DNA of 61,662 nucleotides, taken from contig SUSX01000002.1 in NCBI GenBank assembly GCA_015063195.1, positions 1-61,662 of the forward strand, written 5' to 3'. Below, piece by piece: positions 1 through 61,662 of this stretch. The DNA is from Thermoplasmata archaeon. GTDB taxonomy: Archaea; Thermoplasmatota; Thermoplasmata; Methanomassiliicoccales; Methanomethylophilaceae. The translations under genes and the position numbers were made by a program. Each line of letters opens with the position of its first letter. Positions within the stretch are counted from its first letter, which is position 1. The notes beneath the pieces are model-generated. The model had not been told where the DNA came from. It was given only the letters and a program-made list of their open reading frames with translations, and made no database searches.

Positions 1-1204
1 TTCTGCTGAACTTACATTCCCCCAGGATGGTGTGAATATGCCTGTTTCCGTCATATGCCTTGGCAACGATATCAATATCAGCATCTGTGTCGTCGATTCT
101 TCCCCACCACTGTCCCCTTTCGATGACGGTGTATTTGGAATCCAGCCAGTCTCCGCACAGTTTTTCAAATATGTGCCCTGTGTGACTGTCGATGTCATTT
201 CTGATGATATCATAAACCGTGGATTCCGGTGTATTGCCTTCAATAAGTTTGATTCTGTTTGACAGAACGCAGTATGAGAATGAAATAAACGGATCTTTGA
301 TAGAATATACGGGTTTCTTAGGAGAGCCGCCCATAGGATATTTTCTTTCAATAATTCCGACAAATTCTAAATCATCTAACAGTCTTTTACATGCAGCCCG
401 ATCGATTTTAAGTTTATCTGCAATCTCTGACTGTTTAACGGTGCCGTCGGCTATACATTTCACAGCACCTGTGTAGTTCCTGTTACCATTGAATTCCTGA
501 AGTATGGTACTTGCAGCATCAGTTCTCCAGGAACTGTTTTTGTTAAGGAATTTCTCCTCTATCAACTGTTGATAGCTTTTCCCATCGGTATTGATATGAT
601 AATAGGGTATTCCTCCGACGGTACTGTACCATCTCAGGGAAGTTTCACAGTCCATATGCGGATGGAATTCTCTGCATGTTTCAATGGATAATGGTTTGAT
701 TTGTTTTCTGTATTCAAATCTGCCGTACAGCGGTCTGTTGGCATCCTCGGTTTCTTTGCGCATAACAGATATTGATGAACCACAGATGACAAACATACAG
801 TTCAGGTCATTCAATCCTCTGTCCAGAGATTTCTGTATTACCGATGCAGCCTGCGGAGCAGATTCCAACAGATATGGGAGTTCATCGAATATTACCAATG
901 TATGTTCTATTTTGCAGATGTCCTCGACAATCTTCATTAAATGTGAGAGATCGGAAACCAGTGGGATTTCATAACCTATAAATTCAGAAACATCAAGTGA
1001 CAGTGATGACAGATTTTCATAATAGGATCCTCTGATTCCCTGAAGAAAGAGTGCCCTTTTTCCTTTACCGAATTCTCTTAGGAGTGATGTTTTCCCTATC
1101 CTTCTGCGCCCCCATATGCAGCATGTTACGAGGCCCTCCTGATTCCATAGATTTTCTAGATAGGTCAATTCTGATTCTCTTCCTATGAGGTTTCTGTCGG
1201 ACAT
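1..1204 (-). CDS. AAA ATPase, archaeal ATPase/DUF234-like family (3' end cut by window edge)
   Basis: Read by hand on the minus strand from ATG at 1204: MSDRNLIGRESELTYLENLWNQEGLVTCCIWGRRRIGKTSLLREFGKGKRALFLQGIRG...HTLVIFDELPYLL...; Walker A GRRRIGKTS. Not in the ORF track because no stop lies inside the window. Confidence 0.85.
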   Translation of the reverse strand, partial: MSDRNLIGRESELTYLENLWNQEGLVTCCIWGRRRIGKTSLLREFGKGKRALFLQGIRGSYYENLSSLSLDVSEFIGYEIPLVSDLSHLMKIVEDICKIEHTLVIFDELPYLLESAPQAASVIQKSLDRGLNDLNCMFVICGSSISVMRKETEDANRPLYGRFEYRKQIKPLSIETCREFHPHMDCETSLRWYSTVGGIPYYHINTDGKSYQQLIEEKFLNKNSSWRTDAASTILQEFNGNRNYTGAVKCIADGTVKQSEIADKLKIDRAACKRLLDDLEFVGIIERKYPMGGSPKKPVYSIKDPFISFSYCVLSNRIKLIEGNTPESTVYDIIRNDIDSHTGHIFEKLCGDWLDSKYTVIERGQWWGRIDDTDADIDIVAKAYDGNRHIHTILGECKFSR

Positions 1205-1392
1205 GATATTGTATTTGAAATTGATTATAAAACAATTTCCAATTTAATTAATTTGAAAACAATTAAAAAATTAATTGATTAAAAATCAATTTATCTTTAT
1301 GATTACAAAATCCAATATTAGGTTTTAGAAACAAAAGAACACCAAGAGTAATCTTCATCACAGAAACTGTGTACTCGGAACTGACTGATGTA

Positions 1393-1758
1393 TCATTCAA
1401 CTGTATATCCTGCATTTGAAAGTGCATCGACAGCTTTACTGAGATTCTCTGCTTTAACGAGGATGTAGTCGGTGTTGAACGTTGATATCACAAAGATTCC
1501 GATTTGATTGTCTGCAAGAATCCTGAAGATTGAAGATAGAATTCCAATTAACGAGAAATCCAAGACACCCTGAATTCTGAAAGCCCTCCACCCATCATTC
1601 CTTTCGATGGTGTTTGACGGAATTCCGACAGTTAGGCAAACCAAGGATTTTTCTTCATCCGTTTTGGAAACGAATGTGAAATCCGCATCAAGATCTACTG
1701 CAGAATAATCTGCGACTTTACAAATTGAGAATTCGCAATCTAGTATCTCGATGATCAT
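1393..1758 (-). CDS. ACT domain-containing protein
   Basis: 121 aa; SLVCLTVGIPSN...FSLIGILSSIFRILADNQIGIFVISTFNTDYILVKAENLSKAVDAL resembles ACT-type regulatory domains. Confidence 0.65.
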   Translation of the reverse strand: MIIEILDCEFSICKVADYSAVDLDADFTFVSKTDEEKSLVCLTVGIPSNTIERNDGWRAFRIQGVLDFSLIGILSSIFRILADNQIGIFVISTFNTDYILVKAENLSKAVDALSNAGYTVE

Positions 1759-1850
1759 ATCTGGGACCTAAAATCGGTATGTGGCTGGGATAGTTAATAG
1801 TCATCGACGGAGTATGGCAAAAACGAACGTAACAGGAGATAGAAGTAGAA

Positions 1851-1927
1851 TGGAGCCACCTCTGAGATTCGAACTCAGGACCTGCTGATTACAAGTCAGC
1901 CGCACTACCGGGCTATGCAAAGGTGGC
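1851..1927 (-). tRNA. tRNA-Thr (anticodon TGT), CCA encoded
   Basis: Reverse complement GCCACCTTTGCATAGCCCGGTAGTGCGGCTGACTTGTAATCAGCAGGTCCTGAGTTCGAATCTCAGAGGTGGCTCCA: 7-bp acceptor stem, GCTGA-CTTGTAA-TCAGC anticodon arm, GTTCGAATC T-loop. Confidence 0.93.
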
Positions 1928-1980
1928 CTTGAAGCCGAGTATACATAAGTTCCTTTTAAGGGTTTCTATCGCTCGGGTGG

Positions 1981-2583
1981 TTAAAGGTGGTCATCTGTGT
2001 TCTTTAGGAACTTAGCAGGATTTCCTGCAACGACTGTGAACGCCTCTACATCCTTGGTAACTACAGAACCTGCAGCTACGACGGCTCCCTTTCCGATCTT
2101 AACTCCGGGAAGGATTATCGAACCGGTGCCGATCCATACGTCATCTTCAATAACGATCGGAGCTCCTGTAGCAGCACCTTTTCTGCGTTCTGTAGCATCC
2201 AACGGATGGTTCACTGTGATGATCGATACCTTGGGTCCGAACTGAACATGATTGCCGATAGTGACATCGTAAAGGTCGATAATATGACAGTCGAAATTAC
2301 AGAAGAAGAAATCGCCGATGTACGTGTTGCATCCGACCTCGACTCTGAATGTAGGTAGAATCAGAGGCGATTCTCCGACTGAACCGAACAATTCCCTGAT
2401 TATGGGAAGCTTCCTTTCGTCTCTTACAGGATAGGAATTAATCTCGTCACAGAGAGCATTGCATCTGTCTCTCATGATATTGAGCTCTTCACATCCGGAG
2501 TCGAACGGAAGCCCCATTCTCAGTTTTTCCAATTCGTTCATTATAGGTCCTGTTCGGCTGTACGGAAGTTTACTGCGGGACAT
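1981..2583 (-). CDS. Sugar/maltose O-acetyltransferase-like, left-handed beta-helix (hexapeptide repeat) protein
   Basis: 200 aa; [28 protein letters not shown]...[39 protein letters not shown] is typical of LacA/Maa. Confidence 0.9.
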
Positions 2584-4466
2584 GGTCCGAGACAGTCTTT
2601 ACATCTGATGCATTCGTCGGGATTAATCTCGACACGGCCGTCCTTCATGTAAAGTGCCTTCTGTTCACATCTTGCGACACAGAGTGAGCAACCTACACAC
2701 TGTTCGGATCTGACGATAAGTTCGAAAAGCTTGTCGATATTGGATCTGGCATCCCTTTCGACATTGGCTTTGGAGATGATCGATCCTTCCCTGTATACGG
2801 TGATGTTGTCGATGGAGAGCCACTCTCCGCTTTCATCCAACTTTACCTTTGAACCGAGGATATGTCCGAATCCTTCCAGCCTTTCGATGTCTATGTGCTT
2901 GGATACGGCGGCCTCTACACTGAATCCGATAACGCATGGGGAGAATCCTTCCTGGACCTTCATGTATAACGGTCCGGATTCGGGTGCAACCGACTGCTTT
3001 GTAAGTTCGGAAACATCCTTTCCTGTAATCTTGTGAACTTCCTCTCTGATGGAGGAAGGTGCATTCTTCCATCTCCAGAGTGCATAATCCTTCCATTCCT
3101 GAGGGAGTCCTCTGCTGTTCATATAGTCTGTAAGATACTGATCCCACTGACCGTATCTGGATGAGTTTCCTGCTACAATCTCAAGTTCAGACATGTCTGA
3201 TGCCGGACAAAGGAAACATCCGATTCTGTCGAGACCTCTTGTGTACCAAACATTGAAAGGCTCTTTTTTAAGGAAAATATAGAACCAAACGTGTAACGCA
3301 TTCCAATTCTGAATAGGTGAAGCACCGGTCTGACCGGGTGTCCAGGGGTTGACCCAAACTCTTCCCTTATCGTGCCTTGCTTCGGACTCGTATTTCCTTT
3401 GTCCGATAAACGACAAGACGCCGTCAGGGAAGTTCTTCATGATCGCTCCGACGGTAGGTCCGAGTTTGTTAGTCTTACAGCACCACCTGAAATCCTTTGC
3501 AGGAGGGCCGAAATGAACGAGGTTTCCGAAGAACGCATCGGTGGGTGCAGTCTCTTCTATGAGTTTCAGTCCGTGTCTTGATGTGACATCTCTAACGTGT
3601 TCAACAGTCTCATCGAATTCCAATCCTGTGTTAACGAACAGAACGGGAAGTTTGTGTCCAGCATCTAATGTCAGCAGAAGTGTGGCAAGACTGTCCTTTC
3701 CGCCTGAGAATGAGACAATTGCGGGGACATCGTGTTTTGCGATGTTCTTGTTTATAAAATCTACAGCCTCATCTCTTCTCTTTTCGATGACTTCTCTGTT
3801 AGCTTCGACGACCTCATCCCATGTGTATTTTTTATCGGGATTTCTGAACGGTTCGGGTTTTACCCATTTGGTTTTGACGGCAAGCCCTCTTTCGGAATCA
3901 ATCATTACCTGAGGTTCCATCTTGGCAGCACCTGTGGCGATGGCTTTCCTGTCTTTGGTGATGACGATTACCTCATCTCCGATTTCGATGTCTTTATGTG
4001 CATCTATAACTCCGGGAGCCATGAGATTCTTACTGTCCTGAACGAATGGAACGGCGGAATCGTCGCAGATTACGTATCCTTTTGTCATTACAGGGGCGAT
4101 TCTCATAGCACTCTGCATACGGTTGATGAGTCTCCATCCTCTTCCGAGATCGTATCTGATTGTGGCAACGGTACTTCCGTCGATAATTATCTCGTCCATC
4201 CTGTCCAAGGAAGGTGCCTTGTTCAGAAGTACAGGATGTCCTTCGGGCAACAGTGCAATTCCGGATCCTTCTCCGTACTGTTCGTCGGCCAATTTTCTGA
4301 TCAGATCGATATCATGTTGGAATGCAGGCCTTACGTCACCAGGGGGCGTAATCTCAACTTCCCTGCTGTCCTTTCCGCAGATAGGACATGTCTTAGATTC
4401 AAGTACCGGAAGGTTACAATCGTCACACCATCTGAGGTGGTTCTTACCCAATCTTACTGCTGCCAT
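2541..4466 (-). CDS. PAPS reductase-family protein with N-terminal zinc ribbon, PUA-like region and C-terminal 2x[4Fe-4S] ferredoxin domain
   Basis: 641 aa; [34 protein letters not shown] (PP-loop); [16 protein letters not shown]...[12 protein letters not shown]. Confidence 0.85.
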
Positions 4467-4615
4467 CAGTATTGATGATTACTATCCCTAATAAAAGGGC
4501 TATGGTCGGCGTATACGGGAAAACGATATCCTGTTAAATCAAGACGGATAGTTTCTGTCAATTTCGAATGTATCTTTTTATAGAGATGAATCATTCAAGG
4601 AAAGGAGTGAAACCT

Positions 4616-5818
4616 ATGGTCAGGAAAATCAAGGCATCGGCACGTTCGTTAGGAATGGACTACGTAATCAGAGAGCTTGCGGTCTACGCTGACGAAGTTG
4701 CAGCTAAGGGAGTTCCTGTAACCAAACTCAACATCGGTGATCCCAACAAATGGGATTTTGAAACACCGGAATATTTCAAAGCAGCTCTCAGAGAGGCTGT
4801 CGACCGTACCGATAACGGATACGGAGATTCTCAGGGTAACTACGACTTCAGGGAAGCAATCGTACAGCGTGAGTATGAGAAACACGGTGCTGAAGTCTCA
4901 GTCGATGATGTTTTCGTCACACAGGGTGTCGGAGAAGCCATAAATCTCCTTATGGGTACGATGGTCGAACCCGGGGAAGAAGTAATCGTTCCCGGACCCG
5001 GATACTCATCATATGCACAGTACATCAATTTCTTCGGAGGAAAGGCTGTTCCGTACAGGATGATCGAAGAGGAGAATTGGAGACCTGACGTGGATATGAT
5101 CGAGGAACGTATCAACGAGAATACAAAGGCAATCGTAGTCATCAACCCTAACAATCCGACCGGTGCGGTATTCGATTTGAAGGATCTTAAGAAGATTGGA
5201 GATATCGCAGCAGAGTACGAGATTCCTGTTATTTCCGATGAGATCTATGATAAGATTACTTTCGGAAAGGAATATCATTCAATGTCAAAACTTTCATCCG
5301 ATGTGCCCAGGATAATTCTTAACGGATTCTCCAAAGTCAACCTTATGCCCGGATGGCGTATGGGATACGGATACTTCCAGGACGAGAACGGAATTCTTGA
5401 AGAGGTAAAGACCGGTCTCATGAAACAGCTCCGTGCCAGGATATGCCCCAATGTTCCATGTCAGTGGGCAGCTAAGGCATCCCTTCAGGGACCTCAGGAT
5501 TATATTATCGATATGAACCGCAGGCTCAAGGACCGTGCTGAATACTCATACAAGAGACTGAATGAGATCCCTGGAATCTCCACCAACAGGACAGACGGTG
5601 CATTCTATATGTTCCCCAAGGTTGAACTTACAGATTGGAAAACCGATAAAGAATTCGTACTTGATTTCTTACAGGAATCCGGAGTACTGTTCGTTCACGG
5701 ATCGGGATTCTGCGAAGAGTTCGGTCAGGGACACTTCAGAACAATCACACTTCCTAAGATTAACATCCTTTCGGATGCTTACGACAAATTAGAGAAGTTC
5801 ATGCTGAAGCACAACTGA
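4616..5818 (+). CDS. Class I/II pyridoxal-phosphate aminotransferase
   Basis: Aspartate aminotransferase superfamily signatures NPNNPTGAVF, SDEIYDKITF, NGFSKVNLMPGWRMGY. Start moved from 4568 to MVRKI at 4616 because the 4568 start lies in a TATA-like box and GGAG precedes 4616. Confidence 0.9.
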   Translation: MVRKIKASARSLGMDYVIRELAVYADEVAAKGVPVTKLNIGDPNKWDFETPEYFKAALREAVDRTDNGYGDSQGNYDFREAIVQREYEKHGAEVSVDDVFVTQGVGEAINLLMGTMVEPGEEVIVPGPGYSSYAQYINFFGGKAVPYRMIEEENWRPDVDMIEERINENTKAIVVINPNNPTGAVFDLKDLKKIGDIAAEYEIPVISDEIYDKITFGKEYHSMSKLSSDVPRIILNGFSKVNLMPGWRMGYGYFQDENGILEEVKTGLMKQLRARICPNVPCQWAAKASLQGPQDYIIDMNRRLKDRAEYSYKRLNEIPGISTNRTDGAFYMFPKVELTDWKTDKEFVLDFLQESGVLFVHGSGFCEEFGQGHFRTITLPKINILSDAYDKLEKFMLKHN

Positions 5819-5849
5819 TCTCAACGTTTAGCACTATGTGACTGGCTAT

Positions 5850-5966
5850 TCATAGAATCATGTGGAAAGCCAGAGGTACCAGAAGGACGGCGATACATCC
5901 GATAACGGCTACAGCAATCACTTTACGGAAATTGCGTCTTTCCTGATGGGACATCTCGTTATCCAT
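5850..5966 (-). CDS. Small single-TM protein (38 aa), MDNEMSHQERRNFRKVIAVAVIGCIAVLLVPLAFHMIL
   Basis: Hand-translated; not in ORF track because of its size; hydrophobic core preceded by a basic stretch. Confidence 0.45.
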   Translation of the reverse strand: MDNEMSHQERRNFRKVIAVAVIGCIAVLLVPLAFHMIL

Positions 5967-5996
5967 GTAAGTAACAGGTTTTTAGTAAATATATAA

Positions 5997-6014
5997 AACC
6001 GCCGTTAGGCGGTT
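5997..6014 (-). terminator. Hairpin terminator of the rib operon
   Basis: AACCGCC-GTTA-GGCGGTT; on the minus strand followed by TTTTATAT. Confidence 0.7.
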
Positions 6015-6017
6015 GTT

Positions 6018-6431
6018 TTACTTTCCGAGTCTCTTCAGCATCTTGACAGCGACATCGACTACGTCACGTCCCTTTTCGATTCTGTCCATTGCCTGGAGTT
6101 CGGTCATTCCGGGTCCGGTGATTCCGAATGCAACGGGCTTGTCGTAATCTGTTGAAAGGTCCATTATTCTCCTCGATGCCTGTGCAACGACTACTTCATC
6201 GTGCTCTGTCTCGCCTTCAATAACTGCTCCGAGTGTGATAACTGCATCGATTTCGGGGTCCTGAAGGAGTGTCTTGATTGCCAAAGGCATATCGAAGACT
6301 CCGGGTACAAGGATTGTCCTTGTGATGTCCACCTCGAGGAACTCTGCCTCGGCTTTTGCCCTTTCAATCATCAATGATGTGACTTCAAAGTTGAATTCAG
6401 CTGCAACCATTCCCAATCTGTATCTCTTCAT
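6018..6431 (-). CDS. ribH: 6,7-dimethyl-8-ribityllumazine synthase
   Basis: 137 aa; VAEFNFEVTSLM, VPGVFDMPLAIKTLL, AVITLGAVIEGETEHDEVV. Confidence 0.93.
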   Translation of the reverse strand: MKRYRLGMVAAEFNFEVTSLMIERAKAEAEFLEVDITRTILVPGVFDMPLAIKTLLQDPEIDAVITLGAVIEGETEHDEVVVAQASRRIMDLSTDYDKPVAFGITGPGMTELQAMDRIEKGRDVVDVAVKMLKRLGK

Positions 6432-6435
6432 TAAT

Positions 6436-7337
<902 letters not shown>

Positions 7338-8036
7338 TTATTCCTTCTCCGAGAATTCGTTCCAAGCGGCAATAATCTCATCGCCTGTTATGAAGGTCAC
7401 TCCCTTCTCCTCAGCATATTTCATGACTTCTTCCTTTGATCTGGGGCCTCCGTCATCGCCCATCATCTCACAGATGGTTGCTGAAGGTGTGACGCCTGCC
7501 ATTATCATAAGTGCTGTACAGAGTTCGGTGTGTCCCTTTCTGTTTTTGAGAATCGCATCGCTTGTGTTGAGCAGATGTACATGTCCCGGGGCTCTGAAGC
7601 GTTCTCCCATCTCCTTTTTCTTTTCCTCGATGGGTTTATCGGAGAAGAGTACTTCTGCGTAGGACTTTATTGTGAGCGCTCTGTCCTTATCGGTGATTCC
7701 GGTGTATGTTCTCCTTTCATTGATAGTGATACCGAATGATGACTTTGTTCTGTCATAGGGAATGTCTGTCGGTGCCATATCCTTCAGAAGGGGATACTTG
7801 TCGGAACAATCCCAAAAGATATCGGAAAGGAACGGCAACCCTACCTCTTCGGCAAGTGCATAAGGTGTCGTAACGCAGAGTAATCCTCCTGCATCCTTCC
7901 TGAGAGTACGTACCTTCTCATAATCAACGAATGCGGAACAGAGGGTCATGTCTGTTTCCTTTTCTCTGTCGTCAAAATCATAGACAAGGACTATTTTTCC
8001 CTGTTTGATGTCCTCAATTGCCTTTTTTACACTCAT
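7338..8036 (-). CDS. ribB: 3,4-dihydroxy-2-butanone-4-phosphate synthase
   Basis: 232 aa; IEDIKQGKIVLVYDFDDREKETDMTL, FRAPGHVHLL, HTELCTALMIMAG. Confidence 0.92.
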   Translation of the reverse strand: MSVKKAIEDIKQGKIVLVYDFDDREKETDMTLCSAFVDYEKVRTLRKDAGGLLCVTTPYALAEEVGLPFLSDIFWDCSDKYPLLKDMAPTDIPYDRTKSSFGITINERRTYTGITDKDRALTIKSYAEVLFSDKPIEEKKKEMGERFRAPGHVHLLNTSDAILKNRKGHTELCTALMIMAGVTPSATICEMMGDDGGPRSKEEVMKYAEEKGVTFITGDEIIAAWNEFSEKE

Positions 8037-8172
8037 GAGCTCACTCTATGATGTGTGTAATAGATTATTATAAAAAATTGATTACTTAGTTACTCATTTT
8101 TTGGTAGAAGCGAAACCGACATGCCTTGAAGTGAAGGAACAGTTTTAATATGTCATTTAGGTACTAGTTTTA

Positions 8173-9210
8173 ATGCGCAGGGCGAAGAACTTCCAAAGTG
8201 TAATCGGTGAAACTTCGATGTACAGACAGGCTATCAGGTTTCCCGAGCAGATAGAATTCGCATTGAACACTTTGGTTTTCAATCTGAAGAGTACTGAGAA
8301 CGTTGCCATTTGCGGAATGGGAACATGTTCCATTGCCGGTGAGATTGTTTCAGATTATATGGACGGTATGGGAAAGGCATGCCTTCCTGTTATCAAAGGA
8401 ATAGAACTTCCGAAATGGGTCGGATCCAATACCACTGTCATCTGTATCTCATATTCCGGAAACACGCAGGAGACCCTTCACATATACAGGTCTGCTGTCA
8501 GGAAAGGTGCTCAGGTCGTCTGTATTACGTCGGGCGGAATGCTCGAGGATCTTTGTATCAAGGACGGAAACGTACTTCTCTCCATGCCCGGAGGTTTCGA
8601 ATCCAGAGGCGCATTGGGGTACATGATCGGTTTTATCGCCACAATTCTTGTGAACATCGGAATATTGGATTCCATTGAAGATTTCGAGAATGCACTCCCT
8701 GCGATTAAGAGCTACCGTGATTCTTTCATTAAGACGGATGATAACGAGGCATTCGATATTGCTAAGTATTGTTTCGGCAGGATTCCGATTATATACAGTT
8801 TCTTCAACATGAGATCTGTAGCTTCAAGATGGAAGTCCCAGCTTAATGAGAATTCCAAGCTCCTTTCATTCTCCGGAACGATTCCAGAGTTCAACCATAA
8901 CGAATTGGTCGGATGGACAGGTGATATGAAGACGGAATATTTTGTTCCGATTATCATCCTGGATGACGGTGCATCAAAGATGCTGAAGTACATGGTGGAA
9001 ACTCCTGTAGGGATGCTGATGGAGGCCGGAAAGGATGTCTATATCTTCCACATAAACGGAAAGAACATTCTTGAAAAGACACTCAAAGCAATCATCGCAG
9101 GAGACCTTGTATCATTGTATCTGGCACATCTTTCGAAGAATGATCCTGCCAACACGGATGTCGTCGAACAGATGAAGGAGCTCATCGAGAAGGACCAATT
9201 CATTGAATAA
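8173..9210 (+). CDS. SIS-domain protein, bifunctional phosphoglucose/phosphomannose isomerase-like
   Basis: 345 aa; NVAICGMGTCSIAGEIVSDYM, CISYSGNTQETLHIYRSA, WKSQLNENSK, PEFNHNELVGW. Confidence 0.87.
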   Translation: MRRAKNFQSVIGETSMYRQAIRFPEQIEFALNTLVFNLKSTENVAICGMGTCSIAGEIVSDYMDGMGKACLPVIKGIELPKWVGSNTTVICISYSGNTQETLHIYRSAVRKGAQVVCITSGGMLEDLCIKDGNVLLSMPGGFESRGALGYMIGFIATILVNIGILDSIEDFENALPAIKSYRDSFIKTDDNEAFDIAKYCFGRIPIIYSFFNMRSVASRWKSQLNENSKLLSFSGTIPEFNHNELVGWTGDMKTEYFVPIIILDDGASKMLKYMVETPVGMLMEAGKDVYIFHINGKNILEKTLKAIIAGDLVSLYLAHLSKNDPANTDVVEQMKELIEKDQFIE

Positions 9211-9279
9211 GGATACCGACAAACTGCCAGTTTTTTTGTTCCGCTCTTTTCTTATAATAAGAGAAATATTGTTGTCTTC

Positions 9280-10563
9280 ATGGCAATGAACGATGAAGCA
9301 CGCTACATCAGAGAGAATGTAATGGCTCACAACAAGTGGTTCGAGGAGTGCATCCCCATGATTGCATCTGAGAACCTCATGAGTCCACTCGCCAAAGAAT
9401 TATTGATTTCAGATTTCGCAGACAGGTATGCAGAGGGTCTTCCCGGAAAGAGATACTATCAGGGAAACATCTACGTCGATAAGGTAGAACTCAAGGCAAT
9501 GGAGCTGGCAAAGGACCTTTTCAAAGCAGACTTTGCAGACGTAAGGCCCATCTCAGGAACAGTCGCAAACATGGCTGTCCTTTTCGCATTCGCACAGCCC
9601 GGTGACACAATCACAACATGTGCACTTGCACAGGGAGCACACATCTCCACACAGAAGTTCGGAGCTTTCGGACAGAGATCCGTCAATTCCGTTCAGTACC
9701 CCTTCAACGTTGAGGATATGAACCTTGATGTCGACGGTACTATCAAGCTCCTGAAGGAGGTTAAGCCCAAAGTCGCACAGTTCGGTCTTTCCGTTTTCCT
9801 GTTCCCTCCACCATTGAAGGAACTCCAGGACACATTCAACGAGATCGGATGTCTAGTTTGGGAAGACTGTGCACACGTTCTCGGTCTCATCGCAGGAGGA
9901 CAGTTCCACGATCCCCTCAGGGAAGGAGTCAACATCATCTCCTCATCTACACACAAGACATTCCCCGGACCTAACCACGGAATGATTCTCGGTGCAAACC
10001 TCACAGAGGATCAGGAAAAGGCAATCCAGAAAGCCGTCTTCCCCGGAGTCACAAGCAGCCACCACCTCCATGCAATGGCAGCATTGGCAATCACATTGGC
10101 AGAGATGAAAGTCTACGCAAAGGACTATGCAGCACAGGCAGTCAAGAACTCCCAGGCACTCGGACAGGCACTTTACGAACTCGGTGTTCCTGTACTCTGT
10201 CCCGACCTCGGATTCACCAAGTCACACGCAATCGCAGTGGATGTTGCACAGTTCGGCGGAGGAAAGGACATCGCTCAGAAACTCGAGGATGCCAACATCA
10301 TCTGTAACAAGAACATGCTCCCCTGGGATGAGAGCGCAGTAAGGCCTTCAGGTCTCAGGCTCGGTTCACAGGAGATGACACGTATCGGTATGAAAGAAAG
10401 CGATATGAAAGAGGTCGCATCATTCATTGCACGCGTATGCAAGGGAGAGGATCCTGCAAAGGTCAAGGAAGACGTCAAGGAGTTCAAGAAAGGATTCCTT
10501 ACAGTCAAGTACTGTTTCAACGACGAAGAACCCGCATACGGTTACCGCAAACTGGTGGAGTAA
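9280..10563 (+). CDS. glyA: Serine hydroxymethyltransferase
   Basis: 427 aa; ENLMSPLAKELLISDFADRYAEGLPGKRYYQGN, STHKTFPGPNHGMI. Confidence 0.93.
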   Translation: MAMNDEARYIRENVMAHNKWFEECIPMIASENLMSPLAKELLISDFADRYAEGLPGKRYYQGNIYVDKVELKAMELAKDLFKADFADVRPISGTVANMAVLFAFAQPGDTITTCALAQGAHISTQKFGAFGQRSVNSVQYPFNVEDMNLDVDGTIKLLKEVKPKVAQFGLSVFLFPPPLKELQDTFNEIGCLVWEDCAHVLGLIAGGQFHDPLREGVNIISSSTHKTFPGPNHGMILGANLTEDQEKAIQKAVFPGVTSSHHLHAMAALAITLAEMKVYAKDYAAQAVKNSQALGQALYELGVPVLCPDLGFTKSHAIAVDVAQFGGGKDIAQKLEDANIICNKNMLPWDESAVRPSGLRLGSQEMTRIGMKESDMKEVASFIARVCKGEDPAKVKEDVKEFKKGFLTVKYCFNDEEPAYGYRKLVE

Positions 10564-10577
10564 ACTCCACCTTTTTT
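10554..10577 (+). terminator. Intrinsic-like terminator overlapping glyA stop codon
   Basis: GGTGGAGT-AA-ACTCCACC followed by TTTTTT; 8-bp perfect stem that includes the TAA stop. Confidence 0.75.
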
Positions 10578-10615
10578 ATCCAAACAATACATTCAGAGTC
10601 AAGGAAAGTGATTGG

Positions 10616-11038
10616 ATGGGATTTATTGACAAAGTAGACAATAAATGGAAACACATGAACAGTAAACGTTCAGAAAATTCCGAGATCGATGAGATCCGTA
10701 AGAAGATCGAAGCAGAGAATGAGATCATCAAGGAACAGATTGTACTCATCGGTCAGCACTTCTGGAACCTCTACACCAACGGCCAATATGAGCCTACGGA
10801 CGACAGGGAGCTCTTCGAGAAGATCGATGACTGTAACAGTAACATCCGTCTTCTGACAGTTCAGGCAGATAATGTCAGACTTAAGGGACTTCAGGACAGG
10901 GAACGTATCGACGAAGAAACCCGTATTAAAATCGAAACAAAGCAGGCAGAAGCTGAGGACAGAAGGCAGAGAAGAGAAGAAGAGAGAGCTGCCAAAAGGG
11001 CCGAAAAGGATGCCGCCAGGGAATACGAGGAGTTCTGA
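10616..11038 (+). CDS. Coiled-coil hypothetical protein
   Basis: About 140 aa; MGFIDKVDNKWKHMNSKRSENSEIDEIRKKIEAENEIIKEQIV..., charged C-terminus. Start shifted downstream from 10427 since the longer ORF overlaps glyA and its terminator. Confidence 0.7.
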   Translation: MGFIDKVDNKWKHMNSKRSENSEIDEIRKKIEAENEIIKEQIVLIGQHFWNLYTNGQYEPTDDRELFEKIDDCNSNIRLLTVQADNVRLKGLQDRERIDEETRIKIETKQAEAEDRRQRREEERAAKRAEKDAAREYEEF

Positions 11039-11099
11039 TACTCCTTTTCCCTTTTTAGGAAAACCTAAACTTTATATACACTCCTTTTAATTTCAGATT

Positions 11100-11735
11100 A
11101 TGCAGACCGGTAACAGGGAAGACTATCTGATAAACATACTCCGTCTGTCCGAAGAGGGGGGCGTTGTCAAGACATCCAAGTTGGCAGCAATAATGGATGT
11201 TTCACCTGCAAGTGTCACTGAAATGGTGAGGGTTCTCAAAGAGGCCGGTTTTGTAAATTATAAGAAATATCAGGGTGTCACGCTGACCGAAGAAGGTTTG
11301 GCGTATGCACGCAATCTGAGGAGGAAACACCATATTATGGAGAGGTTCCTCACCGATGTTCTGGACGTGGATCACGATAGTGCACATGAGGAAGCATGCC
11401 GTATGGAGCATTCTATCTCCGATGATTCCGTCAATAAGATCTGCCGTATAATCGGCACGAAGAAGGATTGCGATTGTGATGCATGCAATAACCCATGTGA
11501 CAAGGAAGTCAAAGTATCCCTTCTCTCAGATCTGAAGGACGGGGAATCCGGAATTATATCCCACCTGAAATGTGATGATGTGCAGGATCTGAAGCAACTG
11601 ATTGCTATCGGATTCGTACCAGGCAGAGAAATTATTATGAAAAGCGTAACCGACGAAACCGTTATAGTTGAAATCTCGGGAGAGTTTGTCGCGATTTCGT
11701 CGGATTTAACTTCCAGGGTTTACCTGGAAGAATGA
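11100..11735 (+). CDS. DtxR-family metal-dependent transcriptional regulator with C-terminal FeoA/SH3-like domain
   Basis: 211 aa; REDYLINILRLSEEGGVVKTSKLAAIMDVSPASVTEMVRVLKEAGFV, DCDCDACNNPC, C-terminal FeoA-like segment. Confidence 0.9.
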   Translation: MQTGNREDYLINILRLSEEGGVVKTSKLAAIMDVSPASVTEMVRVLKEAGFVNYKKYQGVTLTEEGLAYARNLRRKHHIMERFLTDVLDVDHDSAHEEACRMEHSISDDSVNKICRIIGTKKDCDCDACNNPCDKEVKVSLLSDLKDGESGIISHLKCDDVQDLKQLIAIGFVPGREIIMKSVTDETVIVEISGEFVAISSDLTSRVYLEE

Positions 11736-11747
11736 ATTGGTTTAGAT

Positions 11748-13430
11748 TCAACGGTGGGAGAATATTCCCGTAATTCCGTTGCTGTCTTTCTTTTCAATCC
11801 TGACGAAACCGACCCTTTCGAACTGTACTTCGTCGTTGGTTTCGTCCATAATTCTGATTTCTGCAAGACCTTCAGCAACAGTTCCGTCGGGCATGAGAAT
11901 CTTTGCTTCTACAGAATCCCTTGAAACCCACTGAACTGCCTTGAATCCCTGTCTGAGGATGGAAACGTCGTCTCCAGAGTATTTGGCAGGTGTTCCGTAA
12001 TCTATGTTACAAAGGTCCTTCAGCCTTACCTTTCCGGATTCGGAGAACATCTTAGAATCGTCTGCGGATATGAACACTGTCTTTGCACCGTCGATGGTGT
12101 ATTCCCTGTTTCCTCTTTCGGGGTGGTCGGGGTGGAGAGGTGCCTTTCCGCTGATGGATTCGATTCCGTCAATGTCATACCTCACGGGGTTCTGAACGAA
12201 GAAGTATCTGTTGGCACCGTCATCGATGATGTCTCTGTTCATACCGTAGAGGTTATCCCATGAGAACTGGATGTCGACTGCTTTCATTCCGCTCTCGACC
12301 CAATATCTCCTGATAGCTTCGGGTTTGATTCCCCTTCTCTTCATAGCCCTGACGGTTCCTGTTCTGACGTCATCCCAGCCGCTGTATTCTCCGTCAAGGA
12401 TGCTCTTCTTAATCAGTGAGGTCTTAAGCATTGTGTCGGGGATATTGACCAATCCGTAGTGGTAGAAGTTGGGTTTCTTCCATCCCATGTAGTCGTAGAT
12501 ATATTCCTGCCTGAATGTGTTGTTAAGGTGGTCCTTTCCTCTGATGACATGTGTCATTTCCATGAGGTGGTCGTCAATGGCAACTGACAGGTTCATCATG
12601 GGGTATGCAATATATTTGGTTCCTACACGGGGATGGGGGTGCCTGACAAGTCTCAACGCTACAAAGTCCCTTACTGCGGGGTTGGGGTGGTCGATAGCAG
12701 TCTTCACAACAACGACTGCTTCTCCGTCATTGTAATCTCCTGCCATGAACTTGTCATAGCGTTCCAGCTGTTCCTCGACTGGGAGGTCTCTGCAGGGACA
12801 TGCCTGTTTTGCCTCCTTGAGGTGTCTCCAGTCATCTGCGTTACAGGTACATACGTATGCGTTACCCTGTTCGATGAGCTGTTTTGTAATATCATAGTAG
12901 AGTTCGAATCTGTCCGACTGGATGTAGTAGTCGGTAATCTTGACTCCGAGCCATTCGAGGTCCTCGGGAATCATGTCGTAAGCATCGGGATCGATTTTCT
13001 CGGGGTTCGTGTCCTCGAACCTGCAGATGAGTTTTCCTCCGTATCTCTTGACGTATTCGTCGTTGAGGATGGATACCCTTGTGTGTCCGATGTGAAGGGG
13101 TCCTGACGGTCCGGGTGCTATTCTCATCACTACAGGGCCGTTGACATTATCCAACTGAGGAAGCTCATATGTCCTCTCCTTCTTCTCTTTCTTGGCAAGG
13201 AGCGCAGGGTTGGATGATTCCAATGCTTTGGTCTGGGCTTCGAGACCCATAGAGTTGACGTTTTCAACGATTGAGTTGATTAGAGGGATGATTTCTGCTG
13301 ATTTGCTTCTGTAGTCGGGGAATTCTCCGAGAATCTTTCCTACGACTGCCTTAGGGTTAGCTTTACCTTTGAAAAATACTGCATTCTGCAATGCATAGTT
13401 GCGGATTATCTCCTCTATGTTATCGGACAT
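11748..13430 (-). CDS. gltX: Glutamyl-tRNA synthetase (archaeal type)
   Basis: 560 aa; RIAPGPSGPLHIGHTRVSILNDEYVKRYGGKLICRFEDTNPEKI; KTSLIKKS. Confidence 0.95.
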   Translation of the reverse strand: MSDNIEEIIRNYALQNAVFFKGKANPKAVVGKILGEFPDYRSKSAEIIPLINSIVENVNSMGLEAQTKALESSNPALLAKKEKKERTYELPQLDNVNGPVVMRIAPGPSGPLHIGHTRVSILNDEYVKRYGGKLICRFEDTNPEKIDPDAYDMIPEDLEWLGVKITDYYIQSDRFELYYDITKQLIEQGNAYVCTCNADDWRHLKEAKQACPCRDLPVEEQLERYDKFMAGDYNDGEAVVVVKTAIDHPNPAVRDFVALRLVRHPHPRVGTKYIAYPMMNLSVAIDDHLMEMTHVIRGKDHLNNTFRQEYIYDYMGWKKPNFYHYGLVNIPDTMLKTSLIKKSILDGEYSGWDDVRTGTVRAMKRRGIKPEAIRRYWVESGMKAVDIQFSWDNLYGMNRDIIDDGANRYFFVQNPVRYDIDGIESISGKAPLHPDHPERGNREYTIDGAKTVFISADDSKMFSESGKVRLKDLCNIDYGTPAKYSGDDVSILRQGFKAVQWVSRDSVEAKILMPDGTVAEGLAEIRIMDETNDEVQFERVGFVRIEKKDSNGITGIFSHR

Positions 13431-13544
13431 GGATGTCCCGATTATATACCTATATAATAAGACTACCCCGAAGAAAAGACAGATTTTTCTACAGAGAATA
13501 CGGGGCTGCAGACAGGGCTGAAAATAGTCTGAAAGGTCACAGGA

Positions 13545-15620
13545 TCAATCTGACCTGTGATCTTCGGACTTCAACGCTCTCAGGGAGTTCAGTACTGCGA
13601 TGAGGCAGACTCCAACATCTGCGAATACTGCGCCGAACATCCCTCCGAAACCAAGGAACGTCACTACGAGCATCAGGACTTTCATTCCCAGGGAGAATAC
13701 GATGTTCTGTTTCACTATGGACATTGTCCTTTTGGAGATTCTTATGGATTCGGCTATTTTTGATATGTCATCGGATACGATGATTACATCAGACGATTCA
13801 ATAGCGGCATCCGAACCCATGGATCCCATGGATATTCCGATATCGGATCTTCTGAGAACAGGTGCATCATTAATTCCGTCACCGACGAATGCTACCAATC
13901 CTTCTCCTCTTTCCATTATTGATTCGAGCCTATCGACTTTGTCTCCAGGTAGAAGTTCTGCGAAGTAAGCATCTATAGGCAGGGATGATGCAACTTCCTT
14001 AGCTACATCGTTCCTATCACCGGTGAGTATGATTATTTCCTTCACACCGAGGCTTTTGATTTCAGTAAGCGATTCCTTCAGACCGGGTTTAAGTGAATCC
14101 CTGAGGACAACATAACCAAGGTATCTTCCGTCATGGGAAACATGGACCTTGGTGCCTGTGATGTCATCATCCTTAACATGGATGCCGAGGGATTCCATAA
14201 GGGACGGGTTGCCTGCAGCAGCGGATTTTCCGTCAACGGTACCGGTGATTCCTTTACCCGATATCTCTTTGATTCCGTATGCTTTCAGATCTGTCGGAAA
14301 TTTTTCAGTGATTGCCTTGGAGATAGGATGATTGGAGTTCGATTCCAACGAAGACAGAATACCGGTCATCAGTTCTTCATCATCTGATACGGTACTGTGT
14401 ACGGAGAATTTCCCAGTGGTGATAGTACCTGTTTTGTCGAAAGCCATTTTCTCTATTTTAGACAGCATTTCAAGATAGTTCCCTCCTTTCAGAAGGATTC
14501 CGTTGGAGGATGCACATCCGATACCGCACATAACTGTAAGAGGAACGGAAAGGACAAGAGCGCAGGGACACGAGAGTACGAGGAAAGTCAGTGCCCTGTA
14601 GATCCATTCACCGAAGTCCAGCCCCATAACGGTGGGAATAACTGCAATTAATACTGCCAATGATACAACGATCGGTGTGTATATTCTAGAGAAACGTGTT
14701 ATGAATCTTTCCGAAGATGACTTCTTGTTTCCTGCATCCTCTATCAGTTCAAGGATGCGGTGTATAGTGGATTCGCTGTATGTTTCCGATGTTTTCACGT
14801 ACAATGAACCGGAAAGGTTGACAGAACCGCTGATTACTTTCGAATCCTGTGATACAAACACGGGAATATGTTCACCTGTAATCGGACTTGTATCTATATC
14901 GGAAAATCCCATAGTGACAGTTCCGTCCAGCGGAATGCGTTCTCCCGGTTTTATGAGGATTACACTTCCAACCGGAATGTCCGTGGGAGCTTTGTCAGTG
15001 ATAATTCCGTCAACAACCAAATGTGCAATTTGGGGTTCTATGTCGGTTATCGCTTTGATGGATCTTCTGGATTTTCCTACTGCAATATCTTCCAACAGTT
15101 CACCAACAGTGAACAGCGACATGACTGCAGCAGCTTCAAGGGGATGGCCGATCAATACTGCACCTGCTGATGCTACCGACATCAGGAACAGTTCATCCAT
15201 GGGATTCAGCGCTATGATGTTGCGTATTGCGCCGATTAATACCTTGTATCCTGCCAATATGTACACGATAACATAGAGTATCCAGGACAATGATTCAGAC
15301 AGGATTCCTGTAATATCGAGTGAAAGAATGATGAAGAAAAGTACAGGAGGTATGAGTGTTTTGACAATCTCTTTTCTTGACGGTCCGTAGTTTACATTCT
15401 CATCAAGATTGACGAATGATATTCCATGTTCGATGGAAGATGCTATTCTCTTAATCTCATCAATCAGATTCTCATGGCCGTCATCTATATCGGCTGACAG
15501 AATGGATGTTTGGAAATTGAGGGATGCATTTCTCACATGTTCCATTTCACTGACTGCTCTTTCGATCTTGGCTGCACAGTTGGCACAACCCAAATTCACG
15601 ATCTTCAGTCTGATTCTCAT
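13545..15620 (-). CDS. Heavy-metal (P1B-type) translocating ATPase, Zn/Cd/Pb-like
   Basis: 691 aa; N-terminal HMA domain LGCANCAAKIERAV, SCPCALVLSVPL, DKTGTITTG, VGDGINDAPVL. Confidence 0.92.
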   Translation of the reverse strand: MRIRLKIVNLGCANCAAKIERAVSEMEHVRNASLNFQTSILSADIDDGHENLIDEIKRIASSIEHGISFVNLDENVNYGPSRKEIVKTLIPPVLFFIILSLDITGILSESLSWILYVIVYILAGYKVLIGAIRNIIALNPMDELFLMSVASAGAVLIGHPLEAAAVMSLFTVGELLEDIAVGKSRRSIKAITDIEPQIAHLVVDGIITDKAPTDIPVGSVILIKPGERIPLDGTVTMGFSDIDTSPITGEHIPVFVSQDSKVISGSVNLSGSLYVKTSETYSESTIHRILELIEDAGNKKSSSERFITRFSRIYTPIVVSLAVLIAVIPTVMGLDFGEWIYRALTFLVLSCPCALVLSVPLTVMCGIGCASSNGILLKGGNYLEMLSKIEKMAFDKTGTITTGKFSVHSTVSDDEELMTGILSSLESNSNHPISKAITEKFPTDLKAYGIKEISGKGITGTVDGKSAAAGNPSLMESLGIHVKDDDITGTKVHVSHDGRYLGYVVLRDSLKPGLKESLTEIKSLGVKEIIILTGDRNDVAKEVASSLPIDAYFAELLPGDKVDRLESIMERGEGLVAFVGDGINDAPVLRRSDIGISMGSMGSDAAIESSDVIIVSDDISKIAESIRISKRTMSIVKQNIVFSLGMKVLMLVVTFLGFGGMFGAVFADVGVCLIAVLNSLRALKSEDHRSD

Positions 15621-15910
15621 TGTTCCACCATGTGGTCGTAACTAATCTCGATGATTCCGTGTATGTGGCTGTCCATCAGAGAATAGAATACGTGTTTTCC
15701 ATCTTTCCTGCTGGTAACGAACTTTCTGTCCTTAAGCAGTCTCAGTTGATGTGATACTGCAGACATACTCAAATCGAGACGGTTGCTGATATCATGTACG
15801 CAAAGTTCACCGTCTTTTAGCATGAAAAGTATCTTCAGTCTGACAGGATCGCCTATGGTCTTGAAGAATTCAGCTAGTTCGTCGTATTTTGAATCGATAG
15901 AGTCTGTCAT
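15617..15910 (-). CDS. ArsR-family metal-responsive transcriptional regulator
   Basis: 97 aa; FFKTIGDPVRLKILFMLKDGELCVHDISNRLDLSMSAVSHQLRLLKDRKFV; overlaps the start of the P1B-ATPase gene. Confidence 0.92.
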   Translation of the reverse strand: MTDSIDSKYDELAEFFKTIGDPVRLKILFMLKDGELCVHDISNRLDLSMSAVSHQLRLLKDRKFVTSRKDGKHVFYSLMDSHIHGIIEISYDHMVEQ

Positions 15911-15945
15911 TCAATCGAATATTTGAATGATTGTTCAATTATAAA
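15911..15945 (-). promoter_or_regulatory. Candidate ArsR/SmtB-type operator plus TATA of the arsR-P1B-ATPase operon
   Basis: ATTCAA-TCGAATA-TTTGAAT and TTGAA-TGATTG-TTCAA overlapping inverted repeats next to minus-strand TTTTTATAATT, just upstream of the regulator start. Confidence 0.6.
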
Positions 15946-16025
15946 AATGTGTTATCAGTCAGTACAGGGGCATAACATGTTTTTTCCTTGAGAGCCTTAA
16001 AATATTGTACTTACATTTTACACGT

Positions 16026-17285
16026 ATGTCCGTTAGGAAATATCTGTCTGATTCATCGACTTCCATTGAGAAAATCATCGATCCCGATACCCAGGATGCA
16101 ACAGCTATCATGGACGAGGATCAGAATACCACATTTATTTTTGAGAATCTCAACGGGGGTAAAGCAGTCGGAAACCTGTTCTCCACCAGACAGAAGATTG
16201 CAGATGCGATGAACATCACACAGGGAGAGATTGTTTCCCACATGATTCACGCAATAGACAATCCGACGGACACTCAGGTGGTTGATGACCCCGAATTCAG
16301 ATTCCAGGAGATTCCGGTGGATCTCATGAAACTGCCTTTGTGCAAATACTTCCCTGAGGACGGAGGAAGGTACATCTCATCCGGAGTGATCGTTTCAGAA
16401 TACGGAGGAAAGAGAAACGTTTCATTCCACAGAATGATGATAATGGACAAGGATTCCATAGCAGTACGTCTCGTTCCCAGGCACTTATACACGATGTACA
16501 ACAATGCCAAGAAGGACGGAAAGGAACTGAACATTTCAATCTGTATCGGAGCCAGACCCGAAGTACTTCTAGCTGCAGCAACATCCACTGCTTACGATGC
16601 GGATGAAATGAGGATCGCATCTGCAATGGTGAAGAAATCATTCGGCGAACCCCTGAAGATGGGAAAGTGTGACAACGGACTCTTGGTTCCTTCCGATACG
16701 GATTATGTACTCGAAGGAAGGATTACATTCGATACTACGAAGGAAGGTCCTTTCGTAGACATAACAGGAACATATGATTTCATCAGGGATCAGCCTGTGA
16801 TAAAAATAGATAAGATCTGGGCATGTAAAGATCCTGTGATGCAGCTTCTCCTTCCGGGAGGAAACGAACACTATCTCTTCATGGGTCTCCCAAGGGAACC
16901 GATGATGTTCAAGACCGTTCAGCAGGCGGTACCCAGGACACACAATGTCCGTCTTACCGAAGGGGGATGCTGCTGGCTGAACGGAGTGGTTTCCATTACA
17001 AAGAACAAGGAAGGGGACGGAATCAATGCAATTATGGCAGCGTTTACCGGACACCCTTCGATGAAACATGTGATTATCGTTGATGAGGACATAGATATAT
17101 TCGACGACCGTCAGGTGGAATGGGCTGTTGCAACAAGGTGGCAGGCAGACAGGATGCTGAAGATTGAAGGTGCAGCAGGATCATCATTGGATCCTAGTGC
17201 CGAAGGTACCACATGGAAGCTCGGAATAGATGCAACTATCCCGTTGAAAGCAGACAAAGCAGCATTCAGGAAGGCAACGTACTGA
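16026..17285 (+). CDS. UbiD-family decarboxylase (candidate anhydromevalonate phosphate decarboxylase)
   Basis: About 419 aa; EIPVDLMKLPLCKYFPEDGGRYISSGVIV, NVSFHRMM, MGLPREPMMFKTVQQ, HVIIVDEDIDIFDDRQVEWAVATRWQADRML. Start adjusted to MSVRKYL. Confidence 0.85.
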   Translation: MSVRKYLSDSSTSIEKIIDPDTQDATAIMDEDQNTTFIFENLNGGKAVGNLFSTRQKIADAMNITQGEIVSHMIHAIDNPTDTQVVDDPEFRFQEIPVDLMKLPLCKYFPEDGGRYISSGVIVSEYGGKRNVSFHRMMIMDKDSIAVRLVPRHLYTMYNNAKKDGKELNISICIGARPEVLLAAATSTAYDADEMRIASAMVKKSFGEPLKMGKCDNGLLVPSDTDYVLEGRITFDTTKEGPFVDITGTYDFIRDQPVIKIDKIWACKDPVMQLLLPGGNEHYLFMGLPREPMMFKTVQQAVPRTHNVRLTEGGCCWLNGVVSITKNKEGDGINAIMAAFTGHPSMKHVIIVDEDIDIFDDRQVEWAVATRWQADRMLKIEGAAGSSLDPSAEGTTWKLGIDATIPLKADKAAFRKATY

Positions 17286-17286
17286 T

Positions 17287-18024
17287 ATGATCTACTGTTT
17301 CACAGGAACCGGAAACTCACTTCAGATAGCTGAAGCGATCTCATCCAGGACAGGTCAGTCCGTTATTAGGATAGCAGAAAACATGTTATTACCAGATAGT
17401 TCAGAGGATGTTTGGATCGTATCTCCTGTATATTTCTTCAACCAACCTCCTCTTGTAAGGGATTTCGTAGATTCGCTGAAACCTGCCGGAGGCAGGAAAG
17501 TGGTCTTCGTATTCAACTACGGATCGACCCCCGGAAGAGTATGTAAGAAATCTGTCAGGGAATTGAATAAAAGAGGATTCACGGATGTTTCTGCATTCGG
17601 AATCAGGATGCCTGAGAATTACATCATGCTTTTTTCCGTTCCTCCGGAGGACAAATGCGAAAAGATGAAAGATTCAGTCGATTCGATTGTTGACGACATA
17701 GTTTCCAAAGTATCAGAAACCAACTATGTGAACAACAAAGGTCTCGGGTTAGGATCACTTCTGACATTCTTCGGAAATACTGCATATGGGATGATGAGCA
17801 AGACTAAGAAGTTCTGTGTTGAGGAGAACTGTACAGGATGCGGAGCATGTGCCAAATTATGTCCCAGACACATAATTGAGATGTCTGAAGGCAAACCGGT
17901 TTGGACACAGACAAAGTGTGATCATTGTAATGCATGTATCAACAGATGTCCTGTGGAAGCAATTCAATACGGCAAGTCTACAAAGAAAAAGAAGAGATAT
18001 GTCAACGACAGAGTGAAACTCTAG
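17287..18024 (+). CDS. EFR1-family flavodoxin/ferredoxin fusion protein
   Basis: 245 aa; N-terminal flavodoxin MIYCFTGTGNSLQIAEAI; C-terminal CTGCGACAKLCPRHII...CDHCNACINRCP. Confidence 0.88.
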   Translation: MIYCFTGTGNSLQIAEAISSRTGQSVIRIAENMLLPDSSEDVWIVSPVYFFNQPPLVRDFVDSLKPAGGRKVVFVFNYGSTPGRVCKKSVRELNKRGFTDVSAFGIRMPENYIMLFSVPPEDKCEKMKDSVDSIVDDIVSKVSETNYVNNKGLGLGSLLTFFGNTAYGMMSKTKKFCVEENCTGCGACAKLCPRHIIEMSEGKPVWTQTKCDHCNACINRCPVEAIQYGKSTKKKKRYVNDRVKL

Positions 18025-18069
18025 GTTCGTAGAATACCTTAATATCCATCATAGGAAATTGTGAATTAA

Positions 18070-18858
18070 ATGTCCGAGAACGCATTGGAAATGAAGTCCG
18101 TTTCCGTTGTCAGAAACGGAAAGTACATTCTGAAGGATATCGACCTTACCATAGCTAACGGTGAGAACGTAGTAATTCTCGGACCTAACGGATCCGGAAA
18201 AACGACACTGATCAAACTTTTCAGCGGAGAGATACGCCCGTATTATGACGGTGAAGGCAAATCATTCATGTCTATATTCGGAGAGACAAAATGGAACGTC
18301 TTTGAACTCAGGAATAAGCTGGGTATTGTATCTATGGACCTTCAGAACAGATTTAACAACGATGTTCTCGTATCGGATGTTATACTTTCAGGATACTTCG
18401 GAAGTATGGATGTTTTCCGTAACCACACGGTTACCCAGGACATGGTCAGGGCAGTTTACAATGCAGCTCTGAGAATGGGTGTAGAGGATAAATTGGAACG
18501 CACGATTGCGAATCTCTCCCTCGGTGAGATGAGGCGTGTACTCATCGCAAGGGCATTGGTTTCCGAGCCATCTATGCTGATTCTCGACGAGCCCATGACT
18601 GGACTGGATATTGTGATGAAGGATGCTTTCAGGAAGATGTTCGATATCCTCACAGCATCAGGTGTCAACATTATAATGATAACACATGAGTTGGAAGACA
18701 TACCTGAGTCTGTAGACCGCATCATAATGCTGAAGGACGGAGAGAAAATCGTCGACGGAAAGAAAACCGATGTACTTACATCAGAAAATATTTCGAATCT
18801 TTTTGATGCCGACATTACCGTCACAAAGACAGACAATTCATATCATATGACTCTGTAG
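18070..18858 (+). CDS. ABC transporter ATP-binding protein
   Basis: 262 aa; LGPNGSGKTTLIKLFSGEI, LSLGEMRRVLIARALVSEPSMLILDEPM. Confidence 0.92.
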   Translation: MSENALEMKSVSVVRNGKYILKDIDLTIANGENVVILGPNGSGKTTLIKLFSGEIRPYYDGEGKSFMSIFGETKWNVFELRNKLGIVSMDLQNRFNNDVLVSDVILSGYFGSMDVFRNHTVTQDMVRAVYNAALRMGVEDKLERTIANLSLGEMRRVLIARALVSEPSMLILDEPMTGLDIVMKDAFRKMFDILTASGVNIIMITHELEDIPESVDRIIMLKDGEKIVDGKKTDVLTSENISNLFDADITVTKTDNSYHMTL

Positions 18859-18867
18859 GGGAAGTAG

Positions 18868-19293
18868 ATGTATCATTGTAACGAATGCGGTTATTCATCC
18901 GACGGCGATTCCGGTTTCTGTATCAGGTGCGGATCCACTAAGATCGTGAATTTCGAACAGCCTGTTCTTCCCGAAGGATTCGAAGTTGTCAACACACCGA
19001 ACGGTCTCGTCGCCGCTAATATGGGTGTCATAAAGAGAGTGCCCATTGCATTGTTCCTTGCATTCGTTCCCGGACTTTTCGATATATTCGGCCTCGGACA
19101 GATAGCGATGAAGAAATATCTCCACGGTTTGGTATTTCTGGCTGCAAGTGCCGTTTGTGTCGTCATAAGATTCTATGGATTTTTGCCGCAGGTGTATGAG
19201 TATCTGCCAATCATCGGAATCGTTCTGTTCGTCATCCAGTTAGTTGATCTTTACAAGATTATAGTCAAAGCTGTCAATCCCAACAGGAAATGA
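18868..19293 (+). CDS. Zinc-ribbon plus membrane protein (TM2-like)
   Basis: 141 aa; MYHCNECGYSSDGDSGFCIRCGS followed by hydrophobic segments. Confidence 0.75.
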   Translation: MYHCNECGYSSDGDSGFCIRCGSTKIVNFEQPVLPEGFEVVNTPNGLVAANMGVIKRVPIALFLAFVPGLFDIFGLGQIAMKKYLHGLVFLAASAVCVVIRFYGFLPQVYEYLPIIGIVLFVIQLVDLYKIIVKAVNPNRK

Positions 19294-19329
19294 CTGTCTT
19301 CGCGACAGCCTCCTGCAATCATGCGGGAG
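19294..19329 (+). other. Two tandem hairpins between the TM2-like gene and rfcL
   Basis: CTGTC-TTCGC-GACAG then CTCCTGC-AATCAT-GCGGGAG (one G-U). Confidence 0.5.
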
Positions 19330-19372
19330 TCTCTGGATAATATCTATATCTTCTGAACTGATACCCCGATTC

Positions 19373-20827
19373 GTGTCACAGGACTGGACCGAGAAGTACA
19401 GGCCAAAATCCCTTTCGGGAGTAATAGGCAATCCGAAGGCTGTCGGAGAGTTGAAGAAATGGGCGGAAGAGTGGAACAAAGGTACTCCGAAGTTCAGAGC
19501 GGTCGTACTTAAAGGAAGTCCAGGAATCGGTAAGACCACTTCCGCAGAAGCACTGGCCAATGATATGGGTTGGGGTCTTGTGGAGATGAACGCTTCCGAT
19601 CAGAGGACAGGAGATGCAATCCGTGCTGTTGCTCTCAGAGGTGCATACACAGATACATTCTCCGATACAGGCGAGTTCATGTCTTCTTCGAAGGGAGGGA
19701 AGAAGCTCATTGTTTTGGATGAGGCGGACAATCTCTTCGGAAATGCCGACAGGAATGCGATACCTGCAGTAGTTCAGCTGATCAGGGAGACAAAGCAGCC
19801 CGTGATTCTGATTGTGAATGATTTTTATGCTCTCAGCAAGAAGTCTTCTGCCATCAAATCCGAGACATTACAGATTGATTTCCTGAAACCGACGGCTGCA
19901 GGGATGCTGAAAGCACTCAGAAACATCGCAGTGGCCGAAGGTATTGATGCTACAGATGATGCACTGAAAAGTATTATCGACAATTCCAACGGTGACATGA
20001 GAGCTGCCGTCAGGGACATGGAATCAATAGCAATGGGAAAGACGGAACTCAGATTCGAGGATACAATCGAACTTTCCAACAGAATCGTACGTAAAAGCAT
20101 TTACGATCTGATGTACACAATTTTCAGGAAGAACAGTCCTTCGGAAGCAAAGAGGCTGATGTCGGATGTAGATGAAGATCCTGGTACAGTATTGCTGTGG
20201 GTCGATGAGAACCTGCCGAGGGAATACAAGGACCGCGGGGATCTTGTAAGAGGATATGAGAAACTGTCCAGGGCCGATATATTTATGGGACGTGTGATGA
20301 GACGTCAGTACTACGGTTTCTGGTCTTACGCATCAGAGATGATGACAATGGGTGTCTGTTCAGCAAGACGTTCTTCCGTCCTCAACAGGGAACGTTTCCA
20401 ATTTCCCGGATACATGATGAAGCTCTCCAGGACCAAAGGAGTCAGAGCTACGAAGGCATCTGCATGTCAGAAGCTGGCGGATTATACACACAATTCCACA
20501 AAGAGGGTAGCATCAGATGTTGTTCCTTCATTGAGGGAGATTACAAAGAACGATGAGGAGTTCGCTGCAGCATTGGTGCATGAGGCAGGATTGGAAGCCG
20601 ATGAGCTGGCATATATCATGGCAGTAAAAGCGGATTCCAAGAAGGTCAAAGAGATAATGGAGAAATCCAAGGATTTCAAACCTGTGAAGGATGTACCTGA
20701 GGAATTGACTGAACCTGCTGAATTCAGGATTCCTGTGAAGAAAGAACCTGTCGCAGCACCTGCTGCCGAACCGGTCAGGGAGAAGAAGCCTCCTGTAAAG
20801 GCTCAGAGAAGCCTATTTGATTTTTGA
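19373..20827 (+). CDS. rfcL: Replication factor C large subunit (GTG start)
   Basis: 484 aa; WTEKYRPKSLSGVIGNPKAV, LKGSPGIGKTTSAEALAN, VLDEADNLFG; terminal PIP-box QRSLFDF. Confidence 0.94.
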   Translation: MSQDWTEKYRPKSLSGVIGNPKAVGELKKWAEEWNKGTPKFRAVVLKGSPGIGKTTSAEALANDMGWGLVEMNASDQRTGDAIRAVALRGAYTDTFSDTGEFMSSSKGGKKLIVLDEADNLFGNADRNAIPAVVQLIRETKQPVILIVNDFYALSKKSSAIKSETLQIDFLKPTAAGMLKALRNIAVAEGIDATDDALKSIIDNSNGDMRAAVRDMESIAMGKTELRFEDTIELSNRIVRKSIYDLMYTIFRKNSPSEAKRLMSDVDEDPGTVLLWVDENLPREYKDRGDLVRGYEKLSRADIFMGRVMRRQYYGFWSYASEMMTMGVCSARRSSVLNRERFQFPGYMMKLSRTKGVRATKASACQKLADYTHNSTKRVASDVVPSLREITKNDEEFAAALVHEAGLEADELAYIMAVKADSKKVKEIMEKSKDFKPVKDVPEELTEPAEFRIPVKKEPVAAPAAEPVREKKPPVKAQRSLFDF

Positions 20828-20837
20828 GTTGATTTAA

Positions 20838-21782
20838 ATGGATGACAAGTACCGTGAAACGTTGATTAAACAGCAATACAGAATATACAAAGACCATGCT
20901 GCTGTGAAACTCTGTCATTGGATGAAAGAATCTATGATTCACGGAAGAACCTGTTACAAACAGGATTTCTACGGCATCCAGTCACACAGATGTCTTCAGA
21001 TGACACCTGCAATCAATGAATGTTCCCATATGTGTCAGTTCTGCTGGAGGGTACAGGGACACGATTTTGAGGTCAAGGATTGGGCTGAACCCAAGGACAT
21101 GTTGGACAATCTCATTGAGATGCAGAGAAAACTTATCACAGGATTCAACGGTGATGACAGGTGCTCGAAACAGATGTATGAGGAGGCCCGTAACCCCAAT
21201 CAGGTCGCCATCTCCCTTGCCGGAGAACCGATTACATATCCGTATCTTTCAGATTTCCTTAAGGAATGCCATTCCAGAAAGATGATGACCTTCCTTGTCA
21301 CAAACGGTACATATCCCGAACAGTTGGAGGCTTTGGATGAACTCCCAAGACAGCTGTACATAACAGTTGCAGCACCTAATGAGGAAGTTTACAGAAAGAC
21401 ATGTGTTCCTAAGATATCTGACGGATGGGAAAGGATCATGAAGACATTGGAGCTCCTTCCGTCACTGGATACACGTACGGTCATCAGGCACACATTGGTT
21501 AAGGGTTTGAATTTCGGTTGGGTAGATGAGTATGCGAAATTGGACAACATCGCATCACCGGATATGATTGAACCCAAGGGATACGTGTTCGTCGGAAGTT
21601 CAAGGATGAGGCTTTCGATGGATTCGATGCCTTCATTTGATGAGATTAAGGATTTCTCAGAACAGTTGGGTGAAAGGACAGGAATGTCCATCGTGAAACA
21701 GAAACCAGACAGCCGTGTTGTCCTTTTAGGAAAGGAAGGGCTCGAGACCGATGTACGCAAGTACTACGGTCTCGATGATTGA
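20838..21782 (+). CDS. taw1: 4-demethylwyosine synthase (radical SAM, TYW1/Taw1)
   Basis: 314 aa; HRCLQMTPAINECSHMCQFCWR, VAISLAGEPITYPYLSDFLKECHSR, FLVTNGTYPEQL. Confidence 0.93.
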   Translation: MDDKYRETLIKQQYRIYKDHAAVKLCHWMKESMIHGRTCYKQDFYGIQSHRCLQMTPAINECSHMCQFCWRVQGHDFEVKDWAEPKDMLDNLIEMQRKLITGFNGDDRCSKQMYEEARNPNQVAISLAGEPITYPYLSDFLKECHSRKMMTFLVTNGTYPEQLEALDELPRQLYITVAAPNEEVYRKTCVPKISDGWERIMKTLELLPSLDTRTVIRHTLVKGLNFGWVDEYAKLDNIASPDMIEPKGYVFVGSSRMRLSMDSMPSFDEIKDFSEQLGERTGMSIVKQKPDSRVVLLGKEGLETDVRKYYGLDD

Positions 21783-21784
21783 AT

Positions 21785-22339
21785 TTAGAATTTGCTTCCG
21801 ATTGCCAATGCTTCGGCCATGACGTCTGCGTTCTCGGCTGCTACGTTGGGTGCGAAGCCTTCTTTCATGACAATCTTGCCGACAGGCTGGAATTTCAGGA
21901 AGTTTGCAAAGACACCTTCGATGTTGTTTGCGATTGCAACTGCACCGTCGTATCCTCCGCCGCATGTGACTGCGACTGCAACCTTCTTTCCTGCTTCGAT
22001 GTTGGGGACGAAGTCTGCTCCGAGGTATCCGTAGAGCCTGTCCTCGAACATTCTGTACTGTGAAGCGGGCTGTCCGAAGTAATCGGGTACTCCGATGATG
22101 ACTCCCTCTGCTCCTCTGATCTCTTCGAGGATCTCTCCGATGTCGTCCTTAATGACACATTTTGCTGCTTTCTTACAGCCCATGCATGCCTGGCATCCTT
22201 TCTTGTTCTCCAAGTCGTTGATGCGGTAGACTTTGACTGATTTTCCGTTCTTCTCTGCTCCCTCTGCCATCTTCAATGCGATGGTATCGGAGTTTGCTCC
22301 CTTTCTGGGGGATGTCAATACTACTACAATGTCTGCCAT
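21785..22339 (-). CDS. NADPH-dependent FMN reductase / flavodoxin-like protein
   Basis: 184 aa; IVVVLTSPRKGANSDTIALKMAEGAEKNGKSVKVYRINDLENKKGCQACMGCKK...GVIIGVPDYFGQPAS. Confidence 0.88.
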   Translation of the reverse strand: MADIVVVLTSPRKGANSDTIALKMAEGAEKNGKSVKVYRINDLENKKGCQACMGCKKAAKCVIKDDIGEILEEIRGAEGVIIGVPDYFGQPASQYRMFEDRLYGYLGADFVPNIEAGKKVAVAVTCGGGYDGAVAIANNIEGVFANFLKFQPVGKIVMKEGFAPNVAAENADVMAEALAIGSKF

Positions 22340-22410
22340 TGATATCAGTTACAAAATGTTACTTAGTGGATATAAAGATATCGTATATTAATACTTGAAA
22401 TGTAATTACA
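22338..22410. promoter_or_regulatory. Divergent flavodoxin/HxlR promoter with repeated GTTAC and palindromes
   Basis: TGATATCA (22338-22345), GTTACAAAAT/GTTACTTAGT 10-bp-period repeats (22346-22365), TGTAATTACA palindrome (22401-22410). Confidence 0.5.
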
Positions 22411-22415
22411 GTAAC

Positions 22416-22775
22416 ATGGAGTTCACAGAACCTAGAATGAACTGTGCCATTGATGCCACCATGTCCCTGATTGAGGGCAGATGGAAGACGGTCATCCTGT
22501 GCAGACTGTACAGAGAGGACAGGCCGTTGAGATTCAGTGAACTTTCCAGCGGTATCGAGAACATTTCTTCCAGAATTTTATCTAAACAGCTCAAAGAGAT
22601 GGAGAAAGATGGGTTGATTATCCGCAGCGTATATCCTGAGGTTCCTGTCCGTGTTGAATATGCACTTACGGAAAAGGCATATTCATTGATGCCGATAATG
22701 AAGATGATGGCCGAGTGGGGACTGAACAATGCATTCTCCAACCGTGTGAAGTTCGACGATTCAATTCTTGTTTAA
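22416..22775 (+). CDS. HxlR-family transcriptional regulator
   Basis: MNCAIDATMSLIEGRWKTVILCRLYREDRPLRFSELSSGIENISSRILSKQLKEMEKDGLI. Start taken as ATG 22416 rather than the TTG at 22395. Confidence 0.92.
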   Translation: MEFTEPRMNCAIDATMSLIEGRWKTVILCRLYREDRPLRFSELSSGIENISSRILSKQLKEMEKDGLIIRSVYPEVPVRVEYALTEKAYSLMPIMKMMAEWGLNNAFSNRVKFDDSILV

Positions 22776-22812
22776 TCGTTCGTATTATTACTCAGTATGA
22801 TATTCCTCATCT

Positions 22813-23757
22813 ATGGCATCGTACCGTGTGAATCTTGTATCTACTCTCGAAGCTAGCTCCGCTTATGACCGTTGCAGGAACGGACAGTTCTTCTCTGCTA
22901 AAGGTGACATCTACGGAGTATGTGTGAAGCTTATCACTTCTTCAAAGACCAATATCGAGATGTGGACAGATAATTTCGCACCTATGGGCGAAGGGATAAG
23001 GTCACACGCAATGATCATAGTACTGGACGATCCTGAAAGGGGTGTTGAGGTGGATTATGATCCCGTTACATCAATTGCAGTTCTGTACAATTTCGATTAC
23101 TACGGATGGATCAAGAGTATAGCATTGGCAGTTGCCACCGATATTTTGGAAGATTCACATAACATATTCGCAGTCCACGGTGCCGCGTTGGATCTTGACG
23201 GAATCGGAGTATCTCTGATTGCACCTTCCAAGACAGGAAAGACTACACAATCCTGGGGTCTTTTAAGAGTGGATAATGCACATCTCATTACCGACGATTG
23301 GTTCTTCGTGAGGTTAACAGAAGGAAGGCCCAGAGTATTTGGTTCCGAGAAGAACTGTTACATCGATGCGGACATAGGTGACGTATGGGATGAATATAAG
23401 CCGTTGGTCAATCAGACCCATTTCGACAATAAAGGAAGAGGAATTGCCAATGTACGTTGGGTTATGGGTCCTGATTCTGTTGTAACCACTGTTTCCATGA
23501 GGAATGTCGTACTTCTGAAACGTGACAAGAATGATTCCGAGACAGTCAGGAAACTGAACGTAGATGATGCCTTGGACTATCTGGTATCCAACGATTTCTG
23601 CAATCCCCATCAGATGATAAGGGATGAGAGGAAGATGAAGATCAGAACAGAGTTCTTCAGAAGATACCTTTCAAATTGTGAGATCTTTATGATCAATACA
23701 GTCAAGAGTGCTGAGGAAACTCAGGATCTCATCAGAGAAGCATTGGGAATCCAGTAA
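22813..23757 (+). CDS. HPr kinase/PEPCK-like P-loop protein of unknown function
   Basis: 314 aa; VHGAALDLDGIGVSLIAPSKTGKTTQSWGLLRVDNAHLITDDWFF resembles the HprK C-terminal kinase fold. Confidence 0.6.
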   Translation: MASYRVNLVSTLEASSAYDRCRNGQFFSAKGDIYGVCVKLITSSKTNIEMWTDNFAPMGEGIRSHAMIIVLDDPERGVEVDYDPVTSIAVLYNFDYYGWIKSIALAVATDILEDSHNIFAVHGAALDLDGIGVSLIAPSKTGKTTQSWGLLRVDNAHLITDDWFFVRLTEGRPRVFGSEKNCYIDADIGDVWDEYKPLVNQTHFDNKGRGIANVRWVMGPDSVVTTVSMRNVVLLKRDKNDSETVRKLNVDDALDYLVSNDFCNPHQMIRDERKMKIRTEFFRRYLSNCEIFMINTVKSAEETQDLIREALGIQ

Positions 23758-23765
23758 GTGAAATC

Positions 23766-25007
23766 ATGAAGAGAGCGTTATACTTCGAGTGTAATTCCGG
23801 AATCAGCGGAGATATGGCAGTCGCTTCGCTGCTGGATTTAGGTGCAGACAGGGGAGTATTGATGGATGCTCTCTCATCACTGCATCTTGACGGATTCACT
23901 GTTGAGATAAAGGATGTTGTTAAAAACGGCATCAAAGCATGCGATTTCGATGTGATTTTGGAACACGACAATCACGATCACGATATGCATTATCTTCACG
24001 GAAAGACCGCCTGTCAACTGTCTCACCATCACCATCATCACGGAAGAAATCTGCCTGAGATTTTAGAGATAATAGATCATTCAAACATGAACGGTGATGC
24101 AAAAAAGTTGGCATCCAGAATATTTACGGTAATAGCAGAAGCGGAAGCTGAAGTTCACGGTAAGACAATCGATACCGTTCATTTTCATGAGGTAGGGGCT
24201 GTAGATTCTATCGTGGATATTGTGTCATTTGCAGTATGTTTCGATAATTTGGGATTGAATGAAGTGTTCATACCGTATCTTTGCGAAGGTAACGGAACAG
24301 TAAGATGTCAGCACGGAATACTGCCCATACCTGTTCCCGCCACTGCAGAAATCGTGAGAGTCAACGGGTTGAATCTGAGGCAGACCGATGTGATGGGGGA
24401 GCTGGTGACTCCGACAGGCGCAGGCATCGCTGCAGTCGTAAAGACCAAGGATAAACTGCCTAAGGAATATTCAATAGAAGCTATTGGCATCGGTGCAGGT
24501 AAAAGACAGTATGAATGTTCGGGAATACTTAGGGCAATGATCATCGGATATGATGATACATCCGATACTGCAGTGAAGATAGAGACAAATGTAGATGACT
24601 GTCCCGGAGAGATATTGGGTGCAGTGATGGAGGATCTGTTTTCCATCGGAGTAAAGGATGCATTTTATACGCCTGTATTCATGAAGAAGAACAGGCCTGC
24701 TTACATGATTACCGTGATATGTGACGATTCGTTGGTGGCCGATGTAGAATCGATTTTATTCAGAGAGACTACAACAATCGGTGTCAGGAAAGAACCGGTT
24801 GAAAGATCTATTCTTGAAAGGAGAATCATTTCTGTTGATACGGAATTCGGCGGAATATCAGTTAAAGTCTGTAATTCTCCGGATGGAATCAGATATTATC
24901 CTGAATTTGATTCTGTAAAGGACAGAGCACGTGAATCCGGAAGATCATATAAGGAAGTGTATGAGTCTGCCGTGAAATCAGCAACGGCTACCCATGGTAA
25001 AAGATAA
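23766..25007 (+). CDS. larC: Nickel pincer cofactor biosynthesis protein LarC
   Basis: 413 aa; FECNSGISGDMAVASLLDLGAD, His-rich LSHHHHHHGRN, VHFHEVGAVDSIVDIV, VTPTGAGIAAVV, ETNVDDCPGEILGAVME. Confidence 0.93.
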   Translation: MKRALYFECNSGISGDMAVASLLDLGADRGVLMDALSSLHLDGFTVEIKDVVKNGIKACDFDVILEHDNHDHDMHYLHGKTACQLSHHHHHHGRNLPEILEIIDHSNMNGDAKKLASRIFTVIAEAEAEVHGKTIDTVHFHEVGAVDSIVDIVSFAVCFDNLGLNEVFIPYLCEGNGTVRCQHGILPIPVPATAEIVRVNGLNLRQTDVMGELVTPTGAGIAAVVKTKDKLPKEYSIEAIGIGAGKRQYECSGILRAMIIGYDDTSDTAVKIETNVDDCPGEILGAVMEDLFSIGVKDAFYTPVFMKKNRPAYMITVICDDSLVADVESILFRETTTIGVRKEPVERSILERRIISVDTEFGGISVKVCNSPDGIRYYPEFDSVKDRARESGRSYKEVYESAVKSATATHGKR

Positions 25008-25074
25008 CTGAATCGAACTTCAGAATCCGATTCAGGAAGTGTTTTTAGTTCGTGAATACGAATCCGGAGCTTAT

Positions 25075-25158
25075 TTAAAAGAAGCTGTAGAACAATGCTA
25101 CAACAACAGCTGCTGCGATTGTTGCGATTCCTACGAATGCTAATGTTTTGCTCTTCAT
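25075..25158 (-). CDS. Tiny single-TM ORF (27 aa), MKSKTLAFVGIATIAAAVVVALFYSFF
   Basis: Hand-translated; below ORF-track threshold. Confidence 0.4.
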   Translation of the reverse strand: MKSKTLAFVGIATIAAAVVVALFYSFF

Positions 25159-25226
25159 GATGGTGAATGGTACAAGATTGTTAAATAGGTTTTGTGTGAA
25201 ACCGTCTGGATAAGAAAAAGAAGAAA

Positions 25227-25244
25227 GTATGGGTCCCCCCATAC
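25227..25244 (-). terminator. Hairpin terminator of the 28585->25252 operon
   Basis: GTATGGG-TCCC-CCCATAC; minus-strand T-rich tract TTTCTTCTTTTTCTT follows. Confidence 0.65.
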
Positions 25245-25251
25245 GTTTAGT

Positions 25252-26604
25252 TTACCACTTGGGTTTGATACCTGAATACAGTAACAATCCGAAGAATACT
25301 GCACAGAGTCCGATTGCCAACACTCCGAAAACGGCACCGAATCCATCGGATTCAGGAATACCTTCTGTGTACAGTTCATACTCGATCTGGAAACAATCCT
25401 CAGAGTTTGTAATGATTGGTGCTGCCATTATGTAGTATTCTTTAGCTATTGATGTAGTGATATCTATGAGAACTTCGTCCAGAAGCAGAACCTTATCTCC
25501 TTTTGTATCTACGAGATACATCATATATTTTGACGAATCATAATCTACTGCAATTTTTGCATTTGTATTCGCCGTCAGATAGAATGCCTTTTCTGTATTA
25601 TCTGTAAGTTTTTTTCCGGTTCCTGCGTATGATCCGTCGATATAGAAAGTGGGTTCGTACAAATCAATTACATTACACAATGTATAAATCCAAACTTTTC
25701 CACCTGATTCGGATTTGAAGTCATATACATTCGGATAGTATTCGTACGGGATGCTGGTGATGCTCTTGTCTATAATTTCTCTTTTGAATTTATTTGCACT
25801 TTCCTCATCAACAAAAACATAGTTGTTTCCGTCAGAACCGATATAGTGGTTTCCGGCACTTACATTAACAGTAAAAAAGTACCATCCAAGTGTCGTAGAG
25901 CCTGTATTCTTTTCCATTTCTGCATTTTCATCGATGTAATTCAGTTCCTTATCGGGACTCATACTGTAGTATGTAAGAAGCGGATAAGGGCTCCAACCGT
26001 GATTGTTTGTGAAACGGTATTTTCCTTTCTTGTCGATAGTCACTTCTTTGGATTTTCCAGCTTCAAAGCTATCTACAACGGTGCCGTTACTGCTTTTTTC
26101 AAGCGAACCGTTTCTGCTGAATTTGAAAGTGTATTTTCCTGGTTCGAGTTCAAGTTCAGTATTGGGCCACTCATAGCTGTATGCATAGAATTCTCCGACA
26201 TGACTGTATGTGTCGGTTTCAGGAATGTTAGTGATTTTACATTTAATTGTTGTGTTTATATCGCTGTAAGACATGAGATATGCATTTTCACAATCATAAG
26301 GTATGTAGATTTCATCACCAATGTAGTATTCTTCATCTCCGATGCAGAGGTATGTGCTATATACATACTGAGGTTCGATGAACTCAAATTTCAGCGGTCC
26401 AGCTTTCAATGAGAGTTTGGTGTAATCCGAAGCAAAATCATTACCCGGACCAAATATCTTGATTTCATATTCGGTTCCAACAGGTATCTCATCAATGATC
26501 TGATTGTCATCTTCAGTTTCAGCATCAGCATTTTCATTGAATATGCAGAAGACAGCCAAAGATGCAATCAATATTGTCAAAATAATCAATGTCTTGTCTT
26601 TCAT
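25252..26604 (-). CDS. Secreted/membrane-anchored protein of unknown function, ABC-operon associated
   Basis: Signal-like MKDKTLIILTILIASLAVFCIFNENADAE and C-terminal TM GFGAVFGVLAIGLCAVFFGLLLYSGIKPKW; start trimmed from 26748 to 26604. Confidence 0.7.
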   Translation of the reverse strand: MKDKTLIILTILIASLAVFCIFNENADAETEDDNQIIDEIPVGTEYEIKIFGPGNDFASDYTKLSLKAGPLKFEFIEPQYVYSTYLCIGDEEYYIGDEIYIPYDCENAYLMSYSDINTTIKCKITNIPETDTYSHVGEFYAYSYEWPNTELELEPGKYTFKFSRNGSLEKSSNGTVVDSFEAGKSKEVTIDKKGKYRFTNNHGWSPYPLLTYYSMSPDKELNYIDENAEMEKNTGSTTLGWYFFTVNVSAGNHYIGSDGNNYVFVDEESANKFKREIIDKSITSIPYEYYPNVYDFKSESGGKVWIYTLCNVIDLYEPTFYIDGSYAGTGKKLTDNTEKAFYLTANTNAKIAVDYDSSKYMMYLVDTKGDKVLLLDEVLIDITTSIAKEYYIMAAPIITNSEDCFQIEYELYTEGIPESDGFGAVFGVLAIGLCAVFFGLLLYSGIKPKW

Positions 26605-27626
26605 TACATATCCCTCCTTTTGATTATGAAGAATCCTCCTGCAAGACAGGCTATTCCCAAAACTATAGACGTGAGAATCATTACGATGGCGTTCATATCC
26701 ATGGTAATGGGTGTCATTAATTGACCGAATGCCAGAAGAGACAGACAATTCATGTTGAACATTGCCGAAATTACAGGTTGACCTAGGCTTGCCATAGCAA
26801 GGTCTGGGCCGGCAACAGGCAAATACAAAAGCAGGTCACCTAGTGCAGACAGAGGTTCCTTGAATGAAGAGAGTGCTTCAACATTGGGCAGGAATTTGAC
26901 TAAGATGATGAGTGCCGGCAATGCAATGGCCAGGAACAAAATCGCCCTCATGCTGGAACCTCTCTTAGAATGTGCACTCATCATGTACGTGAATGCACAG
27001 AAGAAGAATGTGGATGCCATCATAACCAACAGGGATTTGAACAAAGGCCCGGAATATGTTGCATCGGTTCCGCCCATCAGAGCCATCAATATCGAAATAC
27101 CGTAAGCTGCTGTTATAACTCCCCAGCAAAGAGTCAATCCTGCAAAGAATTTACCGATGTAGAATGCGAATCTGGACATAGGTAGTGGCAGAGAGAAGTA
27201 AATTGTACGCTCATTGTATTCACGTGGGAGCATTGAACCGCATACTGTAGTACAAATGAACATGGATATTATGGGCATTGCCATCAAACATGTAGAGATG
27301 TAGATGTTGGTTACATGACTGTTCTCTACTTCCATCAGATTATTAATCAACACAATGTAAATTATCGGAATGAGTGCAAGAAGAACCAGAAGTCCCCATA
27401 CGGTCTTTTCCTTTGTAAATCTCTTCATCTGTGTCAGATAAGCGATCCAGATTTGTTTGATATTGGATGGCAGCTCGTATGAGACATCCCTGTGTGCATC
27501 AGCATCACTGAGAGTTCTCTCAGCCTCATCGTAATCGTCCTTGATAGTCTCTACAGGTGCGGATTTCCTGAACATCTTGGTGAAATCAAATTTCTCCCCG
27601 CCGTTCTCTTTACCGAAAGGCTTCAT
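26604..27626 (-). CDS. ABC-2 type transporter permease
   Basis: 340 aa; multiple TM segments; overlaps stop/start with ABC ATPase. Confidence 0.85.
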   Translation of the reverse strand: MKPFGKENGGEKFDFTKMFRKSAPVETIKDDYDEAERTLSDADAHRDVSYELPSNIKQIWIAYLTQMKRFTKEKTVWGLLVLLALIPIIYIVLINNLMEVENSHVTNIYISTCLMAMPIISMFICTTVCGSMLPREYNERTIYFSLPLPMSRFAFYIGKFFAGLTLCWGVITAAYGISILMALMGGTDATYSGPLFKSLLVMMASTFFFCAFTYMMSAHSKRGSSMRAILFLAIALPALIILVKFLPNVEALSSFKEPLSALGDLLLYLPVAGPDLAMASLGQPVISAMFNMNCLSLLAFGQLMTPITMDMNAIVMILTSIVLGIACLAGGFFIIKRRDM

Positions 27627-28585
27627 TTTACATTCACCTCCCCGTCGTCGGTGAGCTGCATATACAGACTCTCGATATCTGCACCGGATTCATTCATCGA
27701 CAGCAGTCTGAGTTTGTGTCTGTATACCATATCAACGATGTCAGCCTGCTGTTCGTCCGTTCCGATGAATCTGAACTTAACAGATTTCTCTCCGGTACGT
27801 TCCAGGGATGAAACGCCCTGCATATGTTCAATATCGTAGACGAAAGTGTTATCGAATTCAGTCAAAGTCTTAAGTTCGATGTCCACACCTCTTGCATCCA
27901 TTGCTGCGTTGTGGATCAAAGTGTTCACATCACCGCTGATGATCTTCTTTCCGTGGTTGATCATCGTCATGGATGTACACATCTCAGAGACTTCTTTGAG
28001 AATATGAGTGCTGATAAGAAGTGTCAGATCTCTCTTCTTAAGATTGTTCAGTGTCTGTCTGATTTCAATCATTCCTCTGGGGTCGAGACCTGATGTGGGT
28101 TCGTCAAGGATAATAAGTTCCGGATTGGGAAGCATTGCCGCGGCAAGAGAGACTCTCTGCCTCATACCCTTTGAGAACTGACCGACGGGTTTGTCGCGCC
28201 ATTTCCACATCCTTACTTCTTCAAGAACGTCTCTTGCACGGATCCTGATCTCAGGTTTTGACAATCCATGGATCATTCCCACATATTCCAACATCTCTGC
28301 GGGAGTAAAATTCGGATATGATTCGGGAGTCTCAATGACACAGCCTACGTGCCTCATAGCCTCCTTATGATTCATGGAGTCCACACCGTTTACCAGGATG
28401 GTACCTTCAGTCGGCGTCACCAACCCTGTGATTGCTTTCAGGGTCGTACTCTTTCCTGCACCGTTCGGACCGAGGAGTCCCATGAACTCTCCTTTCTTCA
28501 CAGTCATGGACAGGTTGTCCACCGCAGTGAAAGAACCGTAACGCTTCGTGAGGTTCTGAACCTCCAATAAAGCGTGTTCGCTCAT
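27623..28585 (-). CDS. ABC transporter ATP-binding protein
   Basis: 320 aa; LLGPNGAGKSTTLKAITG, FSKGMRQRVSLAAAMLPNPELIILDEPTSGLDPRG. Confidence 0.94.
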   Translation of the reverse strand: MSEHALLEVQNLTKRYGSFTAVDNLSMTVKKGEFMGLLGPNGAGKSTTLKAITGLVTPTEGTILVNGVDSMNHKEAMRHVGCVIETPESYPNFTPAEMLEYVGMIHGLSKPEIRIRARDVLEEVRMWKWRDKPVGQFSKGMRQRVSLAAAMLPNPELIILDEPTSGLDPRGMIEIRQTLNNLKKRDLTLLISTHILKEVSEMCTSMTMINHGKKIISGDVNTLIHNAAMDARGVDIELKTLTEFDNTFVYDIEHMQGVSSLERTGEKSVKFRFIGTDEQQADIVDMVYRHKLRLLSMNESGADIESLYMQLTDDGEVNVK

Positions 28586-28698
28586 GAAATTTGATACAAT
28601 TTTTGTGTATTTAATATGTGCATGTTTTCAGCAGTGAAAATGCATAAATTCCATCGCCGTTAAGATTCCAACAATTCTGTTAAGAATATGCCAGATTA

Positions 28699-29385
28699 TT
28701 ACAGAATAACAGGTACTGGACCACCCATTTCTATGGAGTCTTCAGTGACCGTCGAGTTATAAGCGAAGATGTTCACGCCTGATTTCTTTGCCAAGCGCAG
28801 TGCATCGGAGAATTCCGGATCTGTAGTATCATTGGGGGAGAACGATTCCACATCACTCATCTGAATAAGGAACACTATGCACGGTATGTATCCGTCCTTT
28901 TGAGATTCTATCAACTCAAGGATGTGTTTCCTTCCTCTTTCGGTGGGGGCATCGGGGAACATGACTTTATCATCAATTTCTAAGGTAACTCCTTTGACCT
29001 CGATCAGATATTTGTTCTCAGAATCTTCCGCATAGATGTCTATTCTGGAATTTCCGTATCTGTATTCTCTTTTGATGTATGTCACTGAAGAGAACAGAGG
29101 AATTTTCTTTAGATAGTGGGCAACAGTATCATTCGGAATCTGGCTGTCGATGTTTATTAGTCTGTTTCCTTTTCTTACAGTGACAAGATCGTATTTGGTC
29201 GATCTGTTTGGATTATCTGAAACGGCGAGAAAGACTTCGACACCGTCAATCAGGAGTTCTTTACATCTTCCGGTATTTTTCACATGACATTTTTCGAGAA
29301 TACCGTCGATTTCCACATAGGCTATGAATCTGTTAGGTCTGCTTCTGAAAATTCCGCGGACAATTTTGTCATAACCTATGGCCAT
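28699..29385 (-). CDS. sfsA: SfsA family DNA/RNA nuclease
   Basis: 228 aa; ECHVKNTGRCKELLIDGVEVFLA, YRYGNSRIDIYAED...YLIEVKGVTL, FPDAPTERGRKHILEL. Confidence 0.9.
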   Translation of the reverse strand: MAIGYDKIVRGIFRSRPNRFIAYVEIDGILEKCHVKNTGRCKELLIDGVEVFLAVSDNPNRSTKYDLVTVRKGNRLINIDSQIPNDTVAHYLKKIPLFSSVTYIKREYRYGNSRIDIYAEDSENKYLIEVKGVTLEIDDKVMFPDAPTERGRKHILELIESQKDGYIPCIVFLIQMSDVESFSPNDTTDPEFSDALRLAKKSGVNIFAYNSTVTEDSIEMGGPVPVIL

Positions 29386-29583
29386 GTAATAGTGAAAGGA
29401 TTTAGGATATTTGTATATGCGTCAGATATAGTCCGGACTGTTGATTAGAGTGAGTTTTTGGTTCTACTGTAGCTTGAGTAGAGTATGGATTACGGTAGAG
29501 AAAAATTTATTATGATTTATTTTCTTCAAAATGTTATAAAAATATTTATTACGTTTTATTTATCTGAAATCAGTGAGAGTATC

Positions 29584-29682
29584 ATGTTAATCAGAAGAAA
29601 AGATTACATGGACCGTCTCGGATTGGGTTCGGAAGACGGCATAGATATAGTAAATCTATATGGTTGGCTACTAAATGATTGA
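29584..29682 (+). pseudogene. Candidate truncated N-terminus of a DUF4143-type AAA ATPase
   Basis: MLIRRKDYMDRL resembles the N-terminus of that family; P-loop and rest absent; AT-rich promoter upstream. Confidence 0.4.
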
Positions 29683-29690
29683 ATTGTTGT

Positions 29691-30221
29691 TTACAGAGTA
29701 TCCGGCAATTCATCCTGAAGTTCACGCAGTTCGTTGAGACATCTTACGAATTCCTGATGTTCTCTGTCTGCAGCTTCTCTGAGTTCCAATGATAACTGAT
29801 GACATTGGTCTGCCAATGATCTTGCAGCATCCACTTCAAGTCTGATTTTCTCAATCTGTTCGTGGATTGCCTGTGATTTTGCATGATTCTCCACAACTGA
29901 TCTGTGGTAAGCGTCCCTTTCCTCTTTCATCGCACCGAGGTCCCTGACGCCGTTGGCCTTTGCCTCATTGATTTTTTCTGTAAGGGATTCACGCTGAGCC
30001 TTAGCCTCTCTGGTCAATTGATTGAAATGATCCCTTTCGGTTTTCAGTTCATTGATCTTTGACATATGTTTTCTGGAGAGTTCTTTGTAATTGTCCCTCT
30101 TCATCTGCTGTGTCCTGGCCTGTTCCTGATAGTTGTCCCTCTTTTTCTTGTGGTTGTTGAGTTCTGCGTTCTTCTCTTTAAGGAGTTCATTGAGGGTCTT
30201 CAGTTCTTCATCAATGGTCAT
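29691..30221 (-). CDS. Coiled-coil protein
   Basis: Heptad-rich MTIDEELKTLNELLKEKNAELNNHKKKRDNYQEQARTQQMKRDNYKELSRKHMSKINELKTERDHF... Confidence 0.8.
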   Translation of the reverse strand: MTIDEELKTLNELLKEKNAELNNHKKKRDNYQEQARTQQMKRDNYKELSRKHMSKINELKTERDHFNQLTREAKAQRESLTEKINEAKANGVRDLGAMKEERDAYHRSVVENHAKSQAIHEQIEKIRLEVDAARSLADQCHQLSLELREAADREHQEFVRCLNELRELQDELPDTL

Positions 30222-30226
30222 ATCGT

Positions 30227-31264
30227 TCACCAGGAGTGTTTGAATGTCATAAGGCATCCGACATACATCTTCACATATTTCGGATGTTTCAATGTTGCTA
30301 TGATTCCGCCGATGTAGATGTTCTTATGTTTCCTGAAAGTTTCGGATGCTTCTATGAATTCCTTATCGGTCCATTTTTCCATGGAATATCTGAATTCCAT
30401 GAATCTTTCTGATGAAAGAATATTTTTCTTCCACCATTTCTGATATTGTTTTTCGCTTCCGGTTATGATGGCTTTGGCGCATTCCATTCCGGATACCATT
30501 GCAATCCTCAGTCCGCCAAAACTTATGGGGTTGGGCATTCCTGCGGCATCTCCGCAGAGGTATGCGTTGTTATCAGCTATCAGGGGAACGCTGCCGTAGG
30601 GAATGTGACGGGAACCGTGAGACACGGCATCGGTAAGATCTGCCATGCCTTTGACGGATCCAGCGTTTGTTCTGTTTCCCGAAGGGAAGTCCCATTCATA
30701 CATTCCTTTGTACTTTTCTCCCAGGAATATCCTGAAGCTGCCGTTATTGGGGCGGTCGATTATACATTCGGTGACAGGAACCATTCCTTTCGGTTCAGTT
30801 TTGAATATGTCTCTTCTGACAACGGAATGTGCACCGTCACATCCGACGATTACATCAAAATGCATCGTTCCGTTTCTTCCGGTATGTACATTGAAACCGT
30901 CGTTCCTTTCGACTTTCAGTACATTATCCTGAATGAATACGCACCCTGCATCGGAACATTTCTGTTTCAGATCCAAGAGGAACGGGACTCTGTCGACAAC
31001 TGCACCATCGATCTTCATGATCACGTCCGTATTTCCGGGAAATGAAAGTACGGTTTTGTCGACCCTGTTGATTATGAACTTTTCATCGATGTACTCCAAC
31101 TGTCTGAATGCTTTCAGGCTGATTCCCGCTCCGCAGACAGAATGGTATCTTCCGTATCCGCTTTCAGAGAATCTGTCAATAACTGTTACATCATGGCCTC
31201 TGTCTGAAAGATACAGTGATGTGTAAAGTCCTGCGGGACCTGCACCTACAACGCAGATTCTCAT
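30227..31264 (-). CDS. FAD-dependent oxidoreductase, geranylgeranyl reductase-like
   Basis: 345 aa; MRICVVGAGPAGLYTSLYLSDRGHDVTVID; DVIVGCDGAHSVVRR; AYLCGDAAGMPNPISFGGLRIAMVSG. Confidence 0.88.
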   Translation of the reverse strand: MRICVVGAGPAGLYTSLYLSDRGHDVTVIDRFSESGYGRYHSVCGAGISLKAFRQLEYIDEKFIINRVDKTVLSFPGNTDVIMKIDGAVVDRVPFLLDLKQKCSDAGCVFIQDNVLKVERNDGFNVHTGRNGTMHFDVIVGCDGAHSVVRRDIFKTEPKGMVPVTECIIDRPNNGSFRIFLGEKYKGMYEWDFPSGNRTNAGSVKGMADLTDAVSHGSRHIPYGSVPLIADNNAYLCGDAAGMPNPISFGGLRIAMVSGMECAKAIITGSEKQYQKWWKKNILSSERFMEFRYSMEKWTDKEFIEASETFRKHKNIYIGGIIATLKHPKYVKMYVGCLMTFKHSW

Positions 31265-32796
31265 TCAGATTCCTCCTTAAGTTCAGGCGGGAATTCTTCT
31301 CTGAAGATGCATGTGTGTATTGTTGCACCATCGGATTCAGTGTTATAATCGCTGATTATAGGTTTATTTCCGTGATATTTACCGATGATTCCTGAAATTA
31401 GACCGTCTATCATGTATGCAGATATCAGCCCGTCAGGCATTTCATTCGGAATTGTGAACTGTATTGTTAGCGGGGATATACCTGTACAAACAGGTGAGAG
31501 ATTTGCATAAATATTAAGACCGATGACATTCTGGATTGCGTCTAAAGGTGACGGCGGTAGCTCATAACTGTATTCGATGTCAGCGAAATAATCGCCGAAG
31601 AACTTGGCAAGGTCTTTACTGTCGAATCCAAGTTCGATGAGGGATGTTGCAGAGTATTTCACAATATCGTCCAGGAATTTGTGGTTGGCTGTTTCGGAAA
31701 TCTTGCTTGTGTACTTATTGAAGTCCAACAGTTTCTTGTTACGCCTCAGAATGACAGTACATGTCTTTTTCAGATACAGTGCACCGGACGGAGCGTGATA
31801 TGATTTGATTATTCCCTTGTCCATCAGAGTTTTGATATGCATGATTGTGGTGGATTTAGGGAACAGAAGTGCAAGAATTACTGTCTGCATCGGAATAGGG
31901 CCTTCGGACAGCATATCGATGATCTTCAGTTCGGCATCGTTCATCACAATGGTTGTATTCTTTCCTTCGGGGATGACGAACATGAACTGTGAATTATCAT
32001 CTTCTGAGGGTACGATGTCTTTGATATGTTTGATCGACGGATCCAGGGATTCGAAGATGACCGTGAAATGATTGTGCTGTTCGCCGACTTCTGAATATTT
32101 TTCGGTGATGTATCTGTTATAGATTATTTCATATGTTCCTATGACCAGGCCTATGAATGAGTTCAATATGAGTCTGTTTTCATCACGAATCTCGGATTTC
32201 AGGATGAGTTCCATTTCGATGGTATTTTCATCGGATGACAGTGTATGAACCGAACATTTCAGGGTGTATCCGTCGAAAAATTCAGAATAGACGTCTTCGG
32301 GTCTGTCGAAACCGAACTGATCGATAATGTATGATGCAGACCTTCTTCCGAATCTTCTGATCATATTTTTGAAATCGATACCTGTTTTGTTGAAAAAGAA
32401 CTGCTGTGATATGAGCGATGCAGCGAAATTCTTATCCGAACCCTCTTTCCAGAATTTGGCAATCTTATTTTCGGCATCAATGTTAAAATCTGAGTAAGCG
32501 GCGGAAAGTACTACATGGGATGATGACGTGTAATTGTATGTCTTTCCCGAGGCCTTTGTCTTTCTTATAAGTCCTTCCTTAACCATCTTTCCCAGGATGA
32601 AGTAAAGTGAGGATTGAGGAATCTCGGTATTAGAACAGAGATCCAGAGTACTGAACTCTCCTTTGCCGATTGTTCTGAGCACAGTAAGATACTGAAAATC
32701 CGTGACCGGAATGACTCTGCCGTCATCAGTAATCCTGACCTCAAAATCGTCATCCGGTGCCCTCATGAGATATACGATATTGTTCGAGTATTTCAT
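31261..32796 (-). CDS. Transcriptional regulator with two winged-helix domains
   Basis: 511 aa; FQYLTVLRTIGKGEFSTLDLCSNTEIPQSSLYFILGKMVKEGLIRKT and ELKIIDMLSEGPIPMQTVILALLFPKSTTIMHIKTLMDKGIIKSY. Confidence 0.65.
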   Translation of the reverse strand: MKYSNNIVYLMRAPDDDFEVRITDDGRVIPVTDFQYLTVLRTIGKGEFSTLDLCSNTEIPQSSLYFILGKMVKEGLIRKTKASGKTYNYTSSSHVVLSAAYSDFNIDAENKIAKFWKEGSDKNFAASLISQQFFFNKTGIDFKNMIRRFGRRSASYIIDQFGFDRPEDVYSEFFDGYTLKCSVHTLSSDENTIEMELILKSEIRDENRLILNSFIGLVIGTYEIIYNRYITEKYSEVGEQHNHFTVIFESLDPSIKHIKDIVPSEDDNSQFMFVIPEGKNTTIVMNDAELKIIDMLSEGPIPMQTVILALLFPKSTTIMHIKTLMDKGIIKSYHAPSGALYLKKTCTVILRRNKKLLDFNKYTSKISETANHKFLDDIVKYSATSLIELGFDSKDLAKFFGDYFADIEYSYELPPSPLDAIQNVIGLNIYANLSPVCTGISPLTIQFTIPNEMPDGLISAYMIDGLISGIIGKYHGNKPIISDYNTESDGATIHTCIFREEFPPELKEESE

Positions 32797-32914
32797 ACCT
32801 GTTCCGTGTTTTCAGATTATAAGTCGTTCGGAATCGGATGATGATTATGCTCCATGCATGCAAATTTCCATTTTTCAGAACTTATTATATACTCGAAACG
32901 CAGAGTAATTCAAT

Positions 32915-35551
32915 ATGTATCTGTCGAAATCCATCGATGAAATCTATTCTGAAGTCAAGGGATATGATGTCGCTCTCTGCAACGATGCTCCTTTGGCATT
33001 GGCATTGAACAACCGCATCGATGTTGCAAAATTAGGCAGATTTGCAGTCACTCCGAGGCAGATCGTAAGTGAGATGGCAATCAAACTTACAGGTAAGCCG
33101 ATTATCGATGACATCACTTTGGTGAAGAAAGTTTCCGATGAAACAGGATACAGTATCAAATATGTTCATGCCGAAATCGAGAACATTAAAAGAATGATGA
33201 GGTTCACATCCACTCCCGAGAAGTATCTCGGAAGGAGATCGAGGAATGTATTGGCATCCTACAGGCAGTACAACACCTTGGAGAACATAATGCAGAATTA
33301 CGATTTCACTCAGAACCGTTTCTTTGAAGGAAAATCGGTTGTGGTAGTCGGACTGAATCTTTTCGATAATTTGGATAAGAACATCCTTCCGAAGAATTTT
33401 GATGAGGTTGATATCACCTCATGGGATGAATACAGGATGGATGAGGTCAGGATAATCGGTAACAACAGACAGATAGCAAAATGTGCCGTCGATATTGTCA
33501 AAAGGACCAAACCGACAGATGTAGCTATTGTTTTCGACACCAGTGATACAATGGCAGATGCGGTACGTTCCGCACTGTACCGCAGTAAGGTTCCGTTCAT
33601 CAATTCACTGACCGTGAGGGATCTGAACAGTGTAAGGGATTTTTTGGAATTTCTTACATTTTCACTCACATTCGATACAATATCTGTCAGTAAGGTAAGG
33701 GAACTGATCTCCGCATACGGAGGAAAACTATTCTCGAAATATGATAAGTATAATCTCTCCGCATATCAGAAGACCGGAGATATCAAGGACGAAAGGACGT
33801 TAGAATTGCTTGGATTGATGGAAAACATCGTTGATTTTACATTCCACGAAGTCTGTATGAAGGCAGTTCCCGCCAAGGAAAGAGGAAGTATCGTTCTTCT
33901 GCTTTCACAGATGGAATGTTCCGATGAGTATGTTTCATCCGATATCGTTGACGATCTGATCTATGCGGTAAACAACATAGGCAATCTTACACACAACGAA
34001 CAGATTCCTCAGGAGGAGAAAGAGGGTGTTCTTCTCGTTGACTGTAAACGTTCGGTTTTCATCGACCGCCCTATTGTTGTGTATGCAGGCATGAGTACGG
34101 AATGGAACCGTGACCTGAAGGAGTTCGACTTCCTTTCATTGGGAGAGAAGATGGATGAGGATGAGAGAAACGATCACCGTTTCTCATCCCTGATGCAGCA
34201 GGGCTCTGTCAGATTCTATTTAGCAAACAGTTCAAAGAACGGTAAGAAGGCACAGCCGTGTATCCATTTCATAAGATCGGTGGAAGATTCAGACGGAATC
34301 TACGGTTTTGAAGATTTAGCTGATAAGGTAATAAACGGTCCGTGGGAGGTCGTTCTTGAGGACAGGGGATTCACTGCAGATTCCGCTGTCATAGAACAGA
34401 GTATTGAGATTCCCCGTCCGTTCTCACAGTCATCATACAATGATTTCATCAAATGTCCAAGGATGTATATGATCAACCGTTTGGTCAGTTCTCCTGATAA
34501 TACACATACATTGACAGGAAACATGATCCACTCATATGCGGAGTTCCGTGCTTCATATCCTGATCTTGCAAAAGAGAACGGCCCCGATTATTATGCAAAG
34601 ATGATAGCCGAGAGATGCGCAGCCCTTACATCAGTCAGTCTGACAGATGTGGAGCGTTCCAAGATTACTGCTGCCGTAAGGGCTGTAGACACATTCATGG
34701 AAAGGCGCGGAATAAAACCGTCAGAATATAAGTTAAGAGCAGGTTCGAAACAGGAAGTGAATATGTTCCTGGAACATCACGGGCTGAATGAGGTTGGGGA
34801 TTGTACAGAGGTACAGGTCACATCGGCACAGTCCCACATGACAGGTGTGTTGGATCTGATATGGAACGATATAATCTACGATTTCAAGACAGGCAGCATT
34901 AAGAAATCATCGGATTTGGAGAAGTCAACCACATTCAGCGATAAAGGTGAAGGCAAGGACTATCAGGCATTGTTCTACCTCACACTGATGGATAACAAGT
35001 TCCGCGGAAGGGTGGATGAAATGCAGTTCATATTCACTCTGAATGATTATTACATGAATATCATCGAAGGCGGAACCGGAAACATCGGAATTACAAGTGT
35101 AGTTCTCGTAGACGATCTCGGGGATGGAATTATCAGATTCCATGATGACATATACAGTCCTAAGACATATTCAGAAAAAGGCGTGGATGCTAAGGAAGTA
35201 ATTGACATCTGCAGAAGTTACGGTGAACCTGATGATTGGGCAGAGAATCCTTCAATCATAGCTGAACTGAGGGAGCGTTATAAATTGAGCAAGAAAGACG
35301 CCGAAGGGGCCTTGAAAAAGATAACCAAACTATATTCTAAAGGCAGATTCTCCAATGGCAAGTATCTTGTAATCACATACAGGGAATTAGAGGAATTCAA
35401 GGAGCGCATAGCTTCGGATTACGAGAGACTCAAAGAATATCAGCGGTTCGGATTCCCTGCAGAACCGACGATATCCTGTGATAAATGCTACTGCAGATCG
35501 ATTTGTACTGCAGAACCCCACATAGGAGGTGAAGAGAATGTCTCTGAATGA
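32915..35551 (+). CDS. AddB-like protein: degenerate helicase region plus C-terminal PD-(D/E)XK nuclease with Fe-S cysteines
   Basis: 878 aa; GVLDLIWNDIIYDFKTGS nuclease motif; FIKCPRMYM ... CDKCYCRSIC cysteine pattern; no Walker A seen; overlaps the downstream UvrD-type gene. Confidence 0.75.
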   Translation: MYLSKSIDEIYSEVKGYDVALCNDAPLALALNNRIDVAKLGRFAVTPRQIVSEMAIKLTGKPIIDDITLVKKVSDETGYSIKYVHAEIENIKRMMRFTSTPEKYLGRRSRNVLASYRQYNTLENIMQNYDFTQNRFFEGKSVVVVGLNLFDNLDKNILPKNFDEVDITSWDEYRMDEVRIIGNNRQIAKCAVDIVKRTKPTDVAIVFDTSDTMADAVRSALYRSKVPFINSLTVRDLNSVRDFLEFLTFSLTFDTISVSKVRELISAYGGKLFSKYDKYNLSAYQKTGDIKDERTLELLGLMENIVDFTFHEVCMKAVPAKERGSIVLLLSQMECSDEYVSSDIVDDLIYAVNNIGNLTHNEQIPQEEKEGVLLVDCKRSVFIDRPIVVYAGMSTEWNRDLKEFDFLSLGEKMDEDERNDHRFSSLMQQGSVRFYLANSSKNGKKAQPCIHFIRSVEDSDGIYGFEDLADKVINGPWEVVLEDRGFTADSAVIEQSIEIPRPFSQSSYNDFIKCPRMYMINRLVSSPDNTHTLTGNMIHSYAEFRASYPDLAKENGPDYYAKMIAERCAALTSVSLTDVERSKITAAVRAVDTFMERRGIKPSEYKLRAGSKQEVNMFLEHHGLNEVGDCTEVQVTSAQSHMTGVLDLIWNDIIYDFKTGSIKKSSDLEKSTTFSDKGEGKDYQALFYLTLMDNKFRGRVDEMQFIFTLNDYYMNIIEGGTGNIGITSVVLVDDLGDGIIRFHDDIYSPKTYSEKGVDAKEVIDICRSYGEPDDWAENPSIIAELRERYKLSKKDAEGALKKITKLYSKGRFSNGKYLVITYRELEEFKERIASDYERLKEYQRFGFPAEPTISCDKCYCRSICTAEPHIGGEENVSE

Positions 35552-38516
35552 TAATCAGAAACAGGTTGCCGAGACATTGAACGGCCTTCTGATGGTCGAT
35601 GCAGGGCCGGGAACCGGAAAGACACACACCATTGTTGAAAGGTATGCCAATCTCGTGAAGGACAAGGTTCCTGTAAGAGACATACTGATGGTCACATTCA
35701 CCAGAAATGCTGCTGAGGAGATGAAGGACCGTATCTCCAGAAGGATGAGGGATTATGCCAAAGAACTCCGTGACAGCGGTGACCGGTATGCAGCCGAGGA
35801 TATCGAAAAATCCATCTCCGATATCAGAACATCCACATTTGATTCATACTGCAGCAGGATCGTTTCAAATTCACCAGAGTTCGTTAGTGATTTCTTCGGA
35901 TTCAAGGAAACACTGTCAAGGAATGCAAGACTCATTGAGAATGAATCTATGAATGTCGATTATTTCACTTCATTCTTCAATTCATTCGTTAAGGAAAAAG
36001 GAAGGCTGTATGTCAAAGAAAATATCAACGTCCCTGCACTTTTTGCCGGAAATCCCGAGTCATTATTCAAACTGATCAGTAAATTGATGTCAAGAGGCAT
36101 CATTCCTTTGGCAGATTACGATTGGTTCGGAAACGGATTGGAAATCCTCATGGGCGATCAGGATGAGATGAGAAACATCCTCGATTCAATGTCCTTCAGT
36201 AACGGCATCTACGATCATATTAAAAAATTGTTAAAAGAGGACTATACTTTCCTTCCGAACATCTCACCGTTGACAGACAATGACGGAATGATAGAATTGG
36301 TTGTCAACGAGGATAGAAAACTTCTGATCTACTTCATCCATGACATTTACTACAGTTTCATCAAAAAATCCGTTTCCGATAATAGGCTGACATTCGGCCT
36401 TAATGCTTTGTTCGCATTCATCGTGTTGTATCAGGACCAATCAGCCAGAACATTCAATTCAGTAAGATATCTGATGATCGATGAGTTTCAGGATACCAAT
36501 GAGATGCAGCTGATGACCAGTCTTATGCTCCTCAATGAAGGCAATCTCTGTGTTGTCGGGGATTGGAAACAGGGAATTTACGGATTCAGGGACGTATCCA
36601 CTGACAATATCAGAAAATTCAGTAAAAGGATTGTCGAATTCGGTGACATACTGAACAATGACGGTGAAGAAAGGGTCCGTTTCGATACCCGTTCAAAAGT
36701 ATTCGCCATCGCATTACGTGAGAATTACAGAAGTTCGTCTTTGATACTGGAGAATGCTTTCAGATCGATGAACATCGCAGGTTCGGATCGTGAAGCAGAT
36801 ACAATGAATCTGATCAGCGATGATGATCTTGTTCTTCTGGATGCCAGGAACGATGATACATACGGCTGCAATACGGAATTCGAAGCATTCTATTCCGAGG
36901 ATGAAGAAGAATACAATGATATCGTCGACCGTGTGAAGGACTATCTGTTCAGCGGAAGATACAGTGTATGTTCAGAAGACGGACTGAGGGAGCCCAAACC
37001 CAGCGATATCGGAATTCTGTTCAGAACTATCAACGGATGTCTGAAAGCCTACAACGCCCTCAGGTCGGCAGGAATTCCTGCGTACCTTCAGGGTGACGAC
37101 ACAATCATGGCAACGAGGCCCGGAAAACTCGTTCTTGCATGGCTCAGATACGTAAACGATTTCCGTGACAAGAACGGACTGACGGCAATCCTGATTAATG
37201 AGGGATATACGATAACCCAGATCAGAAAGATACTCAAAGATAATCAGAACGTTCCTAAGTATATCGTCGATGAACGCAACTACCTTCTGAGCAAGAGAAA
37301 ACGTCCAAACGATCTGATAACATCCATCATGGCATTTCACAGAATCGGAGAATCCGATGATGCGGAAGCAGATATCGCACAGACAATCATCAACATAATA
37401 TCATTGTCATATTCCAATTCACTCGTCACAATCTCCGACATCATAAGACTAATAGAGAATGATTTGGAACTCAATACGAAGTATGCTGTTGAACAATCCG
37501 CAGACAAGAATGCGGTTATGATACAGACCATGCACAAGTCCAAAGGACTGGAATATCCGTTTGTGATAGTCGGAGGTCTGAACAAAGGTGTCATGCCTTC
37601 AACTCAGGGAGATAAGTCACCGTTTATCATCGATGACATATTTGGTTTCAGAGTATCCAAGGAATATCAGACCATAGTCGATGATACAGGAGTGGAGTTC
37701 TCAGGAATCCTTCCGTCCTGGAGATTCAAATTCATCAAAAGTCTGACAATCAGGAATTACGATGAAGAGCGCAGGCTCATGTTCGTTGCAATGTCAAGGG
37801 CGAGACAGTATCTCACACTCATGGGAAGAGGGGACAAACCGTCTATGTTCCTGAAACATTACAATCCCACGAATTACAAAAAATCCGGCATAGAAGTTGC
37901 CGATGTGGAAAGATTTAACGAGATGTCCGAAGTTCCAAAGATTCCTGAATATGTAGGAAGGAGGATGAACATCTCAGTTCACGACCTTACGGAGATGGAA
38001 CCGGAAATTGAGTGTGAATCAGGAGATTCTACAGATAAAGGTGACGGAAAAGAGTACGGAAATCTGGTTCACAGGATGGCGGAACAGATGGCATCCGGCA
38101 TGCCGTACGATGAACTGCCTGAGTCGGAGAATATCAGGGCAATACTCAATTCAATGAAGGATTCTGTAATTCTGACCGAGATTCATTGTTCATTACCTAT
38201 CAAGGATGTTACATTGAGGGGGATAATCGACGTCATTGGAGACTTCGGCGACCGTATTGAGATACATGATTACAAAACGGACAGGAATGAACGTTATCTC
38301 AACCAATACAAGCTTCAGATCAGCATCTATGCCCATGCCGTATCACAGGCCAGAGGCGTTCCTGTTACGTGCTACATAGATATGGTCTCCCTCGGACGCA
38401 GTATTAAGGTGGAGCCGTTGTCAATGGATGAAATAGAGAAAAAGGTTGAAAAATACCTTTTTAATATTCGTATTAGCAATGTTACGGACCTTAAATCTAA
38501 GAGAGTTAATCTTTAA
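35529..38516 (+). CDS. AddA-like UvrD/Rep superfamily helicase-nuclease
   Basis: 995 aa; GPGTGKTHTIVERYANLV, MIDEFQDTNEMQ, MIQTMHKSKGLEYPFVIV, C-terminal GIIDVIGDFGDRIEIHDYKTDRNERYLNQYKLQISIYAHAV. Start 35538 (MSLNDNQK) is also plausible. Confidence 0.88.
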   Translation: MKRMSLNDNQKQVAETLNGLLMVDAGPGTGKTHTIVERYANLVKDKVPVRDILMVTFTRNAAEEMKDRISRRMRDYAKELRDSGDRYAAEDIEKSISDIRTSTFDSYCSRIVSNSPEFVSDFFGFKETLSRNARLIENESMNVDYFTSFFNSFVKEKGRLYVKENINVPALFAGNPESLFKLISKLMSRGIIPLADYDWFGNGLEILMGDQDEMRNILDSMSFSNGIYDHIKKLLKEDYTFLPNISPLTDNDGMIELVVNEDRKLLIYFIHDIYYSFIKKSVSDNRLTFGLNALFAFIVLYQDQSARTFNSVRYLMIDEFQDTNEMQLMTSLMLLNEGNLCVVGDWKQGIYGFRDVSTDNIRKFSKRIVEFGDILNNDGEERVRFDTRSKVFAIALRENYRSSSLILENAFRSMNIAGSDREADTMNLISDDDLVLLDARNDDTYGCNTEFEAFYSEDEEEYNDIVDRVKDYLFSGRYSVCSEDGLREPKPSDIGILFRTINGCLKAYNALRSAGIPAYLQGDDTIMATRPGKLVLAWLRYVNDFRDKNGLTAILINEGYTITQIRKILKDNQNVPKYIVDERNYLLSKRKRPNDLITSIMAFHRIGESDDAEADIAQTIINIISLSYSNSLVTISDIIRLIENDLELNTKYAVEQSADKNAVMIQTMHKSKGLEYPFVIVGGLNKGVMPSTQGDKSPFIIDDIFGFRVSKEYQTIVDDTGVEFSGILPSWRFKFIKSLTIRNYDEERRLMFVAMSRARQYLTLMGRGDKPSMFLKHYNPTNYKKSGIEVADVERFNEMSEVPKIPEYVGRRMNISVHDLTEMEPEIECESGDSTDKGDGKEYGNLVHRMAEQMASGMPYDELPESENIRAILNSMKDSVILTEIHCSLPIKDVTLRGIIDVIGDFGDRIEIHDYKTDRNERYLNQYKLQISIYAHAVSQARGVPVTCYIDMVSLGRSIKVEPLSMDEIEKKVEKYLFNIRISNVTDLKSKRVNL

Positions 38517-38540
38517 ATAAGAGGTATATTACATATTTTT

Positions 38541-41009
38541 ATGGTCTCTTTGAACGGTCTCACCACGGAGGAAGTCAATGAAAGGATTTCCAGAGGTGAA
38601 GTCAATCTTTCTTCTCAGAATGAAAGCCGTACTTACGGCGACATCATAAAGTCGAACGTATGTACAAAGTTCAATCTGATGCTCTTCGGTCTCGGTGCAG
38701 CGCTTGTCATATTGGGCGAGCCTCTTAATGCCCTTGCCGCTACGGGAGTCATCATAATGAACGTCCTCATCGCCACAGTACAGGAATGCAGGGCGAAAAG
38801 ACGTTTGGATAAGATTGCACTGCTTTTGAGACCGAAAGTCACCGTTGTACGTAACGGTGAGAAGATCGTAATAGATCAGAAAGAGATCGTTAAGGATGAT
38901 TTGATTTATCTTGAGGCCGGAGACCAGGCTTTAGTCGACGGATTCCTTGTCCATCAGGATTATCTGGAGATGGATGAATCACTTCTTACAGGTGAATCCA
39001 GGACCGTCAGGAAATCCGACGGTGACCGTATCTATTCAGGGTCGTTCTGTATTGCCGGAGACGGATATTTTCAGGTCGATGCATTCGGAGACGATTCGTT
39101 CGCTTCACAGATGCTCTCAAGTGCGAAAAAGCATGTCGTGAAGAAGACTCCTCTGCAGATGGAATGTCAGACCATCATCATGATGCTCATGGGAGTTGCG
39201 GTGCTGATGTCAGTCATCGCAACAATTGCAGCGATAATCTTAGGGGACACCCTCACGGACGTAGTAGTGATGGTTGCAGTCATCATTGAGATTGTACCTG
39301 TGGCTTTATTCCTGCTGATAGTTATCACGTATATGGTGGCCGCTGTACGTATGGCGGACAGCGGTGTACTTCTTCAGGTTTCTAGCTCTGTGGAATCCAT
39401 GAGTCATGTGGACACAGTCTGTATGGATAAGACAGGAACAATTACCACTAACAAACTGAAGTTCAACGAAGCGTTTTCACTCTCAGATGAACATTTCACC
39501 GAGTACGTCAGACTCTTCGTCGGAAATGTCGGGGGAAAGAACCGTACAATCAATGCATTGGAGGACCACTACGGTTCAGTCGAAGCGGAGACACTTGAGG
39601 AGATAAGGTTCAGTTCCGAACGCAAGTTCAGTGCAGTGAAGCTCAGATACGAAGGAAAGGAATATTCGATGTACATGGGGGCAGGTTCCGTCCTGTGCAA
39701 ACATATTCCTGATTCCGACGGAATTCTTGAAAAAATCAATGATTATTCATCCAGAGGACTTAGGACGGTCATGTTCGCAATGTCAGACGGCAAAGAGAAT
39801 ATGCTTTCCGAAAACTTTACACTGCCCGTACTCAAGCCTTTGGCCCTGTTCATTATCGAGGATGAGGTAAGGTCCGACTGCAGGGAGACAATCGATGTGT
39901 TCCTCAGGAACGGTATGGATCTCAAAGTCATATCCGGAGACGATCCCGTAACTGTCAATGCACTGTTTGATATCGCAAAGATTCCCGGTGAGAGGAAGAT
40001 CATTTCCGGGGATGAGTTAGAGAGATTGGAAGGTCAGGAACTGGTCGATACGATATTGGAAACCAACATCTTCGGAAGAGTCAAACCCGATCAGAAGGAA
40101 CTCATTATTAAGACTCTCAGGAAAGAGGGACGTTATGTCGCAATGGTCGGAGACGGTGTGAATGACGTCAAATCACTGAAACAGGCCAATGTGGGTGTAG
40201 CACTCGAGAGCGGAAGCGGAGCTGCAAGGTCAGTTGCCGACATGGTCCTTGTGAAGGACAACTTTGCAGCACTTCCTAAGGCATTGGTGGAGGGTAAGAG
40301 GACCGTTTCCGGAATGAGGGATATTCTCAAAATATACATTTCAAGGAACTTCACCTTGGCAATCATCATCGCATTGACTCTGATCGTACTCGGAACCATT
40401 CCGTTCAATCCTGTTCAGAACACATTCTATGCATTCTGTGCAGTGTCTGTGAGTTCGTTCTTCATGACTCTGTTCGCATCACCGTCGGACAACAACGACC
40501 TGATACTGCCTGCGGTTCTGAGGTATTCATTACCAACAGGATTGACTGTGTCACTGGTAGGTCTGTTGCTTTTCGCAGCCACTGAGTTCTTCGTGATGGA
40601 AGGGTTCATTGAATACGATGGATACAGCGCTGAAAGGATAGCAAGTGCCGTACTGATTATGTTCCTGTCCTTAAGCGGGGCATTGCAGCTGTTGGTCGTA
40701 AGGCCATGTTTCAAACTCTTCAGTCTTGACGGAGTCGTTTACAAGGATTACAGGCCATTGGCCCTGATGTGTCTGTTGATCCTGATAATATTCGCCGGAT
40801 GCAATCTGGAGTTTGTCACAATGCTGATGGATGTTCCCATTTTAAGTCCGATGACACAGGCAATAGTATGTGCATTTGCCGTCGGTTGGTTGGCTCTGCA
40901 ACATATTGTCATCCGTATTCCAAAACTGAATGTGGCGGAGAAATATGTCGATGAATGGTACCACAGGAGTCTTGACAGGCAGTGGGAAAAAGAGAGGAAC
41001 TCCCAGTAG
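38541..41009 (+). CDS. P-type cation-transporting ATPase
   Basis: 822 aa; LLTGESRTV, CMDKTGTITTNKL, VGDGVNDVKSLKQANVGVAL, multiple TMs. Confidence 0.92.
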   Translation: MVSLNGLTTEEVNERISRGEVNLSSQNESRTYGDIIKSNVCTKFNLMLFGLGAALVILGEPLNALAATGVIIMNVLIATVQECRAKRRLDKIALLLRPKVTVVRNGEKIVIDQKEIVKDDLIYLEAGDQALVDGFLVHQDYLEMDESLLTGESRTVRKSDGDRIYSGSFCIAGDGYFQVDAFGDDSFASQMLSSAKKHVVKKTPLQMECQTIIMMLMGVAVLMSVIATIAAIILGDTLTDVVVMVAVIIEIVPVALFLLIVITYMVAAVRMADSGVLLQVSSSVESMSHVDTVCMDKTGTITTNKLKFNEAFSLSDEHFTEYVRLFVGNVGGKNRTINALEDHYGSVEAETLEEIRFSSERKFSAVKLRYEGKEYSMYMGAGSVLCKHIPDSDGILEKINDYSSRGLRTVMFAMSDGKENMLSENFTLPVLKPLALFIIEDEVRSDCRETIDVFLRNGMDLKVISGDDPVTVNALFDIAKIPGERKIISGDELERLEGQELVDTILETNIFGRVKPDQKELIIKTLRKEGRYVAMVGDGVNDVKSLKQANVGVALESGSGAARSVADMVLVKDNFAALPKALVEGKRTVSGMRDILKIYISRNFTLAIIIALTLIVLGTIPFNPVQNTFYAFCAVSVSSFFMTLFASPSDNNDLILPAVLRYSLPTGLTVSLVGLLLFAATEFFVMEGFIEYDGYSAERIASAVLIMFLSLSGALQLLVVRPCFKLFSLDGVVYKDYRPLALMCLLILIIFAGCNLEFVTMLMDVPILSPMTQAIVCAFAVGWLALQHIVIRIPKLNVAEKYVDEWYHRSLDRQWEKERNSQ

Positions 41010-41020
41010 TTCCTCCCACT
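40981..41020 (+). terminator. Long hairpin at the end of the P-type ATPase gene
   Basis: GAGGAACT-CCCAGT-AGTTCCTC with outer AGTGGGA/TCCCACT complementarity; only a weak T-tract. Confidence 0.5.
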
Positions 41021-41069
41021 GCTTTCGGATGTAGCAACGGTTATAATCCGATTAAAGATACGGAATAAT

Positions 41070-41255
41070 ATGGCAAGAATCAGGGTCGGAGACTCGGAAG
41101 TAACCGGTGACGGAAGGATAGATGAGATTATGAAGTCTTCCGGTCACAATCCCGATGCTTATCTGTTCATAATGGAGGGTGTACCCGTTCCCGATGATAC
41201 GGAAGTTTCCGGTGATGAGTTCGTTGATGCCATACGTGTAGCATCCGGCGGATGA
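41070..41255 (+). CDS. Small ubiquitin-like/ThiS-MoaD-type protein ending in Gly-Gly
   Basis: 61 aa; ...LFIMEGVPVPDDTEVSGDEFVDAIRVASGG matches the ThiS-like xVPxDTxxxxGDExxxIRVxSGG ending. Confidence 0.7.
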   Translation: MARIRVGDSEVTGDGRIDEIMKSSGHNPDAYLFIMEGVPVPDDTEVSGDEFVDAIRVASGG

Positions 41256-41257
41256 AA

Positions 41258-41596
41258 TCACTGTTTTTTCAGATATATCTCAGCCGCATTATCGAATAAT
41301 GCTGCAAGTTTGGGATCGTCAGGTTCCGTGATTCCCAATTCTTTGATTTTGGATGATATGAATTTACAGACATCCTCATCATGAATCATCAGACACGGGC
41401 TGCATGACCAGACGTCTCCGAGTTTCTTCGTTTTGATCATCTCACCGAATCTTGTGTCGTGACACGGATAAAAGGGGCAATAGCAGAAGGTACAGTCCTG
41501 ACCGTCATAATGGCACGGATAGTATTCACAGGATCTGTTCGGACCGATCCAACCCGCATCGATCTCCTCTTTGACCTTCTTCCTTATGCAGTCCAT
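41258..41596 (-). CDS. Cysteine-rich small domain protein
   Basis: 112 aa; CEYYPCHYDGQDCTFCYCPFYPCHDTRFG...WSCSPCLMIHDEDVC. Confidence 0.85.
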   Translation of the reverse strand: MDCIRKKVKEEIDAGWIGPNRSCEYYPCHYDGQDCTFCYCPFYPCHDTRFGEMIKTKKLGDVWSCSPCLMIHDEDVCKFISSKIKELGITEPDDPKLAALFDNAAEIYLKKQ

Positions 41597-41684
41597 GAAG
41601 TCACCGTCTTTAGAATCGTATGTCGGATATAAGAAAGTGGCCTTCAGATATACCCTTTGTATTTACGCCGATTGGGAGATATTG

Positions 41685-41719
41685 TTGTCTGTGACTTGAC
41701 TGTCTGTAACAATAGACAA
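41685..41719 (+). promoter_or_regulatory. Repeat cluster upstream of the UroD-type methyltransferase
   Basis: TTGTCTGTGAC and CTGTCTGTAAC direct repeats (15-bp offset) and TTGTCT...AGACAA inverted repeat. Confidence 0.4.
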
Positions 41720-41749
41720 CCCTTTTTACCTGTAATACGATGTAGGAAT

Positions 41750-42874
41750 ATGGATGCACCAGATGACATTATTCTGCCTCCTGTTGATGGAGATTGGCTG
41801 AAGCGTGCCAAGAGGCGTTATAATGCTACATTCATGGGAGGGGAGTTCGACAGGGTTCCGGTGGACCCTATGATGCTCGCACATTCCACAGTTTGTTGTG
41901 GATTCACTATCAGGGACTTCTATGAGAAACCGATCCTGGCTGCAAAATGTCTTGCTTACACCCAGGAAGTGTACGATCTTCTCCCTGTCACGAAATACTA
42001 TTTCGCACACCCGTGGTTGCCTGAATTGGGTATCGACCTTAAATTCATGGACATGACCGCCCCGGTTCCTACGAATGTAATTGTGAACGAACCGGAGGAT
42101 GTCGACCTTATCCATATCCCGGACAAGAACGACATCATGAACGGATACACTTACAACCGTCTTGTCGGTGCGATGGATTACATCAAGGCTAACATTCCCG
42201 ATATGTTCGTGCCGTTGGCTTACTGTCCGGAACCCGTAGGTGCAGGAGCCGAACTGTGCGGATTGGAACAGTTCCTCATGTGGACGGAGACCGAGCCCGA
42301 TCTGTGTAAGAAGCTGATTGACATCTACATTGAAACAGCCGTAACCGGAGCCGAATGTATCGCCAACAGATACGGAATGGCATTGATCAATACCGGAGCG
42401 GTGTTTGAGAATAGTGATACTATGTCACCTGCCACGATAAAGAGGCTGTCACCTCCTGCTCTTACAAGTCTGGTAAAGAAATGTCTCACTAAGGGTGCGG
42501 GACCGCAGGTATTCTATCATTTCTGCGGAAACCACAAGGATGATTACCATCTGTATCCCGGTAACATAATATTCACTCCCTTCACTATCATGCAGATCGG
42601 ATACTACGGGCAGGAATCATTCCCTGCGAAGATAATGAAGGAGACATTCGGACACTTCTGTGCAATCATGCCCTCAGTGGATACCAAACTGTTCGTCATG
42701 CCTGATCCCATGGCTGTATACAACTCAGCAGCCAAACAGGTAGTGGACGGAAGAGACAGTAAAAATGGATTCATCCTCGGTACCGCATGTGAGGTTCCGC
42801 CCTTTGCCCATCCGGCAAACATCCATTCTATGGTAAGGGCCGCAAAGGACTTCGGTTCATACGGAATGTGGTGA
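41750..42874 (+). CDS. Uroporphyrinogen decarboxylase (UroD/MtaA/MtbA) superfamily methyltransferase-like protein
   Basis: FDRVPVDPMMLAHSTVCCGFTIRDFY; HFCGN and later TACEVPPFAHPANI as candidate zinc ligands. Start trimmed from 41657 to ATG 41750 (MDAPDDIILPPVDGDW). Confidence 0.8.
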   Translation: MDAPDDIILPPVDGDWLKRAKRRYNATFMGGEFDRVPVDPMMLAHSTVCCGFTIRDFYEKPILAAKCLAYTQEVYDLLPVTKYYFAHPWLPELGIDLKFMDMTAPVPTNVIVNEPEDVDLIHIPDKNDIMNGYTYNRLVGAMDYIKANIPDMFVPLAYCPEPVGAGAELCGLEQFLMWTETEPDLCKKLIDIYIETAVTGAECIANRYGMALINTGAVFENSDTMSPATIKRLSPPALTSLVKKCLTKGAGPQVFYHFCGNHKDDYHLYPGNIIFTPFTIMQIGYYGQESFPAKIMKETFGHFCAIMPSVDTKLFVMPDPMAVYNSAAKQVVDGRDSKNGFILGTACEVPPFAHPANIHSMVRAAKDFGSYGMW

Positions 42875-42878
42875 TCTG

Positions 42879-44072
42879 ATGGACATTCCTGTTAAATTCA
42901 TTCATTGTGCAGATCTGCACTTAGGAAGTAAATTCGTCGGAGTGCTGTCCGACCGTCCTGAATTGGGAAAGATGCTGATATCGTCAACATTCGAAGCTTT
43001 GGACAGAATCGTTGACAAGGCGAAGGAAGAGAATGTCAATTTCGTACTGTTTTCCGGTGATGTTTTCGACGAAAGTAATGAGACCCCATTCACCAGGAAC
43101 TATTTCGCCGAATCACTGAAGAGGATCGGCGTTCCCTGTTACATCGTGTACGGAAACCATGATTTCAGAAGGAAATGGGAGGATTCCATTCCTCTGCCGG
43201 ATAACGCATTCGTATTCCCCACGGAGATAACTTCCGTTTACTATCCGAAGGAATCACCTGAAGTAGAGATCATCGGAGTGAGTTATTCAAAAGCCAATTC
43301 AGCCAAGAATCATGCCTTGGATTTTATGGGTTCGGAGGATCTGTACACAATCGGAATGATGCACTGCGATGTGGACATTCCAAACAGTCCGTATTCTCCC
43401 TGTTCTACTGCAGATCTCAAAGGAAGGAATGTGGACTATTGGGCATTGGGTCACGTTCACAAAGGTGGAATACTGTCAAAAGAACCCTATATAGTATATC
43501 CCGGTAACACACAGGGAAGAAATCCCAAAGAGATCGGGGAAAGAGGTGCATACATAGTCACCGTTTCCAACGGACGTGTCATTAAGATGCAGTTCTTCAA
43601 TACGCAGTCGATTGTATGGTCGGATGCTGAGGTTTCCATAACGGGTGTAAAGAACATCACCGATCTGATGGATCAGATATCCTCTAAAGTTACTAAAGGA
43701 TCGATAGTACGTGTAACTGTCACAGGTACGGGAATTCTGGACAAAAACATCAGAATGAACCGTTCCGATATAATCGAACTGATAGAGGCACGTACCGGAT
43801 GCTTCTGTTCATCGATGGATGTCAAATCCTCACCCGAAGTTGATTTCGAGAAAAGGATTGAAGGTTCGGATTTCATTGCAGCCGTTTTGGAATACGGGAA
43901 GAGACTTTCTATCCTCGATAAAGGAGAACTGATAAACCTCATCTGTAAGACCGGTGGATCGGCATATCTCCGCAGCTATTATGAGGAGATGTCTGCCGAT
44001 GAATTACGTCAGATTATCGACGATTCCGTGAAATACATCATCGAAAAACTTTCGGAGGTTGATGTGGAATGA
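42879..44072 (+). CDS. Mre11/SbcD/YhaO-like metallophosphoesterase nuclease
   Basis: 397 aa; FIHCADLHLGSKF, LFSGDVFDESN, YGNHDFRRKW, ALGHVHKGGI, YPGNTQGRNPKE. Confidence 0.92.
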   Translation: MDIPVKFIHCADLHLGSKFVGVLSDRPELGKMLISSTFEALDRIVDKAKEENVNFVLFSGDVFDESNETPFTRNYFAESLKRIGVPCYIVYGNHDFRRKWEDSIPLPDNAFVFPTEITSVYYPKESPEVEIIGVSYSKANSAKNHALDFMGSEDLYTIGMMHCDVDIPNSPYSPCSTADLKGRNVDYWALGHVHKGGILSKEPYIVYPGNTQGRNPKEIGERGAYIVTVSNGRVIKMQFFNTQSIVWSDAEVSITGVKNITDLMDQISSKVTKGSIVRVTVTGTGILDKNIRMNRSDIIELIEARTGCFCSSMDVKSSPEVDFEKRIEGSDFIAAVLEYGKRLSILDKGELINLICKTGGSAYLRSYYEEMSADELRQIIDDSVKYIIEKLSEVDVE

Positions 44073-46450
44073 AGATCAGACGTGTCAATATTGCTTCATT
44101 CGGACAAATAAACGGTTTCTTTGCCGATTTTTCAGAGAAGAATATGAATGTGGTGTACGGAGACAACGAGGCAGGTAAGACCACAATCTCCGAATTCATC
44201 AGAACCACTCTGTTTCCGGGAAAACCCTCGAAATATCCAGCTCCCAGGAAATCCGATACAGGAATGATAGAAGTTGAGATGGAGAACGGGGAGATCAAAG
44301 TCCTTGAAAGGGAATACAAGACCGTGAAAGAGAAGTACGGCAGGACTACGCCTGCCGAAGAAGTACACATGGACCATGAGACGTACAGGTCCATATCTTC
44401 TCTTGATTTGGAATTCCTCGGTAACAGCAAGATCATCTCCAGCGGCGAATACAGGAAGAAGTTCCTGACAGTACCCGGGGGAGAACACATCCCTGCTGTT
44501 TCAAAATCAATAGATTCACGTATGGATGAGCTTCTGAACAAGGAGCGTATCAGCGACCGTAAGATCATAGGAAAACATCTGAAGAACGTCAAATCCATCG
44601 ATGAGGAACTCAATGCGACCAAGGAAAACCTTCACAAATACGACGCATTGGCATTGGAGAAGAGCAAGATCATCGAGAGTCTTTCTGATGCTAAGGAACT
44701 TCAGAACCAGGCCAAGATCGAAGGCGGACGTTTGATGGTCATGGATGCCCTCAGGGGTCAGATAGATACTCTTGACAGACTCAAGAAGGAGAGAGAAAAT
44801 CTCAGTTATGCGGATGAACTCAGCGAAGAGGACATCACACTGTATGAGACACTTTCATCCAACTTAAGGGTGTACGACGGTCTTCTCGACGATTCCGAGG
44901 ATACGGTTGACGGATTCATGTCCGCTTCCGAAGCCAGGGAATACATGAACATTGCCGATAAGATCGAGGCCATATGGGAGAAACGTAACAGGGTCGATAC
45001 CCTTCACGGAGCAATGACGGATCTTTCCGCCGCTATCAACGATATCGAAGGTAAGATCGATATAATCCTTGAAAAGGCGAATCTCACCGAGGATCAGGCA
45101 TCATCGATAATCGTTGATGATGAGCTGAAGGAAAGGCTGTCCCGTCCCAGAGAAGGCAGACAGATGCCGCAGATTGTAGAAAAGTTCATGGATTTCAGAA
45201 TGAGAATTCCTGTAATCGCAATAGGTGCGTTACTGATTGTATCATTCATGATTCTTCATAATCCGATACCTCCGATAGCAGGAGGAATACTCATTGCACT
45301 GTCACTCATATATCCTAAAGTAATCAGTTCAATCTTTGACAAGAAGGATGTAGATCTTGACATCATGCTGATCACTAAAGGGTTCTCTGCAGGACTGCCT
45401 AAAGACGATGTCATCAGGAAGATGCATGCTATCGAAAAGATTGATGAACTTCTTGCCCGCAGAGCGGATGCAGAGGAAAGGCTTGCAAGAGCAACAGAGG
45501 AATATGTTGATCTTAAAGAGGAAATTTCAGAGACAACACTTCTGTTCGGAATCGATACCGGTTCCTTAAGAATCGATATCAACGACCTATATTCACAATA
45601 CATTGCAGCGAAAAACGTCATGGATGCATTCAATGAGACCGACGGAATATCAGAGAAGAGGTTTTCCACCGAAAAGAAGTTGGAGGAACTCTTTGCAAAG
45701 TACGGTTCCGAATCGAACTTCAAGAAACTCATGGCCGACAAGGATCTGCTGAAGAAACTCGATCTGAAGATAGAGTCTGTGGAAGAATCTATCGAAGTCG
45801 ATGTGGAGGTCTCTGTTGCTCAGGAGAGCGCTGTACCCGTAAAGGATGACCGCATCGATCCCGATTCCATAGTTGACGACCTCAACGTCCGTTTGGGTGA
45901 GATTACAGCGAATATGGACGCAATCATCAATGACAACACCGTCGGTGAACTGATGTACACCAAGGAATCGGAGACACAGAAGATCAGAGAGTATGCCAAG
46001 GAATGGGCAATGCTCTCACTGTCGGATACGATAATCGCCGAATGCTGTGCTAAGTTCTATTCCGATCTCCAGCCCACTGTCGTACGTACTGCCAATAGGT
46101 ATCTCGAGCTCATGACCGACGGAAGGTACAGGCTTTCCAATGATCCGAGAGTAAGTGAGATAAGCATCGAGGACAGGAAAGGAGTTAAGATTGCAGGTGA
46201 GTGGAGCAGCGGATTGGCCGATCAGGTGTATTTGGCCGTGAAGATGGCCATTGCCAAGGAACTCGGTTCCGAGAAACTGCCCTTCATCATTGACGACGTC
46301 CTTGTAAGATTCGACGCAAGAAGGAAACAGGGTGCATGCCGTGCGTTGGCTGAATTCGCTATGGATCAGCAGACCATCATTTTCACCTGTGATTCCACCG
46401 TTCTGTCGATGTTCAAGATGATGGATGACGTCAGAATAATAACACTGTAG
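44069..46450 (+). CDS. YhaN-like SMC/Rad50-type ATPase with central membrane segments
   Basis: 793 aa; VVYGDNEAGKTTISEFIRTTLF; central RIPVIAIGALLIVSFMILHNPIPPIAGGILIALSLIYPKVI; C-terminal WSSGLADQVYLAVKMAIAKELGSEKLPFIIDDVLVRFD. Confidence 0.88.
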   Translation: MKIRRVNIASFGQINGFFADFSEKNMNVVYGDNEAGKTTISEFIRTTLFPGKPSKYPAPRKSDTGMIEVEMENGEIKVLEREYKTVKEKYGRTTPAEEVHMDHETYRSISSLDLEFLGNSKIISSGEYRKKFLTVPGGEHIPAVSKSIDSRMDELLNKERISDRKIIGKHLKNVKSIDEELNATKENLHKYDALALEKSKIIESLSDAKELQNQAKIEGGRLMVMDALRGQIDTLDRLKKERENLSYADELSEEDITLYETLSSNLRVYDGLLDDSEDTVDGFMSASEAREYMNIADKIEAIWEKRNRVDTLHGAMTDLSAAINDIEGKIDIILEKANLTEDQASSIIVDDELKERLSRPREGRQMPQIVEKFMDFRMRIPVIAIGALLIVSFMILHNPIPPIAGGILIALSLIYPKVISSIFDKKDVDLDIMLITKGFSAGLPKDDVIRKMHAIEKIDELLARRADAEERLARATEEYVDLKEEISETTLLFGIDTGSLRIDINDLYSQYIAAKNVMDAFNETDGISEKRFSTEKKLEELFAKYGSESNFKKLMADKDLLKKLDLKIESVEESIEVDVEVSVAQESAVPVKDDRIDPDSIVDDLNVRLGEITANMDAIINDNTVGELMYTKESETQKIREYAKEWAMLSLSDTIIAECCAKFYSDLQPTVVRTANRYLELMTDGRYRLSNDPRVSEISIEDRKGVKIAGEWSSGLADQVYLAVKMAIAKELGSEKLPFIIDDVLVRFDARRKQGACRALAEFAMDQQTIIFTCDSTVLSMFKMMDDVRIITL

Positions 46451-46472
46451 GGGTCCACCCCTATTTTTTTTT
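46448..46472 (+). terminator. Intrinsic-like terminator of the yhaON-like operon
   Basis: TAGGGGT-CC-ACCCCTA followed by TTTTTTTTT; begins at the stop codon. Confidence 0.8.
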
Positions 46473-46544
46473 CTAAAATCACAGTACATTGGCGGGACGT
46501 CATTTGTGACGAAAAATTCACTGATATGTGTGATTTCTGCAAAA

Positions 46545-46818
46545 GCTTTATAATATTAACAATAGATTATGGAATTGAGGGTAGACGTACTATCTCCCTT
46601 GATTCACTGATTCACCATCACAATCACACTATAGGGCCCGATGTGCCCTGAGGTCCGATAATGACCTATATATGCTAGATGCAAGGAAGCATTAAAAAAC
46701 AGGACGGGAAGATGTCCTTATGCATAGATTACCGTTTAACCAGCGGTAGTAATAGAATAGAAGGATCAAAGAGAAGAGATAGTTGACGTTATACCCCTAA
46801 AACCCAAGAGGGGTTAGA
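46545..46818 (+). ncRNA. Candidate structured leader RNA/ncRNA upstream of dnaG (unknown class)
   Basis: TATA-like CTTTATAATATT near 46546-46557, then consecutive short hairpins (see findings) and a terminal hairpin pairing with the dnaG SD; no ORF of note in the segment. Confidence 0.5.
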
Positions 46819-48411
46819 ATGAACAGCATAGATCCTAACACAACAAAATATCTTGTTAAGGCTAAGCTCACTGCAGACGGAGTAGTCGAGAAGCCTGATG
46901 TTGTAGGCGCAATTTTCGGTCAGACAGAAGGTCTCCTTGGAGAGGAATTGGATCTCAGGGACCTCCAGAAATCCGGTAGAATCGGACGCATTGAAGTCGA
47001 AGTAACATCCAAGGGCGGAAAGTCCGACGGTCTCATTTACGTATCCTCAAGTTTGGATCAGGTTGAGACAGCAATTCTTGCATCCGCATTGGAGACAGTA
47101 GATCGCATCGGTCCCTGCAAAGCAGGAATCAGGGTTCTCGGAATCGAAGACGTACGTGTAACCAAGAGAGAACTCGTCGTCGAGAGGGCAAAGGAACTTC
47201 TCAATGAGCTCATGAAACAGAGCAAGGGAGCAGGAACCGACATCACAGAGACCATCAGGCAGAGCATTCAGGTCGATGAGATCACTTCATACGGAAAGGA
47301 CCGCTGCCCTGCAGGACCCAACGTCGATGATTCCGAAGCAATCATCATCGTAGAGGGAAGGTCAGACGTTATCAACCTGCTCAAAGCAGGAATCAAGAAT
47401 GCAATCGCAGTCGAGGGAACAAACATTCCCGAGACAGTTCAGCAACTTACTAAAGAGAAGGTTTCCACGGCATTCGTCGACGGAGACAGAGGAGGAGAAC
47501 TCATTCTCAGGGAGCTTTTCCAGGTAGCAGATATCGACTTCGTCGCAAGGGCACCCCGTGCACACGAGGTTGAGGAACTTTCAGCAAAGCAGTTGGTTAA
47601 GTGTCTCCGCAACAAGATCCCCGGCGATCAGTACATGGAGATGAACGGATTCGCAGTCCACGAGGAAGCATCCGAACCTGTACCCGTACCTGTGCCCGCA
47701 CCCGCAGTCCACGAGGTTGAGCACGAGGAAGTCAAGAAGGAGAGGAAGCCCAGAAGAGAGAGGCAGGAGAGACCCGAGCGTTCACTCCGCGGAACCGATG
47801 ATGACGAGCCCGTCAGGGAGAGGGAGCTCAGGAAAGGAAGGTTCAACAGTGATGCTGCAGAGAAATTCAAGAAGAAGGAAGTTCCCGCAGTACCCGTAGA
47901 GGTTCCCGCACCCGTTGAGGAAGAGAAACCCGAGGAGCCTGTAGAGGTCAAGGAAGAGGAACCTGCCGCAGTCGTCGCAGAACCCGTAGTCGCTACCACC
48001 AGGAAAGAGAGAAGAAACAGAGAGAAAGAATCCCACACCGAAAGGCCTGCAAAGGCAGAGAGGCCCAAGAGGGATCTCAGGTCATCAAGGAAACCTGCAA
48101 CAGACAAGGTGCTTTCACCCGAGCAGGAGACATACCGTGACTATCTCCGTGAGCTTTCAGCAACACACAACGCAAGAATCCTTAACAGCAGCAGGGAGAT
48201 CATGAATGAGCTTCCTGTCAAGAATTTGGTAGATACACTCAGAGCAAACTCAGAGGGAGTCGCAGCGATCGTATTCGACGGAATCATATCACAGAGGATC
48301 GTCGATGTCGCATCCGAGAAGAACATTCCAACAGTCGTCGGTGTCAAGAAGGGTAACATCCCCAAGATGCCTGCAGGAATCACCCTCTGGACAAAGGAAG
48401 ATCTGAACTGA
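46819..48411 (+). CDS. dnaG: Archaeal DnaG-type primase (TOPRIM) with a long charged low-complexity insert
   Basis: 530 aa; NTTKYLVKAKLTADGVVEKPDVVGAIFGQTEGLLGEELDLRDLQKSGRIGRIEVE; TOPRIM EAIIIVEGRSDVINLLKAGIKNAIAVEGTNIP. Confidence 0.95.
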   Translation: MNSIDPNTTKYLVKAKLTADGVVEKPDVVGAIFGQTEGLLGEELDLRDLQKSGRIGRIEVEVTSKGGKSDGLIYVSSSLDQVETAILASALETVDRIGPCKAGIRVLGIEDVRVTKRELVVERAKELLNELMKQSKGAGTDITETIRQSIQVDEITSYGKDRCPAGPNVDDSEAIIIVEGRSDVINLLKAGIKNAIAVEGTNIPETVQQLTKEKVSTAFVDGDRGGELILRELFQVADIDFVARAPRAHEVEELSAKQLVKCLRNKIPGDQYMEMNGFAVHEEASEPVPVPVPAPAVHEVEHEEVKKERKPRRERQERPERSLRGTDDDEPVRERELRKGRFNSDAAEKFKKKEVPAVPVEVPAPVEEEKPEEPVEVKEEEPAAVVAEPVVATTRKERRNREKESHTERPAKAERPKRDLRSSRKPATDKVLSPEQETYRDYLRELSATHNARILNSSREIMNELPVKNLVDTLRANSEGVAAIVFDGIISQRIVDVASEKNIPTVVGVKKGNIPKMPAGITLWTKEDLN

Positions 48412-49934
48412 TGACAGAAATGAAGACAGTTAAGACATGGTCCGATGTCGAAACATTGGCCAGTACAGCGGAGATCGAAATACCTAAGGATCCTTTGGAC
48501 AGGGTATTGGGCCAGGAAGAGGCAATCGAACTGGCAAAGATCGCAGCACTTCAGAGGAGGCATCTTCTCCTCGTCGGACCCCCGGGTACCGGTAAGTCGA
48601 TGATTGCACGTGCTATCTCACTCCAGCTTCCCAAACCGGATGTGGAGATCCGTGTAGCACACAATCCAGAGAATCCTGAGAGGCCGTTCCTTCAGATTAT
48701 TGAGGAGGAACAGGTACACAAGGAGACGGGATACAAGGCAAGTGCAGCCGGTAAACTCATCGACCCCGAGAAGGCACCCACGAACGTAGCCGAGAAATTG
48801 GGATACAGGTGCAGGTACTGCAGTAAGTATTCCTCCTATACGGACCGCACATGTCCGTTCTGCGGAAAATCCAAATCGGAGATGCCTCAGAACGGCGGAA
48901 TGTTCCAATTGAACGAAATGATCGGTACAGTGTTCGAGGCCATTCCCGGAATGGGTCAGAAACCGAAGGAGCGTGTTGTCACATCAAGGATGCTCGCAGA
49001 CGGAAGTGAGGAAACCGTCGTCTTCGAGTGTGCAGGTGACAAGATTCGTGTATTGGACCAAAAAGCAATGGAAAAGAGGAGAGAGGTTGAGAAGAGTTCG
49101 AACCAGAAAGTTCTGGTGAAACTTGACCGTTCTCCCTTCGTACTTGCCACGGGAGCATCCGAGACGGAGCTTCTGGGTGACGTAAGGCACGATCCCTACG
49201 GGGGTCATGCCCAACTCGGAACCCCTGCATACGACAGGGTCGTGGCCGGTGCGATACACGAAGCCCATGAAGGAGTACTCTTTGTGGATGAGATCTCACA
49301 TCTAGGTTCTTTACAGAGATTCATCCTCACTGCTATGCAGGACAAGAAGTTCCCCATCATGGGCAGAAACCCCCAGAGTGCTGGAGCAAGTGTGAAGGTA
49401 GAGGATGTGCCATGTGACTTCATACTTGTTGCAGCATGTAACATCCAGGATCTTGAGAATATATTGTCCCCTCTCAGGTCCAGGATCATCGGTGGGGGTT
49501 ATGAGGTGTTGGTGGATGTATCTATGCCCGATACTCCTGAGAACAGGGCAAAGTACGCTCAGTTCGTAGCTCAGGAAGTGATGATGGACGGACACATCCC
49601 GCATGCCAACATACCGGCCGTCGAAGCTATCATAGCGGAAGGAAAGGCCAGGGCAAAGACAGACGGAATGAACGGTGCACTCACTCTCAGGCTGAGGGAA
49701 CTCGGAGGTCTCATCAGGGCCGCCGGAGATATTGCAGTCATGGAGGGTGCAGAACTGATCACAGAGGATCACATTAAACGTGCAATCAAACGTTCCAAGC
49801 CCGCAGAAGATCAGATCAAGGCGAGATACGGTTCGTACACCAAAGGATTGTCAAAGGATATTTCCTCAGCACAGAAGGAGAAATCACAGTACTACATGGA
49901 GAACGAACACGTCGGCGATCAGATGTTCAACTGA
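48411..49934 (+). CDS. LonB-like AAA+ ATPase lacking the protease domain
   Basis: 507 aa; VLGQEEAIELAKIAALQRRHLLLVGPPGTGKSMIARAI; CRYCSKYSSYTDRTCPFCG insert; EGVLFVDEISHLGSLQRFILTAMQDKKFPIMGRNPQSAGA; ends QYYMENEHVGDQMFN. Confidence 0.85.
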   Translation: MTEMKTVKTWSDVETLASTAEIEIPKDPLDRVLGQEEAIELAKIAALQRRHLLLVGPPGTGKSMIARAISLQLPKPDVEIRVAHNPENPERPFLQIIEEEQVHKETGYKASAAGKLIDPEKAPTNVAEKLGYRCRYCSKYSSYTDRTCPFCGKSKSEMPQNGGMFQLNEMIGTVFEAIPGMGQKPKERVVTSRMLADGSEETVVFECAGDKIRVLDQKAMEKRREVEKSSNQKVLVKLDRSPFVLATGASETELLGDVRHDPYGGHAQLGTPAYDRVVAGAIHEAHEGVLFVDEISHLGSLQRFILTAMQDKKFPIMGRNPQSAGASVKVEDVPCDFILVAACNIQDLENILSPLRSRIIGGGYEVLVDVSMPDTPENRAKYAQFVAQEVMMDGHIPHANIPAVEAIIAEGKARAKTDGMNGALTLRLRELGGLIRAAGDIAVMEGAELITEDHIKRAIKRSKPAEDQIKARYGSYTKGLSKDISSAQKEKSQYYMENEHVGDQMFN

Positions 49935-49943
49935 AACAACATT

Positions 49944-49965
49944 CCGCCCGAAAGGGCGGTTATTA
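49944..49965 (+). terminator. Terminator of the LonB-like gene
   Basis: CCGCCC-GAAA-GGGCGG then TTATTAT. Confidence 0.75.
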
Positions 49966-50412
49966 TCCCAAAAACAGATTCATTTTGATACCGTCTCCAC
50001 CGTCCCTGTAATACGAACGGAGGATATCGGCTTCTCTGAATCCGTGTCTTATGTAGAATTTTCTGGCGGCAACGTTTTCGACCCTGACTTCCAATGTTAT
50101 GTATCTGATTCCGTAGGAGCGTGCCAATCTTATGAATGATGTAAGAAGCTGATTGCCCACTCCGCCTCTTCTGTATTGGGGGTGGACGGCAAACATCATC
50201 ACTCTTGCTCCTCCGTCAAGAAGTTTGACGCTTGAAAGGAATCCGATCTGTCTTCCGGTAAGATCACAGGCAACGAACTGACCGTCTTTCCACTGTTCAT
50301 AGAATCCGAAGAATACGTCAGGAAGGAATGATTCATCCAATGACATCAATGCTATGTCATAGAGGGGATTCATGTCCGAGGCTCTCAGTTCTCTGATAAC
50401 AGTTGGAATCAT
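49963..50412 (-). CDS. GNAT N-acetyltransferase, RimI-like
   Basis: MIPTVIRELRASDMNPLYDIALMSLDESF...VMMFAVHPQYRRGGVGNQLLTSFIRLARSYGIRYITLEVRVENVAARKFYIRHGFREADILRSYY. Confidence 0.9.
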   Translation of the reverse strand: MIPTVIRELRASDMNPLYDIALMSLDESFLPDVFFGFYEQWKDGQFVACDLTGRQIGFLSSVKLLDGGARVMMFAVHPQYRRGGVGNQLLTSFIRLARSYGIRYITLEVRVENVAARKFYIRHGFREADILRSYYRDGGDGIKMNLFLG

Positions 50413-52337
50413 TTGCTCCTGTATCTTCTCACCAGTATAATTAAAGTGCACAGGAGGATCAGAGGGACATATTTAATCGGACCTCCCGGCAGTGAAAATT
50501 CGCTGTCTTCTGTAGATAAAGATATGGTAATTGTTTCAGTATAGGTGTTGCTTTTGACATCAATCACAGTGAGAGTAATTTCTGTTTCACCGAACAGTCT
50601 GTAATCGACAGTTTTTCCTTCTTTATCGAATTCTCCGTCAGAATCAAAATCCCAAAAGAACGATGAACCGAAAGGTACTGATGAATCGGAAGCATCGAAT
50701 GTAATGTATTCCCCGTAATCGGCCTCATCGTATTCAATAATCAGTTCTATGTTTCCGTTGAAATCGTTTCCCCAGTCTTGAAGAAACAGTTCAGCAAAGA
50801 AATCTGTTACCTGTGCTGAATCGATTATGACTGAAAGTTCTCTGTTATCATAGATTGAGGTATCTGTCCAATTCATTGATCCTATCCATGTCCTGTCATC
50901 GGAAATTATGCCTTTGTTATGATACAGGATGCCGTTATCATTGTATCTTACATCGATGTATTCGGAATCCATTAGTGCTGTAAATATCCCGTATCCGTCT
51001 TTCTGATCACTGTCGTTCGGATCCGCATAAGTCACGTCTAAAAAGAGTCGTGTATCGATTTCATCACGACCCAGATTAATTACGGATTGCAATACGTTTT
51101 CATTTTCATTTAGCCAATCATAGTCAACATTAAGTTGCTGTGCAAACAATCTGTACTTTGTTTCTTCAATGAATCTGTTGATGGATTTGAATGAATAATC
51201 GGGTGATATGACCGGAATTACCTTACATTCGTAGAATTCTGATTTATATTCCGTAGGCGTATATTCTCTGATTATTTTTGGCAATGATGTAGGGTAGATC
51301 TCTCTGAATTCATGTATGTCTAATCCTTCAATATCTGATTCAAATATATCTGATATGTATTGAGAGAATTCTTTTGATTGAATTACTGCTCCCCAACCTC
51401 TGTTGTTACTGAATGCATAGTCTGTCCAATTCTCGGAAGTGATGATTGTTGTATGTTCATCTATAACACAATATTTTGTATGAATGTAATCGAACCTTTT
51501 GTATCCGTCAGTGGATTTGATGAATCTGATGTCTGCTCCCGACATCCATAATGAAGTCAGTATTCCGACCTCGTTATCGTCTATACCGCCTGCAGGTTGT
51601 CCTTCCAACAGTAATGTAATTTTACAATCATTAGCAAGTTTCTCTTTGAGTATTGAGGCTACATGATTGTTATCAAATGTGTACATAGAGATTATGATGC
51701 TTTTCTCTGCATCCTTAAGTTGACCCAATATCGGAATTCCTTCAGATTCAGGGAATGAAAATGGGGATACAAGAGCATTGAATTCCCTTTCAAAATGATA
51801 CATGGTTCTTCCGGGTACATGAATTGTCCAATTTCGAACATCGCCATCTATGCCAAAAGCATGGTTTCTCTGAGCAATATGTTTCTTAGGAATTTTCTGA
51901 AAAATTTCCAATTCTATCAATGGTTCAGAATCACCGTATGCAAAGGCATCTATGATTTCGTTTCTGTGATCCATTATGTATATGTCATCGCCGTCATCGT
52001 TCAGAGAAAAACCATCAACTTTGATTAATTCTGAATCAGAAGTTATGTAATCTTCAATTAAAAGCCACTTTTCAGCAGTATTTGATAAGATAGTGAGGGT
52101 ATCCTGAGGTTTCAGAATATATTTTTCATTAAATGTGATTGTTCCTTCTCCGTCAGATATTTTGAATCTGTAAAGATCTATGTCTTCGGATTCATCATTG
52201 ATTATCGTAAATCCTTCGGAAGATCCTGTGGGGTTAATCATATCGAACGATAAGGCATATGAATTGTCCGATACAGAACAAATAGCAATTATCAGGATTG
52301 CCAAAGCTAAAAGTAAGGATTTACGGAAAAGCCTCAT
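50409..52337 (-). CDS. Secreted/anchored phospholipase D-like protein with lamin-tail-like and PKD-like domains
   Basis: Signal MRLFRKSLLLALAILIIAICSVSDNSYA; two HxK motifs (IHTKYCVIDEHTTIITSENWTD; LYHNKGIISDDRTWIGSMNWTD); PKD-like FWDFDSDGEFDKEGKTVDYRL; C-terminal TM. Confidence 0.85.
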   Translation of the reverse strand: MRLFRKSLLLALAILIIAICSVSDNSYALSFDMINPTGSSEGFTIINDESEDIDLYRFKISDGEGTITFNEKYILKPQDTLTILSNTAEKWLLIEDYITSDSELIKVDGFSLNDDGDDIYIMDHRNEIIDAFAYGDSEPLIELEIFQKIPKKHIAQRNHAFGIDGDVRNWTIHVPGRTMYHFEREFNALVSPFSFPESEGIPILGQLKDAEKSIIISMYTFDNNHVASILKEKLANDCKITLLLEGQPAGGIDDNEVGILTSLWMSGADIRFIKSTDGYKRFDYIHTKYCVIDEHTTIITSENWTDYAFSNNRGWGAVIQSKEFSQYISDIFESDIEGLDIHEFREIYPTSLPKIIREYTPTEYKSEFYECKVIPVISPDYSFKSINRFIEETKYRLFAQQLNVDYDWLNENENVLQSVINLGRDEIDTRLFLDVTYADPNDSDQKDGYGIFTALMDSEYIDVRYNDNGILYHNKGIISDDRTWIGSMNWTDTSIYDNRELSVIIDSAQVTDFFAELFLQDWGNDFNGNIELIIEYDEADYGEYITFDASDSSVPFGSSFFWDFDSDGEFDKEGKTVDYRLFGETEITLTVIDVKSNTYTETITISLSTEDSEFSLPGGPIKYVPLILLCTLIILVRRYRSK

Positions 52338-52389
52338 GTGCGTGAGACCGCACATGAGACTAATTTAACGGAATATTAACTGTAGTCAG

Positions 52390-53067
52390 TTAGATTCCTG
52401 AGACAAGGTCCAAGAGAACGGCTTTAGGATCTTTTGCCTTGACAACACCTGAAGCGAGAAGAACTCCTTCCGCTCCGAGTTCGATTGCCTTTGCGACATC
52501 CTGTCCGTTCTTTACTCCTGCACCGCAAAGTACTGCAACGTCACCGTTCACTGCCTTGACAGCTTCTACGGTGTCGGATACAATCTTTGGATTGGCAGTT
52601 GTGACCGATATGTCTCCTCCGATGAGTTCCGGCGGTTCTACTGCAATGAACCTTGGGGCAAATGCTGCAACAGCCTTTGCTTTCTCGACAGATTCAGCAC
52701 AGACCAGGGGAATGAGATCGTACTCGTAGCACATCTTCACGCACTGTTCAATAATTTCATTGTCAAACCTGTGCTCTGAATGGTTGATGAGTGATCCGTA
52801 TGCTCCGGCACCCTTGATCATGGAAGGTGTTACCCATCCAGTGGCCGATCCGGGTGTACGGGGGTCGACATTCTGTGAGAATACAGGGATGTCAACTGAT
52901 CTTGCTACTGATCCCAACTCTGCGATAGGGGGACATACGGCGATGGAGACTCCTGTCTCTTCCGCAACGGCTTCACAGACCTTGGCAAGGTCGACGGCTT
53001 TGATACCGTCGACCTCGGAATAGGCCTTGAAGTTGATGATCACCGTTGGAGTCTTGAGATCACTCAA
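52390..53067 (-). CDS. tpiA: Triosephosphate isomerase (archaeal), probable TTG start
   Basis: TPTVIINFKAYSE...FSQNVDPRTPGSATGWVTPSMIKGAGAYGSLINHSEHR...LCGAGVKNGQDVAKAIELGAEGVLLASGVV; overlaps the upstream gene end. Confidence 0.92.
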   Translation of the reverse strand: MSDLKTPTVIINFKAYSEVDGIKAVDLAKVCEAVAEETGVSIAVCPPIAELGSVARSVDIPVFSQNVDPRTPGSATGWVTPSMIKGAGAYGSLINHSEHRFDNEIIEQCVKMCYEYDLIPLVCAESVEKAKAVAAFAPRFIAVEPPELIGGDISVTTANPKIVSDTVEAVKAVNGDVAVLCGAGVKNGQDVAKAIELGAEGVLLASGVVKAKDPKAVLLDLVSGI

Positions 53068-54196
53068 GGTCTTCAAGCCTCTTCTTGAGTTCGTTGAGGA
53101 CTGCGGGCCTGGAAGTGTATTCCATTTCCTCGGGTCCAAGGACTGCAGGCATGTAGGGTCCCATTGACCTCATGAACTTGCTTGCCTTGACTGCGTTCTG
53201 GCGTGCAAGGTCCCACTCTGCTCCCTTGAAGAAGTCCATGGGGATGTGGTCTCCGACTGTTCCGTAGTTCTCGAGTCCCTGGAACTTTCCGTTGCACATC
53301 TGGAATCCGAGTGCACAGATTCTTGGAGGTCCGTCGAAGTAAGTGGGATCTGAGTTCTCGGGTGAACAGGGGTACCATGCACCGTAGTGTGAACCTCTCA
53401 TCCATCCTGCGACGAGCATTGTGTTCATGAAGACCTGAAGGTACTCTCCGACTGAGGGGAGTCCGCTCTGTGCCCTGCAGATACAGACGGGGTCGTCCTT
53501 TCCGACGTACTTTCCTGCTGTGAGGTTGAGCTTGTCTGTGGAGACGACTGCTGCGGGTCCGATTCCTGCGCGGCTTGTGATTCTCTTGATTGCGTATCTT
53601 GATGTGTCACCGAGAAGTGAGAGGATGCTGAGTGTCTCTTCGGGTGATGACATGACGACCTTCTTGTGGTCCATGACATCGTGGATCTCAACATCGAATC
53701 CCTGCTTTGCTTTTGCATCGATGACCAATCCGGTTGTTGTGAAAGGATCGAGGAAGATCCTGGTCAGGGGGAGTGAGTATGCTGAAGGCTCGGTCTTGTC
53801 TGCGAGGAAGAAGATGACAGGCTCTGCGGGCCTCTCCTCGAATGACATTTCTGCTGAACCGGGTCCTGCTCCCTTGATGTTTCCTGAGAATGCATCTGTA
53901 AGGATGTCCTGACCTGCTCCGTAGAGCTTCATCTGCTTTGCGAGCTTTGTTGCCTCGGTAAAGGCATCCCATCCGAGTCTGTGGACATCGGTGTTGTTCT
54001 CGCCTTTGTAGTGTGACATGAACAGGTTGATGTCGTCTCCGACGCGTGTTACATAGAAGTCCTCGATAATTCCCTGTGCTGCTGCATCTGAAAGAATCTC
54101 TTTACACTTCTCAATCATTGAGGGGTGTGGCCTTGTGTGTCCGCATACGGATCCTACATCAGCTTTGATGACTGAAATTGTGACTTTCTCTGCCAT
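53060..54196 (-). CDS. fbp: Bifunctional fructose-1,6-bisphosphate aldolase/phosphatase
   Basis: 378 aa; KVTISVIKADVGSVCGHTRPHPSM, GAGQDILTDAFSGNIKGAGPGSAEMSFEERPAEPVIFFLADKTEP. Confidence 0.95.
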   Translation of the reverse strand: MAEKVTISVIKADVGSVCGHTRPHPSMIEKCKEILSDAAAQGIIEDFYVTRVGDDINLFMSHYKGENNTDVHRLGWDAFTEATKLAKQMKLYGAGQDILTDAFSGNIKGAGPGSAEMSFEERPAEPVIFFLADKTEPSAYSLPLTRIFLDPFTTTGLVIDAKAKQGFDVEIHDVMDHKKVVMSSPEETLSILSLLGDTSRYAIKRITSRAGIGPAAVVSTDKLNLTAGKYVGKDDPVCICRAQSGLPSVGEYLQVFMNTMLVAGWMRGSHYGAWYPCSPENSDPTYFDGPPRICALGFQMCNGKFQGLENYGTVGDHIPMDFFKGAEWDLARQNAVKASKFMRSMGPYMPAVLGPEEMEYTSRPAVLNELKKRLEDLE

Positions 54197-54354
54197 TGTA
54201 TTTTCTCCAACGGTTTACTGCTCCTCCTGTATGACTTCGAATTATTAAAGGTACCCATTTACGTGCGCGAAAAATCAGGATGAAAAGTGTTGTAAAAGTC
54301 ATCAAGTTCCTACTCTGATTATCCTTTTATAGGGATTGCTGAATACAAGAAATA

Positions 54355-55662
54355 ATGTCAAATGCAGTTAAGAATTCAAAAACCGTCAAGGTCGGAGACG
54401 GTATCGTCACCGTAAAGGGATGGGTGCAGGACACCAGGAACCTCGGCGGTATTTCATTCATCGTTCTCAGGGACAGGTTCGGAACAATCCAGCTTACCCT
54501 TCCTAAGAAGAAGATCGATCCCGAACTTTTCGGAGAGATCACAACACTTCCCAGGGAGTCCGTCATATCGGTAACAGGAGAGGTAAAAGAGAGTAATCAG
54601 ACAGAGCTGGGTCTTGAGATCATCCCATCGGGATTCGTACTGGAATCAAAAGCGGATTCACCTCTTCCCATGGGAGTTATCGACAAGGTCAATGTGGAGA
54701 TGGACACACGTCTCAACAACAGGTTCATCGACCTCAGGAAACCTGAGATCAGGGCAATCTTCGAATTGAAGAGTCTTATGGTCAAACTTCTGAATGAGGT
54801 TATGACAGAGAATCAGTTCTCACAGGTATTTACACCTAAGATGTCCGCATCCGGAGCAGAGGGAGGAGCTTCATTATTCTCTGTTGACTACTTCGGAAAG
54901 GAGGCTTATCTGGCACAGTCACCTCAGCTCTACAAGCAGATGCTCATGTCCACAGGATTGGACAGGATCTTCGAGATCGCACCTGCATTCCGTGCAGAGA
55001 ACTCCAACACCAACCGTCACGTCACTGAGTTCATTTCATTCGACGGTGAGATGTCATGGATCGAGTCAATGGATGATGTAATGGCAATGATTGAGGAGAT
55101 CGTTGACTACGTTATCAGGGGACTTAAAGAGAGGGGAGCTGAGTACCTCAAGGTTCTCGACAAAGAGATTGTAGTACCTTCAAGGCCTTACCCCAGGCTC
55201 ACATACGCAGAGTGTCTCAAGATGGTCAACGACGGAGGACTTCCTCTTAAGGACGGAGATGATCTGGGTACCGAGGGAGAGAAGATTGTCGGAGACGTAA
55301 TGGCAGAGAGAGGATACGAGATGTACTTCATCGCAGAGTATCCTGAGGAAGCCAAACCCTTCTACATCATGGAGAAGGACGGAACATCATACTCGTACTC
55401 ATTCGATTTGGATTACAAGGGACAGGAAATTTCATCCGGAGGACAGAGGGAACACAGGTACGACCTTCTTGTCAAGAGGATGGAGAAACTCGGACTCAAC
55501 CCCGAGGATTTCGGATTCTACCTCGATGCATTCAGGTACGGAATGCCCCCGCACGGCGGATGGGGAATCGGTATCGAGAGGCTTTTGGTGAAAATGTTGG
55601 ATCTCCCGAACATCAGGGAAGCTATTCTTTTCCCCAGGGATCCTTCAAGACTTTCACCTTAA
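54355..55662 (+). CDS. aspS: Aspartyl-tRNA synthetase (archaeal type)
   Basis: 435 aa; VKGWVQDTRNLGGISFIVLRDRFGTIQ; FTPKMSASGAEGGASLFSVDYFGKEAYLAQSPQLYKQ; GIERLLVKMLDLPNIREAILFPRD. Confidence 0.95.
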   Translation: MSNAVKNSKTVKVGDGIVTVKGWVQDTRNLGGISFIVLRDRFGTIQLTLPKKKIDPELFGEITTLPRESVISVTGEVKESNQTELGLEIIPSGFVLESKADSPLPMGVIDKVNVEMDTRLNNRFIDLRKPEIRAIFELKSLMVKLLNEVMTENQFSQVFTPKMSASGAEGGASLFSVDYFGKEAYLAQSPQLYKQMLMSTGLDRIFEIAPAFRAENSNTNRHVTEFISFDGEMSWIESMDDVMAMIEEIVDYVIRGLKERGAEYLKVLDKEIVVPSRPYPRLTYAECLKMVNDGGLPLKDGDDLGTEGEKIVGDVMAERGYEMYFIAEYPEEAKPFYIMEKDGTSYSYSFDLDYKGQEISSGGQREHRYDLLVKRMEKLGLNPEDFGFYLDAFRYGMPPHGGWGIGIERLLVKMLDLPNIREAILFPRDPSRLSP

Positions 55663-55674
55663 ACCTGAAAATCC

Positions 55675-55719
55675 GGGAGGAAAAAGTCCGATTCGGGAAA
55701 TTCGGACACCTCCCCCTTT
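55675..55719 (+). terminator. Nested hairpin terminator after aspS
   Basis: Outer GGGAGG/CCTCCC enclosing GTCCGA...TCGGAC, then CCTTTT. Confidence 0.65.
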
Positions 55720-55752
55720 TACTTTATATACCAACAATACAAACCTGATATC

Positions 55753-56289
55753 ATGGCAGCCACCGGCGATCTCTACGAAAGGGAACTCAAGTACATCCTG
55801 TCAGGGGATGAGAAGACAATCAACAAGATAATGAAGACCTGTACGGACAGTGAGTGTGAGGCCTTCAAATCGATTGAGTTCAATCCTTTCATGGTCATCA
55901 GGGCTGCCGGTTCCCACGGAGTGGATTTGATTGCTCTTAGGTGGGATTTCTCATTTCCTATAGAAGTGAAGAGTTCCGGTGACACCACGCTGCATTTCAG
56001 CAGGAATCCACGCTTGGGTGAACAGGCGGATAACATGATAAGTGAATGTTCCAGATCACAGTTGCTGCCTGTGTATGCATTCAGGATCAAGAAGACAGGA
56101 AACTCTGTCAAAGGCGATCCGTGGAGACTGTTCACACTGCCCATAGATCAGGAATTGAAAGGTGCTGCCGGATTCCTTCAGAGAAGAATCCCTAAGTTGG
56201 AAAGGGGACCGAGCGATAACTTCATAATGAAATGGGAAGAGGGTATGAAACTCTCAGATTTCCTAAGATACATCAATATGAGAGAGTGA
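55753..56289 (+). CDS. hjc: Archaeal Hjc-like Holliday junction resolvase
   Basis: 178 aa; YERELKYILSGDE...MVIRAAGSHGVDLIALRWDFSFPIEVKSSGDTTLHFSRNPRLGEQADNM. Confidence 0.82.
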   Translation: MAATGDLYERELKYILSGDEKTINKIMKTCTDSECEAFKSIEFNPFMVIRAAGSHGVDLIALRWDFSFPIEVKSSGDTTLHFSRNPRLGEQADNMISECSRSQLLPVYAFRIKKTGNSVKGDPWRLFTLPIDQELKGAAGFLQRRIPKLERGPSDNFIMKWEEGMKLSDFLRYINMRE

Positions 56290-56392
56290 GGGGCCGTCAG
56301 TACTCATAGGGTTCATCACGAATCAGCCTATATCAAATTCTCTTCATCCGGCTCTTCCTCAGTTACGGGAATGCAGATTCTGATATAAGTTT

Positions 56393-57295
56393 TCAGAGGA
56401 TTTCTGTCATCCTCTTTACAGGTGCATATGCCTTCTCGATTACATCTGAATCAAGAATAACTTCTCTGGTGAGATTGAGGAGACAGTCGTGTATTGACTG
56501 CAGTGTGATGTATTTCATCGGTTTACACAATGCTTCTTCTGGGAAGATGAATTCTTTGTCGGGACATTCCCTGTCAAGACGGTGTTTCATTCCCACTTCA
56601 GTGACGATGATGAACTGCTTCCTGTCGGATTTCTTAACTTCCTTGAGGATAGCTTCTGTGGATCCGACGAAATCCATCATTTTGAGAATGTCATCTTTAC
56701 ATTCGGGATGGGCCATCTTCACTGCATCGGGGTATTTTGCGATAAGGTTCTGAATTGATTCAACAGTAAGTGAATCGTGGATGGGGCAGCATCCGTCCCA
56801 AAGGATAATCTCCTTGTCAGGATTGTGTTTTGCCACATAACTTCCCAAGTTCTTATCGGGAACGAAGAGAATCTTACTGTTATCAATCTGTTTCACAACA
56901 TTCATTGCGTTTCCGGATGTACAGCAGACATCCATTTCAGTCTTGGTGGATGCAGTCGTGTTGACATATCCGACAACTGTTGCATCAGGATGTTTCTTCT
57001 TCATTTCGGAAAGGTCATGTGCATTGCATGTCATAGCCATGTCGCATCCTGCTTCAGGATTGGGAAGAAGTACCTTCTTGTTTGGAGAAAGGATCTTTGC
57101 AGTTTCACCCATGAAAGTGACACCGCAGAATACGATGATGTCCGCATCGGTCTTGGAAGCCTCAATTGAGAGTCCGAGTGAATCTCCTGTAAGGTCTGCA
57201 ATCTCCTGCACTTCCTTTGATGTGTAGTTATGTGCCAAGATGATCGCATTACGCTCGGATTTCAGTCTGCGGATTCCGGTGACCAGGTCTTCCAT
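56393..57295 (-). CDS. nadA: Quinolinate synthase
   Basis: 300 aa; AIILAHNYTSKEVQEIADLTGDSLGLSIEA, MGETAKILSPNKKVLLPNPEAGCDMA, HPECKDDILKMMDFVGSTEAIL. Confidence 0.94.
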   Translation of the reverse strand: MEDLVTGIRRLKSERNAIILAHNYTSKEVQEIADLTGDSLGLSIEASKTDADIIVFCGVTFMGETAKILSPNKKVLLPNPEAGCDMAMTCNAHDLSEMKKKHPDATVVGYVNTTASTKTEMDVCCTSGNAMNVVKQIDNSKILFVPDKNLGSYVAKHNPDKEIILWDGCCPIHDSLTVESIQNLIAKYPDAVKMAHPECKDDILKMMDFVGSTEAILKEVKKSDRKQFIIVTEVGMKHRLDRECPDKEFIFPEEALCKPMKYITLQSIHDCLLNLTREVILDSDVIEKAYAPVKRMTEIL

Positions 57296-57343
57296 GAAAC
57301 CGTTGATTAAAAAGCAGTATTTATACTGTTACCGAACTTTAAA

Positions 57344-60300
57344 TCAGGATTTGTCGGATGCTTCATTCGCCTTAAGGTTCCTGTGTGCGACGGTCATCAT
57401 GAGTTTGATCCTGTTCAGCTGATTTACCCTGCTAGCTCCAGGGTCGTAATCTATGGCTACGACATTTGCAGTGCTGCAGTAATCTCTGATGGGTCTGAAC
57501 ACCCCTTTACCGACAACGTGATTCGGTAAACATGCGAAAGGCTGCATACATACGATGTTCTCGACACCGTCATCGATGAACTCCATCATCTCTCCGACGA
57601 GATACCAACCTTCACCGCACTGTTCTCCGAGAGATGTGATCTTCTCAGCCTTTTCCGCAATCTCATCAATATGGGCGGCAGGTTTGAATCTCTTACTCTT
57701 TCTGAGTGCTTCGGTCATCGGTTTCCTGTAGCTGTAGATAAGTCTCAATCCGAATCTGCTGAACACATAGCTTTTGTATGAGCCGCTCAGCTGTCTGAAA
57801 TTGAATTCAGGATTTTTCAGACAGTATGTGAAGAAGTCTGCCAATTCAGGGACTACCGCTTCACCGCCTTCACTTTCGATGACATCGACGATGTTGTTGT
57901 TAGCATCCGGGTGGTATTTGACAAGGATCTCACCTACGACTCCTACTCTGGGTTTCTTCAGATCCTCGTGAATCGGAAGGCTGTCGTATTCCTCTACAAT
58001 CTGAGCGATGTTCTGTGAGAATTCTTTCCAGTCTTTGTTCTCGATGTTTTGGAATAATCTCTCTTTCCAATTCTCGTAGATGGCCTCGGCGCTGCCCTTC
58101 TCTATCTCATAGGGTCTGGTGGCGTTGATGAGTTTCATGAAGAGGTCGCCGTAGATGACTGAAAATACTGCTCTCTTCAGAAGTTTAAGATCGAATGAGA
58201 ATCCTGAGTTCTTCTCAAGATTTCCGCCTGCATTTACGGAGATGACGGGGACATGTTCCATTCCTATCTCCTTCAACGCTTTCCTCAGCATCGAGATGTA
58301 GTTGCTTGCTCTGCATCCTCCGCCGGTCTGTGACATCAGTAATGCAGTACGGTTCAGGTCGTACTTTCCGGACTGAAGTGCACTTATAACCTGTCCCAAT
58401 GAGATTATGGAAGGATAACAGGCGTCGTTGTTGATGTATTTCAATCCTGTTTCGATGGCATTCCGATCAACATGAGGGAGAAGTTCCACATTGTAGCCGT
58501 TAAGTTCCAATGCAACCTTCAGCATTTCAAAATGAATAGGGGCCATCTGAGGCATGAGGAGTGTGTATTTTTCCTTCATCTCCTCGGTGAATTCAGCTCT
58601 TGTGAAATCTTCGACCTCTTTTACACTCCTGATGGAATTGTCCTTACGTTCCTCTATCGCTGCTTTGAGGGATCTAAGTCTTATTCTGATGGCTCCGGTG
58701 TTGGATCCTTCGTCTATCTTGATGACAGTGTAGAGTTTGTTGTGTTGGTTGAGAATCTCTTCTACCTGATCCGTAGTGACCGCATCCAATCCGCAGCCGA
58801 ACGAATTGAGTTGGATGAGGTCCACATCATCACGTGAACCGCAGAACGATGCAGCATCGTACATCCTGTTGTGATATGTCCACTGATTCCAAACTCTGAT
58901 TTTAGGGAGATTTCCCAATTTCATAACAGAGGATTCGGGGAATATGTAGAATCCGTAGGATTCGATGATCTTATCGATTCCGTGATTGATTTCAGGATCC
59001 ATATGGTAAGGTCTTCCTGCAAGGACGATTCCGTGTGCATTTTCCCTCTCCACTCTTTCAAGAAGTTCCGATGCTTTGGATTCTATGTCCTCTTTGAATC
59101 TGAGGTCTTCCGTTCTTCCCTTGTCTACAGCGGCAGAAACTTCACGCTGTGTTACTCCGAAATGGGATAATGCATCCTTCAGACGTTTCTTCAGTCTCTT
59201 GTCGTCATTATACGGAAGGAAAGGATGGATGAAATCGACATTATTGGATTTCAGGAGAGGGGCCATATTTCCGGAGATGACTTCGGGATACATGGCAACG
59301 ATAGGGCAGTTGAAATCGTTGTTAGCCTTTTCGCTTTCCCTGAATTCATGATTGATTGACGGATAGAATATGTGTTTAACTCCGTTCTCCACCAGCCATT
59401 TGATATGTCCGTGCACAAGTTTTGCAGGATAACAGGCCGTGTCTGACGGGATAGTATCTATTCCCGATTCGTACATCTTCTTGTTGGAATAGGGTGAAAG
59501 AACTACTCTGAATCCCAATTCGGTGAATACGGTGAACCAGAACGGGTAGTTTTCATAAATGTTCAGAACTCTTGGAATTCCGATCGTTCCTCTTTTTGCT
59601 TCATTTTCTTCAAGAGGAACGTAATCGAACACTCTTTTTCCTTTGTATTCGAACAGATTCCTGTCCGAATCTTCAGATCTGACGATTCCTTCTCCTCTTT
59701 CACAGCGGTTTCCTGTGATGAGTTTGCTTCCGTCATTGAATATGCATATGGTCAGCTGACAATGGTTTTCACAGCCGTTGCACTTGCTGTGTCTCGTCTC
59801 CATCGTGAATTCGTCCAACTGTTCTTTTGACAGTATGGTTGATCTGTATTCGGAATCCAGATTGCTGTAAAGATTCCTGCTTACAAGGGCTGCTCCGTAT
59901 GCTCCCATGTTACCTGCAATGTCGGGTCTGATGACCTCTTTACCGAGGACCAGTTCCAAACTTCTGAGAACAGCGTCGTTGAGGAATGTTCCTCCCTGTA
60001 CGACTATGTAATCGCCTGCGTCCTCCGGATTTCTGAGTTTTATTACCTTGTAAAGTGAATTCTTGATTACGGAATATGCCAATCCTGCGGATATATCATC
60101 GACACCGGCACCTTCTTTTTGTGACTGCTTAACCATGGAATTCATGAAGACTGTACATCTTGTTCCGAGGTCAACGGGGTGTTCGGCGAATATCGCTTTC
60201 TGAGCGAATTCCTCTGTTGTTATTCCCAGTGATTTAGCGTATGTTTCTATGAATGAACCGCAACCGGAGGAGCATGCTTCGTTCAGGACTATGGTGTTAA

Positions 60301-61582
60301 TAGCATTGTCCTTAATCCTGATGCATTTCATGTCCTGTCCGCCGATATCGAGGATGAAGTCCACTTTCGGTTGGAATCTCTTTGCTGCGGTGTAATGTGC
60401 TACGGTTTCCACTTCACCGTGGTCGGTTCTCATTGCTTTCTGAATGAGTCTCTCACCGTATCCGGTGGATGTAGAGTATGCGATGTATGCTTTCTCAGGA
60501 ATGGAATCGTACATCTTCCTGAGCATGTGGCTGCATACTTCGATGGGACTTCCGCTGTTACTGCTGTAATCTGTATAGAGAAGTCTGCCTTCGGAATCTA
60601 TGAGTGATATCTTTGTGGTTGTGGAACCTGCATCGATACCGAGGAACAACGATCCTTCCGCATCAGCCAGATTGGCACGTTCAACAGTGTTCTGGCTATG
60701 CCTGTTTTTGAATTCTGAATAATCGTCCTGAGTGGTGAAAAGAGGGGACAGATGTTTCGAAGATGTCTTGATGTTCTCAGATTTCTTGAGAAGTGAGATC
60801 ATTTCGGAAACAGTGTGTTTATCTTTAGCAAGATAGGCTGCACCGATGGCAACGAAATAATTACTGTTTTCCGGGAAGACGATCTGTTCCTCTGAAAGAT
60901 TAAGGGTTTCAATGAATCTCTGTCTGAGTTCTGAAAGGAAATACAGAGGTCCTCCGAGGAATGCTACATTCCCTTCGATGATCCTTCCGCATGCAAGTCC
61001 TGCTATCGTTTGCCCGACAACAGCTTGGAAAATTGATGCTGCCAGATCCTCATGTTCAGCTCCTTCATTGATCAAAGGCTGAATGTCAGTTTTAGCGAAT
61101 ACTCCGCATCTTGCCGCTATCGGATAGATGACCTTATGATTCTTAGCCAGCTCATTCAGTCCTGCAGCATCCGTGTTAAGGAGAACGGCCATCTGATCGA
61201 TGAACGCTCCCGTACCTCCGGCACAGGTTCCGTTCATACGCTGTTCGATACTCTTTCCGAAGAATGTGATCTTTGCATCCTCACCGCCGAGTTCGATTGC
61301 CACATCGGTCTGAGGGATCAGTCTTTCAACGGCTTCCGTACAGGATATAACTTCCTGCTGGAATTCGGTGTTGAGACGGTTGGCGAGTTCCATTCCTCCG
61401 GAACCTGTGACCCCTACAAGGAGTTCTCCGGGAAATTGAGATTCAAGATCGGACATGAGGTCTGCGACGGTTCTGAAGACATCGGACATGTGTCTTTCGT
61501 ATCTTTTGTAGACAATGTTGTCCTGATCGTCGAGGATGACGAACTTCACCGTTGTAGAACCCACATCTATTCCGAGTTTCAC
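57344..61582 (-). CDS. Acyl-CoA dehydratase activase-related fusion: two BadF/HgdC ATPase domains plus DUF2229/HgdB-like region
   Basis: 1412 aa; MKLGIDVGSTTVKFVILDDQ...; second repeat LFLGIDAGSTTTKISLIDSEG; GCGSFIETYAKSLGI; GIPRVLNIYENYPFWFTVFTELGFRVVLSP; CNGCENHCQLTICIF. Confidence 0.92.
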   Translation of the reverse strand: MKLGIDVGSTTVKFVILDDQDNIVYKRYERHMSDVFRTVADLMSDLESQFPGELLVGVTGSGGMELANRLNTEFQQEVISCTEAVERLIPQTDVAIELGGEDAKITFFGKSIEQRMNGTCAGGTGAFIDQMAVLLNTDAAGLNELAKNHKVIYPIAARCGVFAKTDIQPLINEGAEHEDLAASIFQAVVGQTIAGLACGRIIEGNVAFLGGPLYFLSELRQRFIETLNLSEEQIVFPENSNYFVAIGAAYLAKDKHTVSEMISLLKKSENIKTSSKHLSPLFTTQDDYSEFKNRHSQNTVERANLADAEGSLFLGIDAGSTTTKISLIDSEGRLLYTDYSSNSGSPIEVCSHMLRKMYDSIPEKAYIAYSTSTGYGERLIQKAMRTDHGEVETVAHYTAAKRFQPKVDFILDIGGQDMKCIRIKDNAINTIVLNEACSSGCGSFIETYAKSLGITTEEFAQKAIFAEHPVDLGTRCTVFMNSMVKQSQKEGAGVDDISAGLAYSVIKNSLYKVIKLRNPEDAGDYIVVQGGTFLNDAVLRSLELVLGKEVIRPDIAGNMGAYGAALVSRNLYSNLDSEYRSTILSKEQLDEFTMETRHSKCNGCENHCQLTICIFNDGSKLITGNRCERGEGIVRSEDSDRNLFEYKGKRVFDYVPLEENEAKRGTIGIPRVLNIYENYPFWFTVFTELGFRVVLSPYSNKKMYESGIDTIPSDTACYPAKLVHGHIKWLVENGVKHIFYPSINHEFRESEKANNDFNCPIVAMYPEVISGNMAPLLKSNNVDFIHPFLPYNDDKRLKKRLKDALSHFGVTQREVSAAVDKGRTEDLRFKEDIESKASELLERVERENAHGIVLAGRPYHMDPEINHGIDKIIESYGFYIFPESSVMKLGNLPKIRVWNQWTYHNRMYDAASFCGSRDDVDLIQLNSFGCGLDAVTTDQVEEILNQHNKLYTVIKIDEGSNTGAIRIRLRSLKAAIEERKDNSIRSVKEVEDFTRAEFTEEMKEKYTLLMPQMAPIHFEMLKVALELNGYNVELLPHVDRNAIETGLKYINNDACYPSIISLGQVISALQSGKYDLNRTALLMSQTGGGCRASNYISMLRKALKEIGMEHVPVISVNAGGNLEKNSGFSFDLKLLKRAVFSVIYGDLFMKLINATRPYEIEKGSAEAIYENWKERLFQNIENKDWKEFSQNIAQIVEEYDSLPIHEDLKKPRVGVVGEILVKYHPDANNNIVDVIESEGGEAVVPELADFFTYCLKNPEFNFRQLSGSYKSYVFSRFGLRLIYSYRKPMTEALRKSKRFKPAAHIDEIAEKAEKITSLGEQCGEGWYLVGEMMEFIDDGVENIVCMQPFACLPNHVVGKGVFRPIRDYCSTANVVAIDYDPGASRVNQLNRIKLMMTVAHRNLKANEASDKS

Positions 61583-61603
61583 GATCCTTCCTCACCTAAA
61601 AAC

Positions 61604-61650
61604 ATACCATTTGTATGGTATGGTTCGTGAAATATCCAGGTCCGTTATAA
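61604..61650 (-). promoter_or_regulatory. Promoter and palindromic operator candidate of the activase gene
   Basis: ATACCAT-TTGT-ATGGTAT perfect 7-bp inverted repeat; minus-strand TATA-like AAAACTTATAAC about 25-30 bp upstream. Confidence 0.55.
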
Positions 61651-61662
61651 GTTTTTACTATA

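Follow-up and report, generated by a model that had tools for sequence, protein, structure and literature searches.

How an archaeon prepares broken DNA ends for recombination is the question raised by two overlapping genes in a 61,662-nt stretch of DNA (hereafter, the window) from a Thermoplasmata archaeon of the family Methanomethylophilaceae (order Methanomassiliicoccales), whose genome measures 1.19 Mb and is 85% complete. A sequence-only reading had taken these genes for an AddAB-like helicase–nuclease pair of the bacterial kind, had contrasted them with the HerA–NurA and Mre11–Rad50 proteins on which archaea generally rely, and had offered two origins, lateral acquisition or a divergent archaeal complex for processing double-strand breaks. 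Here, we report an analysis of both proteins by sequence comparison, structural modelling and phylogeny, together with a survey of resection genes across the order. We consider it probable that the pair encodes a divergent archaeal AddAB heterodimer, which would serve as the resident resection machine of Methanomethylophilaceae in place of HerA–Mre11–Rad50.

Gene pair and genomic context

Two overlapping genes had been described at 32,915–38,516 of the window, and both open reading frames lie exactly there, on the plus strand. The addB-like gene (32,915–35,551) has an ATG start and encodes 878 amino acids, and the addA-like gene (35,529–38,516) has a GTG start and encodes 995. The end of the former and the start of the latter share 23 bp, an overlap that suggests co-translation. 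The pairing is not due to chance, as almost all family genomes carry it. A P-type ATPase gene identified by Pfam (38,541–41,009, plus strand) is its conserved neighbour, and most family loci that we examined preserve the order addB–addA–P-type ATPase.

Further along the plus strand, the window encodes a YhaO/YhaN-like pair (42,879–46,450), consisting of an SbcD/YhaO-like metallophosphoesterase (42,879–44,072), which occurs in most family genomes and often near addBA, and a YhaN/SbcC-like AAA ATPase (44,069–46,450; AAA_23/AAA_27 in Pfam), whose gene overlaps that of its partner. Downstream of this pair lie genes for a DnaG-like primase of archaeal type and for an AAA ATPase (window 42,879–49,934; also L081, L083 and L084), and the cluster that they form together is conserved in several genomes of the family as well as in G008, which belongs to another family. 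In many family genomes, a cysteine-rich zf-like protein (41,258–41,596, minus strand, in the window) is encoded close to the YhaO-like gene as a divergent neighbour, and in some (L061–L063) it is part of longer open reading frames. At the contig end, a very large protein of 1,412 amino acids, of the acyl-CoA dehydratase activase type, is encoded at 57,344–61,582 (minus strand).

The AddB-like subunit

The sole Pfam domain in the AddB-like protein is a C-terminal PDDEXK_1 nuclease (residues 503–864, E = 5.9e-12). As the sequence-only reading had it, the protein carries a PD-(D/E)XK nuclease motif, GVLDLIWNDIIYDFKTGS, and no Walker A motif is seen anywhere in its 878 residues. In an alignment of 23 homologues reaching down to about 22% identity (alignment A1), the nuclease residues H539, D647, D656, K658, Q684 and Y688 are invariant; the motif IYDFKTGSIK (34,874–34,903, plus strand) contains D656 and K658, and here T659 and G660 are invariant as well. 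The reading had further proposed an Fe–S nuclease with cysteines in the pattern C...CxxCxCxxxC. Four of these, C514, C855, C858 and C864, are indeed invariant in the 23 homologues, but C860 is not conserved, so that the actual motif is C...C-x2-C-x5-C. The C-terminal segment CDKCYCRSIC (35,477–35,506, plus strand) holds C855-x2-C858-x5-C864 with the spacing found in an alignment of bacterial AddB (A4). The strict CxxCx5C pattern occurs in 22 of the 23 AddB of the window's kind, and in the one exception (L067) the four cysteines are all present and a single residue is inserted. Given these invariant residues, AddB should hold an Fe–S cluster.

Searches of PDB sequences with phmmer and hmmsearch returned no useful matches for AddB, so structure comparison was needed; no AddB model matched the protein either. 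In a Foldseek search of the PDB with an AlphaFold (AF2) model (pLDDT 83.5), the first match was Bacillus subtilis AddB (4cej_B, E = 1.2e-14), followed by AdnA, UvrD and RecC. The model thus supports an inactive helicase-like fold with a C-terminal nuclease, the architecture that the sequence-only reading had predicted. For profile comparison, we assembled ten bacterial AddB proteins (A4) from annotated records and genome contigs; all are database sequences, and a B. subtilis AddB sequence that served as bait in the search for annotated bacterial AddB was kept out of the analysis itself. These ten proteins have the nuclease residues in the same order as archaeal AddB and share its cysteine spacing, which is nearly invariant among them. 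The archaeal AddB profile (A1) matched the bacterial one with a probability of 97.9 (E = 5.4e-13, 624 columns), and a mostly haloarchaeal AddB set did so with a probability of 97.6.

The AddA-like subunit

The second protein had been described as an AddA-like UvrD helicase with its own C-terminal nuclease (motif IEIHDYKTD), a description that the data bear out. Pfam identifies UvrD-helicase (E = 9.3e-43), UvrD_C (E = 3.6e-25) and a C-terminal PDDEXK nuclease of RecB type. In 20 homologues, GPGTGKT (Walker A) and DEFQDT are invariant, leaving Walker A and B intact, as are the nuclease residues H848, E884, D901, D914, K916, Q930 and Y934. From such invariant residues in both subunits, the two nucleases and the one motor should be active. 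The AlphaFold model (pLDDT 83.1) matched B. subtilis AddA first (4cej_A, E = 1.8e-35), then RecB, UvrD and AdnB. The score against the curated NCBIfam addA model (TIGR02785), 157.7 bits, is below the cut-off of 707.65. Whole-chain Foldseek TM-scores of the AddB and AddA models are moderate (0.45–0.59) and rmsd values large, so that the models make the fold class secure and leave the placement of domains unsure.

In one genus of the family (g10), the AddA gene contains TAG codons in frame, and the sequence before and after them is conserved (L059:10250–13156, L048:9230–12118 and L047:8112–11069); in L059 and L048, the codon falls at about the same site within a variable loop. Pyrrolysine read-through or a split gene is possible. 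Several AddB genes of the family also contain one TAG.

Distribution of resection genes in Methanomassiliicoccales

We surveyed 147 genomes of the order, 102 from the window's family (G000 and G024–G124) and 45 from others. AddB, whose presence was counted by hand from a per-genome table, occurs in 98 of the 102 family genomes and in one of the 45 outside (G008). In the sister families, genes for a HerA-type ATPase, Mre11 and Rad50 are clustered. Outside the family, 41 of the 45 genomes have an archaeal Mre11 that scores above 100 bits; of the 102 family genomes none has one, and their best matches to the Mre11 query reach at most 49 bits and are YhaO- or SbcD-like. Rad50 gives the same counts (41/45 outside, 0/102 inside), and the HerA paralogue linked to Mre11–Rad50 was detected only outside the family. 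Eight single-contig family genomes that are 98–99% complete (G031, G034, G035, G037, G072, G073, G076 and G078) agree. The contrast with HerA and Mre11–Rad50 drawn by the sequence-only reading is therefore stronger than it had claimed, the set being missing precisely in the family that bears AddAB.

Some genomes depart from this pattern. G008 (family f4) has AddAB and Mre11–Rad50 together, and G083 and G091, which are fairly complete family genomes, show neither AddB nor archaeal Mre11. G458 and G462 (f21) possess AddAB and yielded no match to the archaeal Mre11 query, which may miss more distant Mre11.

A look at the window's genome for herA and nurA elsewhere, as the sequence-only reading had suggested, gave a divided answer: a second HerA-type ATPase paralogue (DUF87; L072:6325–7884, in G000:C43) is present, as it is in some genera of the family, and no NurA accompanying it was detected. 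RadA is present in this genome. Across the order, Pfam NurA has two matches only, both beside HerA-like genes in seemingly mobile islands, so that NurA is not scoreable in the order, even in the sister families. Such NurA–HerA-like pairs were seen in two family genomes, in seemingly mobile or defence islands (L042:7284–9935 and L043:1878–4530). The HAS-barrel (PF09378) was rejected as a HerA marker, because the weak matches that it gives within the family resemble subunits of the V-ATPase. Outside the order, Haloferax volcanii has been stated to have neither HerA nor NurA (PMC7776575). Where HerA–Mre11–Rad50 is missing, the family has the YhaO/YhaN-like pair instead. Several family genomes, including the window's own, also contain a bacterial-type SbcC of about 1,040 amino acids with an SbcD-like gene (L078:6611–10947, L079:2794–6998, L080:2767–7007 and L194:1–3914, the last in the window's genome), and these genes are possibly a bacterial import.

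The reciprocal pattern of AddAB and HerA–Mre11–Rad50 is suggestive of replacement and is not statistical proof, since the 102 genomes come from a single family, and thus one branch, on which the exchange may have happened just once.

Phylogeny and origin of the pair

In a homologue scan of 84,980 species, in which bacteria were represented by a sample, the archaeal matches listed ranged from E = 4e-114 to 9e-150, followed by a gap, and the best bacterial match listed had E = 6e-37. Haloarchaeal plasmids carry the pair too, with an AddA that is 30% identical over 97% of the length (E down to 3e-117) and an AddB about 25% identical over nearly full length (E down to 1e-52). In a tree of 51 helicases, 26 archaeal AddA form one clade (100/100), drawn from the window's own family, Halobacteria and a few other Thermoplasmatota; Candidatus Methanoplasma and a Methanomassiliicoccaceae MAG are among its named members, and the analysis also recovered a contig of Candidatus Methanomethylophilaceae. 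A 100/99 branch separates this clade from bacterial AddA and RecB, and a topology that unites archaeal with bacterial AddA is rejected by the AU test (P = 5e-5, or 0.015 with other bacterial forms added).

The archaeal clade lies on the UvrD/PcrA side of that split, and archaeal AddA is shorter than its bacterial counterpart (about 950 against about 1,200 amino acids), both of which would fit a UvrD–nuclease pair assembled independently and converged on the AddAB architecture. We regard such convergence as unlikely. AddA and AddB are the first fold matches of the two subunits, an AddB partner together with the exact C...CxxCx5C Fe–S motif is unlikely to have arisen twice, and long branches (the stem of the archaeal clade, at 1.22, and those of the bacterial proteins) may pull the clade to its deep position in the tree.

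The haloarchaeal relatives bear on a second alternative, that the pair is chiefly a nuclease for antiviral defence or plasmid degradation and not a break-resection enzyme. They are often plasmid-borne, two of them stand directly beside BREX-5 genes, and AddB is sporadic elsewhere in Thermoplasmatota. Within the window's family, by contrast, the pair is near-universal and its context stable, unlike usual accessory defence genes; BREX neighbours were found at just two of the haloarchaeal loci checked, and PADLOC has no specific model for the pair, returning only generic UvrD/GajB and Cas4 matches. A chiefly defensive role is thus doubtful in our view, and it would not be exclusive in any case, because bacterial AddAB serves both break resection and defence.

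Further features of the haloarchaeal loci were recorded. The BREX-5 genes lie on two plasmids (L088:11887–20820 and L090:1–7853), and the few loci concerned led us to reject a general BREX-5 linkage. In Natronorubrum bangense (L089:3106–7799), the AddB–AddA pair follows genes for an SbcC-like ATPase and for a hypothetical protein. Haloarchaeal AddB (L088–L090 and L113–L126, alignment A5) keeps the nuclease residues and is missing the Fe–S cysteines, and the CxxCx5C motif occurs in none of 13 haloarchaeal and f21 AddB. As bacterial AddB also has the motif, its loss in the haloarchaeal branch would be the simplest reading.

That a bacterial AddAB operon was recently acquired, for example from gut Firmicutes, and kept as an ordinary bacterial enzyme is most improbable: bacterial AddAB has a like gene order, folds and Fe–S cysteine spacing, the family has bacterial-looking SbcCD and includes gut organisms, but the single archaeal AddA clade outside bacterial AddA and RecB, the AU test, the distance of the best listed bacterial match from the archaeal ones and the sub-threshold addA score all stand against it.

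Of the two origins first proposed, a divergent archaeal complex is therefore the better one, and recent acquisition from bacteria gives way to an AddA clade that is shared with Halobacteria and runs through the whole family. Judged from these sequences, the archaeal clade, the family-wide inheritance and the sporadic distribution elsewhere identify the pair as an archaeal branch of its own, which was passed on vertically within the window's family and, in Halobacteria, probably spread by transfer. Whether this is a deep, archaeal-only AddAB branch, older than the families that carry it, which took over resection fully in one family and feeds RadA there, we judge to be evenly balanced.

Proposed mechanism and significance

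The reading of the pair as a resident archaeal AddAB has support in the gene pair itself, the folds of its products, the intact catalytic and Fe–S residues, the conservation throughout the family and the reciprocal absence of Mre11–Rad50–HerA. From it, we infer the following course of events. AddA and AddB would assemble into a heterodimer, in which AddA would act as an ATP-driven SF1 motor that carries one nuclease; by family, this motor would run in the 3′–5′ direction. AddB would be a helicase-shaped, ATPase-dead scaffold, whose Fe–S-stapled nuclease would cut the other strand. Loaded on a double-strand break, the enzymatically active complex would unwind and degrade the DNA, leaving a 3′ tail to be handed over to RadA, a eukaryote-like recombinase, and would in this way functionally replace the archaeal set. 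The YhaO/YhaN-like and SbcCD-like proteins probably act alongside AddAB in the family.

The most interesting part of these results is the reciprocal absence of HerA–Mre11–Rad50. If the proposal is true, an archaeal family with a divergent AddAB and without the archaeal resection set amounts to a natural replacement experiment, which makes it testable whether an AddAB-type enzyme can pass 3′ tails to RadA. Haloarchaeal AddB, with its nuclease residues and without the Fe–S cysteines, would likewise be a natural test of the cluster's role.

Comparison with known systems

The archaeal HerA–NurA system with Mre11–Rad50 has the same proposed job, resection of the 5′ strand for RadA, but consists of unrelated proteins, and its Mre11–Rad50-linked HerA cluster, which the sister families have, is missing from the window's family. 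Escherichia coli RecBCD has the RecB-type motor and nuclease in common with the archaeal pair, and AddB bears a weak resemblance to RecC (E about 3e-8); the archaeal system, however, has two genes and two nucleases, and no recD-like open reading frame lies beside addBA in the window. Mycobacterial AdnAB (PDB 6ppr) is also a two-subunit helicase–nuclease with a nuclease in each subunit, but it scores below AddAB for both archaeal subunits in the fold search, and its P-loop motor in both subunits has no counterpart in archaeal AddB, which lacks a Walker A motif or P-loop. Closer is the haloarchaeal AddB–AddA-like pair, known from plasmid and chromosomal contigs (for example, Halorhabdus tiamatea, L088), which shares the gene order and the clade and differs in its AddB without Fe–S cysteines, its frequent location on plasmids and its occasional position beside BREX-5. 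In the open-access literature, outside which most subscription papers lie, we found no account of an archaeal AddAB.

Bacterial AddAB (B. subtilis; PDB 4cej and 3u44) likewise has adjacent addB and addA genes, a single UvrD-type motor in AddA, an ATPase-dead AddB with a helicase fold and a nuclease in both subunits; it shares the AddB Fe–S motif C...C-x2-C-x5-C and is the best fold match for both archaeal subunits. In contrast to the bacterial enzyme, the archaeal subunits are shorter and only about 17% (AddA) and 12% (AddB) identical to it, AddA falls under the curated AddA cut-off and sits on a separate deep branch of the tree, AddB has no trace of a Walker A motif, and the host is an archaeon with RadA. 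As far as sequences and models tell, the pair thus has every structural hallmark of AddAB that we examined; since it also fails the curated AddA cut-off and falls outside bacterial AddA, it is best described as a variant of AddAB that does not belong among the bacterial AddA enzymes.
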